The position numbers and the translations under genes were made by a program. A stretch of 64,000 nt of DNA, from contig NC_091142.1 of the NCBI RefSeq assembly GCF_041381155.1, positions 35,823,604 to 35,887,603 of the forward strand, written 5' to 3'. A model generated the notes under the pieces. That model was not told where the DNA came from. It ran no database searches and saw only the letters and a program-made list of their open reading frames with translations. Below are positions 1-64,000 of this stretch, one piece after another (the stretch's first letter is position 1; each line of letters starts with the position of its first letter). The stretch comes from Argopecten irradians (taxonomy: Eukaryota; Mollusca; Bivalvia; Pectinida; Pectinidae).

Positions 1-271
1 TTAAGTATTTTTTTTTCTATTTTTCTATTTTTCAACATAGATCAACTTTGGCCATTTGTTCCTACAATGCTCAATTTATATTAATAAACATGTAAATTTT
101 CTTAATAATTCTTTGTAAAACGCCTCTTAGTGGTAAGAATTCGCAAAATCTCTAATTTATCATAAACTTCTATTCCGTCCCAATAATCCATATTTCATGT
201 AATACATTTTCGTAGCTGGTATTAAAACTTAACCTGTCATTAAAAAAAAAAAAAAACGAACGAGACAGGTT

Positions 272-456
272 AGGTACTAATCCCTATTGAGATTTCTCCT
301 CTAGACTCTTTTATATTCGGACGTTTGATAGATGTCTATCTATCAAACGTCTGAATATAAAAGAGTCTAGAGGATGTTTGATAGATAGACATCTATCAAT
401 CGTCCTAATATAAAAGAGTCTAGAGGAGGAATCTCAATAGGGATTAGTTAGGTACC
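272..456. repeat. Nested palindromic foldback element
   Basis: The outer arms start with AGGTACTAATCCCTATTGAG and return as the reverse complement near 405-456, giving roughly 50 bp of pairing. Inside, 300-373 is itself a near-perfect hairpin around CTCTAGACTC...GAGTCTAGAG. A third copy of the arm makes it a hairpin within a hairpin. It lies immediately 5' of the first visible ESS2 exon. Confidence 0.8.
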
Positions 457-508
457 TATGCGATACAGTGTATATAAAATAGTTACAATGTGACTGATTA
501 CTTTTCAG

Positions 509-3500
509 AATCTTGAGAATATCATTGAGAGAGATTTTTTTCCTGACTTACCAAAACTCCAGTCACATACAGAATATTTCACAGCCTTGGAGAAAAATGA
601 CCTGGTCAAGCTTCGTGAGATACAGATGAGACAAAATACTAATAGACCACAGACAGACTCTACAACCGGATGTAAGTTCTATGATTCAAAGTTAATCAGT
701 ACTTGCCATGTAAGATATTAATTTGATGTCCCTGTCATGAAATGAGATACATGTACATCAGCCACAAATCGTCAATCACAAATCATCTGTGTCGACGGCC
801 TGGTCAACACTATTAGAAAAAGATGTACAATGTATAGTGTTGCTCATTTCCATCCAATACTGCTTTGGTATTATATAATAACATATTGTACTGTGTAACG
901 GTATGAACATTTATTTATATCTTAGAAATCAAGTGTTGGTAGTTTATGTAAAATTAGTAGTCTCTTTGAATATCCTGACATGGTCTTGACAAAGTGTTGT
1001 TTCATATCGTTTTGATCCCAAATCAAAGATGTCACAAATGTGCATGATATACATGTTATTTTATATGACTGTTGTCGAGATTGTCAGATGACCATTAAGG
1101 CCCTTGGGCCTCTTGTTATCTATTTTGTCACTTTTGTGCTACATGTATATGTGAACTGTGTATGCTGATCTATAGAAAATATCATGGAGAATTTTGGTTT
1201 ATAATGTTTGACGAAGCAAGGGTAATGTAACTGGTTAATATCAATCAAGGGTCACACTTAATAACGACAACAAACGACAACAAACGACAACACATTAAAT
1301 ATAAGGAAAAGTTAGTGACAACACAAGATATGTTATTCAGTACATTAAAATGAATATTCTACCAAGTTTTATGAAGATTGGAGCAAAAATGAAGGAATTA
1401 GAGCGATTTTAATATTCTGAAATCGGCCGCTGGTCAACGATAAATCGAGTGACAAGAGGTTTGCCGTGACGGTATACCGACAACACGTTGTAACATCAAA
1501 AATGTTTTAAAAAACCTAACGACAACAGAAGATGTGTTATTTGTCATACTATAATGCATCTATGTACAAAATTTCATTACGATTGGAATAAAAATGAAGA
1601 CTTTATACCTGTTTTAATGTTACGAGATCGGCGACTGGTCAGGTTTACTACAGACAACAGATCGACGACTCACACACACGCCTGTACACGCGTGTGTACG
1701 AGTGCATAGGGTCTCGATACTGTTTGTCCAAGCCATTATTGTGTAAACATCATTATAGTCGGTGTAGAACTCTAGGCCATACTCAATACACGAGTATGTT
1801 ACCAGACCCTACGTGACGTTACCCAAATTGGAACACTTTTGAAGATAATTGTAAAAAATTTCATACATGTGGTTGAATCTTAACATTCCACAAATAGATG
1901 CTTTTATTAATAATTTCATGATTTGTTTACTTGTCAGCCCTGTGTTTCAGCAGATTTGAGTACCCAAAATAGAACACCTCCTAAATAATTAAAGTTTGAT
2001 TAATAAATGTCCAGGCATGATAAAAAATGTTTGAATTCATTTAAAGAAAGTTCAAACATATTTTAGTTTATTCAGGGCACATGTCTTCAAAAATATTCCA
2101 TTCAGCATTTATTTTCTCATTTTAAAATATATGGTGTTTTTAGGGGTGTCGCACGACGTCGTTTCCCGGATTTTTTCAAAATTTCATTATTTTCATTTTT
2201 GTTCAGGACTGTTATTGTTAGTTTAGATTGCAAACTGAAAATTCTGTATCACATATTTTAAAAGTGTTTCATTTGGGGTAGCGTTCCAAATTGGGTAGCG
2301 TCACGTTAGTTTTTTTTTTTAAGTGTGTATTTTTAGCTGCGTAAAATATTTTTATATTAATTCACTTTTTTTTATTAACGCGGTAACTTTGACTTTATTT
2401 AATACGTTTTATTTGAAAGATTAAGTTTAAATATCTTGAATCCCGTCTTGCGGGCACACAAGATTTCGCATGCGTATCGTAAGTTTTAATTTCGGGAAGC
2501 TTACAAACCGTGCGATTCTGTTCATTTCCACGCACACGTTTTCGTGTATCCGGTTTTTTCGCGATGGCTGCAGTTTTTGGAATAGTTACCATTCCATTAG
2601 TGGAAGATATAAGTTCCTTTTTCTGCTTCACAAGTTTCAAAAACTTGTGCACGTTCCGTTTTCGTTGTCGTTGTCTTTTGGGCAGTGTTCTCCAAAATAC
2701 TGAACTTATTTTTAAATGTTGCGCATGCGGAGCTAATTCGTACTCTCCTATTCCGTGACGCGATCTGCGCAAGTGGTTGTACTGTGCGTTTTGTATGTGC
2801 TCTAATCGTTTTTCGAAATTTCCCAGTCACCAACAAGCTTTATGATGTCATTCATTGATTCGCAGTTGTTGTTTTTCCAGCCTTTGGGTATATGGGGGCA
2901 TCGCACTCGGGACTCCACCACCCTGCGCCGGATAGTTGGTAAAGTTTTTTCAGACCAATATGTACCCATACGTTCACCATACATATTGTCGATTTTGCTT
3001 GATACTGAATCAAATTCTTTGATAGTATCCAAATTGATCAGTCCATCCTCGCCAAAGATAGACGACATTATCGGCGCTTTTTCTTTGTCGTTCATTTATG
3101 CTCCCGAAAATATACGCAAATATTTTATACAAAAATGTACAATAAAAAAAAAACATATAATAATGTATTTCTTAAGATAACATATGGGAAGTATATATAC
3201 ACACCATATGTTTACATAACAATAAATACAATTGCGAACTGTAATCACTCTGATAATATACACACGTGTGTGCTTCTTCTATGTATACTGTATGCAAGCC
3301 GTCGTAGACATTTCAATGACCATTACTCATTCAAATCTTCATCAATAGTCATTACAATTGACATTAATTACTTTATTTAGATATAGGTTACATATATTAT
3401 TATTTGCGGTAACATTACTGCGTAATTTCGTAAAATAATTTGTGTTGTCGGTCGGATCTAGATCTCTACATGTAAGCTTGGCTTTACACACATGTATACA

Positions 3501-6500
3501 CTCTGCGTCTCTTCATATTTGAAATCGTCATTACTCCGGTATTTTTACTCCAACCTTAATGAATTTTTGTACAGAGATGCATTATGGTATGACAAACAAC
3601 ATATCTTATGTTGTCGTTAGGTTTTTTTAATTTTTTTAATGCTATGATGCGTTGTCGGTAATACTGAACATACACACTCGCGATATAAATTAGAACGAAT
3701 AATCATACCCTGCCTCCACTCCGGTTCCCGGCAGGAGGGACGGAATCGTAGCTCTGACGACGACCATCTGTCAGAGAAATCTTCCGTCCGTCGTTCAGAG
3801 CTACGTCATCGCAGCTAGATATAAATCTGACCAGTCGCCGATCTCGTAACATTAAAACAGGTATAAAGTCTTCATTTTTATTCCAATCTTAATGAAATTT
3901 TTATACATAGATGCATTATAGTATGACAAATAACACATCTTCTGTTGTCGTTAGGTTTTTAAAACATTTTTAATGTTACAACGTGTTGTCGGTATACCGT
4001 CACGGCAAACCTGTTGTCATTCGATTTATCGTTGACCAGCGGGCCGATTTCAGAATATTAAAATCGCTCTAATTCCTTCATTTTTGCACCAATCTTCATA
4101 AAACTTGGTAGAAATATTCATTTTAAATGTACTGAATAACATATCTTGTGTTGTCACTAACTTTTCCTTATATTTAACGTGTTGTCGTTTGTTGTCGTTT
4201 CTTGTCGTTTGTTGTCGTTTGTTGTCGTTATTAAGTGTGACCGTCAATCAATATCTGATTCATTATTGAGGTTAACAGTGAGATTCAGAGTTTGAATTCC
4301 AGTAATTGGCAGGAAGTACATACATTTGATACTGATAACTGAAATAAGATCTGTACTCCCTCTGGATCTACAGTGTACTTCCTTAGGTTTTATTCTTGTG
4401 ATTTCTGCTCTCAAAGAAATGATATATCATGATGCTGATGCTGATTTATGATATATTTTTTCTTTTGATGCTGATTCAATGTTAAGGTCTCAATATGTGA
4501 ACATGAAAAAGTGTTTTATATTGAACAAAGATAAAACTTGTATTTCATTTCAAAATATTTTATTAACAAATACAAGATATACATGAATCATAGAGAAAGA
4601 TAATATATTAATGTAATGCCAAATGGATTGGACAACAGGCAAAGCCTATATAGGTCCTCTCCAGAAATCCGGTTTATTTAACTAATAAATATATATAAAT
4701 AGTGTTGTATCAGTAGAAATGAAAAGAAAAAAGAATATTAGGAGCATACCCAAGCGGGCCATAGAAAAGAAAATAACTATTTACAACAGATAGACAAATA
4801 AGTAAATATATTTTAAATGAATAAGTAATAAATAGGCAATATTATTTATAGAAAACAAATTAATTAATTTATACATATCACATCCACACACACATACACA
4901 CCCTCTCATAATGGCCTTCAATATATCAATACATGCATATATTTTAATATTTCTATAAAATCTATTTGTACAATTGAAATCTCTTAGTTTTTTTTTATAT
5001 AATTACTTGTATGAAGTAGTATCATTTCATTAATATCATTAGAAAAATCAATAGACCCATACAACAGAATTTCAATATTAACAAAACCCAAAAGATTAGA
5101 AATAGAGATTATGTGATGTCTAAAATCAGAAAAATGAGTACAATAAAAAAAATAATGTTCAGAATTTCAGTTGGAGCACCACATAAGCATGAACCATCAT
5201 CTGTCAAATGATCGGAGAGAATTTGTCATAATTTAAGTCACTGGCATTATTGCGCAATTGGCATAAAAGGATATTTAAATTTCTAGGTTTACAATTCATA
5301 AATATGTTGGAGATTATAGATGGAAAAGTTGTTTTTAATTTTAATTTAAAAGAGGAAATAGAAGAAGATTCTCTGATAGAGTGATCTAGTGAGTTCCAAA
5401 GTTTCATAGAAGATGGGAAAAAACTATTATTATAGTTGTTAGTCCTTGTATTCGTTTTGTAACAAGGTGAGAGTAGTGTGTCGCCAACCAGACTGGAACC
5501 TGCAACCGCAGACTTGCTGGTCTGCCGCTTTCCCTTAGTTCAACTAAGCTATATGGAAATTCCACCTATTGCAAAGCTACAAAGCGATCATATCACTATG
5601 TATTATTAAAACCTGGTACACTTTTTTAACAAGCTTTTCATAACTAACCTCTACAAAAACAGGTTTTCAAAGATAGAAGATGTCTGAATTTTCTTTCATC
5701 CAACCAGTGTTTATAGCTTGCATGATTTTGTGATGTTTTTTTGTATTATAGATTCTACACCAGCCACGTTTGAGACCCCAGAACCGAATAGTCGTCGGAA
5801 GTCTCCAAAACACAGTAGTGGTGAACCTGATCCACTACCCAGCAGTGCACCAAGTACGTTACAACTGGTGATAATCATCAAAATAGGAAGGAAAGATTTA
5901 ACCTTTAGATACATTTTTTAAACAACTATACATGTGTCATTTATTTTCTGTTTGTTTGTTTATTTTTAATTAGGAAAATTTGGTAATAATACATTACAAT
6001 ATAAGTGTATCTACTCAATATTTTCTTTAAAGGCCCACTACCTTTCCGAAACGGCTTTTAATTTCTAAAATGGGAAAGTAAAACGAGATCGATATTTTTG
6101 TATAGTCGCTAAAATTATTAACTTAGTGTAATACTACACGTGTCATCACATTCTGAACAATTTGATTAAAATAATAAAACGCTAATTTTCATTAAGCGGG
6201 TCGTCTTATGTTTCCCGCCGTCGTCCTAAATACCGCATCAGGGATCAATCTAGCTCTGATTTATTAGCGTTTATGGGTTAATTTCCCCTCAAGGAATGAA
6301 TTCCCCTCTGGCCTAAAATTCCCCTGAAAATTTAAAAATTCCCCATTTGAAGCTAAAAAATGACCGTTTTTGTAACACAATTTCCCCTGTGACTTATTTT
6401 TCATTATTTTTTTTAGACTTTTGTTTGAAAATTTCTTCATGTTTGTCAAACAGCTACTGCATATTTTATGATAAACTAAAAAATTTCATTATTAAGCTTA

Positions 6501-9500
6501 AAATCTTGCTTTTCTAAATCTAAAATAAAATTAGATGTTTTACAGTACTTTTTCGTCAAATTGAATATAATTTTGGAATAAAGTAAGAAGTTTCAGATTC
6601 CCCTATATTTCGCCAAATTTCCCCCCTATTTTGAAAAAGGGTAGTTTCCCCCAAAACCCAGATTGATCCTTGCGCATGGTAGTTGACTATCACTGCGCCA
6701 GACGGCAAAACAGCAAAATAACTCTCCATTATTATCAAACATTACACAGGAAATCTTGCATATGTTTGGTGTTGTAACCTCATCTTATGCCATTGGTATA
6801 TATTTTCTGATGTTATTGATGTTTTTAAGAAACCTTTAGGGTTTCCCCCGGAAAGGTAGTTGGCATTTAATACAGAACTCTACTCTCTCTTTTATCTCAA
6901 TACTAACTTAATCATTTTTGTATCAATTTGTTTTTTCACAGAAGAAAAAGATCTTGCATCCCTGGATCGTTATTTAGCTAAAAACACCAGTGAAGATAAT
7001 GCATCCTTCGCTGAGATCCTCGAGGAGACAAAGAAAAAGGAGAGAGAGAAACACGCCTGGCTTTATGAAAATGAAAAAGATAGAACAACGGTAGGTCTAT
7101 TAATGTATATAAAAAACTCAAAATTAGAACATTAAATTCATAACTTTGTAAAAAGCGCAAAGTATTTATCCTGTATTTACTTATTTGTCTGGCAAAACGT
7201 GTATTCCTGGATCTTAATTTAAAAAATGCAGAAAAAAGTAAACAAAAGATGGGGAAAAGTATAGACAAAGTGATATATTTACATATGCCCCTATATAGTC
7301 AATTGGAAGGGAGTTGCATTCAGATTGGCGTAGTAGGTAATCACAATGACTTATGAATACAAATGCAGTGCAGGTTCGAACTACTTTTAGTTCACGCTAC
7401 AATAAGATTTCGTGTCATAAGTTGACGGATTTCAAAGCAATAATAAAGAGTTTTTATTAGATCTGATTAAATATGTCTTTGACATCAAAACAAAAGATGT
7501 GTTCAAGCATTGTAATAGTAATAAACAACAAAATGAATCGCTGGTCGGGGCTACAACCGGGAGGCTTTCCTCAGGAATGTTCAAGGAATTCCATACAGTA
7601 GTAACATCAGTATGTGTGTACGGTCACTCATCTCATCTAAATATACAGAACATCTGATTGTCGGTGAACAATTCTGGGAGCGTCTTAATGAACAATAGGT
7701 TAACAGATCATATACAGGTTTCAGAAAAAAAACATTACAGGTAGCCTATCCGAAACAGTTTGGTTTGGTTTGTTTAGTTTTACGTCCTATTAACAGCCAG
7801 GGTCATGTAAGGACGTGCCAGGTTTGTTGGTGGAGGAAAGCCGGAGTACCCGGAGAAAAACCACCGGCCAGCGGTCAGTACCTGGCAACTGCCCCACATA
7901 GGATTCGAACCCGCATCCCAGAGGTGGAGGACTTGTGGTAATATGTCGGGACATCTTAACCACTCGGCCACCGCAGCCCCCTCTCTCCGAAACAGAATCA
8001 TCTGATTTACCCCCATTTTTGCATTCAAAATAGGCCTACACACAGGCAAACACTTGTCTATACTCCGTACAATAAAATAAAAGTCATGACTATGAAGAAT
8101 TTAGTCTATATCACGTTCGTAGACTGACACATACATGACAAACATTCAGCAGCTCAACGTAGTTACTCAACTTAGCAACCATCACCATTTTAAATTTGAC
8201 ATAAAAGTAGACATATTTATGTAAATATATAGATTGAACAGTGTTTTGATTGTGTTAAAGGTGGTATGAACGCAATGAGATACAGACATATTCTACATGT
8301 AGCGCTAACTAGATTGAATATATCTGTATCCCATTGTGCTCATACCACCTTTAATGCAATCAAAACACTGTTCAATTCTATTTAACCAATGAAAAATTGT
8401 GATACAAACAAAATTGATTTATAATACGTATAATCTTTGGTTATTAGGAGGAGAGTGAGCGCTTAGCACTGCCCACTATAGAACAACAGGCTATAGAAGG
8501 ACCACCCCAGGCCGGAGCTGACTCGTGGAAGTACAAGGCCAGAAATTCCCTGATGTATGTACCAGATGGTAAGTAGTAACATAAACAGTTACATAATGGG
8601 TATAGTGTGGATTGTGTAGGAGGTCTTTATCTGATTCACATACAATATGGTAATTACGTCAGGTGTTAGTCTGTAAACCTAATAATTGGTTTCTCTCCTG
8701 TTACAGTTGCCCTTCTCCTTTATTTATCATCTGAGTCAGATGTTCCTTTATCAAAAAGACACATAGAAATAAGTCGAATTGTTTATGTACACAAATCTTT
8801 CTTCCTTTCTGAAGATTTCATTGGAAAATTAAATGAGGTTTATGGGTGTAATATATTCTTTTATCATTTGAGAATTATATACCAGGGGCAAGGATCATGA
8901 AACAGTCTAAGACTTAATTTTTTGCCTGGCCAATCAAAAATGACATAACTTTTTATAACATCATCTGTAATGGGCTAAGTCTCAACTTAAGACTATTTTA
9001 GACTTGAGACTGTTTCATGATCTTGGAGCCAGGTAATATTCTGTTAAAATAACTAAAACAATAGCTGTTATGACATTAACTCAAACAATGAAATCCAGTC
9101 AGATATATTTTAAGTGGATTTACCGGTACTATGGCTCCAGAGAAAATCTATATAGCTTACATGTACATATACATGCCAGGTGTAAACATTGGTATTGTTT
9201 TGTTGTCAGGTGAGGAATTAAGTGAAGCTGAGCTGTTGGAACTGAGAAAAGGAAAATCAAGGGAGATAATTCACGAAAACACCAGATTCCAAGTCAGTCC
9301 ATGGAACCAATCAAGAAGTGCTGAGCAAATAAAACAAGTGGCGTCATTAAAAGCCCTTTCATGTTATGGCAAAATAGGCCATGATGGAAAGGAAGTTATG
9401 CCGTTAGAATCTCCTAAAGTGAATGGCTATGGTTTTGTTGGTACACCGTCTCCGGCCCCGGGAGTTGAGGACTCTCCCATGATGACCTGGGGAGAGATAG

Positions 9501-11774
9501 ACAGCACTCCGTATCGCCTGGAGGGAAGTGAAACACCACTCACAGGTGCTGGAGGTCCCACATTTAAGGTCAGTTTGTAAATCCCTTAAAATAAATTTAA
9601 GAACTGAAGTAGTGAATGGATTTTGTTATGAGTTCATAATTTATTGTATATCTAAGATAAATAGAATCATATATGTTGTCTGTCAAGTGGACAGGGATAT
9701 TTTAACCCGTGTGAAAGATTTTGGCATATCAACCCAAGGCTTGCCGAGGGTTGACAGCCAAAATCTTTCTCGAAGGTTGAGATATCCCTGTCCACTTGAC
9801 AGACCCATGTTTGATTCTTTTTCTCCCATACTTTCACAATCAAGCATTGAAGTCAAATTTTTTAATTTCATTTTGAAAGAAATATGACTTCAATACTTAT
9901 AATAATTTTCGCCAGGCTACTTTATAAAATGAATGTCGCACGTACGATTCCATTGATTTTTTCCTTAATGATGTCGCTGACAGTAGGCACCATATATATT
10001 AATGCCGTCACGTCATTATCTATCATGTGTTTCCCTAACACAGTAAAAGACAGAGTTATCTTTTCCCTAGCAACCGTGGGATAACCTTTTCAAGTATGAG
10101 AGAAAAAAGTTTCATATCGATAAGAGCGAGAAAACAAAGTATGTCTTAAGTTTTTTGTTTTTGTCTCTGAACAATTAAGTGCGTGGCTGATTGGGACTAC
10201 TTTGTGTACTACATGAATCTTCCTTCTGAAATCACATTAGCATGGGATATCATCATTTAGTGTCATTCCATCACCAATAGAGACAAAAGTCCTGTGCAAA
10301 CGTTATCATGTATCAATGTGGTACATGAATTAATCTTATTGGTCATTGATCATGTGATTTTTAAGGTGATAGAGTATAAGGAAATGATAATAGTTCTAAC
10401 TGTGTCAGCTTTTAGAGCAGAGTGTATCATTGTAAGAACTAGCATTCTAGTAGTTTAATGATCTAAAATGAACAATTTTGTTTTGGTAAATGTTTTAGAA
10501 TTTGCCTTCATTGATATTTGATAGTTCATCCTTCATTCCTCTAAAGACTCAAAGGCTACTTGCAAGGCAATTATAATAAGATAATTAAAAGAAAAGTTTT
10601 CTGGTTTGTAAAATTTCTAAAATTATCTTTTATACATTCTTAACAGATTCCAGAGATGCCAAAGAGGGACAGACTTGCAATGGATCTAGCTGAGAAAGCA
10701 AGCAAAGCACATAGAGACAAGAAAGAGAAAGCATTAAAATCTGTACAAGCTCGACTGTCATCAACGTAAGTATTACCATCAAATTGTATAGGATACATAT
10801 TTAGGATCTAAAATGATCCATTTTGTAAATGTATTTTGCATAATGTTTGATAGACAATTGTTTTCTCTGTCATCTGTGAGTGATAATTGATGAAATTCAA
10901 ATTCAATAACAGGCTAATAAAACTAATATTTTGCAAAATGCAGTACAAATACAAAAAAAAAAAAGACATTTTAAGTTGAAGATGCTCCACCGCCGACGAA
11001 TGTTATTTTTTCTCTATCAAAAGCACGACTAAATGATTTAGTATTTTTCTCCAGTTACAAAAGTTACTTACTTTGCACCATTTAAATTCAAAGATAAAAA
11101 TATTAGAAATAATTAATTGCATCCTGAAAAAATTCTATAAACACAATTATACATCAGTTACTCTTCAAATGATGGGTATCATTTATGCTTTTTCGGCGGT
11201 GGAGCATCTTTAAGGTAATAAAATTAATGTTTTATAAAAACCTTGAATTTTGGAGGAAAAAAAATTGGAAGACATGGAGTTAAAGTGTGTTTTGTGCCTC
11301 TGAAAGACACATACCATAATGATATTATTTAAATGATAAAACTTCTTAAAAAACAATCATATATTCAGTATTAACAGACGCATCGATGAGCAATAAGAAT
11401 GATTATATTTTGTTTGCAAAGTTTTGAAAATGAATTTCTTTGTTTTTAGGTCACCGTCTCCAAAATTTGGAAGATCTACGACGGAAAGACTGCAGTCCAT
11501 GTCACCAGCAGCACAGCGACTGGCGACAGCTAGGCTTGGTGTGAGAACACAATCTGACAAAGCATTACGTGCTAGCTACACTCCTTCTCCCTCTCATAGA
11601 CTTACAGGGGGCAAGTCTCCCTCACTTACCCCGAAACTCACCCCCAAACATTCTAGTGATACACCGTCAGGGGGCACAACTCCAGGAAGTAAACGAGACG
11701 GACCTGATATTTCATCTCTAACTGACAATCTCTTACAGTTACCAAAAAGGAAAAAGGCGTCAGATTTTTTTTGA
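509..11774 (+). CDS. ESS2: Splicing factor ESS-2 homolog (DGCR14), 5'-partial
   Basis: Nuclear spliceosome-associated protein; the family is linked to the catalytic C complex and splice-site fidelity. Seven exons join in frame: 509-671, 5752-5853, 6942-7090, 8448-8568, 9210-9568, 10647-10765 and 11450-11774, giving 445 residues plus TGA. All introns are GT-AG and phases match at every junction. Family signatures, in order: [19 protein letters not shown], the SEDNASF segment followed by [24 protein letters not shown] with [22 protein letters not shown], and the C-terminal NLLQLP...KASDFF. The human protein is about 476 residues, so roughly the first 25-35 residues are missing; no matching exon was seen in 1-508, so the first exon should lie left of the window. 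The coding sequence has no frameshift or stop. Introns carry many transposons (see separate entries). Identification is secure; the 5' end is incomplete. Confidence 0.95.
1249..1640 (+). repeat. Left terminal inverted repeat of the 3-kb transposon
   Basis: It starts with a short AACGACAAC-type tandem motif, continues through two diverged submodules each ending in a GATCGGC(G)ACTGGTCA-like motif, and is matched in reverse complement at 3830-4243 with scattered substitutions. Confidence 0.8.
2395..3095 (-). pseudogene. Decayed MULE-like transposase fragment
   Basis: Two open stretches in different minus-strand frames read as consecutive parts of one protein. The first (3095-2802) contains [12 protein letters not shown], resembling the segment after the catalytic domain of animal MULE-type transposases. 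The second (2772-2395) continues with [26 protein letters not shown] and a basic C-terminus with RKRVRG. At least one frameshift separates them and the upstream catalytic portion is not recognisable. It is therefore a dead internal remnant of the surrounding transposon. The MULE assignment rests on this motif, the long terminal repeats and the 8-bp target duplication; no database search was possible. Confidence 0.5.
3830..4243 (-). repeat. Right terminal inverted repeat of the 3-kb transposon
   Basis: Reverse complement of 1249-1640. It is slightly longer because the terminal GTTGTCGTTT motif is repeated about five times here against about three on the left. The number of these short terminal repeats differs between the ends, as expected for a slipping minisatellite. 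Confidence 0.8.
4540..5460 (-). mobile_element. 5'-truncated LINE (jockey/CR1-like), 3' end
   Basis: On the minus strand, 5407-5204 encodes [11 protein letters not shown]...[10 protein letters not shown], matching in order the C-terminal part of the LINE at 39.8-42.8 kb (CRTINTSDN...IILCQLRN). It then continues with a cysteine motif and HYFF, again as in that LINE. The 3' UTR carries the shared phrase around GGCAAAGCCTATATAGG and ends in A-rich sequence near 4540. Only the last ~0.9 kb is present, as expected for 5'-truncated retrotransposition. Sequence divergence suggests an older copy or a sister family. Confidence 0.7.
5481..5556 (-). mobile_element. tRNA-derived SINE head or tRNA pseudogene
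   Basis: Minus strand has an A-box-like TAGCTTAGTTG (matches TRGYNNARNNG) and a degenerate B-box, GGTTCCAGTCT, about 45 bases later. The acceptor stem does not pair, so it is not a functional tRNA. It abuts the truncated LINE. Confidence 0.5.
6031..6866. mobile_element. MITE family A copy with a nested insertion (TTAA target)
   Basis: The ends are inverted repeats: AGGCCCACTACCTTTCCG at 6031 and its imperfect complement at ~6849-6866 (16 of 18 match). TTAA tetramers flank both sides (6027-6030, 6867-6870). The same sequence occurs at 22296-22655 in reverse and at 62012-62358. About 430 bp in the middle (6239-6675) is absent from those copies and is a second element. Confidence 0.75.
6239..6675. 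mobile_element. Nested element inside MITE family A copy
   Basis: This block interrupts the MITE homology. Its ends are short inverted repeats (CAGGGATCAATCTAG and the complement of CCCAGATTGATCCTTG). Inside are several scattered TTCCCCTC/ATTCCCC-type motifs. The host sequence resumes with TAGTTGACTATCACTG, as in the other family A copies. Confidence 0.65.
7759..7985 (-). mobile_element. tRNA-Leu-headed SINE, complete, with 10-bp target duplication
   Basis: Read on the minus strand, it begins with a leucine-tRNA-like head with intact A box (TGGCCGAGTGG) and B box (GGTTCGAATCC). A conserved core follows (CCGGTGGTTTTTCTCCGGGT, then CACGTCCTTACATGACCCTG) and a short TTTGG-rich tail. It is flanked by the perfect direct repeat TCCGAAACAG at 7749-7758 and 7986-7995. 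To my knowledge SINEs with this core are common in bivalves, especially scallops. The intact promoter boxes and clean target duplication suggest a young insertion. Confidence 0.85.
8233..8376. mobile_element. Palindromic MITE/foldback
   Basis: The arms of about 56 bp (starting ATTGAACAGTGTTTTGATTG) are reverse complements with about five mismatches, separated by a ~30-bp spacer. No reading frame. It lies in an ESS2 intron. Confidence 0.8.
8882..9034. mobile_element. Short inverted-repeat MITE
   Basis: The ends CAAGGATCATGAAACAGTCT and the complement of AGACTGTTTCATGATCTTGG face each other across a ~100-bp centre. No coding capacity. It lies in an ESS2 intron. Confidence 0.7.
9679..9803. repeat. 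Hairpin-forming inverted repeat
   Basis: The arm TCTGTCAAGTGGACAGGGAT pairs with the reverse complement at the right end. The inner arms CAAAATCTTTC and GAAAGATTTTG also pair, so most of the 125 bp can fold. A related phrase (dATATCCCTGTC with GGGAAA) recurs near 16600-16710. Confidence 0.7.
10980..11209. mobile_element. MITE family B copy 1 (TTAA target)
   Basis: The terminal inverted repeats are AGATGCTCCACCGCCGA and its complement. The flank is TTAA on the right and TTGA (one change) on the left. A second copy in reverse orientation is at 60677-61032. No reading frame. It lies in the last ESS2 intron. Confidence 0.8.
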
Positions 11775-11818
11775 AAGGATTAAATGTCTTTAATTTGTCT
11801 TATGAATATTTATGTGTA

Positions 11819-11824
11819 AATAAA
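11819..11824 (+). promoter_or_regulatory. Poly(A) signal AATAAA of ESS2
   Basis: A canonical AATAAA lies 45 bases after the ESS2 stop codon, so the 3' UTR appears very short. A T/G-containing stretch follows, as expected for a cleavage site. Confidence 0.7.
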
Positions 11825-12560
11825 GTCTGTGATAAATTGTTGTAAAATGTAGTTAATATCTCGCCTTGAATCTAGTGATCATATTGATTTACATAAAACA
11901 CATTCCTAGGAACTCGAGGAAAGGATTGCTATTAATAGTTTTATCAGAAGCTTGTTACAGAGTTGTCTTAGCTAATGTATACTCGCAAGTATTGATGGCT
12001 TTATTCATCAAGAAAATTGCCGTTCAAGTTGATCAGCTAAAATGTTTTAGGAAAAACTGCAAGCAACAAAAGTTTTTTGAAAGAATATTTGAAATATAAG
12101 CATAGGACAAAGAAGTAATTCCAACCGTGTGGACAAAAAAATGTCTAATTTTCGCGTGATCTGCCCCTCTATCAAGACACACAAAACGAACACGAACAGT
12201 AATATGGGACAATGAAATTAGACAAATATTTAGCAGCACAATGGACCCTTCGACAAGTGGAAGTCGAAGGCCGGATCTACCAATATGTAGCCATGATGTT
12301 CGGCAGAACACTAGGATATGAGCGGTGACTGGAAAACGTGCCAGGTGTGACGTCAAATCAAATGTGTGGCGAAATTTATATGTAGGGCTCATTTGTATAG
12401 GATACAAGTTTAGTCGCTTTTCTTCCCAGTGTATTAAAAGCAGCTAAATCCTAAATTTAGTTGCATTTGTTGGACAGCATATGCAAAGGATCAATAAAGC
12501 GTAAAAAAGAACGAAGAATGCTGGAAGTGGGATTAGTACATGTAATTAAAAAGCGAGTGA
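11825..12560. other. Intergenic region after ESS2
   Basis: No exon or RNA gene recognised. The right part may be the 3' tail of the adjacent Penelope-like fragment, but no diagnostic motif was seen. Confidence 0.4.
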
Positions 12561-13490
12561 TCAATTGATGTCAATTTGTGATATATATACTGTATATTTA
12601 ACGTTTGTTAATGCCTTTGGGATAGCGGGTCTGTAGATAGGTAATCCAGAATCTCTCGATCGACGCTTGGTTTGTGTCCAGTAGGAACAGTGCTCAGTTG
12701 TAATCACCTGCATGTCTTTCCAACTTTGGCTGATAGTCAGGTTTGTTCTGTTTGATAGACCAGTGGTGATTGTTGATTCTGACGTTGAGTGGACCACCGG
12801 TTTCCCCAACGTATTGCATTGTGCATTTCCTACACGAGAGGAGGTAGATGACATTGCTGGATTGCGTGCCAGGTTCTGTCGGATGTTGAATGCTTTGTTG
12901 TTGATTGAATAATCAAATGTATCTGTGGTGCTGTGTATGGACATATCATTTAATGTTGTATGTCATTAATGAACCCGTTTGTGCAGCAGGAGCAAGGGGA
13001 GGAAGTTTGCTGCTCACTACAAGGTCTTTTACATTTTTTGGTCTGCGGTAGGCTAGTAACGGTGGCTCTGAGAAAATAGCTTAAGTTTGGTTGATGACTC
13101 GATGATTTTCCAGTAGTTCCTCAGGATAGAAGGGAGATGTGGTAAGTTAGGATAGAATGTTACCACACAGGAAACACGTTGAGTTGCAGTTCGGGTTTTG
13201 CATACGAGAAGATTGGCTCTATCTTGGGCGCGGACCTTGTCTATTTCTTGGTCGATCAGATGTGATTTGTATCATCTAGAGATAATGTGGAATTTCATCT
13301 CTTCGCACCGACGTTCGAAGGTGGTATTGTCGGGTCGACACTATTCGTCGGATTCGTAAAGCTTGTGAATAGGGAATGCTTCTCATTGTATGCGAGGGAT
13401 GACAACCGTGGGACGAATGTATAGATGAGAATTAGTAGGTTTGGAATACAAGTCAGTATTAATGGCCCCTTCGACTAAGGTGTATCTAGA
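12561..13490 (-). mobile_element. Decayed Penelope-like retroelement (RT C-terminus plus GIY-YIG region)
   Basis: Several minus-strand frames read in order like the C-terminal half of a Penelope-like element. TDLYSKPTNSHLY lies near 13440-13480, then SIPYSQALRIRRI. A long open stretch at ~13265-12970 reads LIDQEIDKVRAQDR, VTFYPNLPHLPSIL, LAYRRPKNVKDLVVSSKLP. A GIY-YIG-like end follows, with KDMQVI, EHC.YWTQTKRRSR. Frames change at least twice and stops interrupt, so it is non-functional and lacks the N-terminal reverse transcriptase. Assignment relies on remembered family motifs; a protein search would settle it. Confidence 0.65.
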
Positions 13491-13934
13491 AATATATTGG
13501 TAACAAACACACTGTACATGTACTTTAAAGGGAGAATTTTGTCTCATAGGGATTTGAAAGGGTGTACACGTATATAAGAAATTCACCAGTTCTTATAAAA
13601 GTTGAAGAAGTTTGTATATTGTGACATGTTTAAGTGTAATGCTATAAATGTGTCAATCATTACCTATTGAGAACTGTTCATACTTCTGTAGGTAAGAGAG
13701 TGTATAAATAAAGCTTTTTAAGATAAGATTTAATTTCAGTAATTTAAAGATTTGTGATTCTGTGAAAGATTCATGGGAACGCTTTTCCGAATTAATCGAT
13801 CAATAAATAGACAGTGTGCTCAGTCACTTCCTAATGCCCCCATGAATGAATACGCTATCGTTCAGATCAAGTTATGCACAATTTACACAATATAAGAAAA
13901 TGCTGAATTTAAACATAAATTGATTTTCTTAATC

Positions 13935-14260
13935 ATACTAAATCTTGAATTCTGATTGGCCGATCCGGTTTTTTTTTCATATCTTTATGGGAAAAAAAAT
14001 CAGAGAATGACGCGAAATCCCGACGTTGTCGTGACATCACAATAAAAACATTGACGTTGCGTATTGATGTACAAAAATTATCCCTTGGAAAATCAATGTA
14101 ATCGTATGATGTGTAATTGTATTTTATTTTATCAAGTAGTCTGGAAAATTAATTACAATCATTGATGTCACCCTTTTTTTAATTGCATCGGGTTATGAAA
14201 TAATTTTTGTGAGATTCCGCTACGCTGCATCCATGCTTAAAATGTAAGGCAAAACTGAAT
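13935..14260 (+). repeat. Dispersed repeat family C, copy 1
   Basis: Shares long segments with 58795-59230 in the same orientation: TCTGATTGGCC, then AAAATCAGAGAATG.CGCGAAA, GACGT.ATCGTGACGTCACAATA-like, and TTGGCGTTGCGTATTGAT-like phrases. No reading frame. Probably a non-autonomous transposon. Confidence 0.65.
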
Positions 14261-15587
14261 AGGAAATAACTGACAGAAAGCAACTTTAAATAGACCCTAA
14301 ATCATCCTTGAGATCTATCTGTATATAGGAATTAAAGGAATCTTTTGTTTATCTTTGACGATAATTCATGCCACATCCCTTTCGTACCACCAACAAGTGA
14401 CGGAAAAACTGTCGACCAAACAGATCAAGGAGATAGTCTTGTAATTAAAACTTAACATTGAGCAACCTGACAATACAATGTCCATCCTGTTTTTATACGA
14501 CGAAAAACACACTCTATCAGTCACATGAAATTCACGTGAAGGGCTTTTCACCTGAATTTCACGTGAAAAAAAGGTGTGAATTTAATGTGAAATTCACATG
14601 AAGAAATATTGCCTGTGTAACGATGCAGTGCGAAACTTTGAAATATTAATTTAGTCCAAGCTATATATTACACAGTTTGATGTGGTCGGTAGATAGGGTC
14701 TTGGTCGTGTATAGGTCGAATGTTCTGTATCAACATAATTTTAAATTTCAATTTTTAAAAATGTCTTACATGCGGCCCAATTAGGAACGCTACGGTACTA
14801 TTGCATAAAAGATATGTATTTTAGTAATATACACATGTTTTAACCTGTCAATAACACATTATCAAGTGAGTGTTATCTACATGCCTTTGTTGCTGCTTAA
14901 TTCAGTCATACGATGCACGCATTTACACCAAGGCATTGTTTCCTAGTGTTAACAAGAAATTATCTTGAAGTTGAATCGGTTCATTACAGGTCATGTTTTT
15001 TAAAATGAAAGAAGACCAAAGTCAAGGTGTATTTTGTTATCGTCTCTAATACATGTAATATTTGTAATACGACTCTAACATACATAAGGTAAGGTACAAT
15101 ACACAGTGACTGCTTGGGTAAACCGCTCTACATTACATTCTGCGTATTATCTAAGGTACAATGTTTAAGTATGTATATCTAATGATGAAGTTACACCGTT
15201 TAAAAATAAAACATGTAGTTTATGACCATATGAGTTAATATAGTTAAATATGGATAACAGAAGATAAAACGTAAAACAATGTGAACTAAAGCAGACTATA
15301 ACTTAGTACTATGAATAGAAGGAGAACACACCTTATTAGTGGCGTGGCTAAATATACATGGAATGCGTAGGTATGCCCATAAAGACATTGTCATATAGGG
15401 TATTATATACTTATACAATTAACTGCATTTTTATATCATTTTACTTCCTTGTACGACATGAGATTTCTGTCGGCTAACGGAATCGATTAGAGAGTCAATT
15501 CTGGGTAACAGTAATGGCGCACACCTATAGGTAAGTTGTTTTTATACCTGTTCACAGAGTATTGTGTTTTATTATTTTTGTATTTAA

Positions 15588-15857
15588 ATATTTATGTCGG
15601 AAATATTATGAACATATAAGCGCCTTTATAACCAGGAAATGGCTACTAGTATATATATTTGACCACTCTGTGTATGTGTAGGACAATTAATGTTACAAGT
15701 AAAGCCATTCCAATTATTGATAATATATATGTTTATGTCGGAAACATTATCAGCATATAGGATAGCGTTTTAATAACCATGAAATGGTTATACAGATTTA
15801 ACCCCTCGCCTATGTATAAGACCACTTAGGTTACAAGTAAAGCCATTCCAGTTATAT
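15588..15857 (+). repeat. Two diverged tandem copies of a ~135-bp unit
   Basis: The first copy (15588-15725) and the second (15731-15857) share TTTATGTCGGAAA.ATTAT and TTACAAGTAAAGCCATTCCA phrases in the same order. Confidence 0.65.
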
Positions 15858-16173
15858 ATAATTAGCATGAGACCACCATAGTTACAGGTGTAGTACTCCC
15901 GGTTGTTTGGAGTCCACCTTGGTTATATATGAGATCATGTTTATTACATAGTGTATCTTTGATCATGAACCAAATTGGTTATAATTATGCTTTCTCCCAC
16001 CATTCACTGATTTGTCATTGGTATTTACAGCGAGAAATTTCTCTGTTGCTCAATCCCTAGGGTATGACAGCTCCAGTAAAACAATTACGTGATGTCATGA
16101 CGTCATACGGTGTAACCATGGCGTGCATTGTGGATGTTGAACGTTTATGAATTACCCCTCGGTTTTGATTAAT

Positions 16174-16335
16174 AGAATCTTTCACCCGCTTTGGGGTGAG
16201 ACAAGAGATTCTCAACCCGAGAGGTAAGATTCTTAAGATGTCAAACACGAGGCTGTGCCGAGTGTTTGACATCTTAAGAATCTTATCCCGAGAGTTTAGA
16301 TCTCCTGTCTAACCCCAAAGAGGGTAAATGATTCT
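16174..16335. repeat. Palindromic foldback element
   Basis: The inner arms TAAGATTCTTAAGATGTCAA and the complement flank CACGAGGCTGTGCCGAG; the outer arms (AGAATCTTTCACCC, CTTTGGGGT) also find complements on the right. Most of the element can form one long hairpin. Confidence 0.75.
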
Positions 16336-16399
16336 TTTTCTCTTACGCCGTGCACCACTTTGTGTCTCTAATAAACGTGTCACTTATGGAATCGCCGTC

Positions 16400-16490
16400 T
16401 TTGTGACGTCATTTTATTGTTGTCGTGACGTTACAATATTATTACCGCGACGTCATGATATTGTTGTCGTGACGTCATACCATTGTTGAG
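16400..16490 (+). repeat. Short minisatellite with repeated TGACGTCA-like cores
   Basis: Three to four imperfect units of ~28 bp built on ATTGTTGTCGTGACGTCATA. The core resembles a CRE site, but with no gene start nearby a regulatory role is not supported. Confidence 0.55.
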
Positions 16491-18627
16491 CACGTACAAA
16501 TATTCCACATCTACAATGTGCGCCGCAGTTACACCGCATGTATTGATGACGTCACGTTATTGTCCTGCGCGTGTGAGCTGTCTTACACTCCCCTGTGTAA
16601 GATAGAGATATCTTTTCCCTAGCGAACCTCGGGATGTCCTTGTGAAGTATGGGGGAAAGAAAAATATCACACTGGTAAAACTGTGGATATCCCTGTCTGG
16701 GGTAAGATAATTCGTTATCATAACCTCTAGGTAGGGAAATATTCATTTTTTCTGAACCACATGACCAATTGATTGCGATATGTCGGTTTGTTTGTTTGTT
16801 TGAGTTTTACGACCCATCGACAACTAAGGTATTTAGGGCCAAACTACAGGGCAGTACCAGGGTATAAACTGTATCTAAAATATCAGGATAAGAAAAAGGC
16901 AAGCAAAAACTAAAACAAAATTGTAAATGTTGATTTAATAAAAAGAGTTACATAGGATAAAATAGTTTTGGCTAAAACACATGAGAAAACTCATGCACAA
17001 TGTTGACGAAACGATGAGTGTTGCGTTGATATGAATATAAGATGAGATTTGTCGGACTATTGAGATTTTCGTATTTCTAAATTTTACAATTAAATATTTC
17101 ACAGAAGAAATCAATTTTAACATGAACAATGTTAAAGCTTATGGAAATACAACTGGCATTAACAGCAGGTGCAAACATCGGCAAAAACAATAGGAAAACC
17201 AGAGCGACCCCTAGGTCTACACGGTCGCCTGTGTTATAAAATGTCGTTTTTCTTCTTATCTTCATAATAGCTGTATAAATGTGTATTTACAAACTTTGTA
17301 GCCCTCTCTATTAGTCCAAGATTACAGGAATCATCGTTATTAAGAATAAGTTCAAAAGGTAACTTTGACGCCGAAGGAGAGGGGATCGCAATAGGTTAAA
17401 TGCGACTGCGTATTATGTGACTTTATAAAAGCAATTAAGAGCAACATAACATATCACTCACTACAGACTTTATTGAAATCCCTTCAGTAGTTTAAGTGGA
17501 GTAGCCATTTTATTATTTTGTAACAAAGGTGCATAACTCTGAAAAAAGGTAAAAAGATATTTTCTTGTTGCAGTTTGTATCTGAGATATGACGAGGGATA
17601 ACGAACGATGAATTATGATTGTAAGTATGGTTTGTATATTGTGAGAAAATTTTAATAAAGAAAATGTGTGTTGTTTTCAAGTTCAGTTCGGACCGTGGGT
17701 AATTATATAAATCACAGGACACAAAACGAAGAATTCAAGTAGAATTTGATTTTCTCTTGTATTGTATTTCTTTCCCACATATCAACATATGTGGCACATT
17801 ACATAGAAATAAAATGAAAGTTCACTCGTATTGGTAATCCAATATGTAGACACCGAATTAGTTATCCGTAGATGGCGATCCACCTTATAAAAGTTCCGAA
17901 TTTGAATAATGTTCACACACAGTTCACTATCGACCGCCTTGAAGGTTGGAAATCCAACTGATGTTCATAAATCAGGCATGGGTTTTTATAATAAAATGAC
18001 CATTGTCCGATAGGTAAACCCGGATGTAATCAAGATCAATAGCATAAAGACATTATCACAATTAAACGACTTGAAAATATATCGGCAGTTTGATATGAAA
18101 TATATCTACTTAAGCTTATCAATGACACCATTGCCTCAAGGAAGGTTATAAACACTTTGACATGTGAATACTATATGTAATTGTCGGTCACTCCACAAAA
18201 ATAAGACCACAATGCCTTAGGGTAGATTTTAAACTTGTCAACACATCTATAGGTAAAATATACAATTATATAACAACAGAGAACATCTCAGATTTCTCTA
18301 TGACAAAATCTTGAAAATTTGAAGCTTGTTATCGTTATTCTCCACAAAATTCCGATGGATATTTCTTACGTTTCTTCTTTATAATCATTTCTAGTTCGCA
18401 AATTTTCACATGTGCACCAATCTTGTATTTGGCATTTTAGCATAATGTGTGGAACTTTATCCATGTAATCAAATGTTCGAACGAAAACAAGTTTAAAAGT
18501 ATGAGAAAAGAAAATGTCAATTTCGCATTTGTCTGGTAAAGAGCATTCATTGGTGGGTGATTTCTCTATGATCTCTTTTATCTACCTTAGTGATTTTATC
18601 TGCATCATTAGTCTTCTTGGTGAGAAA

Positions 18628-21600
18628 ATGGATGACACTAATAATAAAGTAAAGTCTGTCACTGAAGATACCTACTCAACAATTATTTATCGACGGACCG
18701 GCACCAGATCTGACTTCATAACACCGGTACTACAGGAACAACCTTCAAAAGCAAACCAAATGCTGAAAAAACCGTCCCAAGAATGGAAACTCAGAGTATT
18801 CCTGATGAAGCTTGCAAAGAATATCACTGTAGATGAGTTGAATGAAATAAAGTTATTATTGAAAGGTAAATACAAGCTTTTGCTATAAACTGTCTACATT
18901 CAGCTGCTGAGATATTAATTATATATTACAGGTGACATAAAAAGATAGAGATACTGATTTATTACAGGTGAGATAGAAAGATAGAGATACTGATTAATTA
19001 CAGGTGAAATAGGAAGATAGATATTTTGATTAATTACAGGTGAGATCAGGATATAGTTGGTGATTTGTTATATGTGACACGGAGATTAGGATGTTGATTT
19101 TCTACAGTTGAGATGGAATTTGTCATTTGTTATCAGGTTTATGTTTAATTGATGAGTTATCACATATTATATTTCTTATGAAAGAGAGAGATATCTATTT
19201 CATGATCAGTAAAACTGACATGGTGATTTGATATATGATGCTTTTTCAAAGGATATAATGTTCTAATTTATAATATATTACACCTTTAATATATATTCCA
19301 GCCGAATACCATACCAGTAAAACGGTACTGTCAGAAATAAAAACGGTGATACAGGTCTTCGATCATTTAATGGATATCGCCTTTATGGATGTATATAATC
19401 TCCAACAACTACAAAGTCTGGTATGGCACCTGGACAGAAAGGACTTGCACACCACACTGACTGGTTTTGCCAGAGAGTACAACACATGTCCTTTACAAAT
19501 ATTTAAACCAGACAGAAGTCCAAGTAAGTGATGCTTTCTTTAAAAAACTCATTTGTAATGAATAATCTATTTTGCGAACTAATTGTCTCAACCACTTATT
19601 ATCATTATTCATATAATCCGCTTAATTTCAAGTGACTTTGCCCAGATAAATTAATATTTTTGCATATGTCACTAGTGTAATTTCACCTGGAGCGATATTC
19701 ACATCAGCTGGAATTTTGCAACACATTTTATCCTTTGAAATGTAGGTTTTTGAAGTTATGTGATAAAAAGTATCTTAGGTATGTGTTCATTTTTTGTATG
19801 AGATTTGATGAAATACGTCCGTAGTTGTAAGCTTTGGTTACCAAGACTCGCAAAAATGAAGAAAAACCTTTGTTTCATAAAATCTCATATTCACGAACTG
19901 AACACTTATATAAGAACCTATGTATATGTACTAATCATGATCACTGATGTCTATACAAAATTTATATGAAATAAAAAGTAGAAAAACTATGTAGGTGAAT
20001 GATGTCCAATTGTAAATACAAAATTTAAAAACCTTAATCAGACGGCAATGTTGCCCTACCTCCCTCGAGTATTGACTTCGAATATTTTTTGACGAAGCGC
20101 CCTCGTTTATACTTATCGTGAATTAGTTATAAACTCGGACAATTAAGAAGATCACAAAACACTAGATGCATAATGTAAAAATATCACTCATGTGAAGTCC
20201 TGGTTTGTCGTGCGGGTTATGAATAAAAAAAAAATACAAAAACAAAAAACAACTAAAAAAACCATAATAAATAAAACAAAAAGAAAAATTAATAAATAAA
20301 CAAAAACTCGGGGTAAAATCAGTTTAATCCTGTCCTTTAAATGAGTTTTGAATTTATTTTAAAGGGAACGGTTACGTGTATGCTGACTTCCATGTTGGCG
20401 GACAACTGGAAACAACATCTAAGCTCGACATTGAAACCATGCGTACAACTATTGCTGATCGATTGTTTGTTCCTTCCAAATTTATCTATATCAAGGGTAT
20501 AGAATATCTACACAGTTTAACGGTTACACTGATGATTCCCGAATCTTCTGTGTTTAGTCTGTTTGAGCTGTCAGATGTTGAGAAGTCAGCCCTAAAAAAC
20601 CTGAAGATTGACTCATTTGAAATTGAGGATAAACATGTGAAGCTAGCAGGCAAGTGTTTATTAGCACACCATTGTTGTAAAGTGTGTGTCTAATGTTATA
20701 CCACCAACCGACGTGTCTACACCGCCCCATTCTGTCCTACATGTAGTACCATTTTATCCTCATTTAGCCTCTGCCATAATTGTCCTGATGGAGCCCAGAT
20801 AAATATTCTAAGCCAATTATATGAGGATTCTTCCTTCGTTATTTGAGCATATTTCCGAATGTATAAATTCACGATCAAGGGTTCTAACTGACAATCGTGC
20901 ATTCATCTAGCATTGAACTGGATTCAATTAGCAATTATGGGAGTATTTTAGCGCTTTATGTTGATTTACCGCAGTTCAGATGGAATTTATACCCCCATAA
21001 TTTCCAGTTGAATTGGGTTCTATGCTTATTTACATTCGATAACAATTTTATGTTGAAATCCTAAGAGATTTCGCATTTATAATACATAAAAAATATTATT
21101 GTCAAAAACGGAACAGACATCTTCCGTGATCGCGCAAGAAAAATGTGACATCACAATGATAATGACGTTATACTTAACGAATGGCAGTTCATAGACTGTT
21201 ACATGCCAAATGCTCTTTGTAAGGTGGGCTGTAGTGAAACAATATATATACACAATTTTTAATACAATTATTTGCGTAACATTTTAAGTCGCGTTCGAGG
21301 TCTCTTGCGATATAACGAGGAATTTGCATAACAGTATTGGGCTACTTGTCCAATCACAGTTTAGCAAGAGTACTCCTGGAATTTTCGGAACTAAGTTTCC
21401 TTTTAAAACAGTCTAGGACAAGTGCAATAAAATTTCTAATGATTATTGTACCTATTTGCACATACATGTCATTTTTATAAATTAGCTTTTACGATATTTA
21501 CAATATTGTTTTAGCGGTATTTTGTTTTATTGTTTTACAATAACAACGCAAAATACTGATTCCTTGTCTGAAAGCTTCTTTAATTAAATTTAATTCTACT

Positions 21601-24600
21601 TATTGCTATTTATCCGAGATTTTTGTTCAGTTTAATTTTATTTTTTTAAATAAAGTGACCTTTATGAATTATTGTTATAGAAGAACCATTAAGCAGCAAA
21701 CCACATGAAGAAATATTGGCAGTGGGCAAAGTCAGTAAGTATATGTAGTCTTGATATACCAAAATGTGTAAAAACCAATTAACTTTGTATGATTAAAAGT
21801 ACCTCAATAAGGGGGTATCGAGATCCCAAAACGACGTGAGTAAAATACAACTTACCATGATTAGTTCCACCTTCCGGTGATTATGACGTCACGAAACTCA
21901 CGTCAAATGATGAAGTCATAATCATCGGATGGTGGGACTAATCGACGGTAAATTGTACTTTACTCACGTGTTTTTTAGATCTCGAAACCCCGTAAATATT
22001 CACCTTTTTGTTTATTATACATAATCGTCTTTGACTGTAGAGTTTGAGTTATTGTCAATTTGTACTATTGACTTATTGAATTAGTTGTATCGTTCGCGCG
22101 GAGAACAGTCTTCTAAATTGCAAAGCAAAGTCAAACACTATGTTGAAATACTAAATTAGTATCCGTGTATTTAAAAGCATGCATGTGCTATGTTGTAAGG
22201 TTATATGATACATATAATATGTTTTGTACCCGTTATGTATATTCAATATTCTATTTTTCTTCCTAAATTAGTCCCTTTTATTGCCGTTTTGTGAAAGGCC
22301 CAATACCTTAACGAAATGGAAATAAAGTTTCTTAAAATAGTAATAACCTAAGAAAAGTTCCTATATCGATAGCCTAAGATGAGGTTACAACACCAAACAA
22401 ATGCAAGATTTCATTATAATCTATGTTATCAATGAAGATCCATTTCGCTGTTTTGTTTCTAGCACAGTGATAGTCAACGAACGCGTGGTAATAAGGATGG
22501 CAGCGGGATACTAGCATTATGAAAATTACCATTTATTTTAATTGAATTATTAAGAAGGTGATGTTAATGTAGTATCAGCGATAAGCTAAAACCTTTTGCG
22601 ACTCTATTTTTCGGTATCAATGTCGTTTTACATTTCCATTTGTTAAGATTTTTACTATCATAATTAATTTACAATTAACGAAGTTATACAGAATGCATAT
22701 AAACTAACTTTTCTATTTGTAAGTAATTGATATCCAAAAGCATCGACACTCAGATTATGTAGTACTAGTAGATAAAAAAGTCTTTCCACAAAATGTCTAC
22801 TCTTGGGTAGCTGTCTCGGCAACCAACTGGTGCCCTTCTGGAGCCCTTACGATAATTGAATAATTGGAATGTAACGAAAGGTAACGTAACTTATTCAAAA
22901 TTACGAGAAAATGATTAATATTGATCAAATTGAAAATAGCATAGTTATTTCTCCAAAAGTTATACATGTATATCTAATTTCTTTGGATATTATCTGTTGG
23001 CTAGTATCACACATACGGTATCGCCATAATAATGACTGCAATAGCTGTTTGTGCATAGGGGAAATATCAATTGCATGATACATACATTGTTGGTATTTAG
23101 TACATTTATATCCTACATTATCCATACTAGATTGTTAATTTGATACAACATTCGTTTTGTCTAATTTATGTTTTATTTAAGAAAAACGCAGGAGACAGTA
23201 TGAGGAGTCCGGTTACCAAAACAGTGAGTACAGTATGCTTTGTTTTATTCTAATGTCGTTAATTAATGTTTGCCAAGACTGCTTCCGTCAGCAAATAGTC
23301 ATAGCCGTAAACCATTTCCTTACCTGATGACGTACTACAACATAATGTTCGTTAAAGTGTTATAATATAACTATACAGGGTCGTTTTCCGGAATACTCCA
23401 TGCAAATTTAATATTGAAGTGATCATTTAAGACTTCATCTAGAACCAAAAAATGCATTTCCCTATATATTGAATTTAGCAGTCAATTTTCTCAAGAACAT
23501 AGATGAACTCCTGGGTTTCTGTCTGCATGACAGACTAGGAATCAATTTAGGATGACAATTTTTGTGAAGTTTATCTTTGTGCAAGTAGACCCGAAGATTT
23601 TTCTGTAACAGAAAGTCTTAACGGCTAGACTTTGAAAAATGTTTGTGATTGGAAACTAATTATAAAATGGTGCAAAAATATTTGCGCGATTAGTAAATGA
23701 AAAGTTAAACGGAAAATAAAGTTTTACAGACTAAATAATCATTACTGTGAGAACCGTTCAGTCTGTTGAAGGGTGTTATTTAACATATTTACCAGAAATG
23801 TATATATTCTTTTACCAATTCATAACATTTAGAGACAGTTTAGTAACAAGTATTTCTTTCATCCTTACTAATCTTAGTTATTTTGGCTGCTTTATTTTAT
23901 TTTTATTTTGTGTGTGGGGATCGTTTTTAAAAGTTTAAAGACATTTCACATATTTCAATTTATTGTTATGTTCTAGGTCATGTAACTACGGATCTTCCAG
24001 ACGTCAGATTTCAAGATGTACGTTTCACCAATGCACCCGATAACGTTTGTGCGGGACTAATATCTTTGTTAAATACTTTTGTGCGCATTTCTTACCAGGA
24101 AAGTATGATTTTATTGATATTTAATCTCAAAAAGACAATTATTTAATTTGATTTTAAGATTTGACTTGATAAATCTGTCTGACAATGTACAACATTATTC
24201 TATATTTGCATATTACTGAGTTATCTGCCCTTGCAAGTAGGTATTGATTGTGACGGTCCTAACCATAACCCTAACAGAGTCTTGACGGCCATGTCTGTGC
24301 TAGCGTTACTTCACACTTTTCAGAGAAACCGACATAAATTTCGCTTACACAATCATGACGTCACAATTGATAATTACCCGCAAGGGAGGTAACTCAATAA
24401 AGTGCAAATAAAGAATTGGTGACATATCTAACGAACAGTTTGTTTGCTTTTAGCCATCTGAAGAAATTTCCGTCCAACGTGCTATACAACATGGAGACGT
24501 CCGTTTGTTACGTGCATTAGCAGCATCAAACACAGACCTGACTGATGGAGGTCGGTTCTATCCTCTACACACTGCTGCATCACTGGGGATGAAGAGACTA

Positions 24601-27600
24601 ACTTCATATTTGTTACAATCTGGATTCGATATAGATGAACTAAATCAATATGGTCGTACTCCTTTGGAAAGTGTAGACCAGAGCAAGGACAAGGTTCTGT
24701 TGCAATATATGAGAAAAGTAGGAGGGATAACGTCTGCTACTGAACATGGCACACATGACGGAAACGAAGGTATTTTTTTCTTTAAAAATAAGTAATGACC
24801 ATAATGTTTCTTATGAAGCCAACACACATTAATGAAATCTTTGTTTAAAGCCTGATGAGAAGAATTTAATTTTGTATAACTATAGGTGTTACCTAAACGT
24901 AACACAATTAGTATTCTTTTGTTTTCATGTACATTCATTCCACCAAATCCTATTGAAGTAGAGTTTTTCTTCCTTTCCACACTGTATTGTACTCGCGTGG
25001 ATTGTTAAAATAGATAATTCGTTTGTTTTATCCGTAAAAACGAACTAGGATATTGCTTTTCTAGTACGCCTTGGGATTTTTTTTTGCAATAAGATAAATT
25101 ATTAAGCAATATTTTCCCTTTCTTTCCGTATTGATGTACCCTGACTGACCTGTTTTCACACTTTGATAATTATATCCTATTTTTCCCTTTTCATAGTGTA
25201 ATTTCACATATTAACTATATTGCGCAATATAATTAAGGTATGTTTGATGCCACTCATCTATAATTGACTTGCCACTACTCGAACTGGAATCCGGCAGCCC
25301 GGGAACTAATCCAAGTGTTTAACTTTGTTAATTTTTGATTTTTAAGATCAACATAGATTTACGGACCAGGTCGATAGGTCGCCTATGTATTTAAAACTGT
25401 TTTAAGCTGCATCTTGTGGATTGCCAGCACAATGAAATTCCAAAAAGACAAACTGTTCTATGACACCCGTTGAGTTAGAACACTGGAATTGTCATGGGTT
25501 ACTGAAGATATATCATTCTAATAGCAGTTTAGCGTATTACCTTCAAACGGGGATCTGAGTGTTAAGGAATAAAATTAAATTTTTGCTTATACAGCACTCT
25601 GGTATACCAGAGTGCTGTATAAGCAAACATTTAATTTTATTCCTTAACACTCAGATCCCCGTTTGAAGGTAATACGCTAAAAACGACATTTACTAAAACG
25701 TCTGTTGTAATCTAGATAATTTTGGTTGATGCTTTTTAGATTGCATTTTGCTATCATTTTTGTAACAAGTTTTAAACACAGTATTTTCTGCCATCCACCT
25801 GAAATCGAATCGGCAAGTAGTCCTTTCATCATTGTATATATTGATAGAATTGATCGTGACTTGATTACAATGTTAAAGCTCACTTTTTCAAATGAACCTA
25901 TAATAAATAATAAATGTATTGTTTTCCTTTTTTCTGTCAAAGTGTTTATAATCCCCTTCAATATCGTGATAATGTATTGTTCTTATTGTGTTTGTATGAC
26001 CGTTCCAGCTGGGATAGGATCATCGACACCACAGCCTTACGTCTGTGTTAACATGGAGAGAGTTGATTTATCATTTAGAACTGTATACCTCCCATCTAGC
26101 CAGGTAAAATATAGAACATTCTATAGTATATATTACAGAAAGCTATAAATTCAAATAACAGATGACCAACCCAATCGCAACTGTCGTGTGTACCAATACA
26201 AAATACAATCAAGGTTTATTTGTGTTACAACACTTTTGTGACGAAGTTTTAATTATATGTTCGTTATGTACGATATGGCGATATGTATGTTTTCAATAGA
26301 TATTTTTGTTTATTTTTGAGATGATATATGCTTCAATGTTTATATATTGATTATAGCTAGCTATGACTCTCGTGACTTTTTTTAAACTGTGTGCTTTTGG
26401 TGATTAATGATAAAGGTCTGATGGCGATATCAGTCGATATGAAACCCTATGAACTCTGCTAGGGATGCTAAATAGTCATTTAGGGATTAAAGCTTCTATC
26501 GCTCTCAGCCTAAGGATTATCCTCAGCATTTTTAACGGTCAGAGCGATATAGGTTTGATCAGGGATTCCCGTAGTGTTCCACAGGTATCTAGTAAAGTAT
26601 CTTATGAAGATCTCGAAAATTATTATACATGCAAATTAAAATTGCAACAGCTGTTTTTTTATAATGTGAAGTATGATAAGTAATTTGTTCGTGGTTTTGT
26701 TCTAGTTCCGAGCGACCTTTAAAACTACCTTGATGGGAAGGGATTCGATGTCCAAGTTTTTGTTCGTGTCGCCGTGTGTCTCTGAATATAAAACTCTGTG
26801 TACTTATCAGATGTACGGCTTACTCAATATCCTTGGACAATGTGAATCGGGGGGAGACGTCAAGAGATGTTTAGAGTGTGTAGTCCTTCCCAACAGACAA
26901 ATGATGACGTGTAAAGATCGTACATCCGGTGTTTTTAATTTCGACACCTTTTCCGACTGCAGAGTTCATGGACTGAATGGCAATATCGGTAGTATCTTTC
27001 ATTTTATGTGTAATTCCAATTCTTGTACATTTGTAGTTCCAAATAATTATATTTTAGGATTGAAATGTAGGTTTTTGCCATATTGCACAAATTGATATTT
27101 TTCAGATATTATAGAAGGTCTATATAGCTCGTTTGTTTACATTTAATCTAATAGGGGTGGTACTATACATTTACTGAAATCTAAACTCTTATTTTGTTGA
27201 ATCAAATGATTTGTAAAATTCCATGGATCAGACAATATCTGACTTTTGTGTCATCCATTCATACATCCTAGAGAACATATCTCTAAAACATCTTCCTGAA
27301 TCAAGACCAGACTGTAATGCAACATGAAAATGCAAAAGCAAAGCATATACAAACGATTACAAACATCTGTTTTTCTTGTGGAAAGGAAACAAACAAAGTA
27401 ATTTATGACTACTTTGACGTGCCGAAAAATATTTAGAATTATTGTAATAGACAGTCGTGTTAATGTGTGCGGATATTTCATTTAGAAGCAACTAGGATAC
27501 TACCAATTCCGTGTTTGGGCATCAAAGATGCAAAATTAACTTGGTTTTAAAAACACTATTTTAAACCTAAAATTTCAGGTACCAAATACTTTAGAGTCCT

Positions 27601-30600
27601 TTACTGTCATTTGTTAGACGGTATCGTTTCATGCAAGCGTTTAACCATTACTGTATAAAACGATTTTTCTGTACCTTTTACACTTGGTAATATGTAGCTC
27701 AACCTTAAAATTTCAAATGTTTCCTCTCTTGATAGTTGGATAGTAGTGGTATCTTATCACGCGATCTGTCATTAAAATCTTCTTGTAAATTCTAGATGGG
27801 ATGCCCTCATGGATATGCTCGATTCTAAACAGGACCACATATTCTCCGTGTTCGTTACTTTGTGACGGTTGGACACCCATGCATTACGCCATTCTGACTC
27901 GTAATGATGACCTCCTCAACCATTTGTGTGACACTGGAGAAGGAAATCTGAAGGAAAAAACTCATACGTTACTTCCAAAGTTCATCCTGGATCAGCTGAA
28001 GGACAACTGTCTGTTTGAGTACGAGTATGTGTATAGTCATATTGAGGGGTTCACACCTCTTACGCTTGCTACGTATACAGGGAATCAGTCTGCGATTACG
28101 TCAATATTGCAAAATATTGAAACAGTAACTGCTCTTTCTAGTCATGACATAGCTGACGCATTGTTACTGGCGTATTGCGATGAAGTGGAACCCACAATTC
28201 TTCGCGCACTTTGTAATGCCGGTAAAAAACAAATATCACATAACCATCAAGTTGAGGTCAACCTGAAACCTTATTACCGGAAGGAAAACCCGTTGCGGCG
28301 AATCTTGTCTGGTTCATCAAGAAAAGTGCTTGAGGAAATTGAAGAGGAGATTTGTTCTGTGCCAATTTTGGTAGAGAACAAAAATATCATCGTCGGCGAA
28401 TATGAAAACACAAGTACATTAGATGCTGTGTCTGAGGAAGAAGACAATCTCTTAGCAGAAACAATAGAGTTTCATTCTGATCGGTTGTGGAAGAGGCATA
28501 GCATCCTTAACGCTATCACACCTGGTCATATTTCGTCACTGCAGACAAAATGTCAGGGATATAACAAGACGACCATGATTGTCCTACATAGCACGTACAA
28601 GCATTTAAATCCTTCATCTGAAATTCCATTTCCAGGATATTTGACCACAAACGGATCACGGATTTTAGTCCATGTTGTGGAAGGTTCATTCAGATTTGGA
28701 AATACTGTTAAAGTTGGCCAAAGCATTGATTCTGAGGAATATCGTGCCACTACGGGAGTATTTGTACAAAACACTCAGAACAAAATTGGCTTTCTAACAT
28801 GTGCACATACATTCTTAAGGGAATTTTTTGATAGCAAAGAGATTTTCCACGACGAATTGTTTGATCCAGATAAGTCACCCCAACTATTGAAAGTATTTAC
28901 TGAAGCAGAAACAAATTTCCATGTGTTTAAAACAGACAACAGTAAAGAAAACGATGGTCTACATTCAGTACCAACGTCACTATCTGTTGACGTCGAGGAA
29001 ATGGAAGCTATTGAGTAAGTAATTTTGTACTTGGTACATATTAGTGCAAATAACCAAAACATTCGTGAAATTGAGTGAAAATATCTTTAATAAACATGAC
29101 AGGACAACAAAATATATTATAAATCTTGGTGCTTATTCCTTGAAGGGAGACATGATTGACCTTTTAAACATTTTCCAGTTGTACTAGTATTTAAATTTTG
29201 AAATGAGGGTTTGACATTCCACTTTTAGTGAAAATATCTTTACGATATACATTTTAGCTTTTTTTTAAACATTAATATGTCTTGCTGTATTTTTTTTTTA
29301 AATGAACGTTTGTAATATTTTCTGTTTTGGTTTTGCTTTCTTCAGGAGTATGCAAGTCTGTGGGTACGTGAGGAGGCTAGTGTTGCGGCCAAAGAAGGAC
29401 ATTGGCATAGACGTTGCTCTCATCTTATTCAACGACGATGCCACAGTCACACTGAGTCCACAGTTACATCTTGAGCATTCAATGTCCAGACAACAACTAC
29501 GCGGTCATCGTACGTATAATGCGTTTATCTCTTATCACCATAATCAATGATACGCACATTTTCTCACACTAAGCAGTGATTTATATTCCAATATAGTAAT
29601 TAATTAAATGAAAAAAAAAAAAAATCACTATCAAATTACAAAATTGCTGTTCGACAGAAAGTAACAACTGCTGAAATAATTCTATGCAGCAATTATGCTC
29701 AAGCCACCTCAAATGTATCGCTGTTGAACGTTCCAAAGAAAAGTTTGTACTATTTTATTTCGTCATTCAAATATTATAATAAACAAGTTTTTTCCAACGC
29801 TGTACACATTTCATATACGGATATGAAATGTTGCAACGCGGCGTCTTGTGACAATGATTTATTCATAAGGAATAGTGTAGGAAATGTGTACGATAAGCAT
29901 TTCAATGAACCCCTGATAATTGGGAAGCAGCCTGGACAACTTCCAATTTGGACGCAAGTGTCATGAAAGGGAAAATATTCACTATGTAGACGCTCTTCGG
30001 ATGGCTAGAAAACCCGCTATCAGATGTTTGGGCGGGAAACTGAAGTTTTATTGAGGATCCATAATGTTTAATTACCTGTAAAAAAGTAGAATCATAGTGT
30101 TTAAGATCTTTGAAAATATAGCTTAGTTGCTTCCATAGCTACACTACACTCATTTTGAACTATAATCATGAAACGGAAAGATTTGTGTTTTGTTGTGAAA
30201 CTTGACATCGATTAGTACTCCTTTTATTTCACCCTTCTATTCGAATATAACAAAATTCAATATTTTTTTACATTAATAATTTAATTACTTATAACTGTGT
30301 TCAATAATTCGTTTGATATAAAAAATATCTACATCTACTGATACCGACCAGCTCGGTTCCAAGAGGGACATACTCAATTTATCAGAAATAATGAAAAAAA
30401 ATTATATAGAATAGAACTGAGAAGATGTTCCTACTCTCAATTTATCCATAACTATAACTCATTTGTTATTTCTTTTCAGTCGTCAAAAATAAGAAACACC
30501 TTACATTTACAAATGGTGAAATATTCAAAGGAAAAAGATCGGTTACGGTCTGCAAATGTGGAATAGGCACTGGTTTCAGTGTTGGAAAAATCAGTTTCGA

Positions 30601-30944
30601 CAAATCGACCTGTCAATTTAAGATAAGCGATGACAGTACGGAAAATGAACCGCTGGCTTTTAGCGATGGTAAAAACAAAGCACATTATGAGAGGACAGAT
30701 TTGTGGTTTGGAACCTGTTCTTCCTACGGAACGTTTCTTTTTAGAAGGGGATTCGGGCTCAGCCGTGTTTCTGTTCGAAAATAACGCTTCGTCAGATTGT
30801 ATTGGAATGGGTATAGGTCATCTCACCAAGAGTAATGTATGTCTAGTTACTCCAATACGGCAGATTCTCGACGCGTTGACTGAAGACCAACATATCACTT
30901 ACAGATTATTGACGCTTCCAAGTAATTTACAGACTGGCAAATAA
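18628..30944 (+). CDS. DED - alpha/beta - ankyrin - trypsin-like protease protein (frame change before catalytic Ser)
   Basis: Twelve exons: 18628-18865, 19302-19523, 20365-20649, 21681-21734, 23182-23223, 23977-24017, 24454-24769, 26009-26103, 26706-26988, 27796-29014, 29346-29509, 30480-30944. Phases match at each junction; one donor is GC (AG/GCAAGT). About 1,140 residues, no signal peptide or membrane segment, so probably cytosolic. Residues ~53-135: death-effector-like helical domain with HLDRKDL, matching the RxDL signature. ~155-245: alpha/beta domain, possibly TRADD-N-like. ~295-385 and ~530-640: ankyrin-type repeats (RFYPLHTAASLG, GWTPMHYAILTRN). ~790-1110: chymotrypsin-fold protease with TCAHTF (His ~863), IDVALI (Asp ~954), GDSGS (Ser ~1078). 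In the last exon the frame carrying ICGLEP and GDSGS is one base off the incoming frame; the change lies about 30600-30740. It may be a real lesion or an assembly indel. ATG 18628 was chosen because it follows a plausible acceptor; 18514 is an in-frame alternative. Role in death-fold signalling or immunity is inferred. Confidence 0.8.
18927..19045 (+). repeat. Intronic tandem repeat, ~41-bp unit
   Basis: Three to four imperfect copies of ATTACAGGTGAGATAGAAAG...GATACTGATT in intron 1 of the DED-protease gene. Each unit contains CAGGTGAGAT, which resembles a splice donor or acceptor. Confidence 0.75.
19700..19925. mobile_element. MITE family E copy 1
   Basis: Has internal inverted segments (ACTTCAAAAACCTACA-like, ATAAAATCTCATAT-like) shared with 57612-57800 in opposite orientation. 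Phrases in common include GTTATGTGATAAAAAGTATC. No reading frame. Confidence 0.6.
21815..21995. mobile_element. Palindromic MITE
   Basis: The left arm (GGGGTATCGAGATC, ACGTGAGTAAA, GATTAGTTCCACCTTCCGGTG) is mirrored on the right with a few mismatches, around a centre with GACGTCACGAAACTCACGTC. No coding capacity. Intronic. Confidence 0.75.
22296..22655. mobile_element. MITE family A copy 2 (reverse orientation)
   Basis: Matches the reverse complement of 6031-6866 without the nested insertion. Shared phrases include AAGATGAGGTTACAACACCA and CAGTGATAGTCAAC. Terminal TTAA is not preserved here. Intronic. Confidence 0.65.
24203..24410. mobile_element. MITE family D copy 1
   Basis: The ends TATTTGCATATTACTGAGTT and the near complement of AACTCAATAAAGTGCAAATA, with inner CCCTTGCAAGTA / CCCGCAAGGGAGG, form inverted repeats. 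The same element is at 33726-33888. The 5' half here contains TCTTGACGG repeats. Intronic. Confidence 0.7.
25530..25680. repeat. Near-perfect 151-bp palindrome
   Basis: The arms of about 75 bp, from TAGCGTATTACCTTCAAACG to the centre CTGGTATACCAG, are complementary with a single visible mismatch and essentially no spacer. No reading frame. It lies in an intron of the DED-protease gene. The lack of arm divergence suggests a very recent insertion or active arm homogenisation. Confidence 0.9.
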
Positions 30945-33124
30945 TGATTCATGCCATTCACGGATTATTCAACGATCCACATAGCATTATGAAGAACAAA
31001 TAGAGCTTGAAATGAATGTATTTCCCTGCTTCTAAAGTTACTGTTTTGAAAATATGATAGCGGTAATAGTTTCCATTTCCTTTTGCTCCATGTAACTCCG
31101 ACTTTTCACTTTTAATTTTCGTGAAATGGCCTGTAGTTCAAAATAGTATAGGCGTTGGTACCTTTTTATAAAGCGAGATATGCGGTGGAATACGTATGCG
31201 AAATGGTTATGACCACCTTATTCCCGAATACCTTAAGATATACAATCTACCTTGTAATGATCCTAATAATTATAATGTATAATTGACTTACCCGAGAACT
31301 TCAGCATTTATTCAAACCATTAGTTTTTAAATCTTTATTCAGTTGTTGCTTTAACTCCTTGATGTGCTACAATGTTAAATGGATGGTAAACTTTTGTTCG
31401 TTTTGAAGTATTTTTATGTGTTATTACACACTTATTAGTTGCGATTTGAAGTTGGAATTGAAGCGTGACTGGGCGCTTTGCTGGGTTGTACTTCCGAGCG
31501 ATGATATTTGTATTATAAGTATTTGTGTTATTTGAAATGATATCCTATAAATGCTCATGTTGCTGAATATAAATATTCTGGAACTCTACAAAGGTATGAA
31601 ATACCACTTAGTCCCTCTACCTATATACTACAGTTCACTCGATATTCATATGATATCGCCTTTTGGTTTTATCATATAATTGATGACACCAGTGTGATGA
31701 GTTGAACTTTGCAAGCTTGTTCATTACTATGGGGTATGACAAATCGCTCAACAATATAGGATTCAGGGTTTGAGATTTTGTGTTTTAATTCATGTAACAT
31801 CAACACATCGAGCTGTAGCAAGTCTTTACCTGCAACAGATCTCATGAATAGTCGTCAAATGATCGAAGTGCTCTAAACACGCCTGATCAAGAAAACTTAT
31901 CATAAGTCGCTGGTTTAGTCACATTGTCGTTATTATACGGACAAGTAATTGAGGGATTGTTACGTCTGTAGAGTCATCAGATTCATTTAGATATCCAGTT
32001 GCGACATGATAAACAAGACCGCCCAGTGACGAAAACCTTCGATGGACATTATCTAACATAAACAAAAATAACACCGAAGAGCTGGAATAACAATTATCTT
32101 AACAGTGACATTCTAAAATTAAAGCCGTGATTTTTTATTTCAGTATTTCTGACATTGTGATAGTCATGTGTTGTTAGTGAAAGTAATCTTGGGAGTACTC
32201 AAGTGCATATTCGATTATCTTGAGCGTAGTTTAAGTGTGTGCGAGTGAATACTTTGTTGGGTTGAGCGGACTTTTTTCAAATTGCAATCACCACCTAGCT
32301 CATATTTATATAATTATTGTGTCATTTTCTTGTAAACATAAGTTAATTTTGTGTTTTGCTAGTTTCAATTTTAAAGTTGGCCTTGTCCTTGATTTTAATA
32401 TGCATGTTATTCTTTCGTTTGATATTTACTATGGTTTAGCGTTTCTGTGATTAAAAAATAGAGAATAATGTTTTTTGATGAATAATAGTTTTACATTTTT
32501 TTGTATTACATCGATTCGGGTAAAATGTTTTTAATATTTTTTACGAGTGGAAAATATCAAAGATTTGACCTCACCAGATGACATATAACTGTTATTAATC
32601 AAGAAACGAGGATTGTTCTATCTATTACATTTTTACGTCTCTGTTAAAAATTAAACTAAGCAAATATACCAGTACTTGTCTTTTAATCAGCCGCCATTTT
32701 TTCGAAAATTAACCTATGATAATCTAATAGAACACATTAAATTTTATGCTCCAACGATGAACGACGTACGCAATATTATGTTTTTGATTTGATATTTCGA
32801 AAAGAGTTTACCGCCAAAACGATATTTACACTGAAAATGCTGTACTCTTAGTGGTTAATATTGAGTGACATTATCTAAACTGATACTTTCACCACATATA
32901 TTTTCACCATAAAACCTTATATTTCATTGCAAAAAATGTCATTTCCGCTAAATATATGCCAGGAATAAATTTTCAAGGTGACCGTCCTCCCTGCTTCCAA
33001 CGTGGTTAAAATTTTAATGGCGGTTTCATTATACTTGCTGCATTTAGTAAGTACATTGAGCATAGGCGGATCAGCGCGTGATATTCCCTGACGTGACTCG
33101 TTTAATTTTAGTTCACTCGGTAAT

Positions 33125-33320
33125 TTCAGTCGACTATTCTAATCCTTAGTGCCTGGAAGTCACCGTGAATATCTTTGCCGTCCACAAAGGCACGAGGCTT
33201 GTCGTAGGCCCACGTGGGTAAGGGTGACCCCGGTATATTCCATTGACTTTCGGTGCTTAATCTAACTTCTTCGCCCGATTCTTGGTTTCCCTGGGCTACA
33301 GTTCCTTCTTCTATCTTCGC
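33125..33320 (-). other. Possible isolated exon, unrecognised
   Basis: A minus-strand frame stays open for ~65 codons in otherwise stop-rich DNA, ending in VD-stop near 33125. It reads QGNQESGEEVRLSTESQWNI, then PGSPLPTWAYDKPRAF and DGKDIHGDF, a composition like real protein. No clear acceptor and no family was recognised. Could be an exon of an unseen gene or a retroelement remnant. Confidence 0.3.
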
Positions 33321-33725
33321 ATCGATATACGTGATATTTAAGAATCATATTAAGTTTGTGGTATTTTATGAAATTTTGATAAATCAATGCAAAAACGTAT
33401 TCAATGAGATAAGAACAATATAAGTACTTTGGCAGCCTTAAAGATGATGCTCTACAATATCGTGTGAATGATGAGTGTAATACATTGACGTCATATCGAG
33501 ATTTCAATCAAATGTATGTACAGTGTATTTTCTTAAATTGTTTTAAATACAGCATTTATTTCTATAAGAAACAACGAATATTCTTGTTCTCTAATTTATC
33601 TATGCTACGCGCCAAATATGTATTTCAACAAGAACCGTATTCGGTCTATTTTTATAGCAGATTTGGGTAGGTATACATTGTGACATCATCTTTTTTTCTC
33701 CAAAACGTATGACGTTACGCTATTC

Positions 33726-33888
33726 AATATTTGCATATTACAGAGTTATTGATTGTGACGTCATATGTTTGCGAGCGTAGCGTCATACTTTTCGGAGAAA
33801 ACGGCGTGACTTGCGCCCACAAAATAATGACGTAACAGTCGATACCTACCCGCAAGGGAGTTAACTCTGTAATATGCAAATACGGAAT
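33726..33888. mobile_element. MITE family D copy 2
   Basis: The ends ATATTTGCATATTACAGAGTT and the complement of AACTCTGTAATATGCAAATA are almost perfect inverted repeats. The inside has CCGCAAGGGAG and several TGACGTCA-like cores. Matches 24203-24410. Confidence 0.75.
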
Positions 33889-34979
33889 AAATAACACGAC
33901 TTCACGTTCAACACCACCTTAAAGGGCAGATAGATCAGATAGGTCAGAGTATTTGTACCAGTATCGAGGTATTATCATTGAAGCTAGGAAGCAGGTTATC
34001 TAGAGTTAAAGTAAATAGTCGGGCAAAGAAAACCAGTCTAAATGCGTTGATAGGCCTTCCAAAAGTTCTCACATATTAATACGACCGTCAAGTTCTGCTT
34101 ACGTTCCCAGTTCTGACCACTGAAATAAAGAAAAGTTGAAACCATTGAAAGCGTGGCTGCGTGGAAATGTAACCATGGACATAGTCAGCCGGGAGGACGT
34201 TTTAGGATTCCTATACTTTAAACTAATTTCTTTGTACGCAGACAGATTTTCACGAGAGATTTTATTTTTCTATTTCATAAGAAATTATACTGGATACATT
34301 CACACCATTTTTACCGACTTTAGCCATCCTTGCCCGACTGTTCACTTTAACTATGTTGAGTAATTCAAAACTTTCTATACTTATTAGGCGATTCAGAGTT
34401 GAACATGGGCTAATGTTGTTCTTATGAATGTTAATACTTATATTGAGGAGAAAAAGATATTAAAGTATAAAAAGGTTAAGACGTGCAATCTAAATCACTT
34501 CTCTTGATAAGATAAATTTATTGAAATGAAGAGCAATAAGACTAATACCATTGGAATTAATTATAAATACTTATAGATAGTGTTTCAGGCTACCGACCTT
34601 ACATTATCACTTCCTTGACCAATATTTCCGAACACTATTGAATTTATTATAGTACACGAATGGGAACAACATCAATAAGAAGGAACACTTAATGAAACAA
34701 CATTGTATTGTATAATCATTCTTTAAAAGTTAAAAAAAACCATTTTCATTAAATAGGTACAGATAGCCGTGGAATTTAAAGCCCTATACTGTTGACACCT
34801 AAATGACATTATATGAAAACACAATAATACACGCAAAGCTTATTTTACACCACAGTAAGAAAATGTCTCAAGCACAAAAACTCATCAAAAGATCAAGCAT
34901 GTTATCATTTCTATGTGTTTATGTTATATGTCTTATTTTTTATTATTTCTTTTCACTACATCTAACATGTCACATGACT

Positions 34980-37900
34980 CTAATAGGTACTCGCAGATAT
35001 GCAATGCCTAGAGAGTTGTAGTCGTTTTGGAGTATACACCTTGAATTCATAGATCACATTGTTTTCTCTCTGTATAGTCCTATCCACGGCAACAGACCTG
35101 AAAAAGGAATCAAGGAAACTAAGTGTGTAAGTAAATTTGATATTACATTGCAGCTTCATGTAGAATAAGGTTTACGATTTATACTGGGATTAAAGGCTAG
35201 GAGTAACAATTCTACCGAACTATCGTAAGTACCTGATAATATTTTAACCTCCATCATTTGTTCAACTAGGCTTTGCGAAATTAATCCGAACTATCGTCAG
35301 TACCTAATAACGGTCCGACATCCATCATTATATACTAGGTTGTTTGAAATATTAATTACATCGTCGATTTATCTATGATGGTAGCTTTCTATAATTACAG
35401 TTCTAGTTGTCATGGTAACCATCCAAAATATGCTTAAAATAAACGATTGTCGAATTTTGGTCATACGATACATATTCAAGGGTATGCCCCATGATATCTA
35501 GATGAAACACTTCATTATAAAGTTTAATTTATGCATCTTTTGAATGGTTAGTAGGACATCTTCAATTAAAAATAAATACCATACAGGTTGTATGGGAGGT
35601 GTATTCAATATTTGATATTCAACAATTATATCATCAATGATAGGTTTGCATATATGGCGGATTTGTGCCTCAAAATACATACAATGCATAGTCCTTTACT
35701 ATTCTATATTTAATACATATTTCGGTAGAATGCCCCAGTATGCGTTGAAGATATGAATATAATCATTTGAGTATATAATTTATGTCGTTTAGGAAATGTA
35801 TGCATGTGGTTCAACACTTTACGGCAGATCATTGAGTGCATTTACAGACCCGATTAAATAATGGGATCAGCATATATATTTTTCATCAATTAAACAAACC
35901 ACTTACTTATCCTCTTCAAAGTACTCTTCAAATTGAGGGAAATGTGTATCCGCTTCATGGTACCCGTGAATATGGGTAAGGTACAACTGTTCACAGCTGG
36001 TATGGCGGACAGCTTCCTGTAATAAAAAATCTCAATTTAATTAAAAAATAGACTTGCAATTCCACTCCATAACAATGTTTTATATTACATTCTCGGGTAT
36101 TGGAGCGTAAAGTATCGTAATGAAGCGAATAGCAAGTCTGATTTTAATTAGATAGGATAAAACCTTGATAATGATACAGTCAGCGGCAAATTGATAACAT
36201 GAACGCCGTTGTTTTCAACCAAATGATACTCGACGTTATGTTTTCGATATACTGTGTATGTCATACACGATATGGAGCCACGCCAAAACATACCTGTTGG
36301 TCGTCAATAGTACCGATCATACGATTGAGGAAGATCAAAATACAATTTGGACACACACATGTACGTTTGTAAAGTAAGTGAACCAAACTGACTTTGATAT
36401 TGTTACAACCGTATCCCTTTGCGATGGCTAAGTTTGAATACTTCCAAAAATTAAATATAAGTGCTTCATAATATCAATATTTGGACTATAGAGATCTTAT
36501 CTTCAGATAATTAACATTATCTGATTTAAATACAAACTTTTATTTCTCCGTTCATTTGCGGAGCTGACAACATTCAATCAGAGTTCCTGTTCGGATGACC
36601 TTAATACCACCTGTACATTGGATCAAATGAATTTTTGACAACTTGCTTCATCAATTAAAAGACCATTTCTTCCCAGCATATTTAAATGACTTCGTACACG
36701 AAACTATTTATGACAGATTTTTTCAAACTTTTTCCTCTCCTTGAATACACTTTTAAGATTGTGAGGCAGAGCGAATTGATTTGCCATTTCCAAAGGTCAC
36801 CAGGATATAACCCCTAGAGAGATGTTGTCAGATCCTCTTATCAAAACTAGTTGTGATAATAATGATCTGTATTTTAATTAGATTGATAGTTTAATATCGA
36901 GAAAACAATAGATTTTACTTGATATTGATTCACAGTCACTGGTTGTTTGATGTAATGCAAATTAATATAAATATAAAACACTGCATGGGGTAAATATTGA
37001 GCTCTACAATAGTTTAAAATGTGAATAACGGAACCAGAGAATTATATTTCAACCCTTTGCAAAAATTAATAATGTTATGTAAAAGTCTAAAATCAAATAT
37101 TGTACTAATTAAATTAATAAAAATAAAGAAGTTCCGAAAAAAGTAGTCGATTAAAATATGTATTGACTAAGAGTGGTATAAAACAATTGGTACATCCGTT
37201 TTATATAATGCATTTTCTTTTTATATTGTTATGAAATATTTTGTTGTACGTCTTATTTCAAAATATTGTACCAATCATATTATTTGAAATATAGAAGTGC
37301 CGTAAAAATAGCCCGAGTAAAGTAAGTATTGACTAATAGTGGTTCAAAAACAATCATCACATTCTTTTTATATACTACTTCTTCATTTGCCTTTGTGTAC
37401 ACCATAATCACCTGTACAACCTTATCAGTGTTGCTTTGAGGTCAGTTAAAAAAAAAAAAATAATAAGGGTCATTTTCAATTTCAACGAATTTTATTGCAA
37501 ATAAGGTGCAATTGAATTTGGCACCAGATAAAGCCTATATAAGCCACCCCAAACAAATCCGATATGGTGCAATTATCAACAAAGTATTTACTATTACATC
37601 TGAATATTATTATTTACTATTACATCCTAATGCAATTATTTACTATAACATCTGAATATGGTTATTTACTTTTACATCTTAATATCATTATTTACCTTTA
37701 TATCTGAATATTATTATTATTAGTGTATCTCCAATCTATCATCGTAGAAAAAATCTAATGTTTTTTTTAGTTTCAGATATGTTTTCTGAAATACATCGAT
37801 ATAAATATGTATTCTTTTTTCAAATTAGGGTCATGTCATTAGAAAATACTAAATCATTGTTTCAATGGCTCCCGTATATATGGGTAAGTTGTAACTGATC

Positions 37901-40900
37901 TCCTGAACAAAATCAAACCTGCATGTTTTTATCTCATGGCCATCTACATTAAGGTCATGTCAAATGTCAGTGATCCGACAACATCGCTATAAAGGTATTG
38001 AAATGACCCCAATATTGTTAGGGACACCTTATGACAGCTCTTGCGAAAAATTGTGAAATAACACAACAATCGTAATTAACACAATAATTTTGATAATGTT
38101 TAATGAAATGTTTGCTGTAAAGCTCACCGTCTCCCGTAATGACTTACCACATAGATGTCATGTCCTCCTAATACCCAAACAGTTTCAACTAGGTCTGTTA
38201 AAGATGTCTCGATGTACTGAAGAGCTTCGTCAAACGAGGAAACGATTTTGTGAATAAATTCGTCGTTTATGATATTACCACTGCAGTGTAAAAATGAAAT
38301 TGAATAAATAAATAAAAATGCCAACATTATTATGCAATCAAGGATGAGCTTGGTTTATGATGACATAACACTCATATCTGTGCTATATCTCAATAACAAT
38401 AAAGACATTCTCAAGTTAATCCGTATAACTTAATTTACTAGATTATCTCTTCCAAATAATAATAATAAAAAAACACTGACGGACTTTTTCTTTTTTTCAT
38501 CGCACCATGGTATTCACCAATCAGAAATGACGTTACATATAGCTTTGTCGTTTGTTTCCATTATGGACTGTAATTTTAAGCCAATGATAATACTTCTTGC
38601 AAATAAAATTGATTATATGAATTTCGACTTGAGTAGACTATATCATTGTGCGTTGATTACTGAAATGAAAAGGCCAAGAAAGAAGGAAATTAGAATGACC
38701 TTGGATTTCGGCTAATCACAATATTGAAGACGTTCCTTGTTTTCCCTTCTGCACTAGCACACTGCCATGTGACCCGACCGCGGATGTTCACACATTTTCT
38801 GTCTGTAATATATTTGATACAAAATACATACAAAACATCAACTACTTATCAAAATATCAAAGCACACGTGTAAAAATATACATAACAAAATTTGCTTTCT
38901 TTGGTAAACGAAATAACAGAGTAAATGCTATACAATTATCGACCTATTTTCAGGTGGATACGGTGAGTAATCATCCCGGGGTTGATATCGTAGTTGACGA
39001 ATTCTTTTGAGAAACGTATCGGCCAATCAAAATACAGCTAAAGCAACAGTCATATTTTAACACTTAATATTAATTATCTCTAACGTCTTTAAAAATATAA
39101 AGGTTTTCTTATGGTGATATGATGCTCTATCTTGAAAAATCCTGATTTGATTTTCTTGAAAATTGACTGAATAAAAGCAACCATGTTAATTTTCATTTAA
39201 TTATTTTTTTCTATAACAAGTGACCGTTACGATTTTTATCTATTTTCATTTTATGAGAATGTTTAAGGTTAATTACACACATCTTTTTTTTAACCTCGTT
39301 TTCATCAAAACATTACAAGTATCTATGACGAGAAGAAAAGCAGTTTTACCTTGAAAAAACATGGATATATACCACATCAAATGAACAATATATATATCAT
39401 AGAGCATTTAGTTCAACAATTTTATTTACAGGGCGGATTTACTTCGGACGAATACTGATTTTTCATGTATAGATTCTACTCAAATTGGAATATCAATTAG
39501 AAAAAAATGACAGGTTCAATTTCTTCGAAACTCTGCCAGAGGACGCATAACAACGTATTTACTTCATAGAACAAGTACGTAATGAATGATGAACTACGGG
39601 AACGTTTTGGAAAATGTGAGACTACGGCGTTTATTTTGGTATACAACTAATAAAGATAGTACGAGCAACTCTGCTGTAATGTTGATCCCTTACCTGGTGA
39701 CGATGTGTGTGCTGTCAGATCCATAAAGTATCTATATTCATTTCTGAAATAAAAGACACCTTCTTTAACTCCAAACATGCTTAATCATAATGCCAAAGTA
39801 TTTGAATTGCATCATACCTAATTTTCAAAACATTATTACTGTGCTCCCAAATGATAAGCCCTGGATGAATAATACCATCAGATTAAAAATGAGACAACGC
39901 AATAGAATATATAGAAAAGCTAAAATAATTAATACCCCCCCACTACTGGGAACGATTTCGTTATCTTAGGAATGAAACAATCGACTTGATCCGTGTGGCT
40001 AAAAAAAACTACATCAAAAAGCTTGAAAATTGTCTAAATGAAAACTCAGTCCCTCCAGACAAATGGTGGAAGATAGCAAAATCTATTACTAACTTCACTA
40101 ATAAATCCTCTTCTATTCCACCTCTTGAATCTGATAATCAAACCATCAATCATCCTATTGATAAAGCAGAAATCCTGAATAATCATTTTAGTAATACTTC
40201 TACATCTTCACCAAACCTTGAATTACCTCAGTTAGCACAGCCCTATATACCTTACTCACTTACTAATATTCAAATCACTCAACAAGATGTATCTGACCAA
40301 ATTAGTAATCTTAATGTAAATAAACCCCCTGGACCAGACGGTATAGTTCCTAAAATAGTAAAACATTTGTGTAACTCACTTATTCTCCCTCTCAGTCTTC
40401 TATTTAATAAAACTCTGGATTCAGGAATAATTCCAATTAGTTGGAAACAATCAAATGTAAATGCTATATATAAAGGGAATGGGTCATCTAATGATGTTCA
40501 AAATTATAGACCTATCTCGATAACCTCTTGTTTCAGTAAAATAATGGAAAAAATAGTATTTAAATATCTCTACAACTATCTTATGGACAACTCTATATTA
40601 TCTAAGCATCAGTCTGGCTTCATACCAGGTGATTCCACTGTTAATCAACTATTGTTTATTTATAATGAAATTGTTAGCAATATGGACCAGGGTAAGGAAC
40701 TTCGATTTATTTTTTTGTGATATAAGTAAAGCTTTTGACAGAGTATGGCATAAAGGTCTTTTACATAAACTCCAGATGTATGGAATAAATGGAAATTTAC
40801 TTCTATGGTTCGACAATTACCTATCTGATAGATTACAAAGAGTGACCACAGAAGGCTACTATTCACAGTTCAAGGTTGTAAATGCTGGGGTACCCCAGGG

Positions 40901-43538
40901 ATCAGTACTCGGGCCTCTTCTTTTCCTCCTCTACATCAACGATATCACTGATAATCTTTCAACTAATATCAAACTTTTTGCAGATGACACCTCCTTGTAC
41001 GTAATTATAGATGAAAAGCCAGCACAAGCAGCTCAAGCACTAACAACTGACCTCTCTAACATTAGTGAATGGGCAAAAACATGGGACATCAAATTTAACC
41101 CTAACAAAACTAAATCAGTACTATTTTCCAGAAAACATAACAAAAACAGCCCCCCAATAAACTTCCAAAACAATCAAATTACTGACACATCTGAACACAA
41201 ACACCTAGGGCTTACACTTAAGGACGATGCATCATGGAAACAACATATCCTTAACATATATGAAAAAGCATACAGTAGATTAAACATTCTTCGTTACATT
41301 AAAAATAAAGTAAATCGTCAGTCATTAATTAAAATTTACACAGCATTTATTAGGCCAATCTTAGAATACGCAGATATAATATGGGATAATTGCACACAAC
41401 AATCAAAAGACCTTTTAGAATCTGTCCAATTAGAAGCAGCCAGAATTATTACAGGATTTAGGTCTGGAACATCTCACAATAAACTTTATACAGATCTTGG
41501 ATGGGAAACACTATCAGTAAGAAGACACAAACACAAACTAATAATGATGTACAAAATAATGCATGGCCTATCACCACAATACTTACAAGATATCCTAAAT
41601 CCTTTCAGTAACATTAACAATCAAAACAATAATGGCTATGCTCTCAGACAAACAAGAATATTTAATCCACCAATATGCAGAACTAATAATTATTTTGATA
41701 GTTTCATCCCACTAATGTGTCGCACTATAAACACTTCTGATAACAATCTCTTTAACTCTCCTTCTCTCTCAGCCTTTAAACACCAACTTAATAAAAATGT
41801 CCCAGTTGTAATTGAATCAACCCAAATTTTTAAAACAGAAGGTGATAGAAGAGCTAATATTATTCTTTGTCAACTTAGAAATTTGTGTAGTAATCTTAAT
41901 TCCCACCTATATACTGACCATCTATCTGATGATACATCTTGTGCTTGTTCTTTTGAAAGAAACTATATCCCACTATTTTCTCGAATGTCCTTTATATGAC
42001 CAACATAGACTTTCCCTGTTCACCTCCATTAGTAGTTATGCAAATCATAACCATATTGATATCAATATTCTTCTTCAAGGCTGTCCTGACTGTGATAAAA
42101 CTATAAACAGACAGTTACTTCACGATGTTCATCTATATATAGGTAAATCTAGACGTTTTAATCTCTATATGATTTAAATTAGCCATGACATAAGTTTTTG
42201 ACATAAGTTTTTGAAATAAGCTTTTGAAATTTAAAGATTCTCTTTAAAAAAAAAACAAAAAAAAACCAAAACAACCCAACAACATTTGAATAACGTTGTA
42301 TAAATTCTACTCTAATTATCCTCTGATAAAGATATACTTGGAGTATTTTGTTGAGCATGGTTGTTTTAATACGATTACTTTGTTTTATTCTATATACAGC
42401 ATACACTTATCTTATTAAAAGAATATACATGTATATTTTCAATTATTTTCAGGAAATTTAACAGTATTGAGAGCAATGACAAGTGTATATACACATGGAC
42501 TGTTGGTCATTGTCTGTCAATATCTGAGCAACATTTGGTCTAATTAGTAATATAACATGTTCTTGTATTAAAATAATAGCTGTATTTGTATTATGTGTGT
42601 TGTGTGAATGGAGTATGCAAAAGAGTTATCTCCCTTTATCTGTTGTAAAATTTCATTTCAAAACTTAAATATAATATCTATAATTGATGTAAGTTTAAAC
42701 TATTACTTTTGCCACCATTGGAGAGAATTTATATAGGCTTTGCCTGTTATTTAATCCATTTGACTTGTAACATCTTTGTCAATAAAATTTGTTGAAATGA
42801 AAAAATACCTAATTTTCATGACGTTATCACACGTGTGAAGATTATGATTTATGATGGTAACACATACTTAACCTTTACTTGAAGCTTTGATATCGGGAAA
42901 TTGATCTCAAATGATTGATATACATCTTGAAATCTTCAAAGACATAAGCTTAACTGTTTTTAATTTCGTTGCATACGTGAAAAAAGGTTACGTTTGAATA
43001 AATGTCTAACTTTATTTTTAACAAAAAAAAAAAGAAAGAAAAAATAAATAAATAAAAGCAAGACAGTAAGAATAACAAATACAATGTAACTTACTCTACT
43101 TTCCTTCATTTTAACGATGAATTCTGTCAGGCCAGTAGTTGTAACGACATGTCTAGTTAAAAATATGTCGGCTGTTTCACATCATGAATAGATTATAGTA
43201 CTCGATAAGTGTGTAATGCAATATAATACGGATGGTAGAATGAGAAATGGAAAAGGACAATGTCGTTCATCAGTGAGATGAGAGTGTACAATAATTAATT
43301 CAAGCGATCGTACAGAAGATAAGGTTGGCACTTCCTGTGCTTAGTACGATATGACTATATCAAACTGAATTATGATCACTCATCGTATCAAAGTATTATG
43401 GTTTTGAATGACCAGTTTACAAACATATAGAAACCCTGTTTTAATATCGACTTACGGTAAATGTGGCCATGGTAATCTATTGTTAAATCCAATTCCTCTG
43501 TTAGACTCGCACATGGCCGCCATTATCTTAAAATTCAT
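34980..43538 (-). CDS. DHFR: Dihydrofolate reductase (one central exon not found)
   Basis: DHFR reduces dihydrofolate to tetrahydrofolate with NADPH, for thymidylate and purine synthesis. Minus-strand exons: 43456-43538 (MNFKIMAAMCESNRGIGFNN then RLPWPHL: the GIG loop and substrate-site PW), 39694-39743 (NEYRYFMDLTAHTSSP), 38148-38280 (ends TVWVLGGHDIYV, the conserved WxxGG segment), 35907-36016 (LYLTHI...EADTHFPQF) and 34980-35097 (NNVIYEFKVYTP, then a divergent tail to TAG). Splice sites are canonical and phases agree except between exons 2 and 4. The expected exon of ~100 nt with the MGxxTW and nucleotide-binding segment was not found between 38281 and 39693; a weak stop-containing resemblance lies at 38945-39040. 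The gene may carry a degenerate exon, or the exon was missed. Intron 1 holds a LINE in antisense. Family identity is secure; function is uncertain. Confidence 0.85.
37450..37570 (-). mobile_element. LINE 3'-end fragment
   Basis: Read on the minus strand this is a LINE 3' UTR end: TATATAGGCTTTATCTGGTG, then AATAAAATTCGTTGAAATTG, as in the ends of the elements at 4540 and 42.8 kb, followed by an A/T-rich tail. Only ~0.1 kb remains. It lies in a DHFR intron. Confidence 0.6.
37585..37735 (+). repeat. ~28-bp minisatellite in a DHFR intron
   Basis: About five imperfect copies of TTATTTACTATTACATCTGA with an AATATTA spacer, directly next to the LINE 3' fragment. Confidence 0.75.
39836..42806 (+). 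mobile_element. 5'-truncated LINE (jockey/CR1-like superfamily)
   Basis: Starts abruptly in the region linking endonuclease and reverse transcriptase (PWMNNTIRLKMRQRNRIYRK) and runs to a 3' UTR with TATATAGGCTTTGCCTGTTA and AATAAAATTTGTTGAAATGA. Reverse transcriptase and C-terminal cysteine motif are present; the endonuclease is absent. It is inserted in DHFR intron 1, antisense to the gene. Confidence 0.85.
39986..42177 (+). pseudogene. LINE reverse transcriptase ORF, frameshifted
   Basis: RNA-directed DNA polymerase of the LINE. Motifs in order: NKPPGPDGI, NYRPISITSCFSKIMEK, HQSGFIPGDST, then DISKAFDRVWHKGL, NAGVPQGSVLGPLLFLLYIN, the catalytic FADDTSLY, HKHLGLTL, and a C-terminal cysteine region (TSCAC then HYFLECPLY). 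Two frame changes break the ORF. One lies near 40715 at a run of seven T's (frame 39986-40720 passes into 40629-41999). The other lies near 41960 (into the frame ending at 42177). All catalytic motifs are otherwise intact, so decay is mild. The missing N-terminus makes it non-autonomous in any case. Confidence 0.85.
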
Positions 43539-43945
43539 CTTATGTAACTTGTGATCTTACCTGTACCCAACAGGTTTTGCCGACTAACGACAGAACAGTA
43601 CTCAGTGGAAGTATCTAAATTAGGTTTATATATGCACACATGTGTTCCATACATACATCTGTTGTTCTGATGACATGAGAGATATGTAGCAAATTAATCT
43701 AAAGAGAGGTAGTTATCCGATTATGCTCGTCACGTGTGACTGTGGCATATCAGTATTCCCTGACATATACTAACTAGGATTTCATTACATGCGGGACTCC
43801 TCCTGTAATGTTATCTTATATTGTATTGGTGTGTCACTCATGAGCCCTAAGGCTTCACATAGTAAACCAATGAGCCTTGAACTCAGGCAATATTTTCAGA
43901 TATATTGCTTACAAATGAATGAGATTGAATTTCACATTATCCACG

Positions 43946-43947
<2 letters not shown>

Positions 43948-43985
<38 letters not shown>
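43948..43985 (+). repeat. Long A homopolymer
   Basis: About 36 consecutive A residues. No LINE or SINE body is obvious immediately upstream, so it may be a simple-sequence tract rather than a retroposon tail. Its length is likely unreliable in any assembly. Confidence 0.85.
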
Positions 43986-43987
<2 letters not shown>

Positions 43988-44388
43988 GCAAAGATAAATT
44001 GCATTTTAATTCTGTAAAACTATTTGGGCTGCGAAATTAATTTTGTTTTTCATGTTTAATGATTTTCCACAGCTATTAAATGTGTGTACATTTGTAAAAG
44101 GAGCAGGTGGATTTGGTTTGTACATACTGTTAAATCGATCCTTGTCACTCAGCTGATGGAAAATGTATCCTTAGCTCAGACAGTTAAGCCGTAACATTTT
44201 ACATCGAAGACCCGGTTTCTATGTCGGGCAATCGAGAGGAATCACTTATATGTTCCCCTGTTCTTCTAAATTTGCACCCAACTAAAATATTCACGGTGGT
44301 TGTATCAGGATCTCGTATGTCTCTGCGTGGGGGAAGACTTTGAAAAAGGAGAGAGGATTGTTGCGGGATAGAACTGGGTCGATCATCG

Positions 44389-44455
44389 GTGACGAAATAG
44401 CTCACTTGGTATGGCACTGGGCCCAGGGTTCGAATCTTGGTCCGGCCGCTACATT
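44389..44455 (+). mobile_element. tRNA-like SINE head fragment
   Basis: A-box-like TAGCTCACTTG and B box GGTTCGAATCT are correctly ordered and spaced. The flanking stems do not pair, so this is not a functional tRNA. Confidence 0.45.
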
Positions 44456-44680
44456 TCCGCCTCTCCTATTACATATTATTGAATTCAGTCTTTCTCGATG
44501 AAGTTAAAATCTCGAAAAAATTCACAAATAATAAACCTACTAAAATCATTCTCAGAGACTACCGTTCTTAAACAAAACGTTGGGTACTTTTCTTACTCAA
44601 GTCTAGCTGCAATAAGACGATGAACTTATCAAAGGTCAATGTTTGGAGAGGCCCACCAGAGGCGTGTTCAGGATGGCTAG

Positions 44681-44731
44681 CGCTCGCGAGCGTAAGCGGG
44701 CGCTCGCGAGCGTAAGCGGGCGCTCGCTTCT
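44681..44731 (+). repeat. GC-rich 20-bp tandem repeat
   Basis: Two and a half copies of a unit reading GCGCTCGCGAGCGTAAGCGG. Each unit contains the self-complementary core GCTCGCGAGC. It stands out sharply from the AT-rich surroundings and is CpG-dense. Confidence 0.8.
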
Positions 44732-46371
44732 GTGCAAGTGATTTTCCAGTCTACCTTGGTAGTGGTTGACCAAATCAAATAAAAAAAGAAATAAAAGTAA
44801 CTAAAACCATCACCGGAGCTTAATTAGAAATAAACACATTTCGGTCAAACCTAAATTACTGTATTATAACTAAGTATTATTATTCGTGTTATTCTAACGA
44901 ATTGCAGAAATAAACACTAGAAATAACCATAAACATTCGATTAAAGTTAAATTACTGAAAAGTATCTTTTTTTTCTTTTTTTTGGTGCTATATGATATAA
45001 CATCTTGACTATATTTGTTGCGAGTAATACAACAGTTCTACACCATGGTCACTTTATCGACGAAGTTTGTAAATAATCCAGAAACGTAAGAACACGTGAT
45101 TGTAACGTATGCGTCACTTCCTTTGAAGTCTTTGAAAGTCACGTGACGGTCGGTAGTTTGTACAAGACGCATCAGGTCCGAAAAGCCTGGGTCAGTACCA
45201 ACTGTCACTGTGTATCTTGGTAGAAGTTCTGCATGAACATTGAAGACACCATTCCAGGTAAGGACGATAGCATCATCAACTCTAGAAAGTGATGGATTGA
45301 ATCCTGGAACAGCAATAAAAATCAACTGTAGCTTGACTCTTTCATATGGAAAGGATTACAAATATGAATATTGATTAAGTAATATAATTTCAAACAGATT
45401 CGATGCAAACGGGGAGCTCCGATAGTGACTTATTTCTAATTGTATCATTGTGCAAGCAAATTGTATGTTGATGCGACAAATATCTATATAAAAACTGTAA
45501 AAAAATAATTGTAACTTTCAACAATTTGTAGATCAATTAAAGGTTCTAAGTGATGTGAAAAAAAGAAAACATTTAAAGAATTTCGTTGCAGAAGCCACTA
45601 AATAATAAGTATTTTTTTTAAAAGCAGAACGATAGGAAATGCAATACAAAAAAATCCATTTTTTGCGTTTGCTTTCCAATGTTGACTAATTATTCTTTTA
45701 CCTGTAAGAGTTGGTGGTGTCCTCGCAATCAGAAAGGTTCCATTAACTAGTTGGCAGAACATATTATCCTGACCACACGCCTGAATCTCCATCTTGATCA
45801 AGCAGGGCATGGTCTAACGAAGCATAATTCCGTAGCTCAGTGTTTTTCCCATTGCGTTAAAGACTTGCAACTCGACGGATTCTGTAAGAATAGCCATTTA
45901 TTCCTGAAGTGTCATTGGAAATTTCCCAGGAAAACATAACCCCGGAAGATGTTTGAATTACCGGAAGTCCAGAAAATGTTGCCAGAACGGTGTCAAATGA
46001 AATCATTGCATCGCTGACATTGGGAGCAAATAAAGTAACAGTTTCAGGCCCTAATAAGGTGGACTTTTGTGGATTCGCAATATTAAAACATGTGCTACGT
46101 GCAGAGATATCAATGCCATGGTCTATCACCAGAAACGGTGTCTCGACTTATGTTTCGCTGTCACCATAGTGTAACATCCGCATTGTTTTTACCTGTAATA
46201 TATTACAAAATACGTGTGATTCATCTGAAGCACTCCAAATCTTCTGTTGTAAGTAAATGCATGAATATCAGTCCATTTCAAGATTTACATTACAGAACAT
46301 TTTACATTTAATTAATGCAAGAAATTTGAACTAAATGAGAAATACTCGAGTAAGAAAATGTACTTACTATC

Positions 46372-46853
46372 TCACAAGAACAGTCAACTTCAGAACTTTC
46401 ATCTTCAGTGACCTCCCAACTGACCTTGACTTTGGTTAGAATTCGATCTCCAAAATCTTTGTAGGTTATGCTCATATATGCGTTTGCTATGGATGGTGGT
46501 GTGTAGTCCATCAGCAGAGAGCTTGAGTAAAAGTGACTCCACGTGCCGGCTTGGTTTACTGCAGTAACTGTAACGTGTTCATTTTGTCCATGAGGTGCCT
46601 CAACCGGTAGCAGTACACTATAGGACGTGGAGACACGTTTAAGCGGATGTAATTGGAACCAACCTTTCGATGTTCCTGCCCCAACATAGATCTCTCTCAT
46701 TCCACTCTCCAGGTCCATGATACCAGTATTGATGTTGAGTTCTGTGAGCGTCACCTGGTGGACTACGACAACATCATCCATAAGACCTGTTTCTGTGATT
46801 CTGTTGGATACTGACAAGATGATATCTACTGACATCGCTTTCATATATAACAA
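46372..46853 (-). other. Repeat exon near the 3' part of the large repeat gene
   Basis: Open across ~155 residues: TGLMDDVVVVHQVTLTELNI, DLESGMREIYVGAGTSKGWF, HVTVTAVNQAGTW, MDYTPPSIANAYMSI, VSWEVTEDES, ending in CSCEI at a GTAAGT donor. Upstream pieces are 48478-48583 (NGAGLSSVTASDEFVVDRSA) and 47245-47362 (SGIKYYSAGLGTDPLLDDVK). Downstream, 45038-46190 is broken into several frames. Confidence 0.6.
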
Positions 46854-48860
46854 TGAATAAGATAAAACTAATTTTCAATTCGATTTTTCTGAGACTTTCA
46901 TTGAAACTAATTTTCTAGTTTTCCTGTATACAACAGCTGGTTAGTGAGATTGATATATTCCATATATTGTGTCTTTCTTCCCTATACAAAGTATGACATG
47001 CTTTGATTCGATTCGCTGTTGATGCAGGACGACGTTACCTGTTCTGAACCTGACGAAGAATTTTTATTTAACTTAGTGATAGCTTTAGCTTCTTAGATAT
47101 CAAAACCAATAAAGTATCCCCATGAAAGAAAGCTATTCCGTTTACTAGTTACTAGAATGTAAAAGGTCTAACTGGCTTACTGACTTGGTCCACGACAAAC
47201 ACATTAGTAACAATATACTACTAGCATTTATACAGATATTACATTTGAAGTTTTCACCCCTTTTTTTGTTCCGGTGAAGGACAATGGTTTGACGTCATCC
47301 AGGAGAGGGTCTGTCCCCAGTCCCGCCGAGTAATACTTTATACCCGAGTGGGGGGTCACTAAAACCAGACCAGAGACAGCCAGTGTGTGTTGTGTTTGGT
47401 TGAAAGTCGACGTCCACCTAGAATTAATTTTTCATTTAAATATTGATAAGAACGAAGTTGAAAGTCGATCTAGATACATTTTTTTCCAAAAAACTGATGC
47501 AAGGGTCATTATTCAAAAGAAAATCATGAATTTAGAATCTTTAACTTTTGGTTACATTTATACAATGTTCTGAGTGTGAAATAACACGGCGTATTTTGGT
47601 AGAGATAATCTTGGTTTTTTTGCGTATAACGAGCATTCCAATTGGTTTATACCTTTTGATCAGCCTATTAAGGAACAAATGGCGTCGTAGTTATGATTGA
47701 ACTAGACGATTTCTTAGGAGCAAAGAGTCCTAAAATAAATTCGAAATTTTGAAACTTTGAAATGTTTAATTGAAAAGAACTTTTAGAGTAATGGAGATAT
47801 AATAGAAACATTTGAGTGTACTGTCACCATAAACCGCTTGTCATGTATTTACAGAACATACAAATCTATTCAAGCTATTCCTTAAGTAATTGAAATTGGA
47901 CATTAGTTATCAATTGCTTTCATTACCATTTATGGACTTTATACAAATAACGGTGAAAGCTATTTACGTGTGCGCCTCAATGAATTCATCAGATTTATAG
48001 TTGCGTCGACAAACAAGCAGAATACCTGTCTTTTTTATCAAAGAAGTTTAATACAAACAAATGTTGACAGTGTATGCGCATAAACCCTATCTAGATATCT
48101 CTTTGATCTTTAGATTAAGGTCACAGCAGGTGGAAATCGGAATGTTTGTGTTTTCTGATATCGTTCATGAAATGTAACTTTCAAAAAATGAAAATGATGG
48201 TGTTTAATTTTTGTTATATCGTTTACAACATGTCACTTTCCAGCAATAAAGCGGCCTGTTTGGAAACAATAAAACAAACATATTGCCATGAATGTGCATA
48301 CACAATAACTAATGACGTTTGCAATAAAAGACGGAAACTTCTGGTTATTTACCTTTATTCGTTGTTATCACAAATATATCAATGCTTATTGTTCCCCCAG
48401 TAAGTGTTTTATTTTGATAACAGGGGAAATTCTATATAACATGTAGACTAACCCAGATGTTAATATATTTACCTCCAGAAGACCATCCCTGACAATTCCC
48501 TCTACCGGAGCGGATCTGTCCACCACAAACTCATCAGAAGCAGTCACGGACGACAGCCCTGCTCCATTCGTCACCTTTAACAAACAGATATCAACTTACT
48601 CATTGAACACTGTGTCATTCATTTTAAAAGAGGAGAATAAAATAAACACGTATGTTAGTGAAAAAATGTATTTAAACATTAGACCCTGTTTAAACAAGGG
48701 ATATTTTGTATGCCTATAATTATATCACTGCCTATGTGTACTTGGATATAAAATTGTATATATCGGGCAAATATTATGTATAACTGTGTAAGTGCACCTA
48801 TAAACTGATATATAGGAATGCAAAATATCACTTAAATAGTGGCTAAGTAAATCAACAGAA

Positions 48861-49525
48861 CATAATCAATGATGTAGATATTCTTAGACACGTTTAAGCA
48901 ACAGAAGCAGTAAAAAGATTTAAATACAAGTTACTCACAAGCAGGATAACATAATATCTGTGGCCATCATGTAGAGTCTCGAGATCGGACAAAGAAGTAA
49001 ATTCTCCAGAACCATTCTGATAGTCGATTACATCAACCTGATCTTTAGACGATCCTACACCCAGACGAGTTTTAGAAATTCCACTCTCGTTATCTCGAAC
49101 TCCGGTCCAGTGGATGGTGATCTCCTCAGACACGATGTCTGAGGGTTTTAAATAGGTCCCGACCGATATGGAACCGGTAACTGGGGGAGTGTTATCAAAC
49201 ATTACTCCGTTCGACACGGCGGTGGTATGATGGAAAACGTGGTCAAATGCTTAAATGAAATTCGAAACTCATTACAATAGGTGAGCGTGTTTGAATATTG
49301 AAATATTACGATATGGTTATGATTTTTTGACATGTCGTTAGCAAGAAAGGTTCGATGATAAAGAATGATTGCATAAAAATAAACATATATGAATATATGT
49401 CAAAATTCATCTATGGGAAAATTACAAAAACAAAATAAGTAATTAATGAAATAAAATTTAGTTTTTGACCTACTGAATTCAAAACAAAGTGCACAAGTTG
49501 TGCTTAGCTATCAATACTTATATGT
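48861..49525 (-). repeat. Segmental tandem duplication, copy 1 (exon plus introns)
   Basis: Almost identical to 49601-50280 at an offset of 740 bp, including the exon VSEEITIHWTGVRDNESGIS and flanking introns. In this copy the exon is open throughout (FDNTPPVTGSISVGTYL). Confidence 0.9.
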
Positions 49526-49600
49526 GGAATGCAAAATATCACTTACAACGTGTGCGTAAGGATTACTTCCTAGGAGTACAAACGTCATCATATGAAGAAA

Positions 49601-50280
49601 CATAATCAATGATGTAGATATTCTTAGACACGTTTAAGCAGCAAAAGCAGTAAAAAGATTTAAATGCAAGTTACTTACAAGCAGGATAACATAATATCTG
49701 TGGCCATCATGTAGAGTCTCGAGATCGGACAAAGAAGTAAATTCTCCAGAACCATTCTGATAGTCGATTACATCAACCTGATCTTTAGACGATCCTACAC
49801 CCAGACGAGTTTTAGAAATTCCACTCTCGTTATCTCGAACTCCGGTCCAGTGGATGGTGATCTCCTCAGACACGATGTCTGAGGGTTTTAAATAGGTCCC
49901 GACCGATATGAACCGGTAACTGGGGGAGTGTTATCAAACATTACTCCGTTCGACACGGCGGTGGTATGATGGAAAACGTGGTCAAATGCTTAAATGAAAT
50001 TCGAAACTCATTACAATAGGTGAGCGTGTTTGAATATTGAAATATTACGATATGGTTATGATTTTTTGACATGTCGTTAGCAAGAAAGGTTCGATGATAA
50101 AGAATGATTGCAAAAAATAAACATATATGAATATATGTCAAAATTCATCTATGGGAAAATTACAAAAACAAAATAAGTAATTAATGAAATAAAATTTAGT
50201 TTTTGCTACTGAATTCAAAACAAGGCGATACTGATTTTTTTACAAACACAAGTTGTGCTTAGCTATCAATACTTAGATTG
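49601..50280 (-). repeat. Segmental tandem duplication, copy 2 (one-base deletion)
   Basis: Matches copy 1 with very few differences. One is a missing G in the exon (ATATGAACC against ATATGGAACC), which breaks the frame just upstream of VSEEIT. A shorter 42-bp match (49557-49598 with 50417-50458) marks the junction of the duplication. Confidence 0.9.
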
Positions 50281-50819
50281 TGGAAGCGACATGCGTCAAG
50301 ACTACTTACCTGTAACTGTGGCGTAGTACGTCACTCCCGGAGTAAGTGTCGGGTTTTGGACTCTAGCGGAGTGATAGAAACCGACGTCTGTTTCAGGTAC
50401 AACGTCCTGTGCGTACGGATTACTTCCTAGGAGTACAAACGTCATCATATGATTTAAGACAACAAAACAGTCCTGTCATGGTATGGTTATAAACGCTAAC
50501 AAGATATACTGATGCTACATACTCATGTAGCGTCTATGGCCAGAATCGAACTGTAAATTACCATAACTGCATGTGTTAAATAATAATTAGGCGGTAAAAT
50601 GTAAAGGGTAAAAAAAAATTATGGCCAATTCCATTGTTTATATCAGATACTATAAAATATGTTTAAATTAAAGTCATTTTTGTGTTCTCTTTCGACGAAC
50701 AAGCGATTATTTTCTAACAAAAAGGACATTTGATAACAAAAAGGACATTTGATAACATGAGGAAATACCAACAACGATTCCATAATATCGCCAATATCCT
50801 TTGACCTACCGACGGAATA

Positions 50820-51470
50820 TGTAAACCTTGTTATCGATGATGGATATCCCAAAGTTCTGTAACAGTCGAAATCCTGGAATCCGTCCCAATGTATTATAAG
50901 ACTTGACGCCTGAGTGATGAAGCCATTATCGGATGTGAATATGACATCGCCGACAGCAGGTGGGGTTATATCAACTACAAACCCGTTCCCACACGTTTGT
51001 ACAGACGGTATACCATCCTCAACTATTGTGGTGACGGCGCATATATAGTAAACAATCTCAACATCTAGATGGATTCCCTGGAAGGCAGATAATCCCCCGA
51101 TAGTTTCTACAGTCGCTACACAATCAGGGTTTTCCTCGCCTGGCTGGGTGAAATTGTACGTGTTCCTCAGAAGATACCACGTGATTGCTCTGTCGCCCAT
51201 TCCAAGAATAACTCCGCAAGGTCGGAAAGACTTACCAGTGAAGTCAAGTTCTGATCCGTGAAGCCAGGAAAGCTTGTCCCCGATGTTAGAGGCGTAGAAC
51301 AATTCTTTGTTATGTCTCATGTCGCCTGAGTCAGTATCTACCTCGTAGAGTTGGTGTTTATCAAACACGTTAGGATCCTCCGTTACAATGAGGGGACCAC
51401 ACCTGCTCCACCAGGAATCCTTCAGGACAAAAAACTTCGACACAAGTCTGCATCTCCACATGTGGGTACA
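50820..51470 (-). other. Intact repeat exon of the large repeat gene
   Basis: A ~210-residue open exon with no lesion: WWSRCGPLIVTEDPNVFDKH, CGVILGMGDRAITWYLL, ICAVTTIVEDGIP, VDITPPAVGDVIFTSDNGFI, LIIHWDGFQDFDCYRTLGYP, ending in YSVG at a GT donor near 50820. The next exon (50297-50427) continues GSNPYAQDVVPETDVGFYHS and VTYYATVT in phase. Confidence 0.7.
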
Positions 51471-51794
51471 GGGCCAGCTTCTGGCATGTCGATAACTAAA
51501 ACAAAGAAATATTTATTCTAAGGTTTATCTAAATGTGACAGTCTTAACTTTTAAAATCAAATTGGTTACTAGATAAATATAAATATGCCAGAAACGCGAG
51601 GCAATTTCATGAGATGTAAAAATATCTTCTTTTGATTTTTTGTTCGAGACATATGTAGATGATGTTTAGCTGACATGATTTCATTCTTACTTGACATTTT
51701 TGCAGGCGTCTAAAATAATTGCTCGGGTTAATTAATATGCGATATTGATACGTATGATAACATAAGTATAAAATAGACCTTTAACATACCTCTA

Positions 51795-53298
51795 TTGTAG
51801 TGCTATTGGATTCAATGATGTACACATTTCAATTAGTTAACTGTATCTTCAAATTTTTGTCCCGGAAAATTCCCCAACGAGTAGCAACACTTTTGTCCAT
51901 TCCCCCGGATACACTATTAGAACACTGCAGGTCTGCTATTGTGAGTTGTATGTCTGAACATTCAGGTCCAGTTCTATTCATCCAAGATGACATAGAGAAG
52001 CTTTCGTAAAGATGATCAATTAATGCAAATCGTTTTTACCCAATAGAAACATGTATACTCTACGCACTGTCTCAAAGCAAAGAAATAGCGACCTTTAACC
52101 AGATTGACAGTACCAATTGAAAAACTATTCAAGTGTCTGGATACTGTTGAGAAGTCAATTACTAACGGCTTTCCTGCTCCTTCCGCTAGCGATAGAAACT
52201 CTACTTCATAATGGGAAACATAGCTATTAAGTTTCCCTTGGTCCCACTACAAAAATGCTATGTCACGACGGATTTGACTATCAAAATCAGGGACGCAGTT
52301 CAGGATATGTAAGCTGAACGACCTGTTCGTATCTGAAGCAACATTAAATTGTGGCTTCGCGGTAAGTGGAAGGAACTGATAATAATTAACCAAATCGATG
52401 GTCGTATGAACCGTGACTATGGCCTCGTCACTTTCTAAAGTTAAACTGGCATTCGACACCAGCGAATAGGTATGACCGATATGGAGGTTTATTTTACTGG
52501 GAGTGTATATATTCACGGTGCCAAATTTTCGTTCGACCGGGGTTCCAATTTTTCCAGTGCAGCCGTTTCCATCAAACCACGTTGAAATGTCATAACGTCC
52601 ATTGGATTAATAATTGTGAATCCGTCTGATATCGCGTCTGTTGAACCTCCCGAGGTAATAGCACGCACGGTAACAAAATAGCGACGGTAATGTGAAAGGT
52701 TTGTTGCATTTTCACAATACAATTTCCTATTCGGAACTTCATGGAAAGGGATTGTATCATCTGTTCCTGGAACCTCTCCTATACCAAGTTCGTGGGTCAT
52801 ATCGCCGACATGTGAAACACCTTCCCACGTGACACAAAATTCCTCGAGCGAGACTGAAACATCGATGTCCTGTCTACCATCTACGTATCCACCATCATTA
52901 CGTATGACGTCATATACAACGCCGTGGCCAGGGGGATTCTGGGAAGGCAAACTAAAGTTGTTTGTGTTTACTGTACAGTGATACCCTGCATGGTTAAAGA
53001 CGTGAAGCTGGATGGTAAATGTGAGATGTAAGTCTGAATCATAAACGTGTAATTGGAGTAAGGGAATATTTAAACATATCTGTCCTTTTACAACACATGT
53101 ATCAGCATCTGGGTCATCCATTTGCTTGAACAACGAGACGTACTGTCCTTGTCGACCTGGCACAAAATTATCATAATCAGTTTTCAAAATATACACATTT
53201 TTTCCCAAATCCGCCTGATATATATATTGATTTCGTCCGTGTAATAATTTTGTATATATCACTAGTGTAATATAATCTGGTGCGCTTTTCATTTTCAT
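51795..53298 (-). other. FN3-like repeat block 3 of the large repeat gene, several lesions
   Basis: Reads PPGHGVVYDVIRNDGGYVDG, VTWEGVSHVGDMTHELGIGE, RYFVTVRAITSGGSTDAISD. A frameshift near 52570 passes to CTGKIGTPVERKFGTVNIYT and then LVSNASLTLESDEAIVTVHT. An in-frame TAG at 52247-52249 precedes WDQGKLNSYVSHYEVEF. Coding resumes to QLTN, where TGA replaces a probable Trp codon. Confidence 0.55.
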
Positions 53299-53750
53299 AA
53301 CTTGTAGTCAGCAAAACATGGCGTGAAGATAGAATTTGAGGACGCAGTAACAAAATGGCGATATTTTAAAATATAGGTTATTATGCAAGAAAGATCATTT
53401 CCAATAAATATATAAAATGAAGTCATATGCGATCCTATAAATATGAATAATATTTAAAGTCATTTACTGATTTATAAATGTGCTTGGATATCATGCTTAA
53501 TCAATCCTGTTAGCAATATATACTATATATTCCTAAGATAATTTATTACATTTTAGTCCATGCAATTGACTTATAACCCATGGATCCACGAGTCGATTCT
53601 GAGAGGAAGAAGCTATTTGAATTTACTTTAAATAAGTATGTTATTTAATTTTATGTATGAGACTCAATCACAGGATAAAATAATTATCGTATGTCGTAGC
53701 ATTGAATCCGAGTAGTATAAGGTCAAATTTAATATCATGCAAATAAATTA

Positions 53751-54968
53751 CTAAATTTTATTGTTGAGAGTGTACTTACCAACCCGGTATAAAAATGTAG
53801 ATATTGATTCTTTTTGCTCCTCGTCAGCGATAGCTCCTTCACTCCAGTGAATATACAAGGAACCGTTTTGTGTAAGGACAGGTAGGGAGGGTGGACAGAC
53901 CGGAGGAGTTTCGTCTACAATAACAGGACCGATAGTCGCTGTAGATGTTAGGACAGCGCTGTTTGTTATTTTAACAAATATGTATATCTCATCCCCGTCA
54001 CTAAGACCTACGTGCCTTGATTTGTAATAGTCGGTATGTGACGATATGTGATAGTCAATCAGATCCGCAGACAAACTGCTGTCTTCTGTGGAACCAACGG
54101 CTATGTAAACGTCACGAATCTGACTTCCCGTATCAATGGCGTTCCATTGAAGATCGATGAGGTCAATTTGAAGGTAGATAGTACCATGACCGTCACTGAT
54201 GGAGCAAGATTTAGTTTGTGATGGCTGGAGACCTTATGCTGGTAACAGAGACAGGAACTCGTTTACGGTTGTGTTTCTACACGTTCATCAAAATGGCCAT
54301 CACTGACCTTGCACTTTGTCAGATTCCTCGTTATGTACCACGCTGTTCCCTCAGAGCACACCATACACTCAGTGGAAGTCGCACTTTTCAGAGTAACATT
54401 GATGATGAGGGGAGGAGTCTTGAATAACACTATTCCATCTGAACACACAGGATATGACGACTCCATAGCATTATTATACGCCACAACTGTTACAAAGTAC
54501 TGTCCCTCCACGGCTAGTGTAACGCGAGCGGACTGAAAAGTAGATGTTTCATCATGTAAGGTAACATCGCTGTTATTAATACCCCCGAACGCGTCTTTGT
54601 CCAGACAGGAGTTACCTACCCCAACTTTGTAGGAGTGAATGCCACTCTCATGGTCAATAAACCCGTCCCAGTGTACCGTAACCGTCTCTTCACTAGTGTA
54701 GTCGATATCCTCCCCTACGACCGAACCCTCGCTAACCACACCCACCGCCGGCGGAGAGTCGTCAGCTAAACCCTCTTTGTTTTCCACAAAGGAAAGTCTG
54801 GCTTCATTCGTCACCGACGAGGTGAAGTGGTACACACAGTTGTGGTTTCCGTTGTGAGTATTAAGATGCACCAGCGAATTGAGGCTCAATGAGAAGTTAT
54901 AATAAGCACATACACCGACAGATGGGCAGTAGCAGTTTGAATGTTCTGGACAGGATTCCTGTAAACAG
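53751..54968 (-). other. FN3-like repeat block 2 of the large repeat gene
   Basis: Acceptor at ~54968, then SCPEHSNCYCPSVGVCAYYN, DDSPPAVGVVSEGSV, VHWDGFIDHESGIHSYKVGV and SDGIVLFKTPP. The open frame ends at a TAA just after CKVSDGHFDERVETQP, but coding continues in a shifted frame (ISDGHGTIYLQIDLIDLQWN, then DEIYIFVKITNSAVLTSTAT). A 71-bp GT-AG intron could bridge the two in phase; the alternative is a frameshift plus stop. Confidence 0.55.
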
Positions 54969-55714
54969 TAATGATTGACACCATTGTTTAAGCCACAAAG
55001 GAAAGGACTATGTATGGTTTGAGCACTTTTTGGCCCTCAAAAACATACATTTTTCAAAACAGTTGTAAATGATTACTTTGTTTTATTTGAAATATTCAGT
55101 ACATCCCTGATTTAACTATAATGTCCACTGTTCTAATTTTACAGCTGTAGTTGCGATGGTAACCATCCACAATATGCATAAATTATGAAAACGTGGAACT
55201 TTTGACAAAGTTTTTATCTGTGAAACTATAGACCGCAACCTTAAACAGTTTGTTTTAAAATCGCCAAAATTGTCGAAATTTCCACAATTTCATAATTGTT
55301 GCAGACATTGTACTTCGAGTGGTAACCATTGCAACTGAAGCTTCAAATTCAGAAAAAAATATCATTACAATTAAATTAACGTCTGATGAATTGTTGTCGT
55401 GTGTATGCCATATATTTGTGTGTAAAATACATCAAGCTACAAACATGTAAATACAGGCAGAGATCCGTCATAAATCGACCTTCGAGTATTTTTGTTTGTT
55501 TGTTTATTTCTGACGTTACGTCATGGATATTTGACGTCATAGGACGTCCAATGATACTACTCAAAATTACCTTACATAGCACCAAGTTGATTAAACCAGG
55601 CACTGTGTAGCGGTAATACAAATATTGAATTAAGAAATCAAAAACTTGTTAGTCTTGTGTTTGTGAATCTGTTTTTATAAAACAATGTCTTTATTTGTTT
55701 CTACATAGCGGAAT

Positions 55715-56830
55715 TTCTTTACTTATATTCGGTCCTAGACGAGCAACTCCCAAAGAACCATTTCCAATATCGTGTCCTCCAAACGTTGTACCAAGTGACC
55801 AGTCCACAGAGTATAAGCCACTGTGTATATCCAGCGCATTAAACTTGAGAATCATCTTTGACAGATCAGAACTGTTGTGAACATTTAACAATTTATATCC
55901 GTCCTTCTCAAGTCCAATATCGAATATCTCAGGTTCGCTCGAGTCTACGTGAGTGTATACATGTTCACTAAATGTATGGTTCATGATATCTTTAGCCACA
56001 ATGTCAAACCAATAGATTTCTCCGTCTTGTAATGGCGGAGACAAACACATGGTGGTATAATTTGAAAGTGAAAAGTAGAATTCAGTTATTCCATCAACGT
56101 TCTCTGTTCCGGAAACTGGTAGAATTCCTGATATCTGTTCATATATACCGATAAACTGTCCGTGGTAATCTGGTTTTATAGGTCGTAGTAAGACTTTTAA
56201 CTTTTCATTGTAATACCTGTCCTTCCATGAATAACAAAGATCACCATGATTGGTTTGCCACTTGTATCCGGTACTTGCCACTGCTGTCGTAGAGTACAAA
56301 TGATTGTCTTCTCTAATGAGTTTTTCTGGCGAATTATCAAATATTACAAATCGTCTGGCGTGTTTCACGTTAATGGCGATATCTTTCACGTCTAAGACGA
56401 TTCCGTACATCGCATGATTAGGTAAGTTATCTGGAATCCAAATTTAAATAGACTGACTGGCATTGACGTGGATATTGACAACAGGAGTTCTACCCATTTC
56501 AAGCTGTTCCCGGTCCTGCTTCCTTCACCTCATATACAGTGATCGAATACGTATCAATTCCAGGAATAGGTGTCGGATCTTCCCATCCATTTACGATGAT
56601 CTGGAAATTCCGGCTTGTCAGGATACGGCTTCCTACGTCTAATAGTTCACTCACGCAGGTGTCAGACTCGGGGCAGTGTACAGGATGGGCGTCGTCAAAA
56701 TGGTAGCACAAGTCTTTTGTGGTCCGTGTCTTTGAGAAAAGAACAAGAGATTCGTAATGATCGTCCGAAATTATATTTTTTGAGATCAGATGACCTCCAC
56801 TGTGTGCGATGAATCGTAAACATATAGTCT
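55715..56830 (-). other. FN3-like repeat block 1 of the large repeat gene, with stop and frameshift
   Basis: First open part: CYHFDDAHPVHCPESDTCVS then PIPGIDTYSITVYEVKEAG. Second: GIVLDVKDIAINVKHARRFV, WQTNHGDLCYSWKDRYYNE, IGIYEQISGILPVSGTENV. Between them the frame shifts once and an in-frame TAA occurs (VNASQSI-stop-IWIPDNLPNH). Both parts clearly belong to one module. Confidence 0.6.
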
Positions 56831-57611
56831 AAAAAAATAAAAGGTAACACACTTTCAACCAAAGAAAATGGAAATAACTATATAGGATGGGAATATGTTA
56901 TTGACACATTAAACTAGTCAGTTACAAGCCGTTACAAATATATCGCGAATTACAGTGAAATTTAGGTCCAACTGTAATGTAATTACATAGTCTATTAGCT
57001 GATCAAAATAATATATTTTGAACAGTTACATATGGATATTTCTTAATTGGATGATAGTTAATTGTCTAACTACAACGTCGGTGTGGATATTATAAAGCAT
57101 AAATTACGGAACATCGCGATCTAAATGTTTGATTTGATCATACCGAAATTTAATTCCGCGATTTCGAGTCTAACGACGGTCATATACTTATATCAAATTG
57201 TTGTCCTAGGGAGATTAGAAAGCATATCAAACAGCAAACTGAGGAATTGGCCTTAGTATGAACTATCAGAGTGAAACACCAGGAAAAGCAGCCGATTGAT
57301 TGTCCCAATGCAGAGTTAGATATGTGTCAAGGTTGGAATTGAATATCACATTCATTTAATAATAACTGCACCAATTCCGTAACCAACTGTAATCAACTCA
57401 CCGCTGTCCATTTGTCAGGTGACCTGCCGAGCGTTCGTTGTTTATAACGGTGTCAAATAACATCAGATGTTTAGGAACGTTACTTTGGGGGTCACTATGG
57501 AGATTGGTAGTCTTAACGATGTTTTCACCGCCTGAAAAATGAACACAAATTATACACAGAAAACGTCATCTGTCATACATAATATATCATAAACTAATAA
57601 ATGTCAGGTTA

Positions 57612-57800
57612 GTAAATATTTATTCATTAACATAAATATAAGATTTCACATGAATGTTTATTTCATATGAGATTTTATAAAACGAGATTAAGAAGTATTT
57701 ATTTTTGCGAACGTTGGCGAGACAAGTTTCATAAATTCTCATATGAAATAAACACAAATTTAAGATACTTTTTATCACATAACTACAAAAACCTACATAA
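57612..57800. mobile_element. MITE family E copy 2
   Basis: Inverted segments TTTATTTCATATGAGATTTT and CTCATATGAAATAAA face each other across a centre with GCGAACGTTGGCGAGACAAG. Related to 19700-19925 in opposite orientation. Confidence 0.6.
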
Positions 57801-58090
57801 CAAAGCATTTCAGGTCTAAATGTATTTCGGAAGTCCAGCGGAGGCCACCATTTTGTCCCGTCGTTCTCGTAATCCTGACGTCACGTCATTTTCCTGACAT
57901 CATTTTATTGTTTCTGAATGACGTCACAATTAATTTACAGCCACTGAAAATTGCACTAGGTCATATTACACTAGTGACATACGCAAAAGTATTACACAGG
58001 CGAAATCACTGGATATCAGGCAGATTATGTGATACATCGTAATCAAGTAAATAAAACATACACATGTGGCTGACGATGTTATTGTTCTTA

Positions 58091-58391
58091 GCTGTTCTCA
58101 ATGCACACTTATTTAACTTGCCAAAAATCGGCTTGATGACGACACTGATATCTACATTAGTTACACCAAAGGCGTGGTTTGTGACGTAAGCAGGTTTTGG
58201 TAGATGGGAAACGTTGACTAATAACTCAAACGACGTGTTGGTCACTATTCTGTCTACCTGTAGGTTACCATAGAAATATCCTTGGTTGGAGCAGTGTGAC
58301 GATGAGTTTGATTGAACATGTGACATAAGAGCGTCGTTGTTGGTATCTATCACCGTCATCCTAAAGGTCAGTACTTCCGGAACCTTGGCGA
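58091..58391 (-). other. Linker-module exon of the large repeat gene
   Basis: Open after a T-rich acceptor, reading KVPEVLTFRMTVIDTNNDAL, GYFYGNLQVDRI, and HAFGVTNVDISVVIKPIFGK. Joins in phase to the EGF exon upstream. The donor is uncertain (about 58090). The next exon (57404-57531) reads GENIVKTTNLHSDPQ and NNERSAGHLTNGQ. Confidence 0.6.
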
Positions 58392-58794
58392 CTGAAAAAA
58401 AACCACAAAAACAAAAATTAAAGCACTTATTTTTTATAAACATTTAACATATTGTATGGACAAAAAATAACACACTTTTGATTTGATGGATATGTCAAGT
58501 AATTGAAAGATCGCCAGCTGTCAGCAAATCAACCAGGTACTGCACGTAAGTTTGCATTTTGTTTTTCATTTAAAATATTTTATTAAATCAAAAGGATTCA
58601 GTTTTGGATCGAGCAGAATGCAAAACCTAGTTCTCCACATGATTACATGCATGTTCAGTATATAGAAGCATAATTTTAAGAGCATATTTTTAAAAACATA
58701 TTTGCGCTGGACGGGGCCATAAAATAACATTTAATCATTATTAGAATAACACAAATCGTACATATTACTGAAAACACTTACAGATAATTATTTA

Positions 58795-59230
58795 CACATA
58801 ATTAATTTTTCTTTGTTTTCATACCAAATCTGGCTTTCTGATTGGCCATTTTTTTTTTTGCATACAACTATAATTAATTTTTCTTTGTTTTCATACCAAA
58901 TCTGGCTTTCTGATTGGCCAATATTTTTTTTCACACCACTATGAAAAAAAATCAGAGAATGGCGCGAAACCCCGACGTTATCGTGACGTCACAATAGAGA
59001 CATTGGCGTTGCGTATTGATTCGGAAAAAAGAATCCTTTGAAAAACTGCTAAAATGTTACATTTAAACATATTTCATTTTATCAAATAGAGTATAAAATT
59101 AATTATAAGTATCGATGTCACTATTTTTTAATTTTATCGGGGTATGAAAAAAAAAATTGTTTGCACGCGGATTCACACAGTTTGCAAACAATTTTTTTTA
59201 TACCCCAATAAAATAAAAAATAGTGAAATC
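58795..59230 (+). repeat. Dispersed repeat family C, copy 2, with internal tandem duplication and hairpin
   Basis: Same family as 13935-14260. The first ~55 bp (TTTCATACCAAATCTGGCTT, TCTGATTGGCC) is present twice in tandem. The right end, 59115-59228, is a strong hairpin: TCACTATTTTTTAATTTTAT and AATTGTTTGC pair with their complements. Confidence 0.7.
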
Positions 59231-59771
59231 AATGCTTTAACATAATAACAGGAATTACCTATAGCGATGAATAACATGCATATCTTCCTGTTGTATTAAA
59301 CATTGATTAATAACGGTATGAATTGATCTGTATTCAATATTCGCTTAATAAAAAGGTTCTTATTTTAGTTTAGTTGATTTGGATTGTAACTTAATCACTC
59401 GATGCAACTATATATATGCGTGCATATTCATTTTGACATTCAATTCATAAAAGGAAAAGACATGAATCAGTATTACTGGTTTGAACTTTACCATTCATGA
59501 TTTCGCCAGTCTCAGGGCCAGGTCCCATCATAATATATAATACAGCAGGAGCAAATATAGTATAAATGCAGTTTAATTAAACTATTAATCAATTGAAATC
59601 AAAGTTAGTAATATTTTTAATGTCTACCTGTTTATTTTATGTATTTCTGAATGCAAGCACACATTGCAGAATTTAGATGATGGCTGAAGTGATTACTTCC
59701 TTTTGTTAGCAAATTTGCATCTTGTATTATATTAGAGATGCTACTTACTGGGTGGTTGTTGGATATGGAAC

Positions 59772-59850
59772 TTATTTCACACGAGTGACTTATTTTTTAA
59801 AAGTTAGCGAATGTCTTTTGTAACTTTTAAAAAATAACTTACGAGTGATC
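59772..59850. repeat. Hairpin-forming inverted repeat
   Basis: CGAGTGACTTATTTTTTAAA and its near complement flank a ~15-base loop. AT-rich with no coding content. Between two exons of the large repeat gene. Confidence 0.7.
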
Positions 59851-60094
59851 ATGGAATATATTATATATGATAAAAATATAATTTCTTTAATTTTGTGTAA
59901 TTCGCATAAAACGGTTTGATAGGTTATAACGATGAAACGTTGTGTCGTGCTTCTTTAATCAATCAAGCAAGAAATAATGAAATTGAAGTTAAAATATGTC
60001 CATGACAATGCAATACTAAAGTTTATATACACTGTAATATAAGAATTTCTCCTATCCTATTGTTGCTATTTAGTTATGACTGTGAACTACTTAC

Positions 60095-60223
60095 GTTGAC
60101 ACACTGATTGGTTGTCGTCCACTACTGTTGTGAAGGACGGTGACTCGCACTGACAATCCTTAGCGTAGTTACTGTTACCACAGTTACCAGGCCAGCACCA
60201 ACGGTCCTCCCACGAACACGTCC
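60095..60223 (-). other. EGF-like exon of the large repeat gene
   Basis: A 129-nt phase 1-1 exon with canonical splice sites reading SWEDRWCWPGNCGNSNYAKD then CQCE, an EGF-like cysteine pattern. The preceding cysteine-rich exon (start 60581, phase 1) and the following exon (start 58391, phase 1) fit around it. This exon shows no lesion. Confidence 0.7.
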
Positions 60224-60676
60224 CTTGGGGGGTAATATGATTGAATGTTACTCTCTCAAAATGTTCTTTCTGATTTCCTTATTCTTTCATACTAACAAAT
60301 AAACAAGACTAAAGTAAAATTGTTAATAACACAGCATTATGAATTTTATTGTAACACTTTTAAAAGTATTTCTTTTTCGGAAACCAAAAACAATATGAAA
60401 TAGGAATTATAAAACCAGATATTTCAAGAAAAAAACATTTTATAAGAAATATTAACATAAGTAATTGCACACTCCCTGTTTGAGTTGTAGAGCTTGTATA
60501 ATATCTTCTCACATTGGGAACACGTGATATCCGACAGACTTGTACACACTGTAGTGATACAGTTACTGACGTTTTTACAGGCTGTAAATTAAATAAACTC
60601 AGTGTTTTCATGTGTCACGAGAGTGAATATGTATGGGTATGTTCTCTTCGTATAAAAAGGAACCAACAACTATTAA

Positions 60677-61032
60677 AGATGCTCCACCGCCGACAGAGCA
60701 TAAATGATGTTAATCATTTGAACAATAATTGGTGTTTAATCGTGTATATATGTGCCTAATTAACACAAAAAATAATATAAAATAATTTATTTCGCCTTTG
60801 GTGCATGCGCAATCAGTACTTCATTCCATATAGGATATAGTGTCACGGAATTTTTTCGGGATGCAATTAATTATTTTTCATATTTTTAACTTGTAGTAAA
60901 ATTATAAGCTCAAACTTTTCAGTGGTGGGAATGGTGTAAAGTAAGTAACTTTTGTAACTGGAGAAAAACACTAAATCGTCTGCTCCTGTTTTTCATAGTG
61001 AAAAAATACCATTTGTCAGCGGTGGAGCATCT
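60677..61032. mobile_element. MITE family B copy 2 (TTAA target)
   Basis: Terminal inverted repeats AGATGCTCCACCGCCGA and a near complement, bounded by exact TTAA on both sides (60673-60676, 61033-61036). The interior matches 10980-11209 in reverse orientation. Confidence 0.8.
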
Positions 61033-61567
61033 TTAACTAGCTGACAGTTTAATTATAAAAACGGAGACAGATAACCTGAAATAAAAAGAACGATACCTGA
61101 CTATACATAGGGACACATACTAGTTGTAATATGCCATATTTATATTGTAAAGTAATAAATATAATATACTGAAATGTATTTATTATATATATATTTATAT
61201 TGTAAATTCTATTTAAATTTCAGAGTTATTACATTTAGTTTACAATCAATAGACCCTAGATACATTACCCTAACCTAACGAACCATGTGCAGTCCTTTAT
61301 TATACATATACATATTATAAAGGTTTATGGACAAGTTATTTAAAGAAGTTATAACAGAAAACTATAAAGTATATTAATTATATTGCATAATGAAGAATAA
61401 GTTAATTACATTATTTCTAGTTATAAATAAATAAACATACCTTTCAGCACTGTGGCCGTAAAGCACACAGGCTTCCAGCTAAAGGTGGTATTTGTCCGAT
61501 GCCTATTTTCCATGAAATGTGTGGACACGCTTCCATCAGGGTGGGCGTGCACGTGCAAGGACAGGGT

Positions 61568-62414
61568 CATGCAAAGTCAATGTGACACTCTCAACCAATT
61601 CATTCGCTCACCTCTCAAACACAGATTTACATGTAAAGGACATTACGTGACACAGGGACATGACAATTCAGACAATACACAACGCATGTAGTTTTAACAC
61701 CTAATAATAATACAATATTATATACACAGTGAATTCAAACACCGCGACACATGTATATGATGTTTAACGACAGAACAACACAATATTGCTTATAGAAGTA
61801 TATTTAGCCTAACGGAATTGATTTAAAGAAATAAAATTTTATGTTGAAATTATATTAATTAGTTATATGAGTGAAAGTTCTTCAACTTAGAGTATGTAAA
61901 TATAACACAACAATGTCTATCAAAAGCACGTATTGAAAAATACACTTTCGACAATTTTAAATATCTGACGGATGTGAAATTGTCAATATAATTTTATTTG
62001 GTGGCGCTTAAAGACCCACTACCATTTAATTTGTAAAATGGTAACGTGAAACGAGATTGACAATTGACAAGTTAATAGCTCACCCTTAATACTTCAATGA
62101 TCATCACCTTCTGAGCAATTTATTTAAAATGAATCTATGTTATTTTCATAAAGCGGATCGTCCTATGTTCCCCGCCGTCGTCCTAATTACCGCGCGTTAG
62201 TGTTATTGACTATCACTGCAGCAAAACAGCGAGATGAATCTTCATTGTTACATATATACGCATTTATTAAGTAATATTCTCATTTTAGACATTCGATATC
62301 AATTTTATTATGTTACTATTGTTAATTTTAATTTTTGTTTCGGAAAGGTCGTGGACCATTAATTGCCATAAGAGCAAAACGGTACACACATGAAGTGTTC
62401 TGCTAACGATCTAT
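61568..62414. other. Spacer between the large repeat gene and the C-type lectin
   Basis: AT-rich, with a MITE at 62012-62358. No first exon with a signal peptide for the large repeat gene was recognised here. Confidence 0.5.
62012..62358. mobile_element. MITE family A copy 3 (TTAA target)
   Basis: Begins AGACCCACTACC and ends with the complement of TGGTCCACGACCTTTCCGAA, flanked by TTAA on both sides (62008-62011, 62359-62362). The interior matches 6031-6866 without the nested element. Confidence 0.75.
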
Positions 62415-63918
62415 CTACCAACCTTCTTTTTCACAGATGGAAGGAACAGTATGATGGCACCCCGCATCATTCCATTGCCCTTCATGAAAGATGTGTCCGC
62501 AATCTTCTGCAGAAACATCAGGCATACCAGGGTACCAGTTCGTAAATGTTACTTTTGAATTGTCACCGACCCATCGCCAGACACCTTCTATTGCTATGTC
62601 ATTAGCTCCAATCCAATGATTGCCTAAAACGCAATTATAAGTGTAATGGAAATTATTCCTATGAGAGTACCCATATTTAGATATCATGTGTAGCAACTTC
62701 ATTCGAGAATAGTATTTAAGATTATGCACGCCTGCATGTAATTATGTCGTTATCATTAAATACTTTTAATATAATAATCTTTTTGACAGTCATGAACTAC
62801 TGACATATGATCTAGATTTGGCTATAGAAGAATATGTGACTTATCACTTATTAATTTGATTTTAACATGCAGCCATAGTTTTTGATATTGTAAAAAGATG
62901 TGCCTTATATATCGACGGCATCATTAATCTTTGACGTTTGGTTAGGCTGATAAGAACGACGGTCTCGCTAACAGAAATACTATATCTAAGCCGGATTGTT
63001 ATGTTATATAATATATAGCAATTATCAAATGATATTATTCATAACCGGCTGTTTATGTTCTGTTATAACTTTTACCTGAGTCATTAGTGAATGTCCTCAG
63101 CCAATTGTTTTCTTCCATGGATTCTATTTTCATAAGGTTGGCGTTGTTTTTCTGACATTCTTCCTAAATTGTTCAAACAAATTACAGGAAATGATATCAC
63201 AAGTAAAGGCATGTATGACTACCAACAATACAAAATATAACTCAATGAATCAATGTCAATATCATAAAAAAATCCAATCCCAGCAAATGTTTAATTGCAT
63301 AATTCGATCCTATCTGTAAAAGGTGAAGCATGTTATCATTGTATGTTGAACAGATATAAATGCCATTAAAGACCATTGAATTGATCATGTATAAATAGAA
63401 TACTCTAATGTGAATAGTTATGATTTATTTTATATTAAATTACCTGTGCTGTGGCCCAGGTTGTGTGCGTTGTATTAACGCGATAACAGTGCTGCTCGTA
63501 TTTGGACCAACCTGTCTCACATGTGACGCCTAGGGTGTTTTTACCTTTAAAATTCAAAATATAGCGAGTGTATGCTCTTTTCTTATAAGCGGTATCTCTT
63601 AAAAGTAAATTGCTGAAATAGTATAACATTTTGGTTTGCAGCCTGAAACATTGTATGGTTGACAATTTCCCAATGCCATATATACCAACAATAACACAAA
63701 AAATAAGGCAAAAATAAATCCTATGTTGCAAATTTACAAACAGTGAACTGCTTATGATAAAGACATAATTCAATGCCTTGTTAGGATCACGGAACTAGCG
63801 TGGATACTAGCAGTAATGGTATTTTCAATGTTGATTATGATTATAACAACTTACCATTGACATGCACCGTTATCCCAAGTTGCAGAACTATCACTACCAA
63901 CGCTTGAATGAGAGACAT
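62415..63918 (-). CDS. Secreted C-type lectin (single CTLD), 153 residues
   Basis: Four minus-strand exons with matching phases: 63855-63918, 63444-63544, 63076-63163 and 62415-62623. Exon 1 encodes a hydrophobic signal peptide from ATG 63918 (MSLIQALVVIVLQLGITVHV). The rest is one C-type lectin domain: CETGWSKYEQHCYRV, TTWATAQEEC, NWLRTF, HWIGANDIAIEGVW.W, FTNWYPGMPD, DCGHIF, QWNDAGCHHTVPSICE, ending EGW-TAG. Six cysteines include the four canonical CTLD positions plus the N-terminal pair of the long form. At the ligand site it has YPGMPD where mannose-binding types have EPN and galactose-binding types QPD, so sugar specificity cannot be assigned. WND is present. Predicted secreted, probably a recognition lectin of haemolymph or mucus (inferred). 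The complete ORF contrasts with the broken gene next to it. Confidence 0.9.
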
Positions 63919-64000
63919 TCTGATTCGGCTTTAGACTGCCAAAACGTCGCAGAATATGTCTAATTTCTGAGAAAAAAAAGAATTCCTTTACTTATTGGTA

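Follow-up and report, generated by a model that had tools for sequence, protein, structure and literature searches.

Gene structure and domain content

The 64,000-nt window, by which we mean the whole stretch of Argopecten irradians DNA that was analysed, holds a multi-exon gene on its plus strand in which a death effector domain (DED) is joined to ankyrin-type repeats and a peptidase-like domain, and as a gene model this fusion is real. An NCBI-annotated A. irradians protein, 'isoform X2' of 1078 aa (P0001, whose cluster comprises 5 member sequences), is rebuilt letter for letter from 13 exons in the window, all on the plus strand; except for a GC-AG intron after 20649, its introns (11 of 12) are GT-AG. 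A sequence-only reading of this DNA had proposed one 12-exon gene beginning at 18628. The plus-strand multi-exon gene is confirmed, but P0001 has 13 coding exons and begins at 17608, where a very short exon 1 (17608-17620; MNYD.) is the first coding exon of X2. The in-frame start proposed earlier (MDDTNNK...; 18628-18667) lies 5' of the X2 acceptor, is visible in the reading frame and is absent from P0001. Our own by-eye reading of the exons first gave a near-continuous frame, of which P0001 then corrected the start and the end of exon 7. No signal peptide is apparent by eye at the N-terminus of P0001, in agreement with the earlier reading, and an Rfam search of the window gave no match.

The DED and TRADD-N half

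Exons 2-6 (18668 to 23223, n=5), which cover the N-terminal half from exon 2 on and the first exon of the second half, share a layout: all have lengths that are multiples of 3 and are in phase 1 at both ends. Exon 2 (18668-18865) carries a linker and the first DED helices, exon 3 (19302-19523) carries the remainder of the DED with its RKDL motif, and exon 4 (20365-20649), which has the GC donor, carries a TRADD-N-like domain; these assignments follow from Pfam together with the P0001 rebuild (exons 2 and 4) or a family alignment (exon 3). The short exon 5 (21681-21734), delimited by the rebuild, is assigned to the same half on a weak by-eye likeness to the part of Mizuhopecten P0006 that lies 3' of TRADD-N.

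The DED-like adaptor domain that had been recognized by reading is borne out. When the model's N-terminal 153 aa are scored alone, Pfam DED (PF01335) reaches 38.0 bits, and on a second N-terminal piece 37.4 bits, against a cut-off of 35.9; with the whole 1140-aa query, the score is 34.3 bits, under the cut-off. We aligned the DED-TRADD-N regions of five sequences (the window gene, P0006 and three loci from the same genome, two members being without the first 30 columns), and all five, the window gene included, match DED in Pfam (best 5.6e-14). A profile built from these five members finds caspase-8, PEA-15 and FADD in the PDB, with the caspase-8 DED as the best match (1.1e-8) and cFLIP weakly matched (0.06). 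The RxDL motif is a hallmark of DEDs; RKD is invariant in 5/5 members, and the window gene reads RKDL. The structure model of P0001 predicts six helices at 42-129, but its mean pLDDT is just 37. A caspase catalytic domain was also sought in the window gene, and Pfam gave no match up to E 10.

The TRADD-N assignment is graded more cautiously. TRADD-N (PF13820) scores 15.8 and 12.7 bits on pieces of the window gene, below the Pfam cut-off of 22.5, and Pfam does not list it for the full-length query. Within the five-member alignment, NCOA6_TRADD-N is matched by all members (best 0.0023; window gene 0.11) and TRADD-like_N (PF20694) by three members (best 9.7e-10), the window gene not being one of them. 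In other words, the relatives match TRADD-N models but the window gene itself stays under the Pfam cut-off, and because its own score is sub-threshold, though relatives reach 9.7e-10 for PF20694, we name the domain TRADD-N-like only.

Ankyrin repeats and the peptidase family

The second half of the gene is opened by exon 6 (23182-23223), a charged linker supported by alignment as well as by the rebuild, and continues through the linker of exon 7 (23977-24017); a longer exon 7 (23977-24102) was ruled out, as P0001 ends this exon at 24017. The first ankyrin block lies in exon 8 (24454-24769; Ank_2 match and rebuild), a spacer separating the ankyrin blocks in exon 9 (26009-26103; rebuild), and a conserved spacer of unknown fold in exon 10 (26706-26988; alignment and rebuild). 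Exon 11 (27796-29014; Pfam, alignments and rebuild) holds the second ankyrin block, an LWxxHS.LN segment and the start of the peptidase, the middle of which, including the Asp, is encoded by exon 12 (29346-29509; alignments and rebuild). The ankyrin-type repeats of the earlier reading are secure: Ank_2 scores 46.2 bits against a cut-off of 27.3 (E 6.9e-12), two blocks are present, and a profile that covers the second block with its flanks retrieves 55 PDB sequences at E up to 0.01, which are ankyrin-repeat chains.

What kind of domain follows the ankyrin repeats? The predicted catalytic His (CAHT; codon 28806-28808) and Asp (GIDVALI; codon 29410-29412) are read from the sequence and fall in columns that are invariant in two alignments. 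Searches with single sequences, the window gene included, give no peptidase match in Pfam or NCBIfam, the NCBIfam matches being at chance level, and a three-member peptidase profile gives no match in the PDB. Drawing on 14 of the 15 C-terminal-half-only loci of our genome search, whose open frames we read, we aligned nine diverged relatives, a set that excludes the window gene and in which six rows are exons joined by eye. The C.H, D and GDSG positions are invariant in all nine, eight of which are at 23-57% identity to the first. The nine-member profile finds plant NARROW LEAF 1 (NAL1) as its best PDB match; the whole chain reaches E 6.2e-5, and a His segment followed by a GDSGS segment is matched, which score 0.14 and 7.5 when taken separately. 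Among the 17 PDB matches of this profile up to E 10, nine are NAL1 and the other eight are serine proteases by name (E 0.14-1.6), which we take to belong to the same clan (PA) as NAL1. An overlapping seven-member profile gives NAL1 at 4.5e-5, and 15/15 of its matches are NAL1 or same-clan serine proteases by name. At the level of Pfam, Trypsin_2 is matched by three of the nine members (best 0.0023), with 16.9 and 16.2 bits, both under the cut-off of 27.6, in the two relatives for which a cut-off is shown; weaker matches are to Peptidase_S64 (three members, best 0.1), Nal1_C (one, 0.023) and Trypsin (one, 0.054). One of the nine members also matches an unrelated collagen model in Pfam (0.21), and one has a weak LmuA match in PADLOC (E 0.0021). 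The structure prediction proposed by the earlier reading was run on P0001 and P0003, a paralog; both models are of unusable quality, with mean pLDDT of 37 and 32, respectively.

Judged by these profiles, the peptidase is best read as a probable NAL1-like intracellular serine protease of the PA clan. Could the whole family instead have a PA-type fold that merely binds and cuts nothing? The two sub-threshold Trypsin_2 scores and the GDSGA of P0003 in place of GDSGS would fit such a domain, but catalytic positions that are invariant in nine of nine members would be needless for mere binding, and P0003 retains the nucleophile, the GDSG serine; we consider this idea very improbable. With the NAL1-like protease as the preferred reading, the earlier suggestion of a cytosolic serine protease in the effector position is plausible, because the nearest relative with a solved structure is a plant protease found inside cells; a cytosolic or a nuclear location would be in keeping with it. 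Profile searches thus gave both death-fold and peptidase similarity, the latter via the family profile only. The description of a chymotrypsin-fold protease with His, Asp and GDSGS motifs holds, by profile, for a family with an invariant triad, but in the window gene itself GDSGS is out of frame.

A frame break at the catalytic serine

Exon 13 as annotated (30480-30784) stays in the conserved frame only up to about 30671-30677, then runs into an early stop at 30782-30784, as judged from the alignment, the P0001 rebuild and dN/dS. The GDSGS motif (30747-30761, by sequence reading) lies in another frame, within a conserved out-of-frame remainder of the peptidase that extends over 30678-30944 as 88 stop-free codons followed by TAA. 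Because the opening part of the same exon is read in a different frame from GDSGS, a break that the sequence-only reading did not note, the annotated protein is without a catalytic serine, and since that serine is out of frame in the genome copy, protease activity is unproven. Intact relatives exist: P0002, P0004 and P0007 have GDSGS, and P0003 has GDSGA; P0005 ends before the GDSG part. A 76-base intron (30669-30744) that would restore the GDSGS frame was considered and ruled out, as it would remove a block conserved in relatives, and it is also opposed by the uninterrupted exon frame at 7/11 GDSG loci. These 11 GDSG-type loci outside the window comprise seven with one open frame of 144-162 aa (L010, L013, L015, L016, L019, L021 and L023) and four with shorter open frames of 65-131 aa (L011, L012, L014 and L017).

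Is the break real? If so, the gene product would combine a DED with a protease that has lost its activity and act as a decoy or brake, following the logic of cFLIP, which has DEDs and an inactive caspase, or the end of the gene would simply be a recent pseudogene while the gene is kept for its DED and ankyrin parts. We think this unlikely, albeit the strongest of the rival explanations that we weighed. The NCBI protein P0001 retains the broken frame and the early stop, a genome search with exon 13 turns up a single 100% copy and, besides it, just one 68% match, so that no second copy contradicts the break, and at least one other family member seems broken too, in that the His exon of L014 (on contig C55) appears frame-shifted by reading. 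On the other hand, the 88 out-of-frame codons stay open, and with all synonymous distances to P0003 near saturation (1.2-1.7), dN/dS against that paralog is 0.23 in the GDSGS frame of the out-of-frame part of exon 13 (75 codons); the in-frame part of exon 13 (63 codons) gives 0.30, and exon 11 (368 codons) gives 0.17. The GDSGS frame thus still looks to be under selection, and its value of 0.23 implies that the break either arose very recently or stems from a mistake in the assembly. The break also sits in an A-rich run, and assembly indels are common in A-rich runs. We judge a gene that works, with a mistake in its assembly or a recently arisen allele, somewhat likelier than one long dead. 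Taken together, the fusion holds as a gene model and its parts agree with the sequence-only reading, to which a TRADD-N-like domain and NAL1, the nearest protease, are to be added; it is the catalytic competence, as it was read, that does not stand.

Origin of the fusion

Where, then, do the two halves come from? The genome searched for relatives comprises 845.8 Mb in 1508 contigs, with the window on contig C9, and with 43 of 66 candidates scored, at least 20 loci outside the window match the gene: at least five match the N-terminal half only (residues up to 239, the DED-TRADD-N part) and at least 15 the C-terminal half only (from residue 282 on, the ankyrin-protease part). A second fused copy was found at none of these loci. 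For example, a DED-TRADD-N locus at C9:26.36 Mb runs on, by reading, into a coiled coil, as does P0006, and a twin locus at 26.31 Mb has the same continuation with frame changes; the upstream exons of the window gene are 41, 50 and 67% identical to the DED-TRADD-N locus at C9:26.3 Mb. For the other half, Pfam finds no DED match in the ankyrin-protease relatives Pecten P0002 and Mizuhopecten P0004, P0005 and P0007. The other scallop ankyrin-proteases have WWE domains or charged sequence at their N-termini: P0007 has an N-terminal WWE domain (24.1 bits, cut-off 21.1), P0002 scores 19.7 bits, just under that cut-off, and WWE is unlisted by Pfam for P0003, P0004 and P0005. By analogy, WWE may read ADP-ribose. 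A search of the window and the fetched loci for a trace of WWE near the window gene gave one weak match (6995-7087, E 0.037), which we take as chance. The ortholog search suggested by the earlier reading therefore yielded relatives of the halves, both in Mizuhopecten and the protease half in Pecten, but no fused relative, and the fusion is seen in one gene of one species.

The position of the join can be approximated from exon structure. Read by eye, counterparts of exons 6, 7 and 8 exist in the paralog P0003 (on contig C163), and their phases agree (1-1, 1-0 and 0); the exon lying 5' of its exon-6 counterpart has no visible likeness to exon 5. Because the downstream exons match P0003 in order and phase and the upstream exons match DED-TRADD-N loci, we place the apparent joining of two ancestral genes in the phase-1 intron at 21735-23181. 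A skeptic might ask whether two adjacent genes, one DED-TRADD-N and one ankyrin-protease, were simply predicted as one. Such an artefact would be compatible with the separate occurrence of both halves elsewhere, with the absence of the fusion from the relatives found, and with three joining exons of just 54, 42 and 41 bases that are little conserved. We nonetheless hold it to be improbable, as frame and phase are kept at every junction, the P0001 cluster has 5 member sequences, and the model includes both a first exon 5' of the start proposed earlier and a GC-AG intron, features that automatic pipelines do not usually accept unless transcripts support them.

Our leading explanation, to which we give about an even chance, is a lineage-specific, exon-shuffled fusion in which a phase-1 intron served to link the 5' exons of a DED-TRADD-N gene with a gene for an ankyrin/NAL1-like protease, yielding a protein that would be activated by proximity. 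The observed basis of this explanation consists of the domain content (with TRADD-N sub-threshold), the exon phases, and the occurrence of the halves apart from each other in the genome and in scallop proteins.

Relation to known systems

Kaur, Iyer, Burroughs and Aravind (2021, PMC8195603) describe a lineage-specific expansion of DED-TRADD-N proteins in bivalves whose C-terminal effectors vary, and the window gene resembles these proteins, as there portrayed, in having an N-terminal DED, then TRADD-N, and then a variable region with possible ankyrin repeats or effectors. The animal effectors named in section 10 of that paper are caspase, STAND, HEPN, PARP/macro, cGAS and others, and, unlike in the window gene, no trypsin-like protease is among them; all 8 places in its main text that mention trypsin concern prokaryotic systems. 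The same source describes the bacterial domains bDLD1, bDLD3 and EAD as fused to trypsin-like peptidases in a predicted conflict system. By architecture, the window gene can be likened to these fusions, in which a death-fold adaptor is combined with a trypsin-like peptidase, but no ankyrin or TRADD-N part is named for them in the trypsin passages of PMC8195603. The analogy drawn by the sequence-only reading is thus in print on the bacterial side, but no animal trypsin fusion appears in the main text of that paper. Among the matches listed in the open-licence literature, considered by title and abstract opening, none points to an animal fusion of a death fold with trypsin, nor does any listed match point to a group of scallop ankyrin proteins that carry a NAL1-like protease. 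The architecture is best read as a new variation on the known bivalve theme of DED-TRADD-N plus effector.

Among proteases, NAL1 is the best PDB profile match for the scallop peptidase family (E 6e-5), but the similarity is remote and lies chiefly in the His and Ser segments, and neither the PDB titles nor the NAL1 passages of PMC12915138 name a DED or ankyrin part for it. Maize NAL1a is reported to reside in both nucleus and cytoplasm and to degrade a corepressor of the TOPLESS-like type (PMC12915138). FAM111A and FAM111B are likened here by description, being trypsin-like proteases, of which FAM111A is linked, in the descriptions available, to DNA replication and antiviral defence; FAM111, however, is absent from the PDB matches of both peptidase profiles. 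On the adaptor side, caspase-8, FADD and cFLIP likewise use the DED as a recruiting module, but theirs is a system of caspases rather than serine proteases.

Proposed mechanism and outlook

How might such a protein work? The gene is best read as one that puts a NAL1-like protease, or a dead remnant of one, under presumptive death-fold control. The DED, perhaps together with the TRADD-N-like domain, would dock onto a death-fold assembly or self-assemble; the resulting crowding would then switch on the intracellular serine protease by induced proximity, as DEDs do for caspase-8, and the ankyrin repeats could pick a substrate or a pathogen ligand. A bolder proposal, which we put forward tentatively and rate below the exon-shuffled fusion itself, is that an animal death-fold adaptor directly drives a NAL1-like protease as a caspase-free death or immune effector, the equivalent of the bacterial systems, within a scallop family whose N-terminal sensor (WWE in two of the scallop proteins, DED-TRADD-N in the window gene) is swappable.

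The best-known effectors of animal DEDs are caspases. If a DED is truly fused to a trypsin-fold protease here, it would be an animal counterpart of the bacterial fusions of death-like domains with trypsin, and it would represent a new way of tying a death signal to proteolysis. A single gene family would then allow a test of whether effectors are interchangeable behind the same adaptor. The wider find is a set of scallop ankyrin proteins with a protease like plant NAL1, and these proteins can be put to the test even if the copy in the window is dead.

Repeats and neighbouring genes

Two introns of the fusion gene carry inverted repeats. In the intron that follows exon 8, positions 25528-25681 of the window form a near-perfect palindrome of two 77-base arms that are 99% complementary and have no spacer between them, and this palindrome may be a foldback element. 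Nested, MITE-like inverted repeats with arms of 45 and 33 bases occupy positions 21812-21991, within the intron at which both halves of the gene were apparently fused.

Outside the fusion gene, one exon of a gene for the Es2 nuclear protein lies upstream, at 9092-9577 (53.7 bits). A reverse transcriptase, by our reading of the non-LTR type, is found at 39929-42177; it is split between two frames that overlap, which match RVT_1 at 6.9e-23 and 2.7e-07. The numerous long open frames on the minus strand at 46308-58443 look like a single gene for a large, repetitive, extracellular protein; four pieces of these frames, scanned against Pfam at E 0.01, gave no matches.

Related genes

For the N-terminal half, there are two similar DED-TRADD-N genes spaced ∼50 kb apart on C9, L024 at 26.31 Mb and L025 at 26.36 Mb; beyond the TRADD-N exon, L024 contains frame changes and stops at places where L025 stays open. 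The ankyrin and NAL1-like protease gene family, as grouped manually from genome-search matches, has at least 15 loci beyond the window in this genome, among them L009-L021 (contigs C4, C1, C3, C13, C55, C547, C15 and C9) and one on C163. Five of these protease loci are on contig C13, and L014 seems to have a frame shift in its His exon.

In the ankyrin/NAL1-like proteases P0002 of Pecten and P0007 of Mizuhopecten, an N-terminal WWE domain is present, with P0007 scoring over the Pfam cut-off and P0002 slightly under it. These two proteins are possible ADP-ribose-reading proteases.
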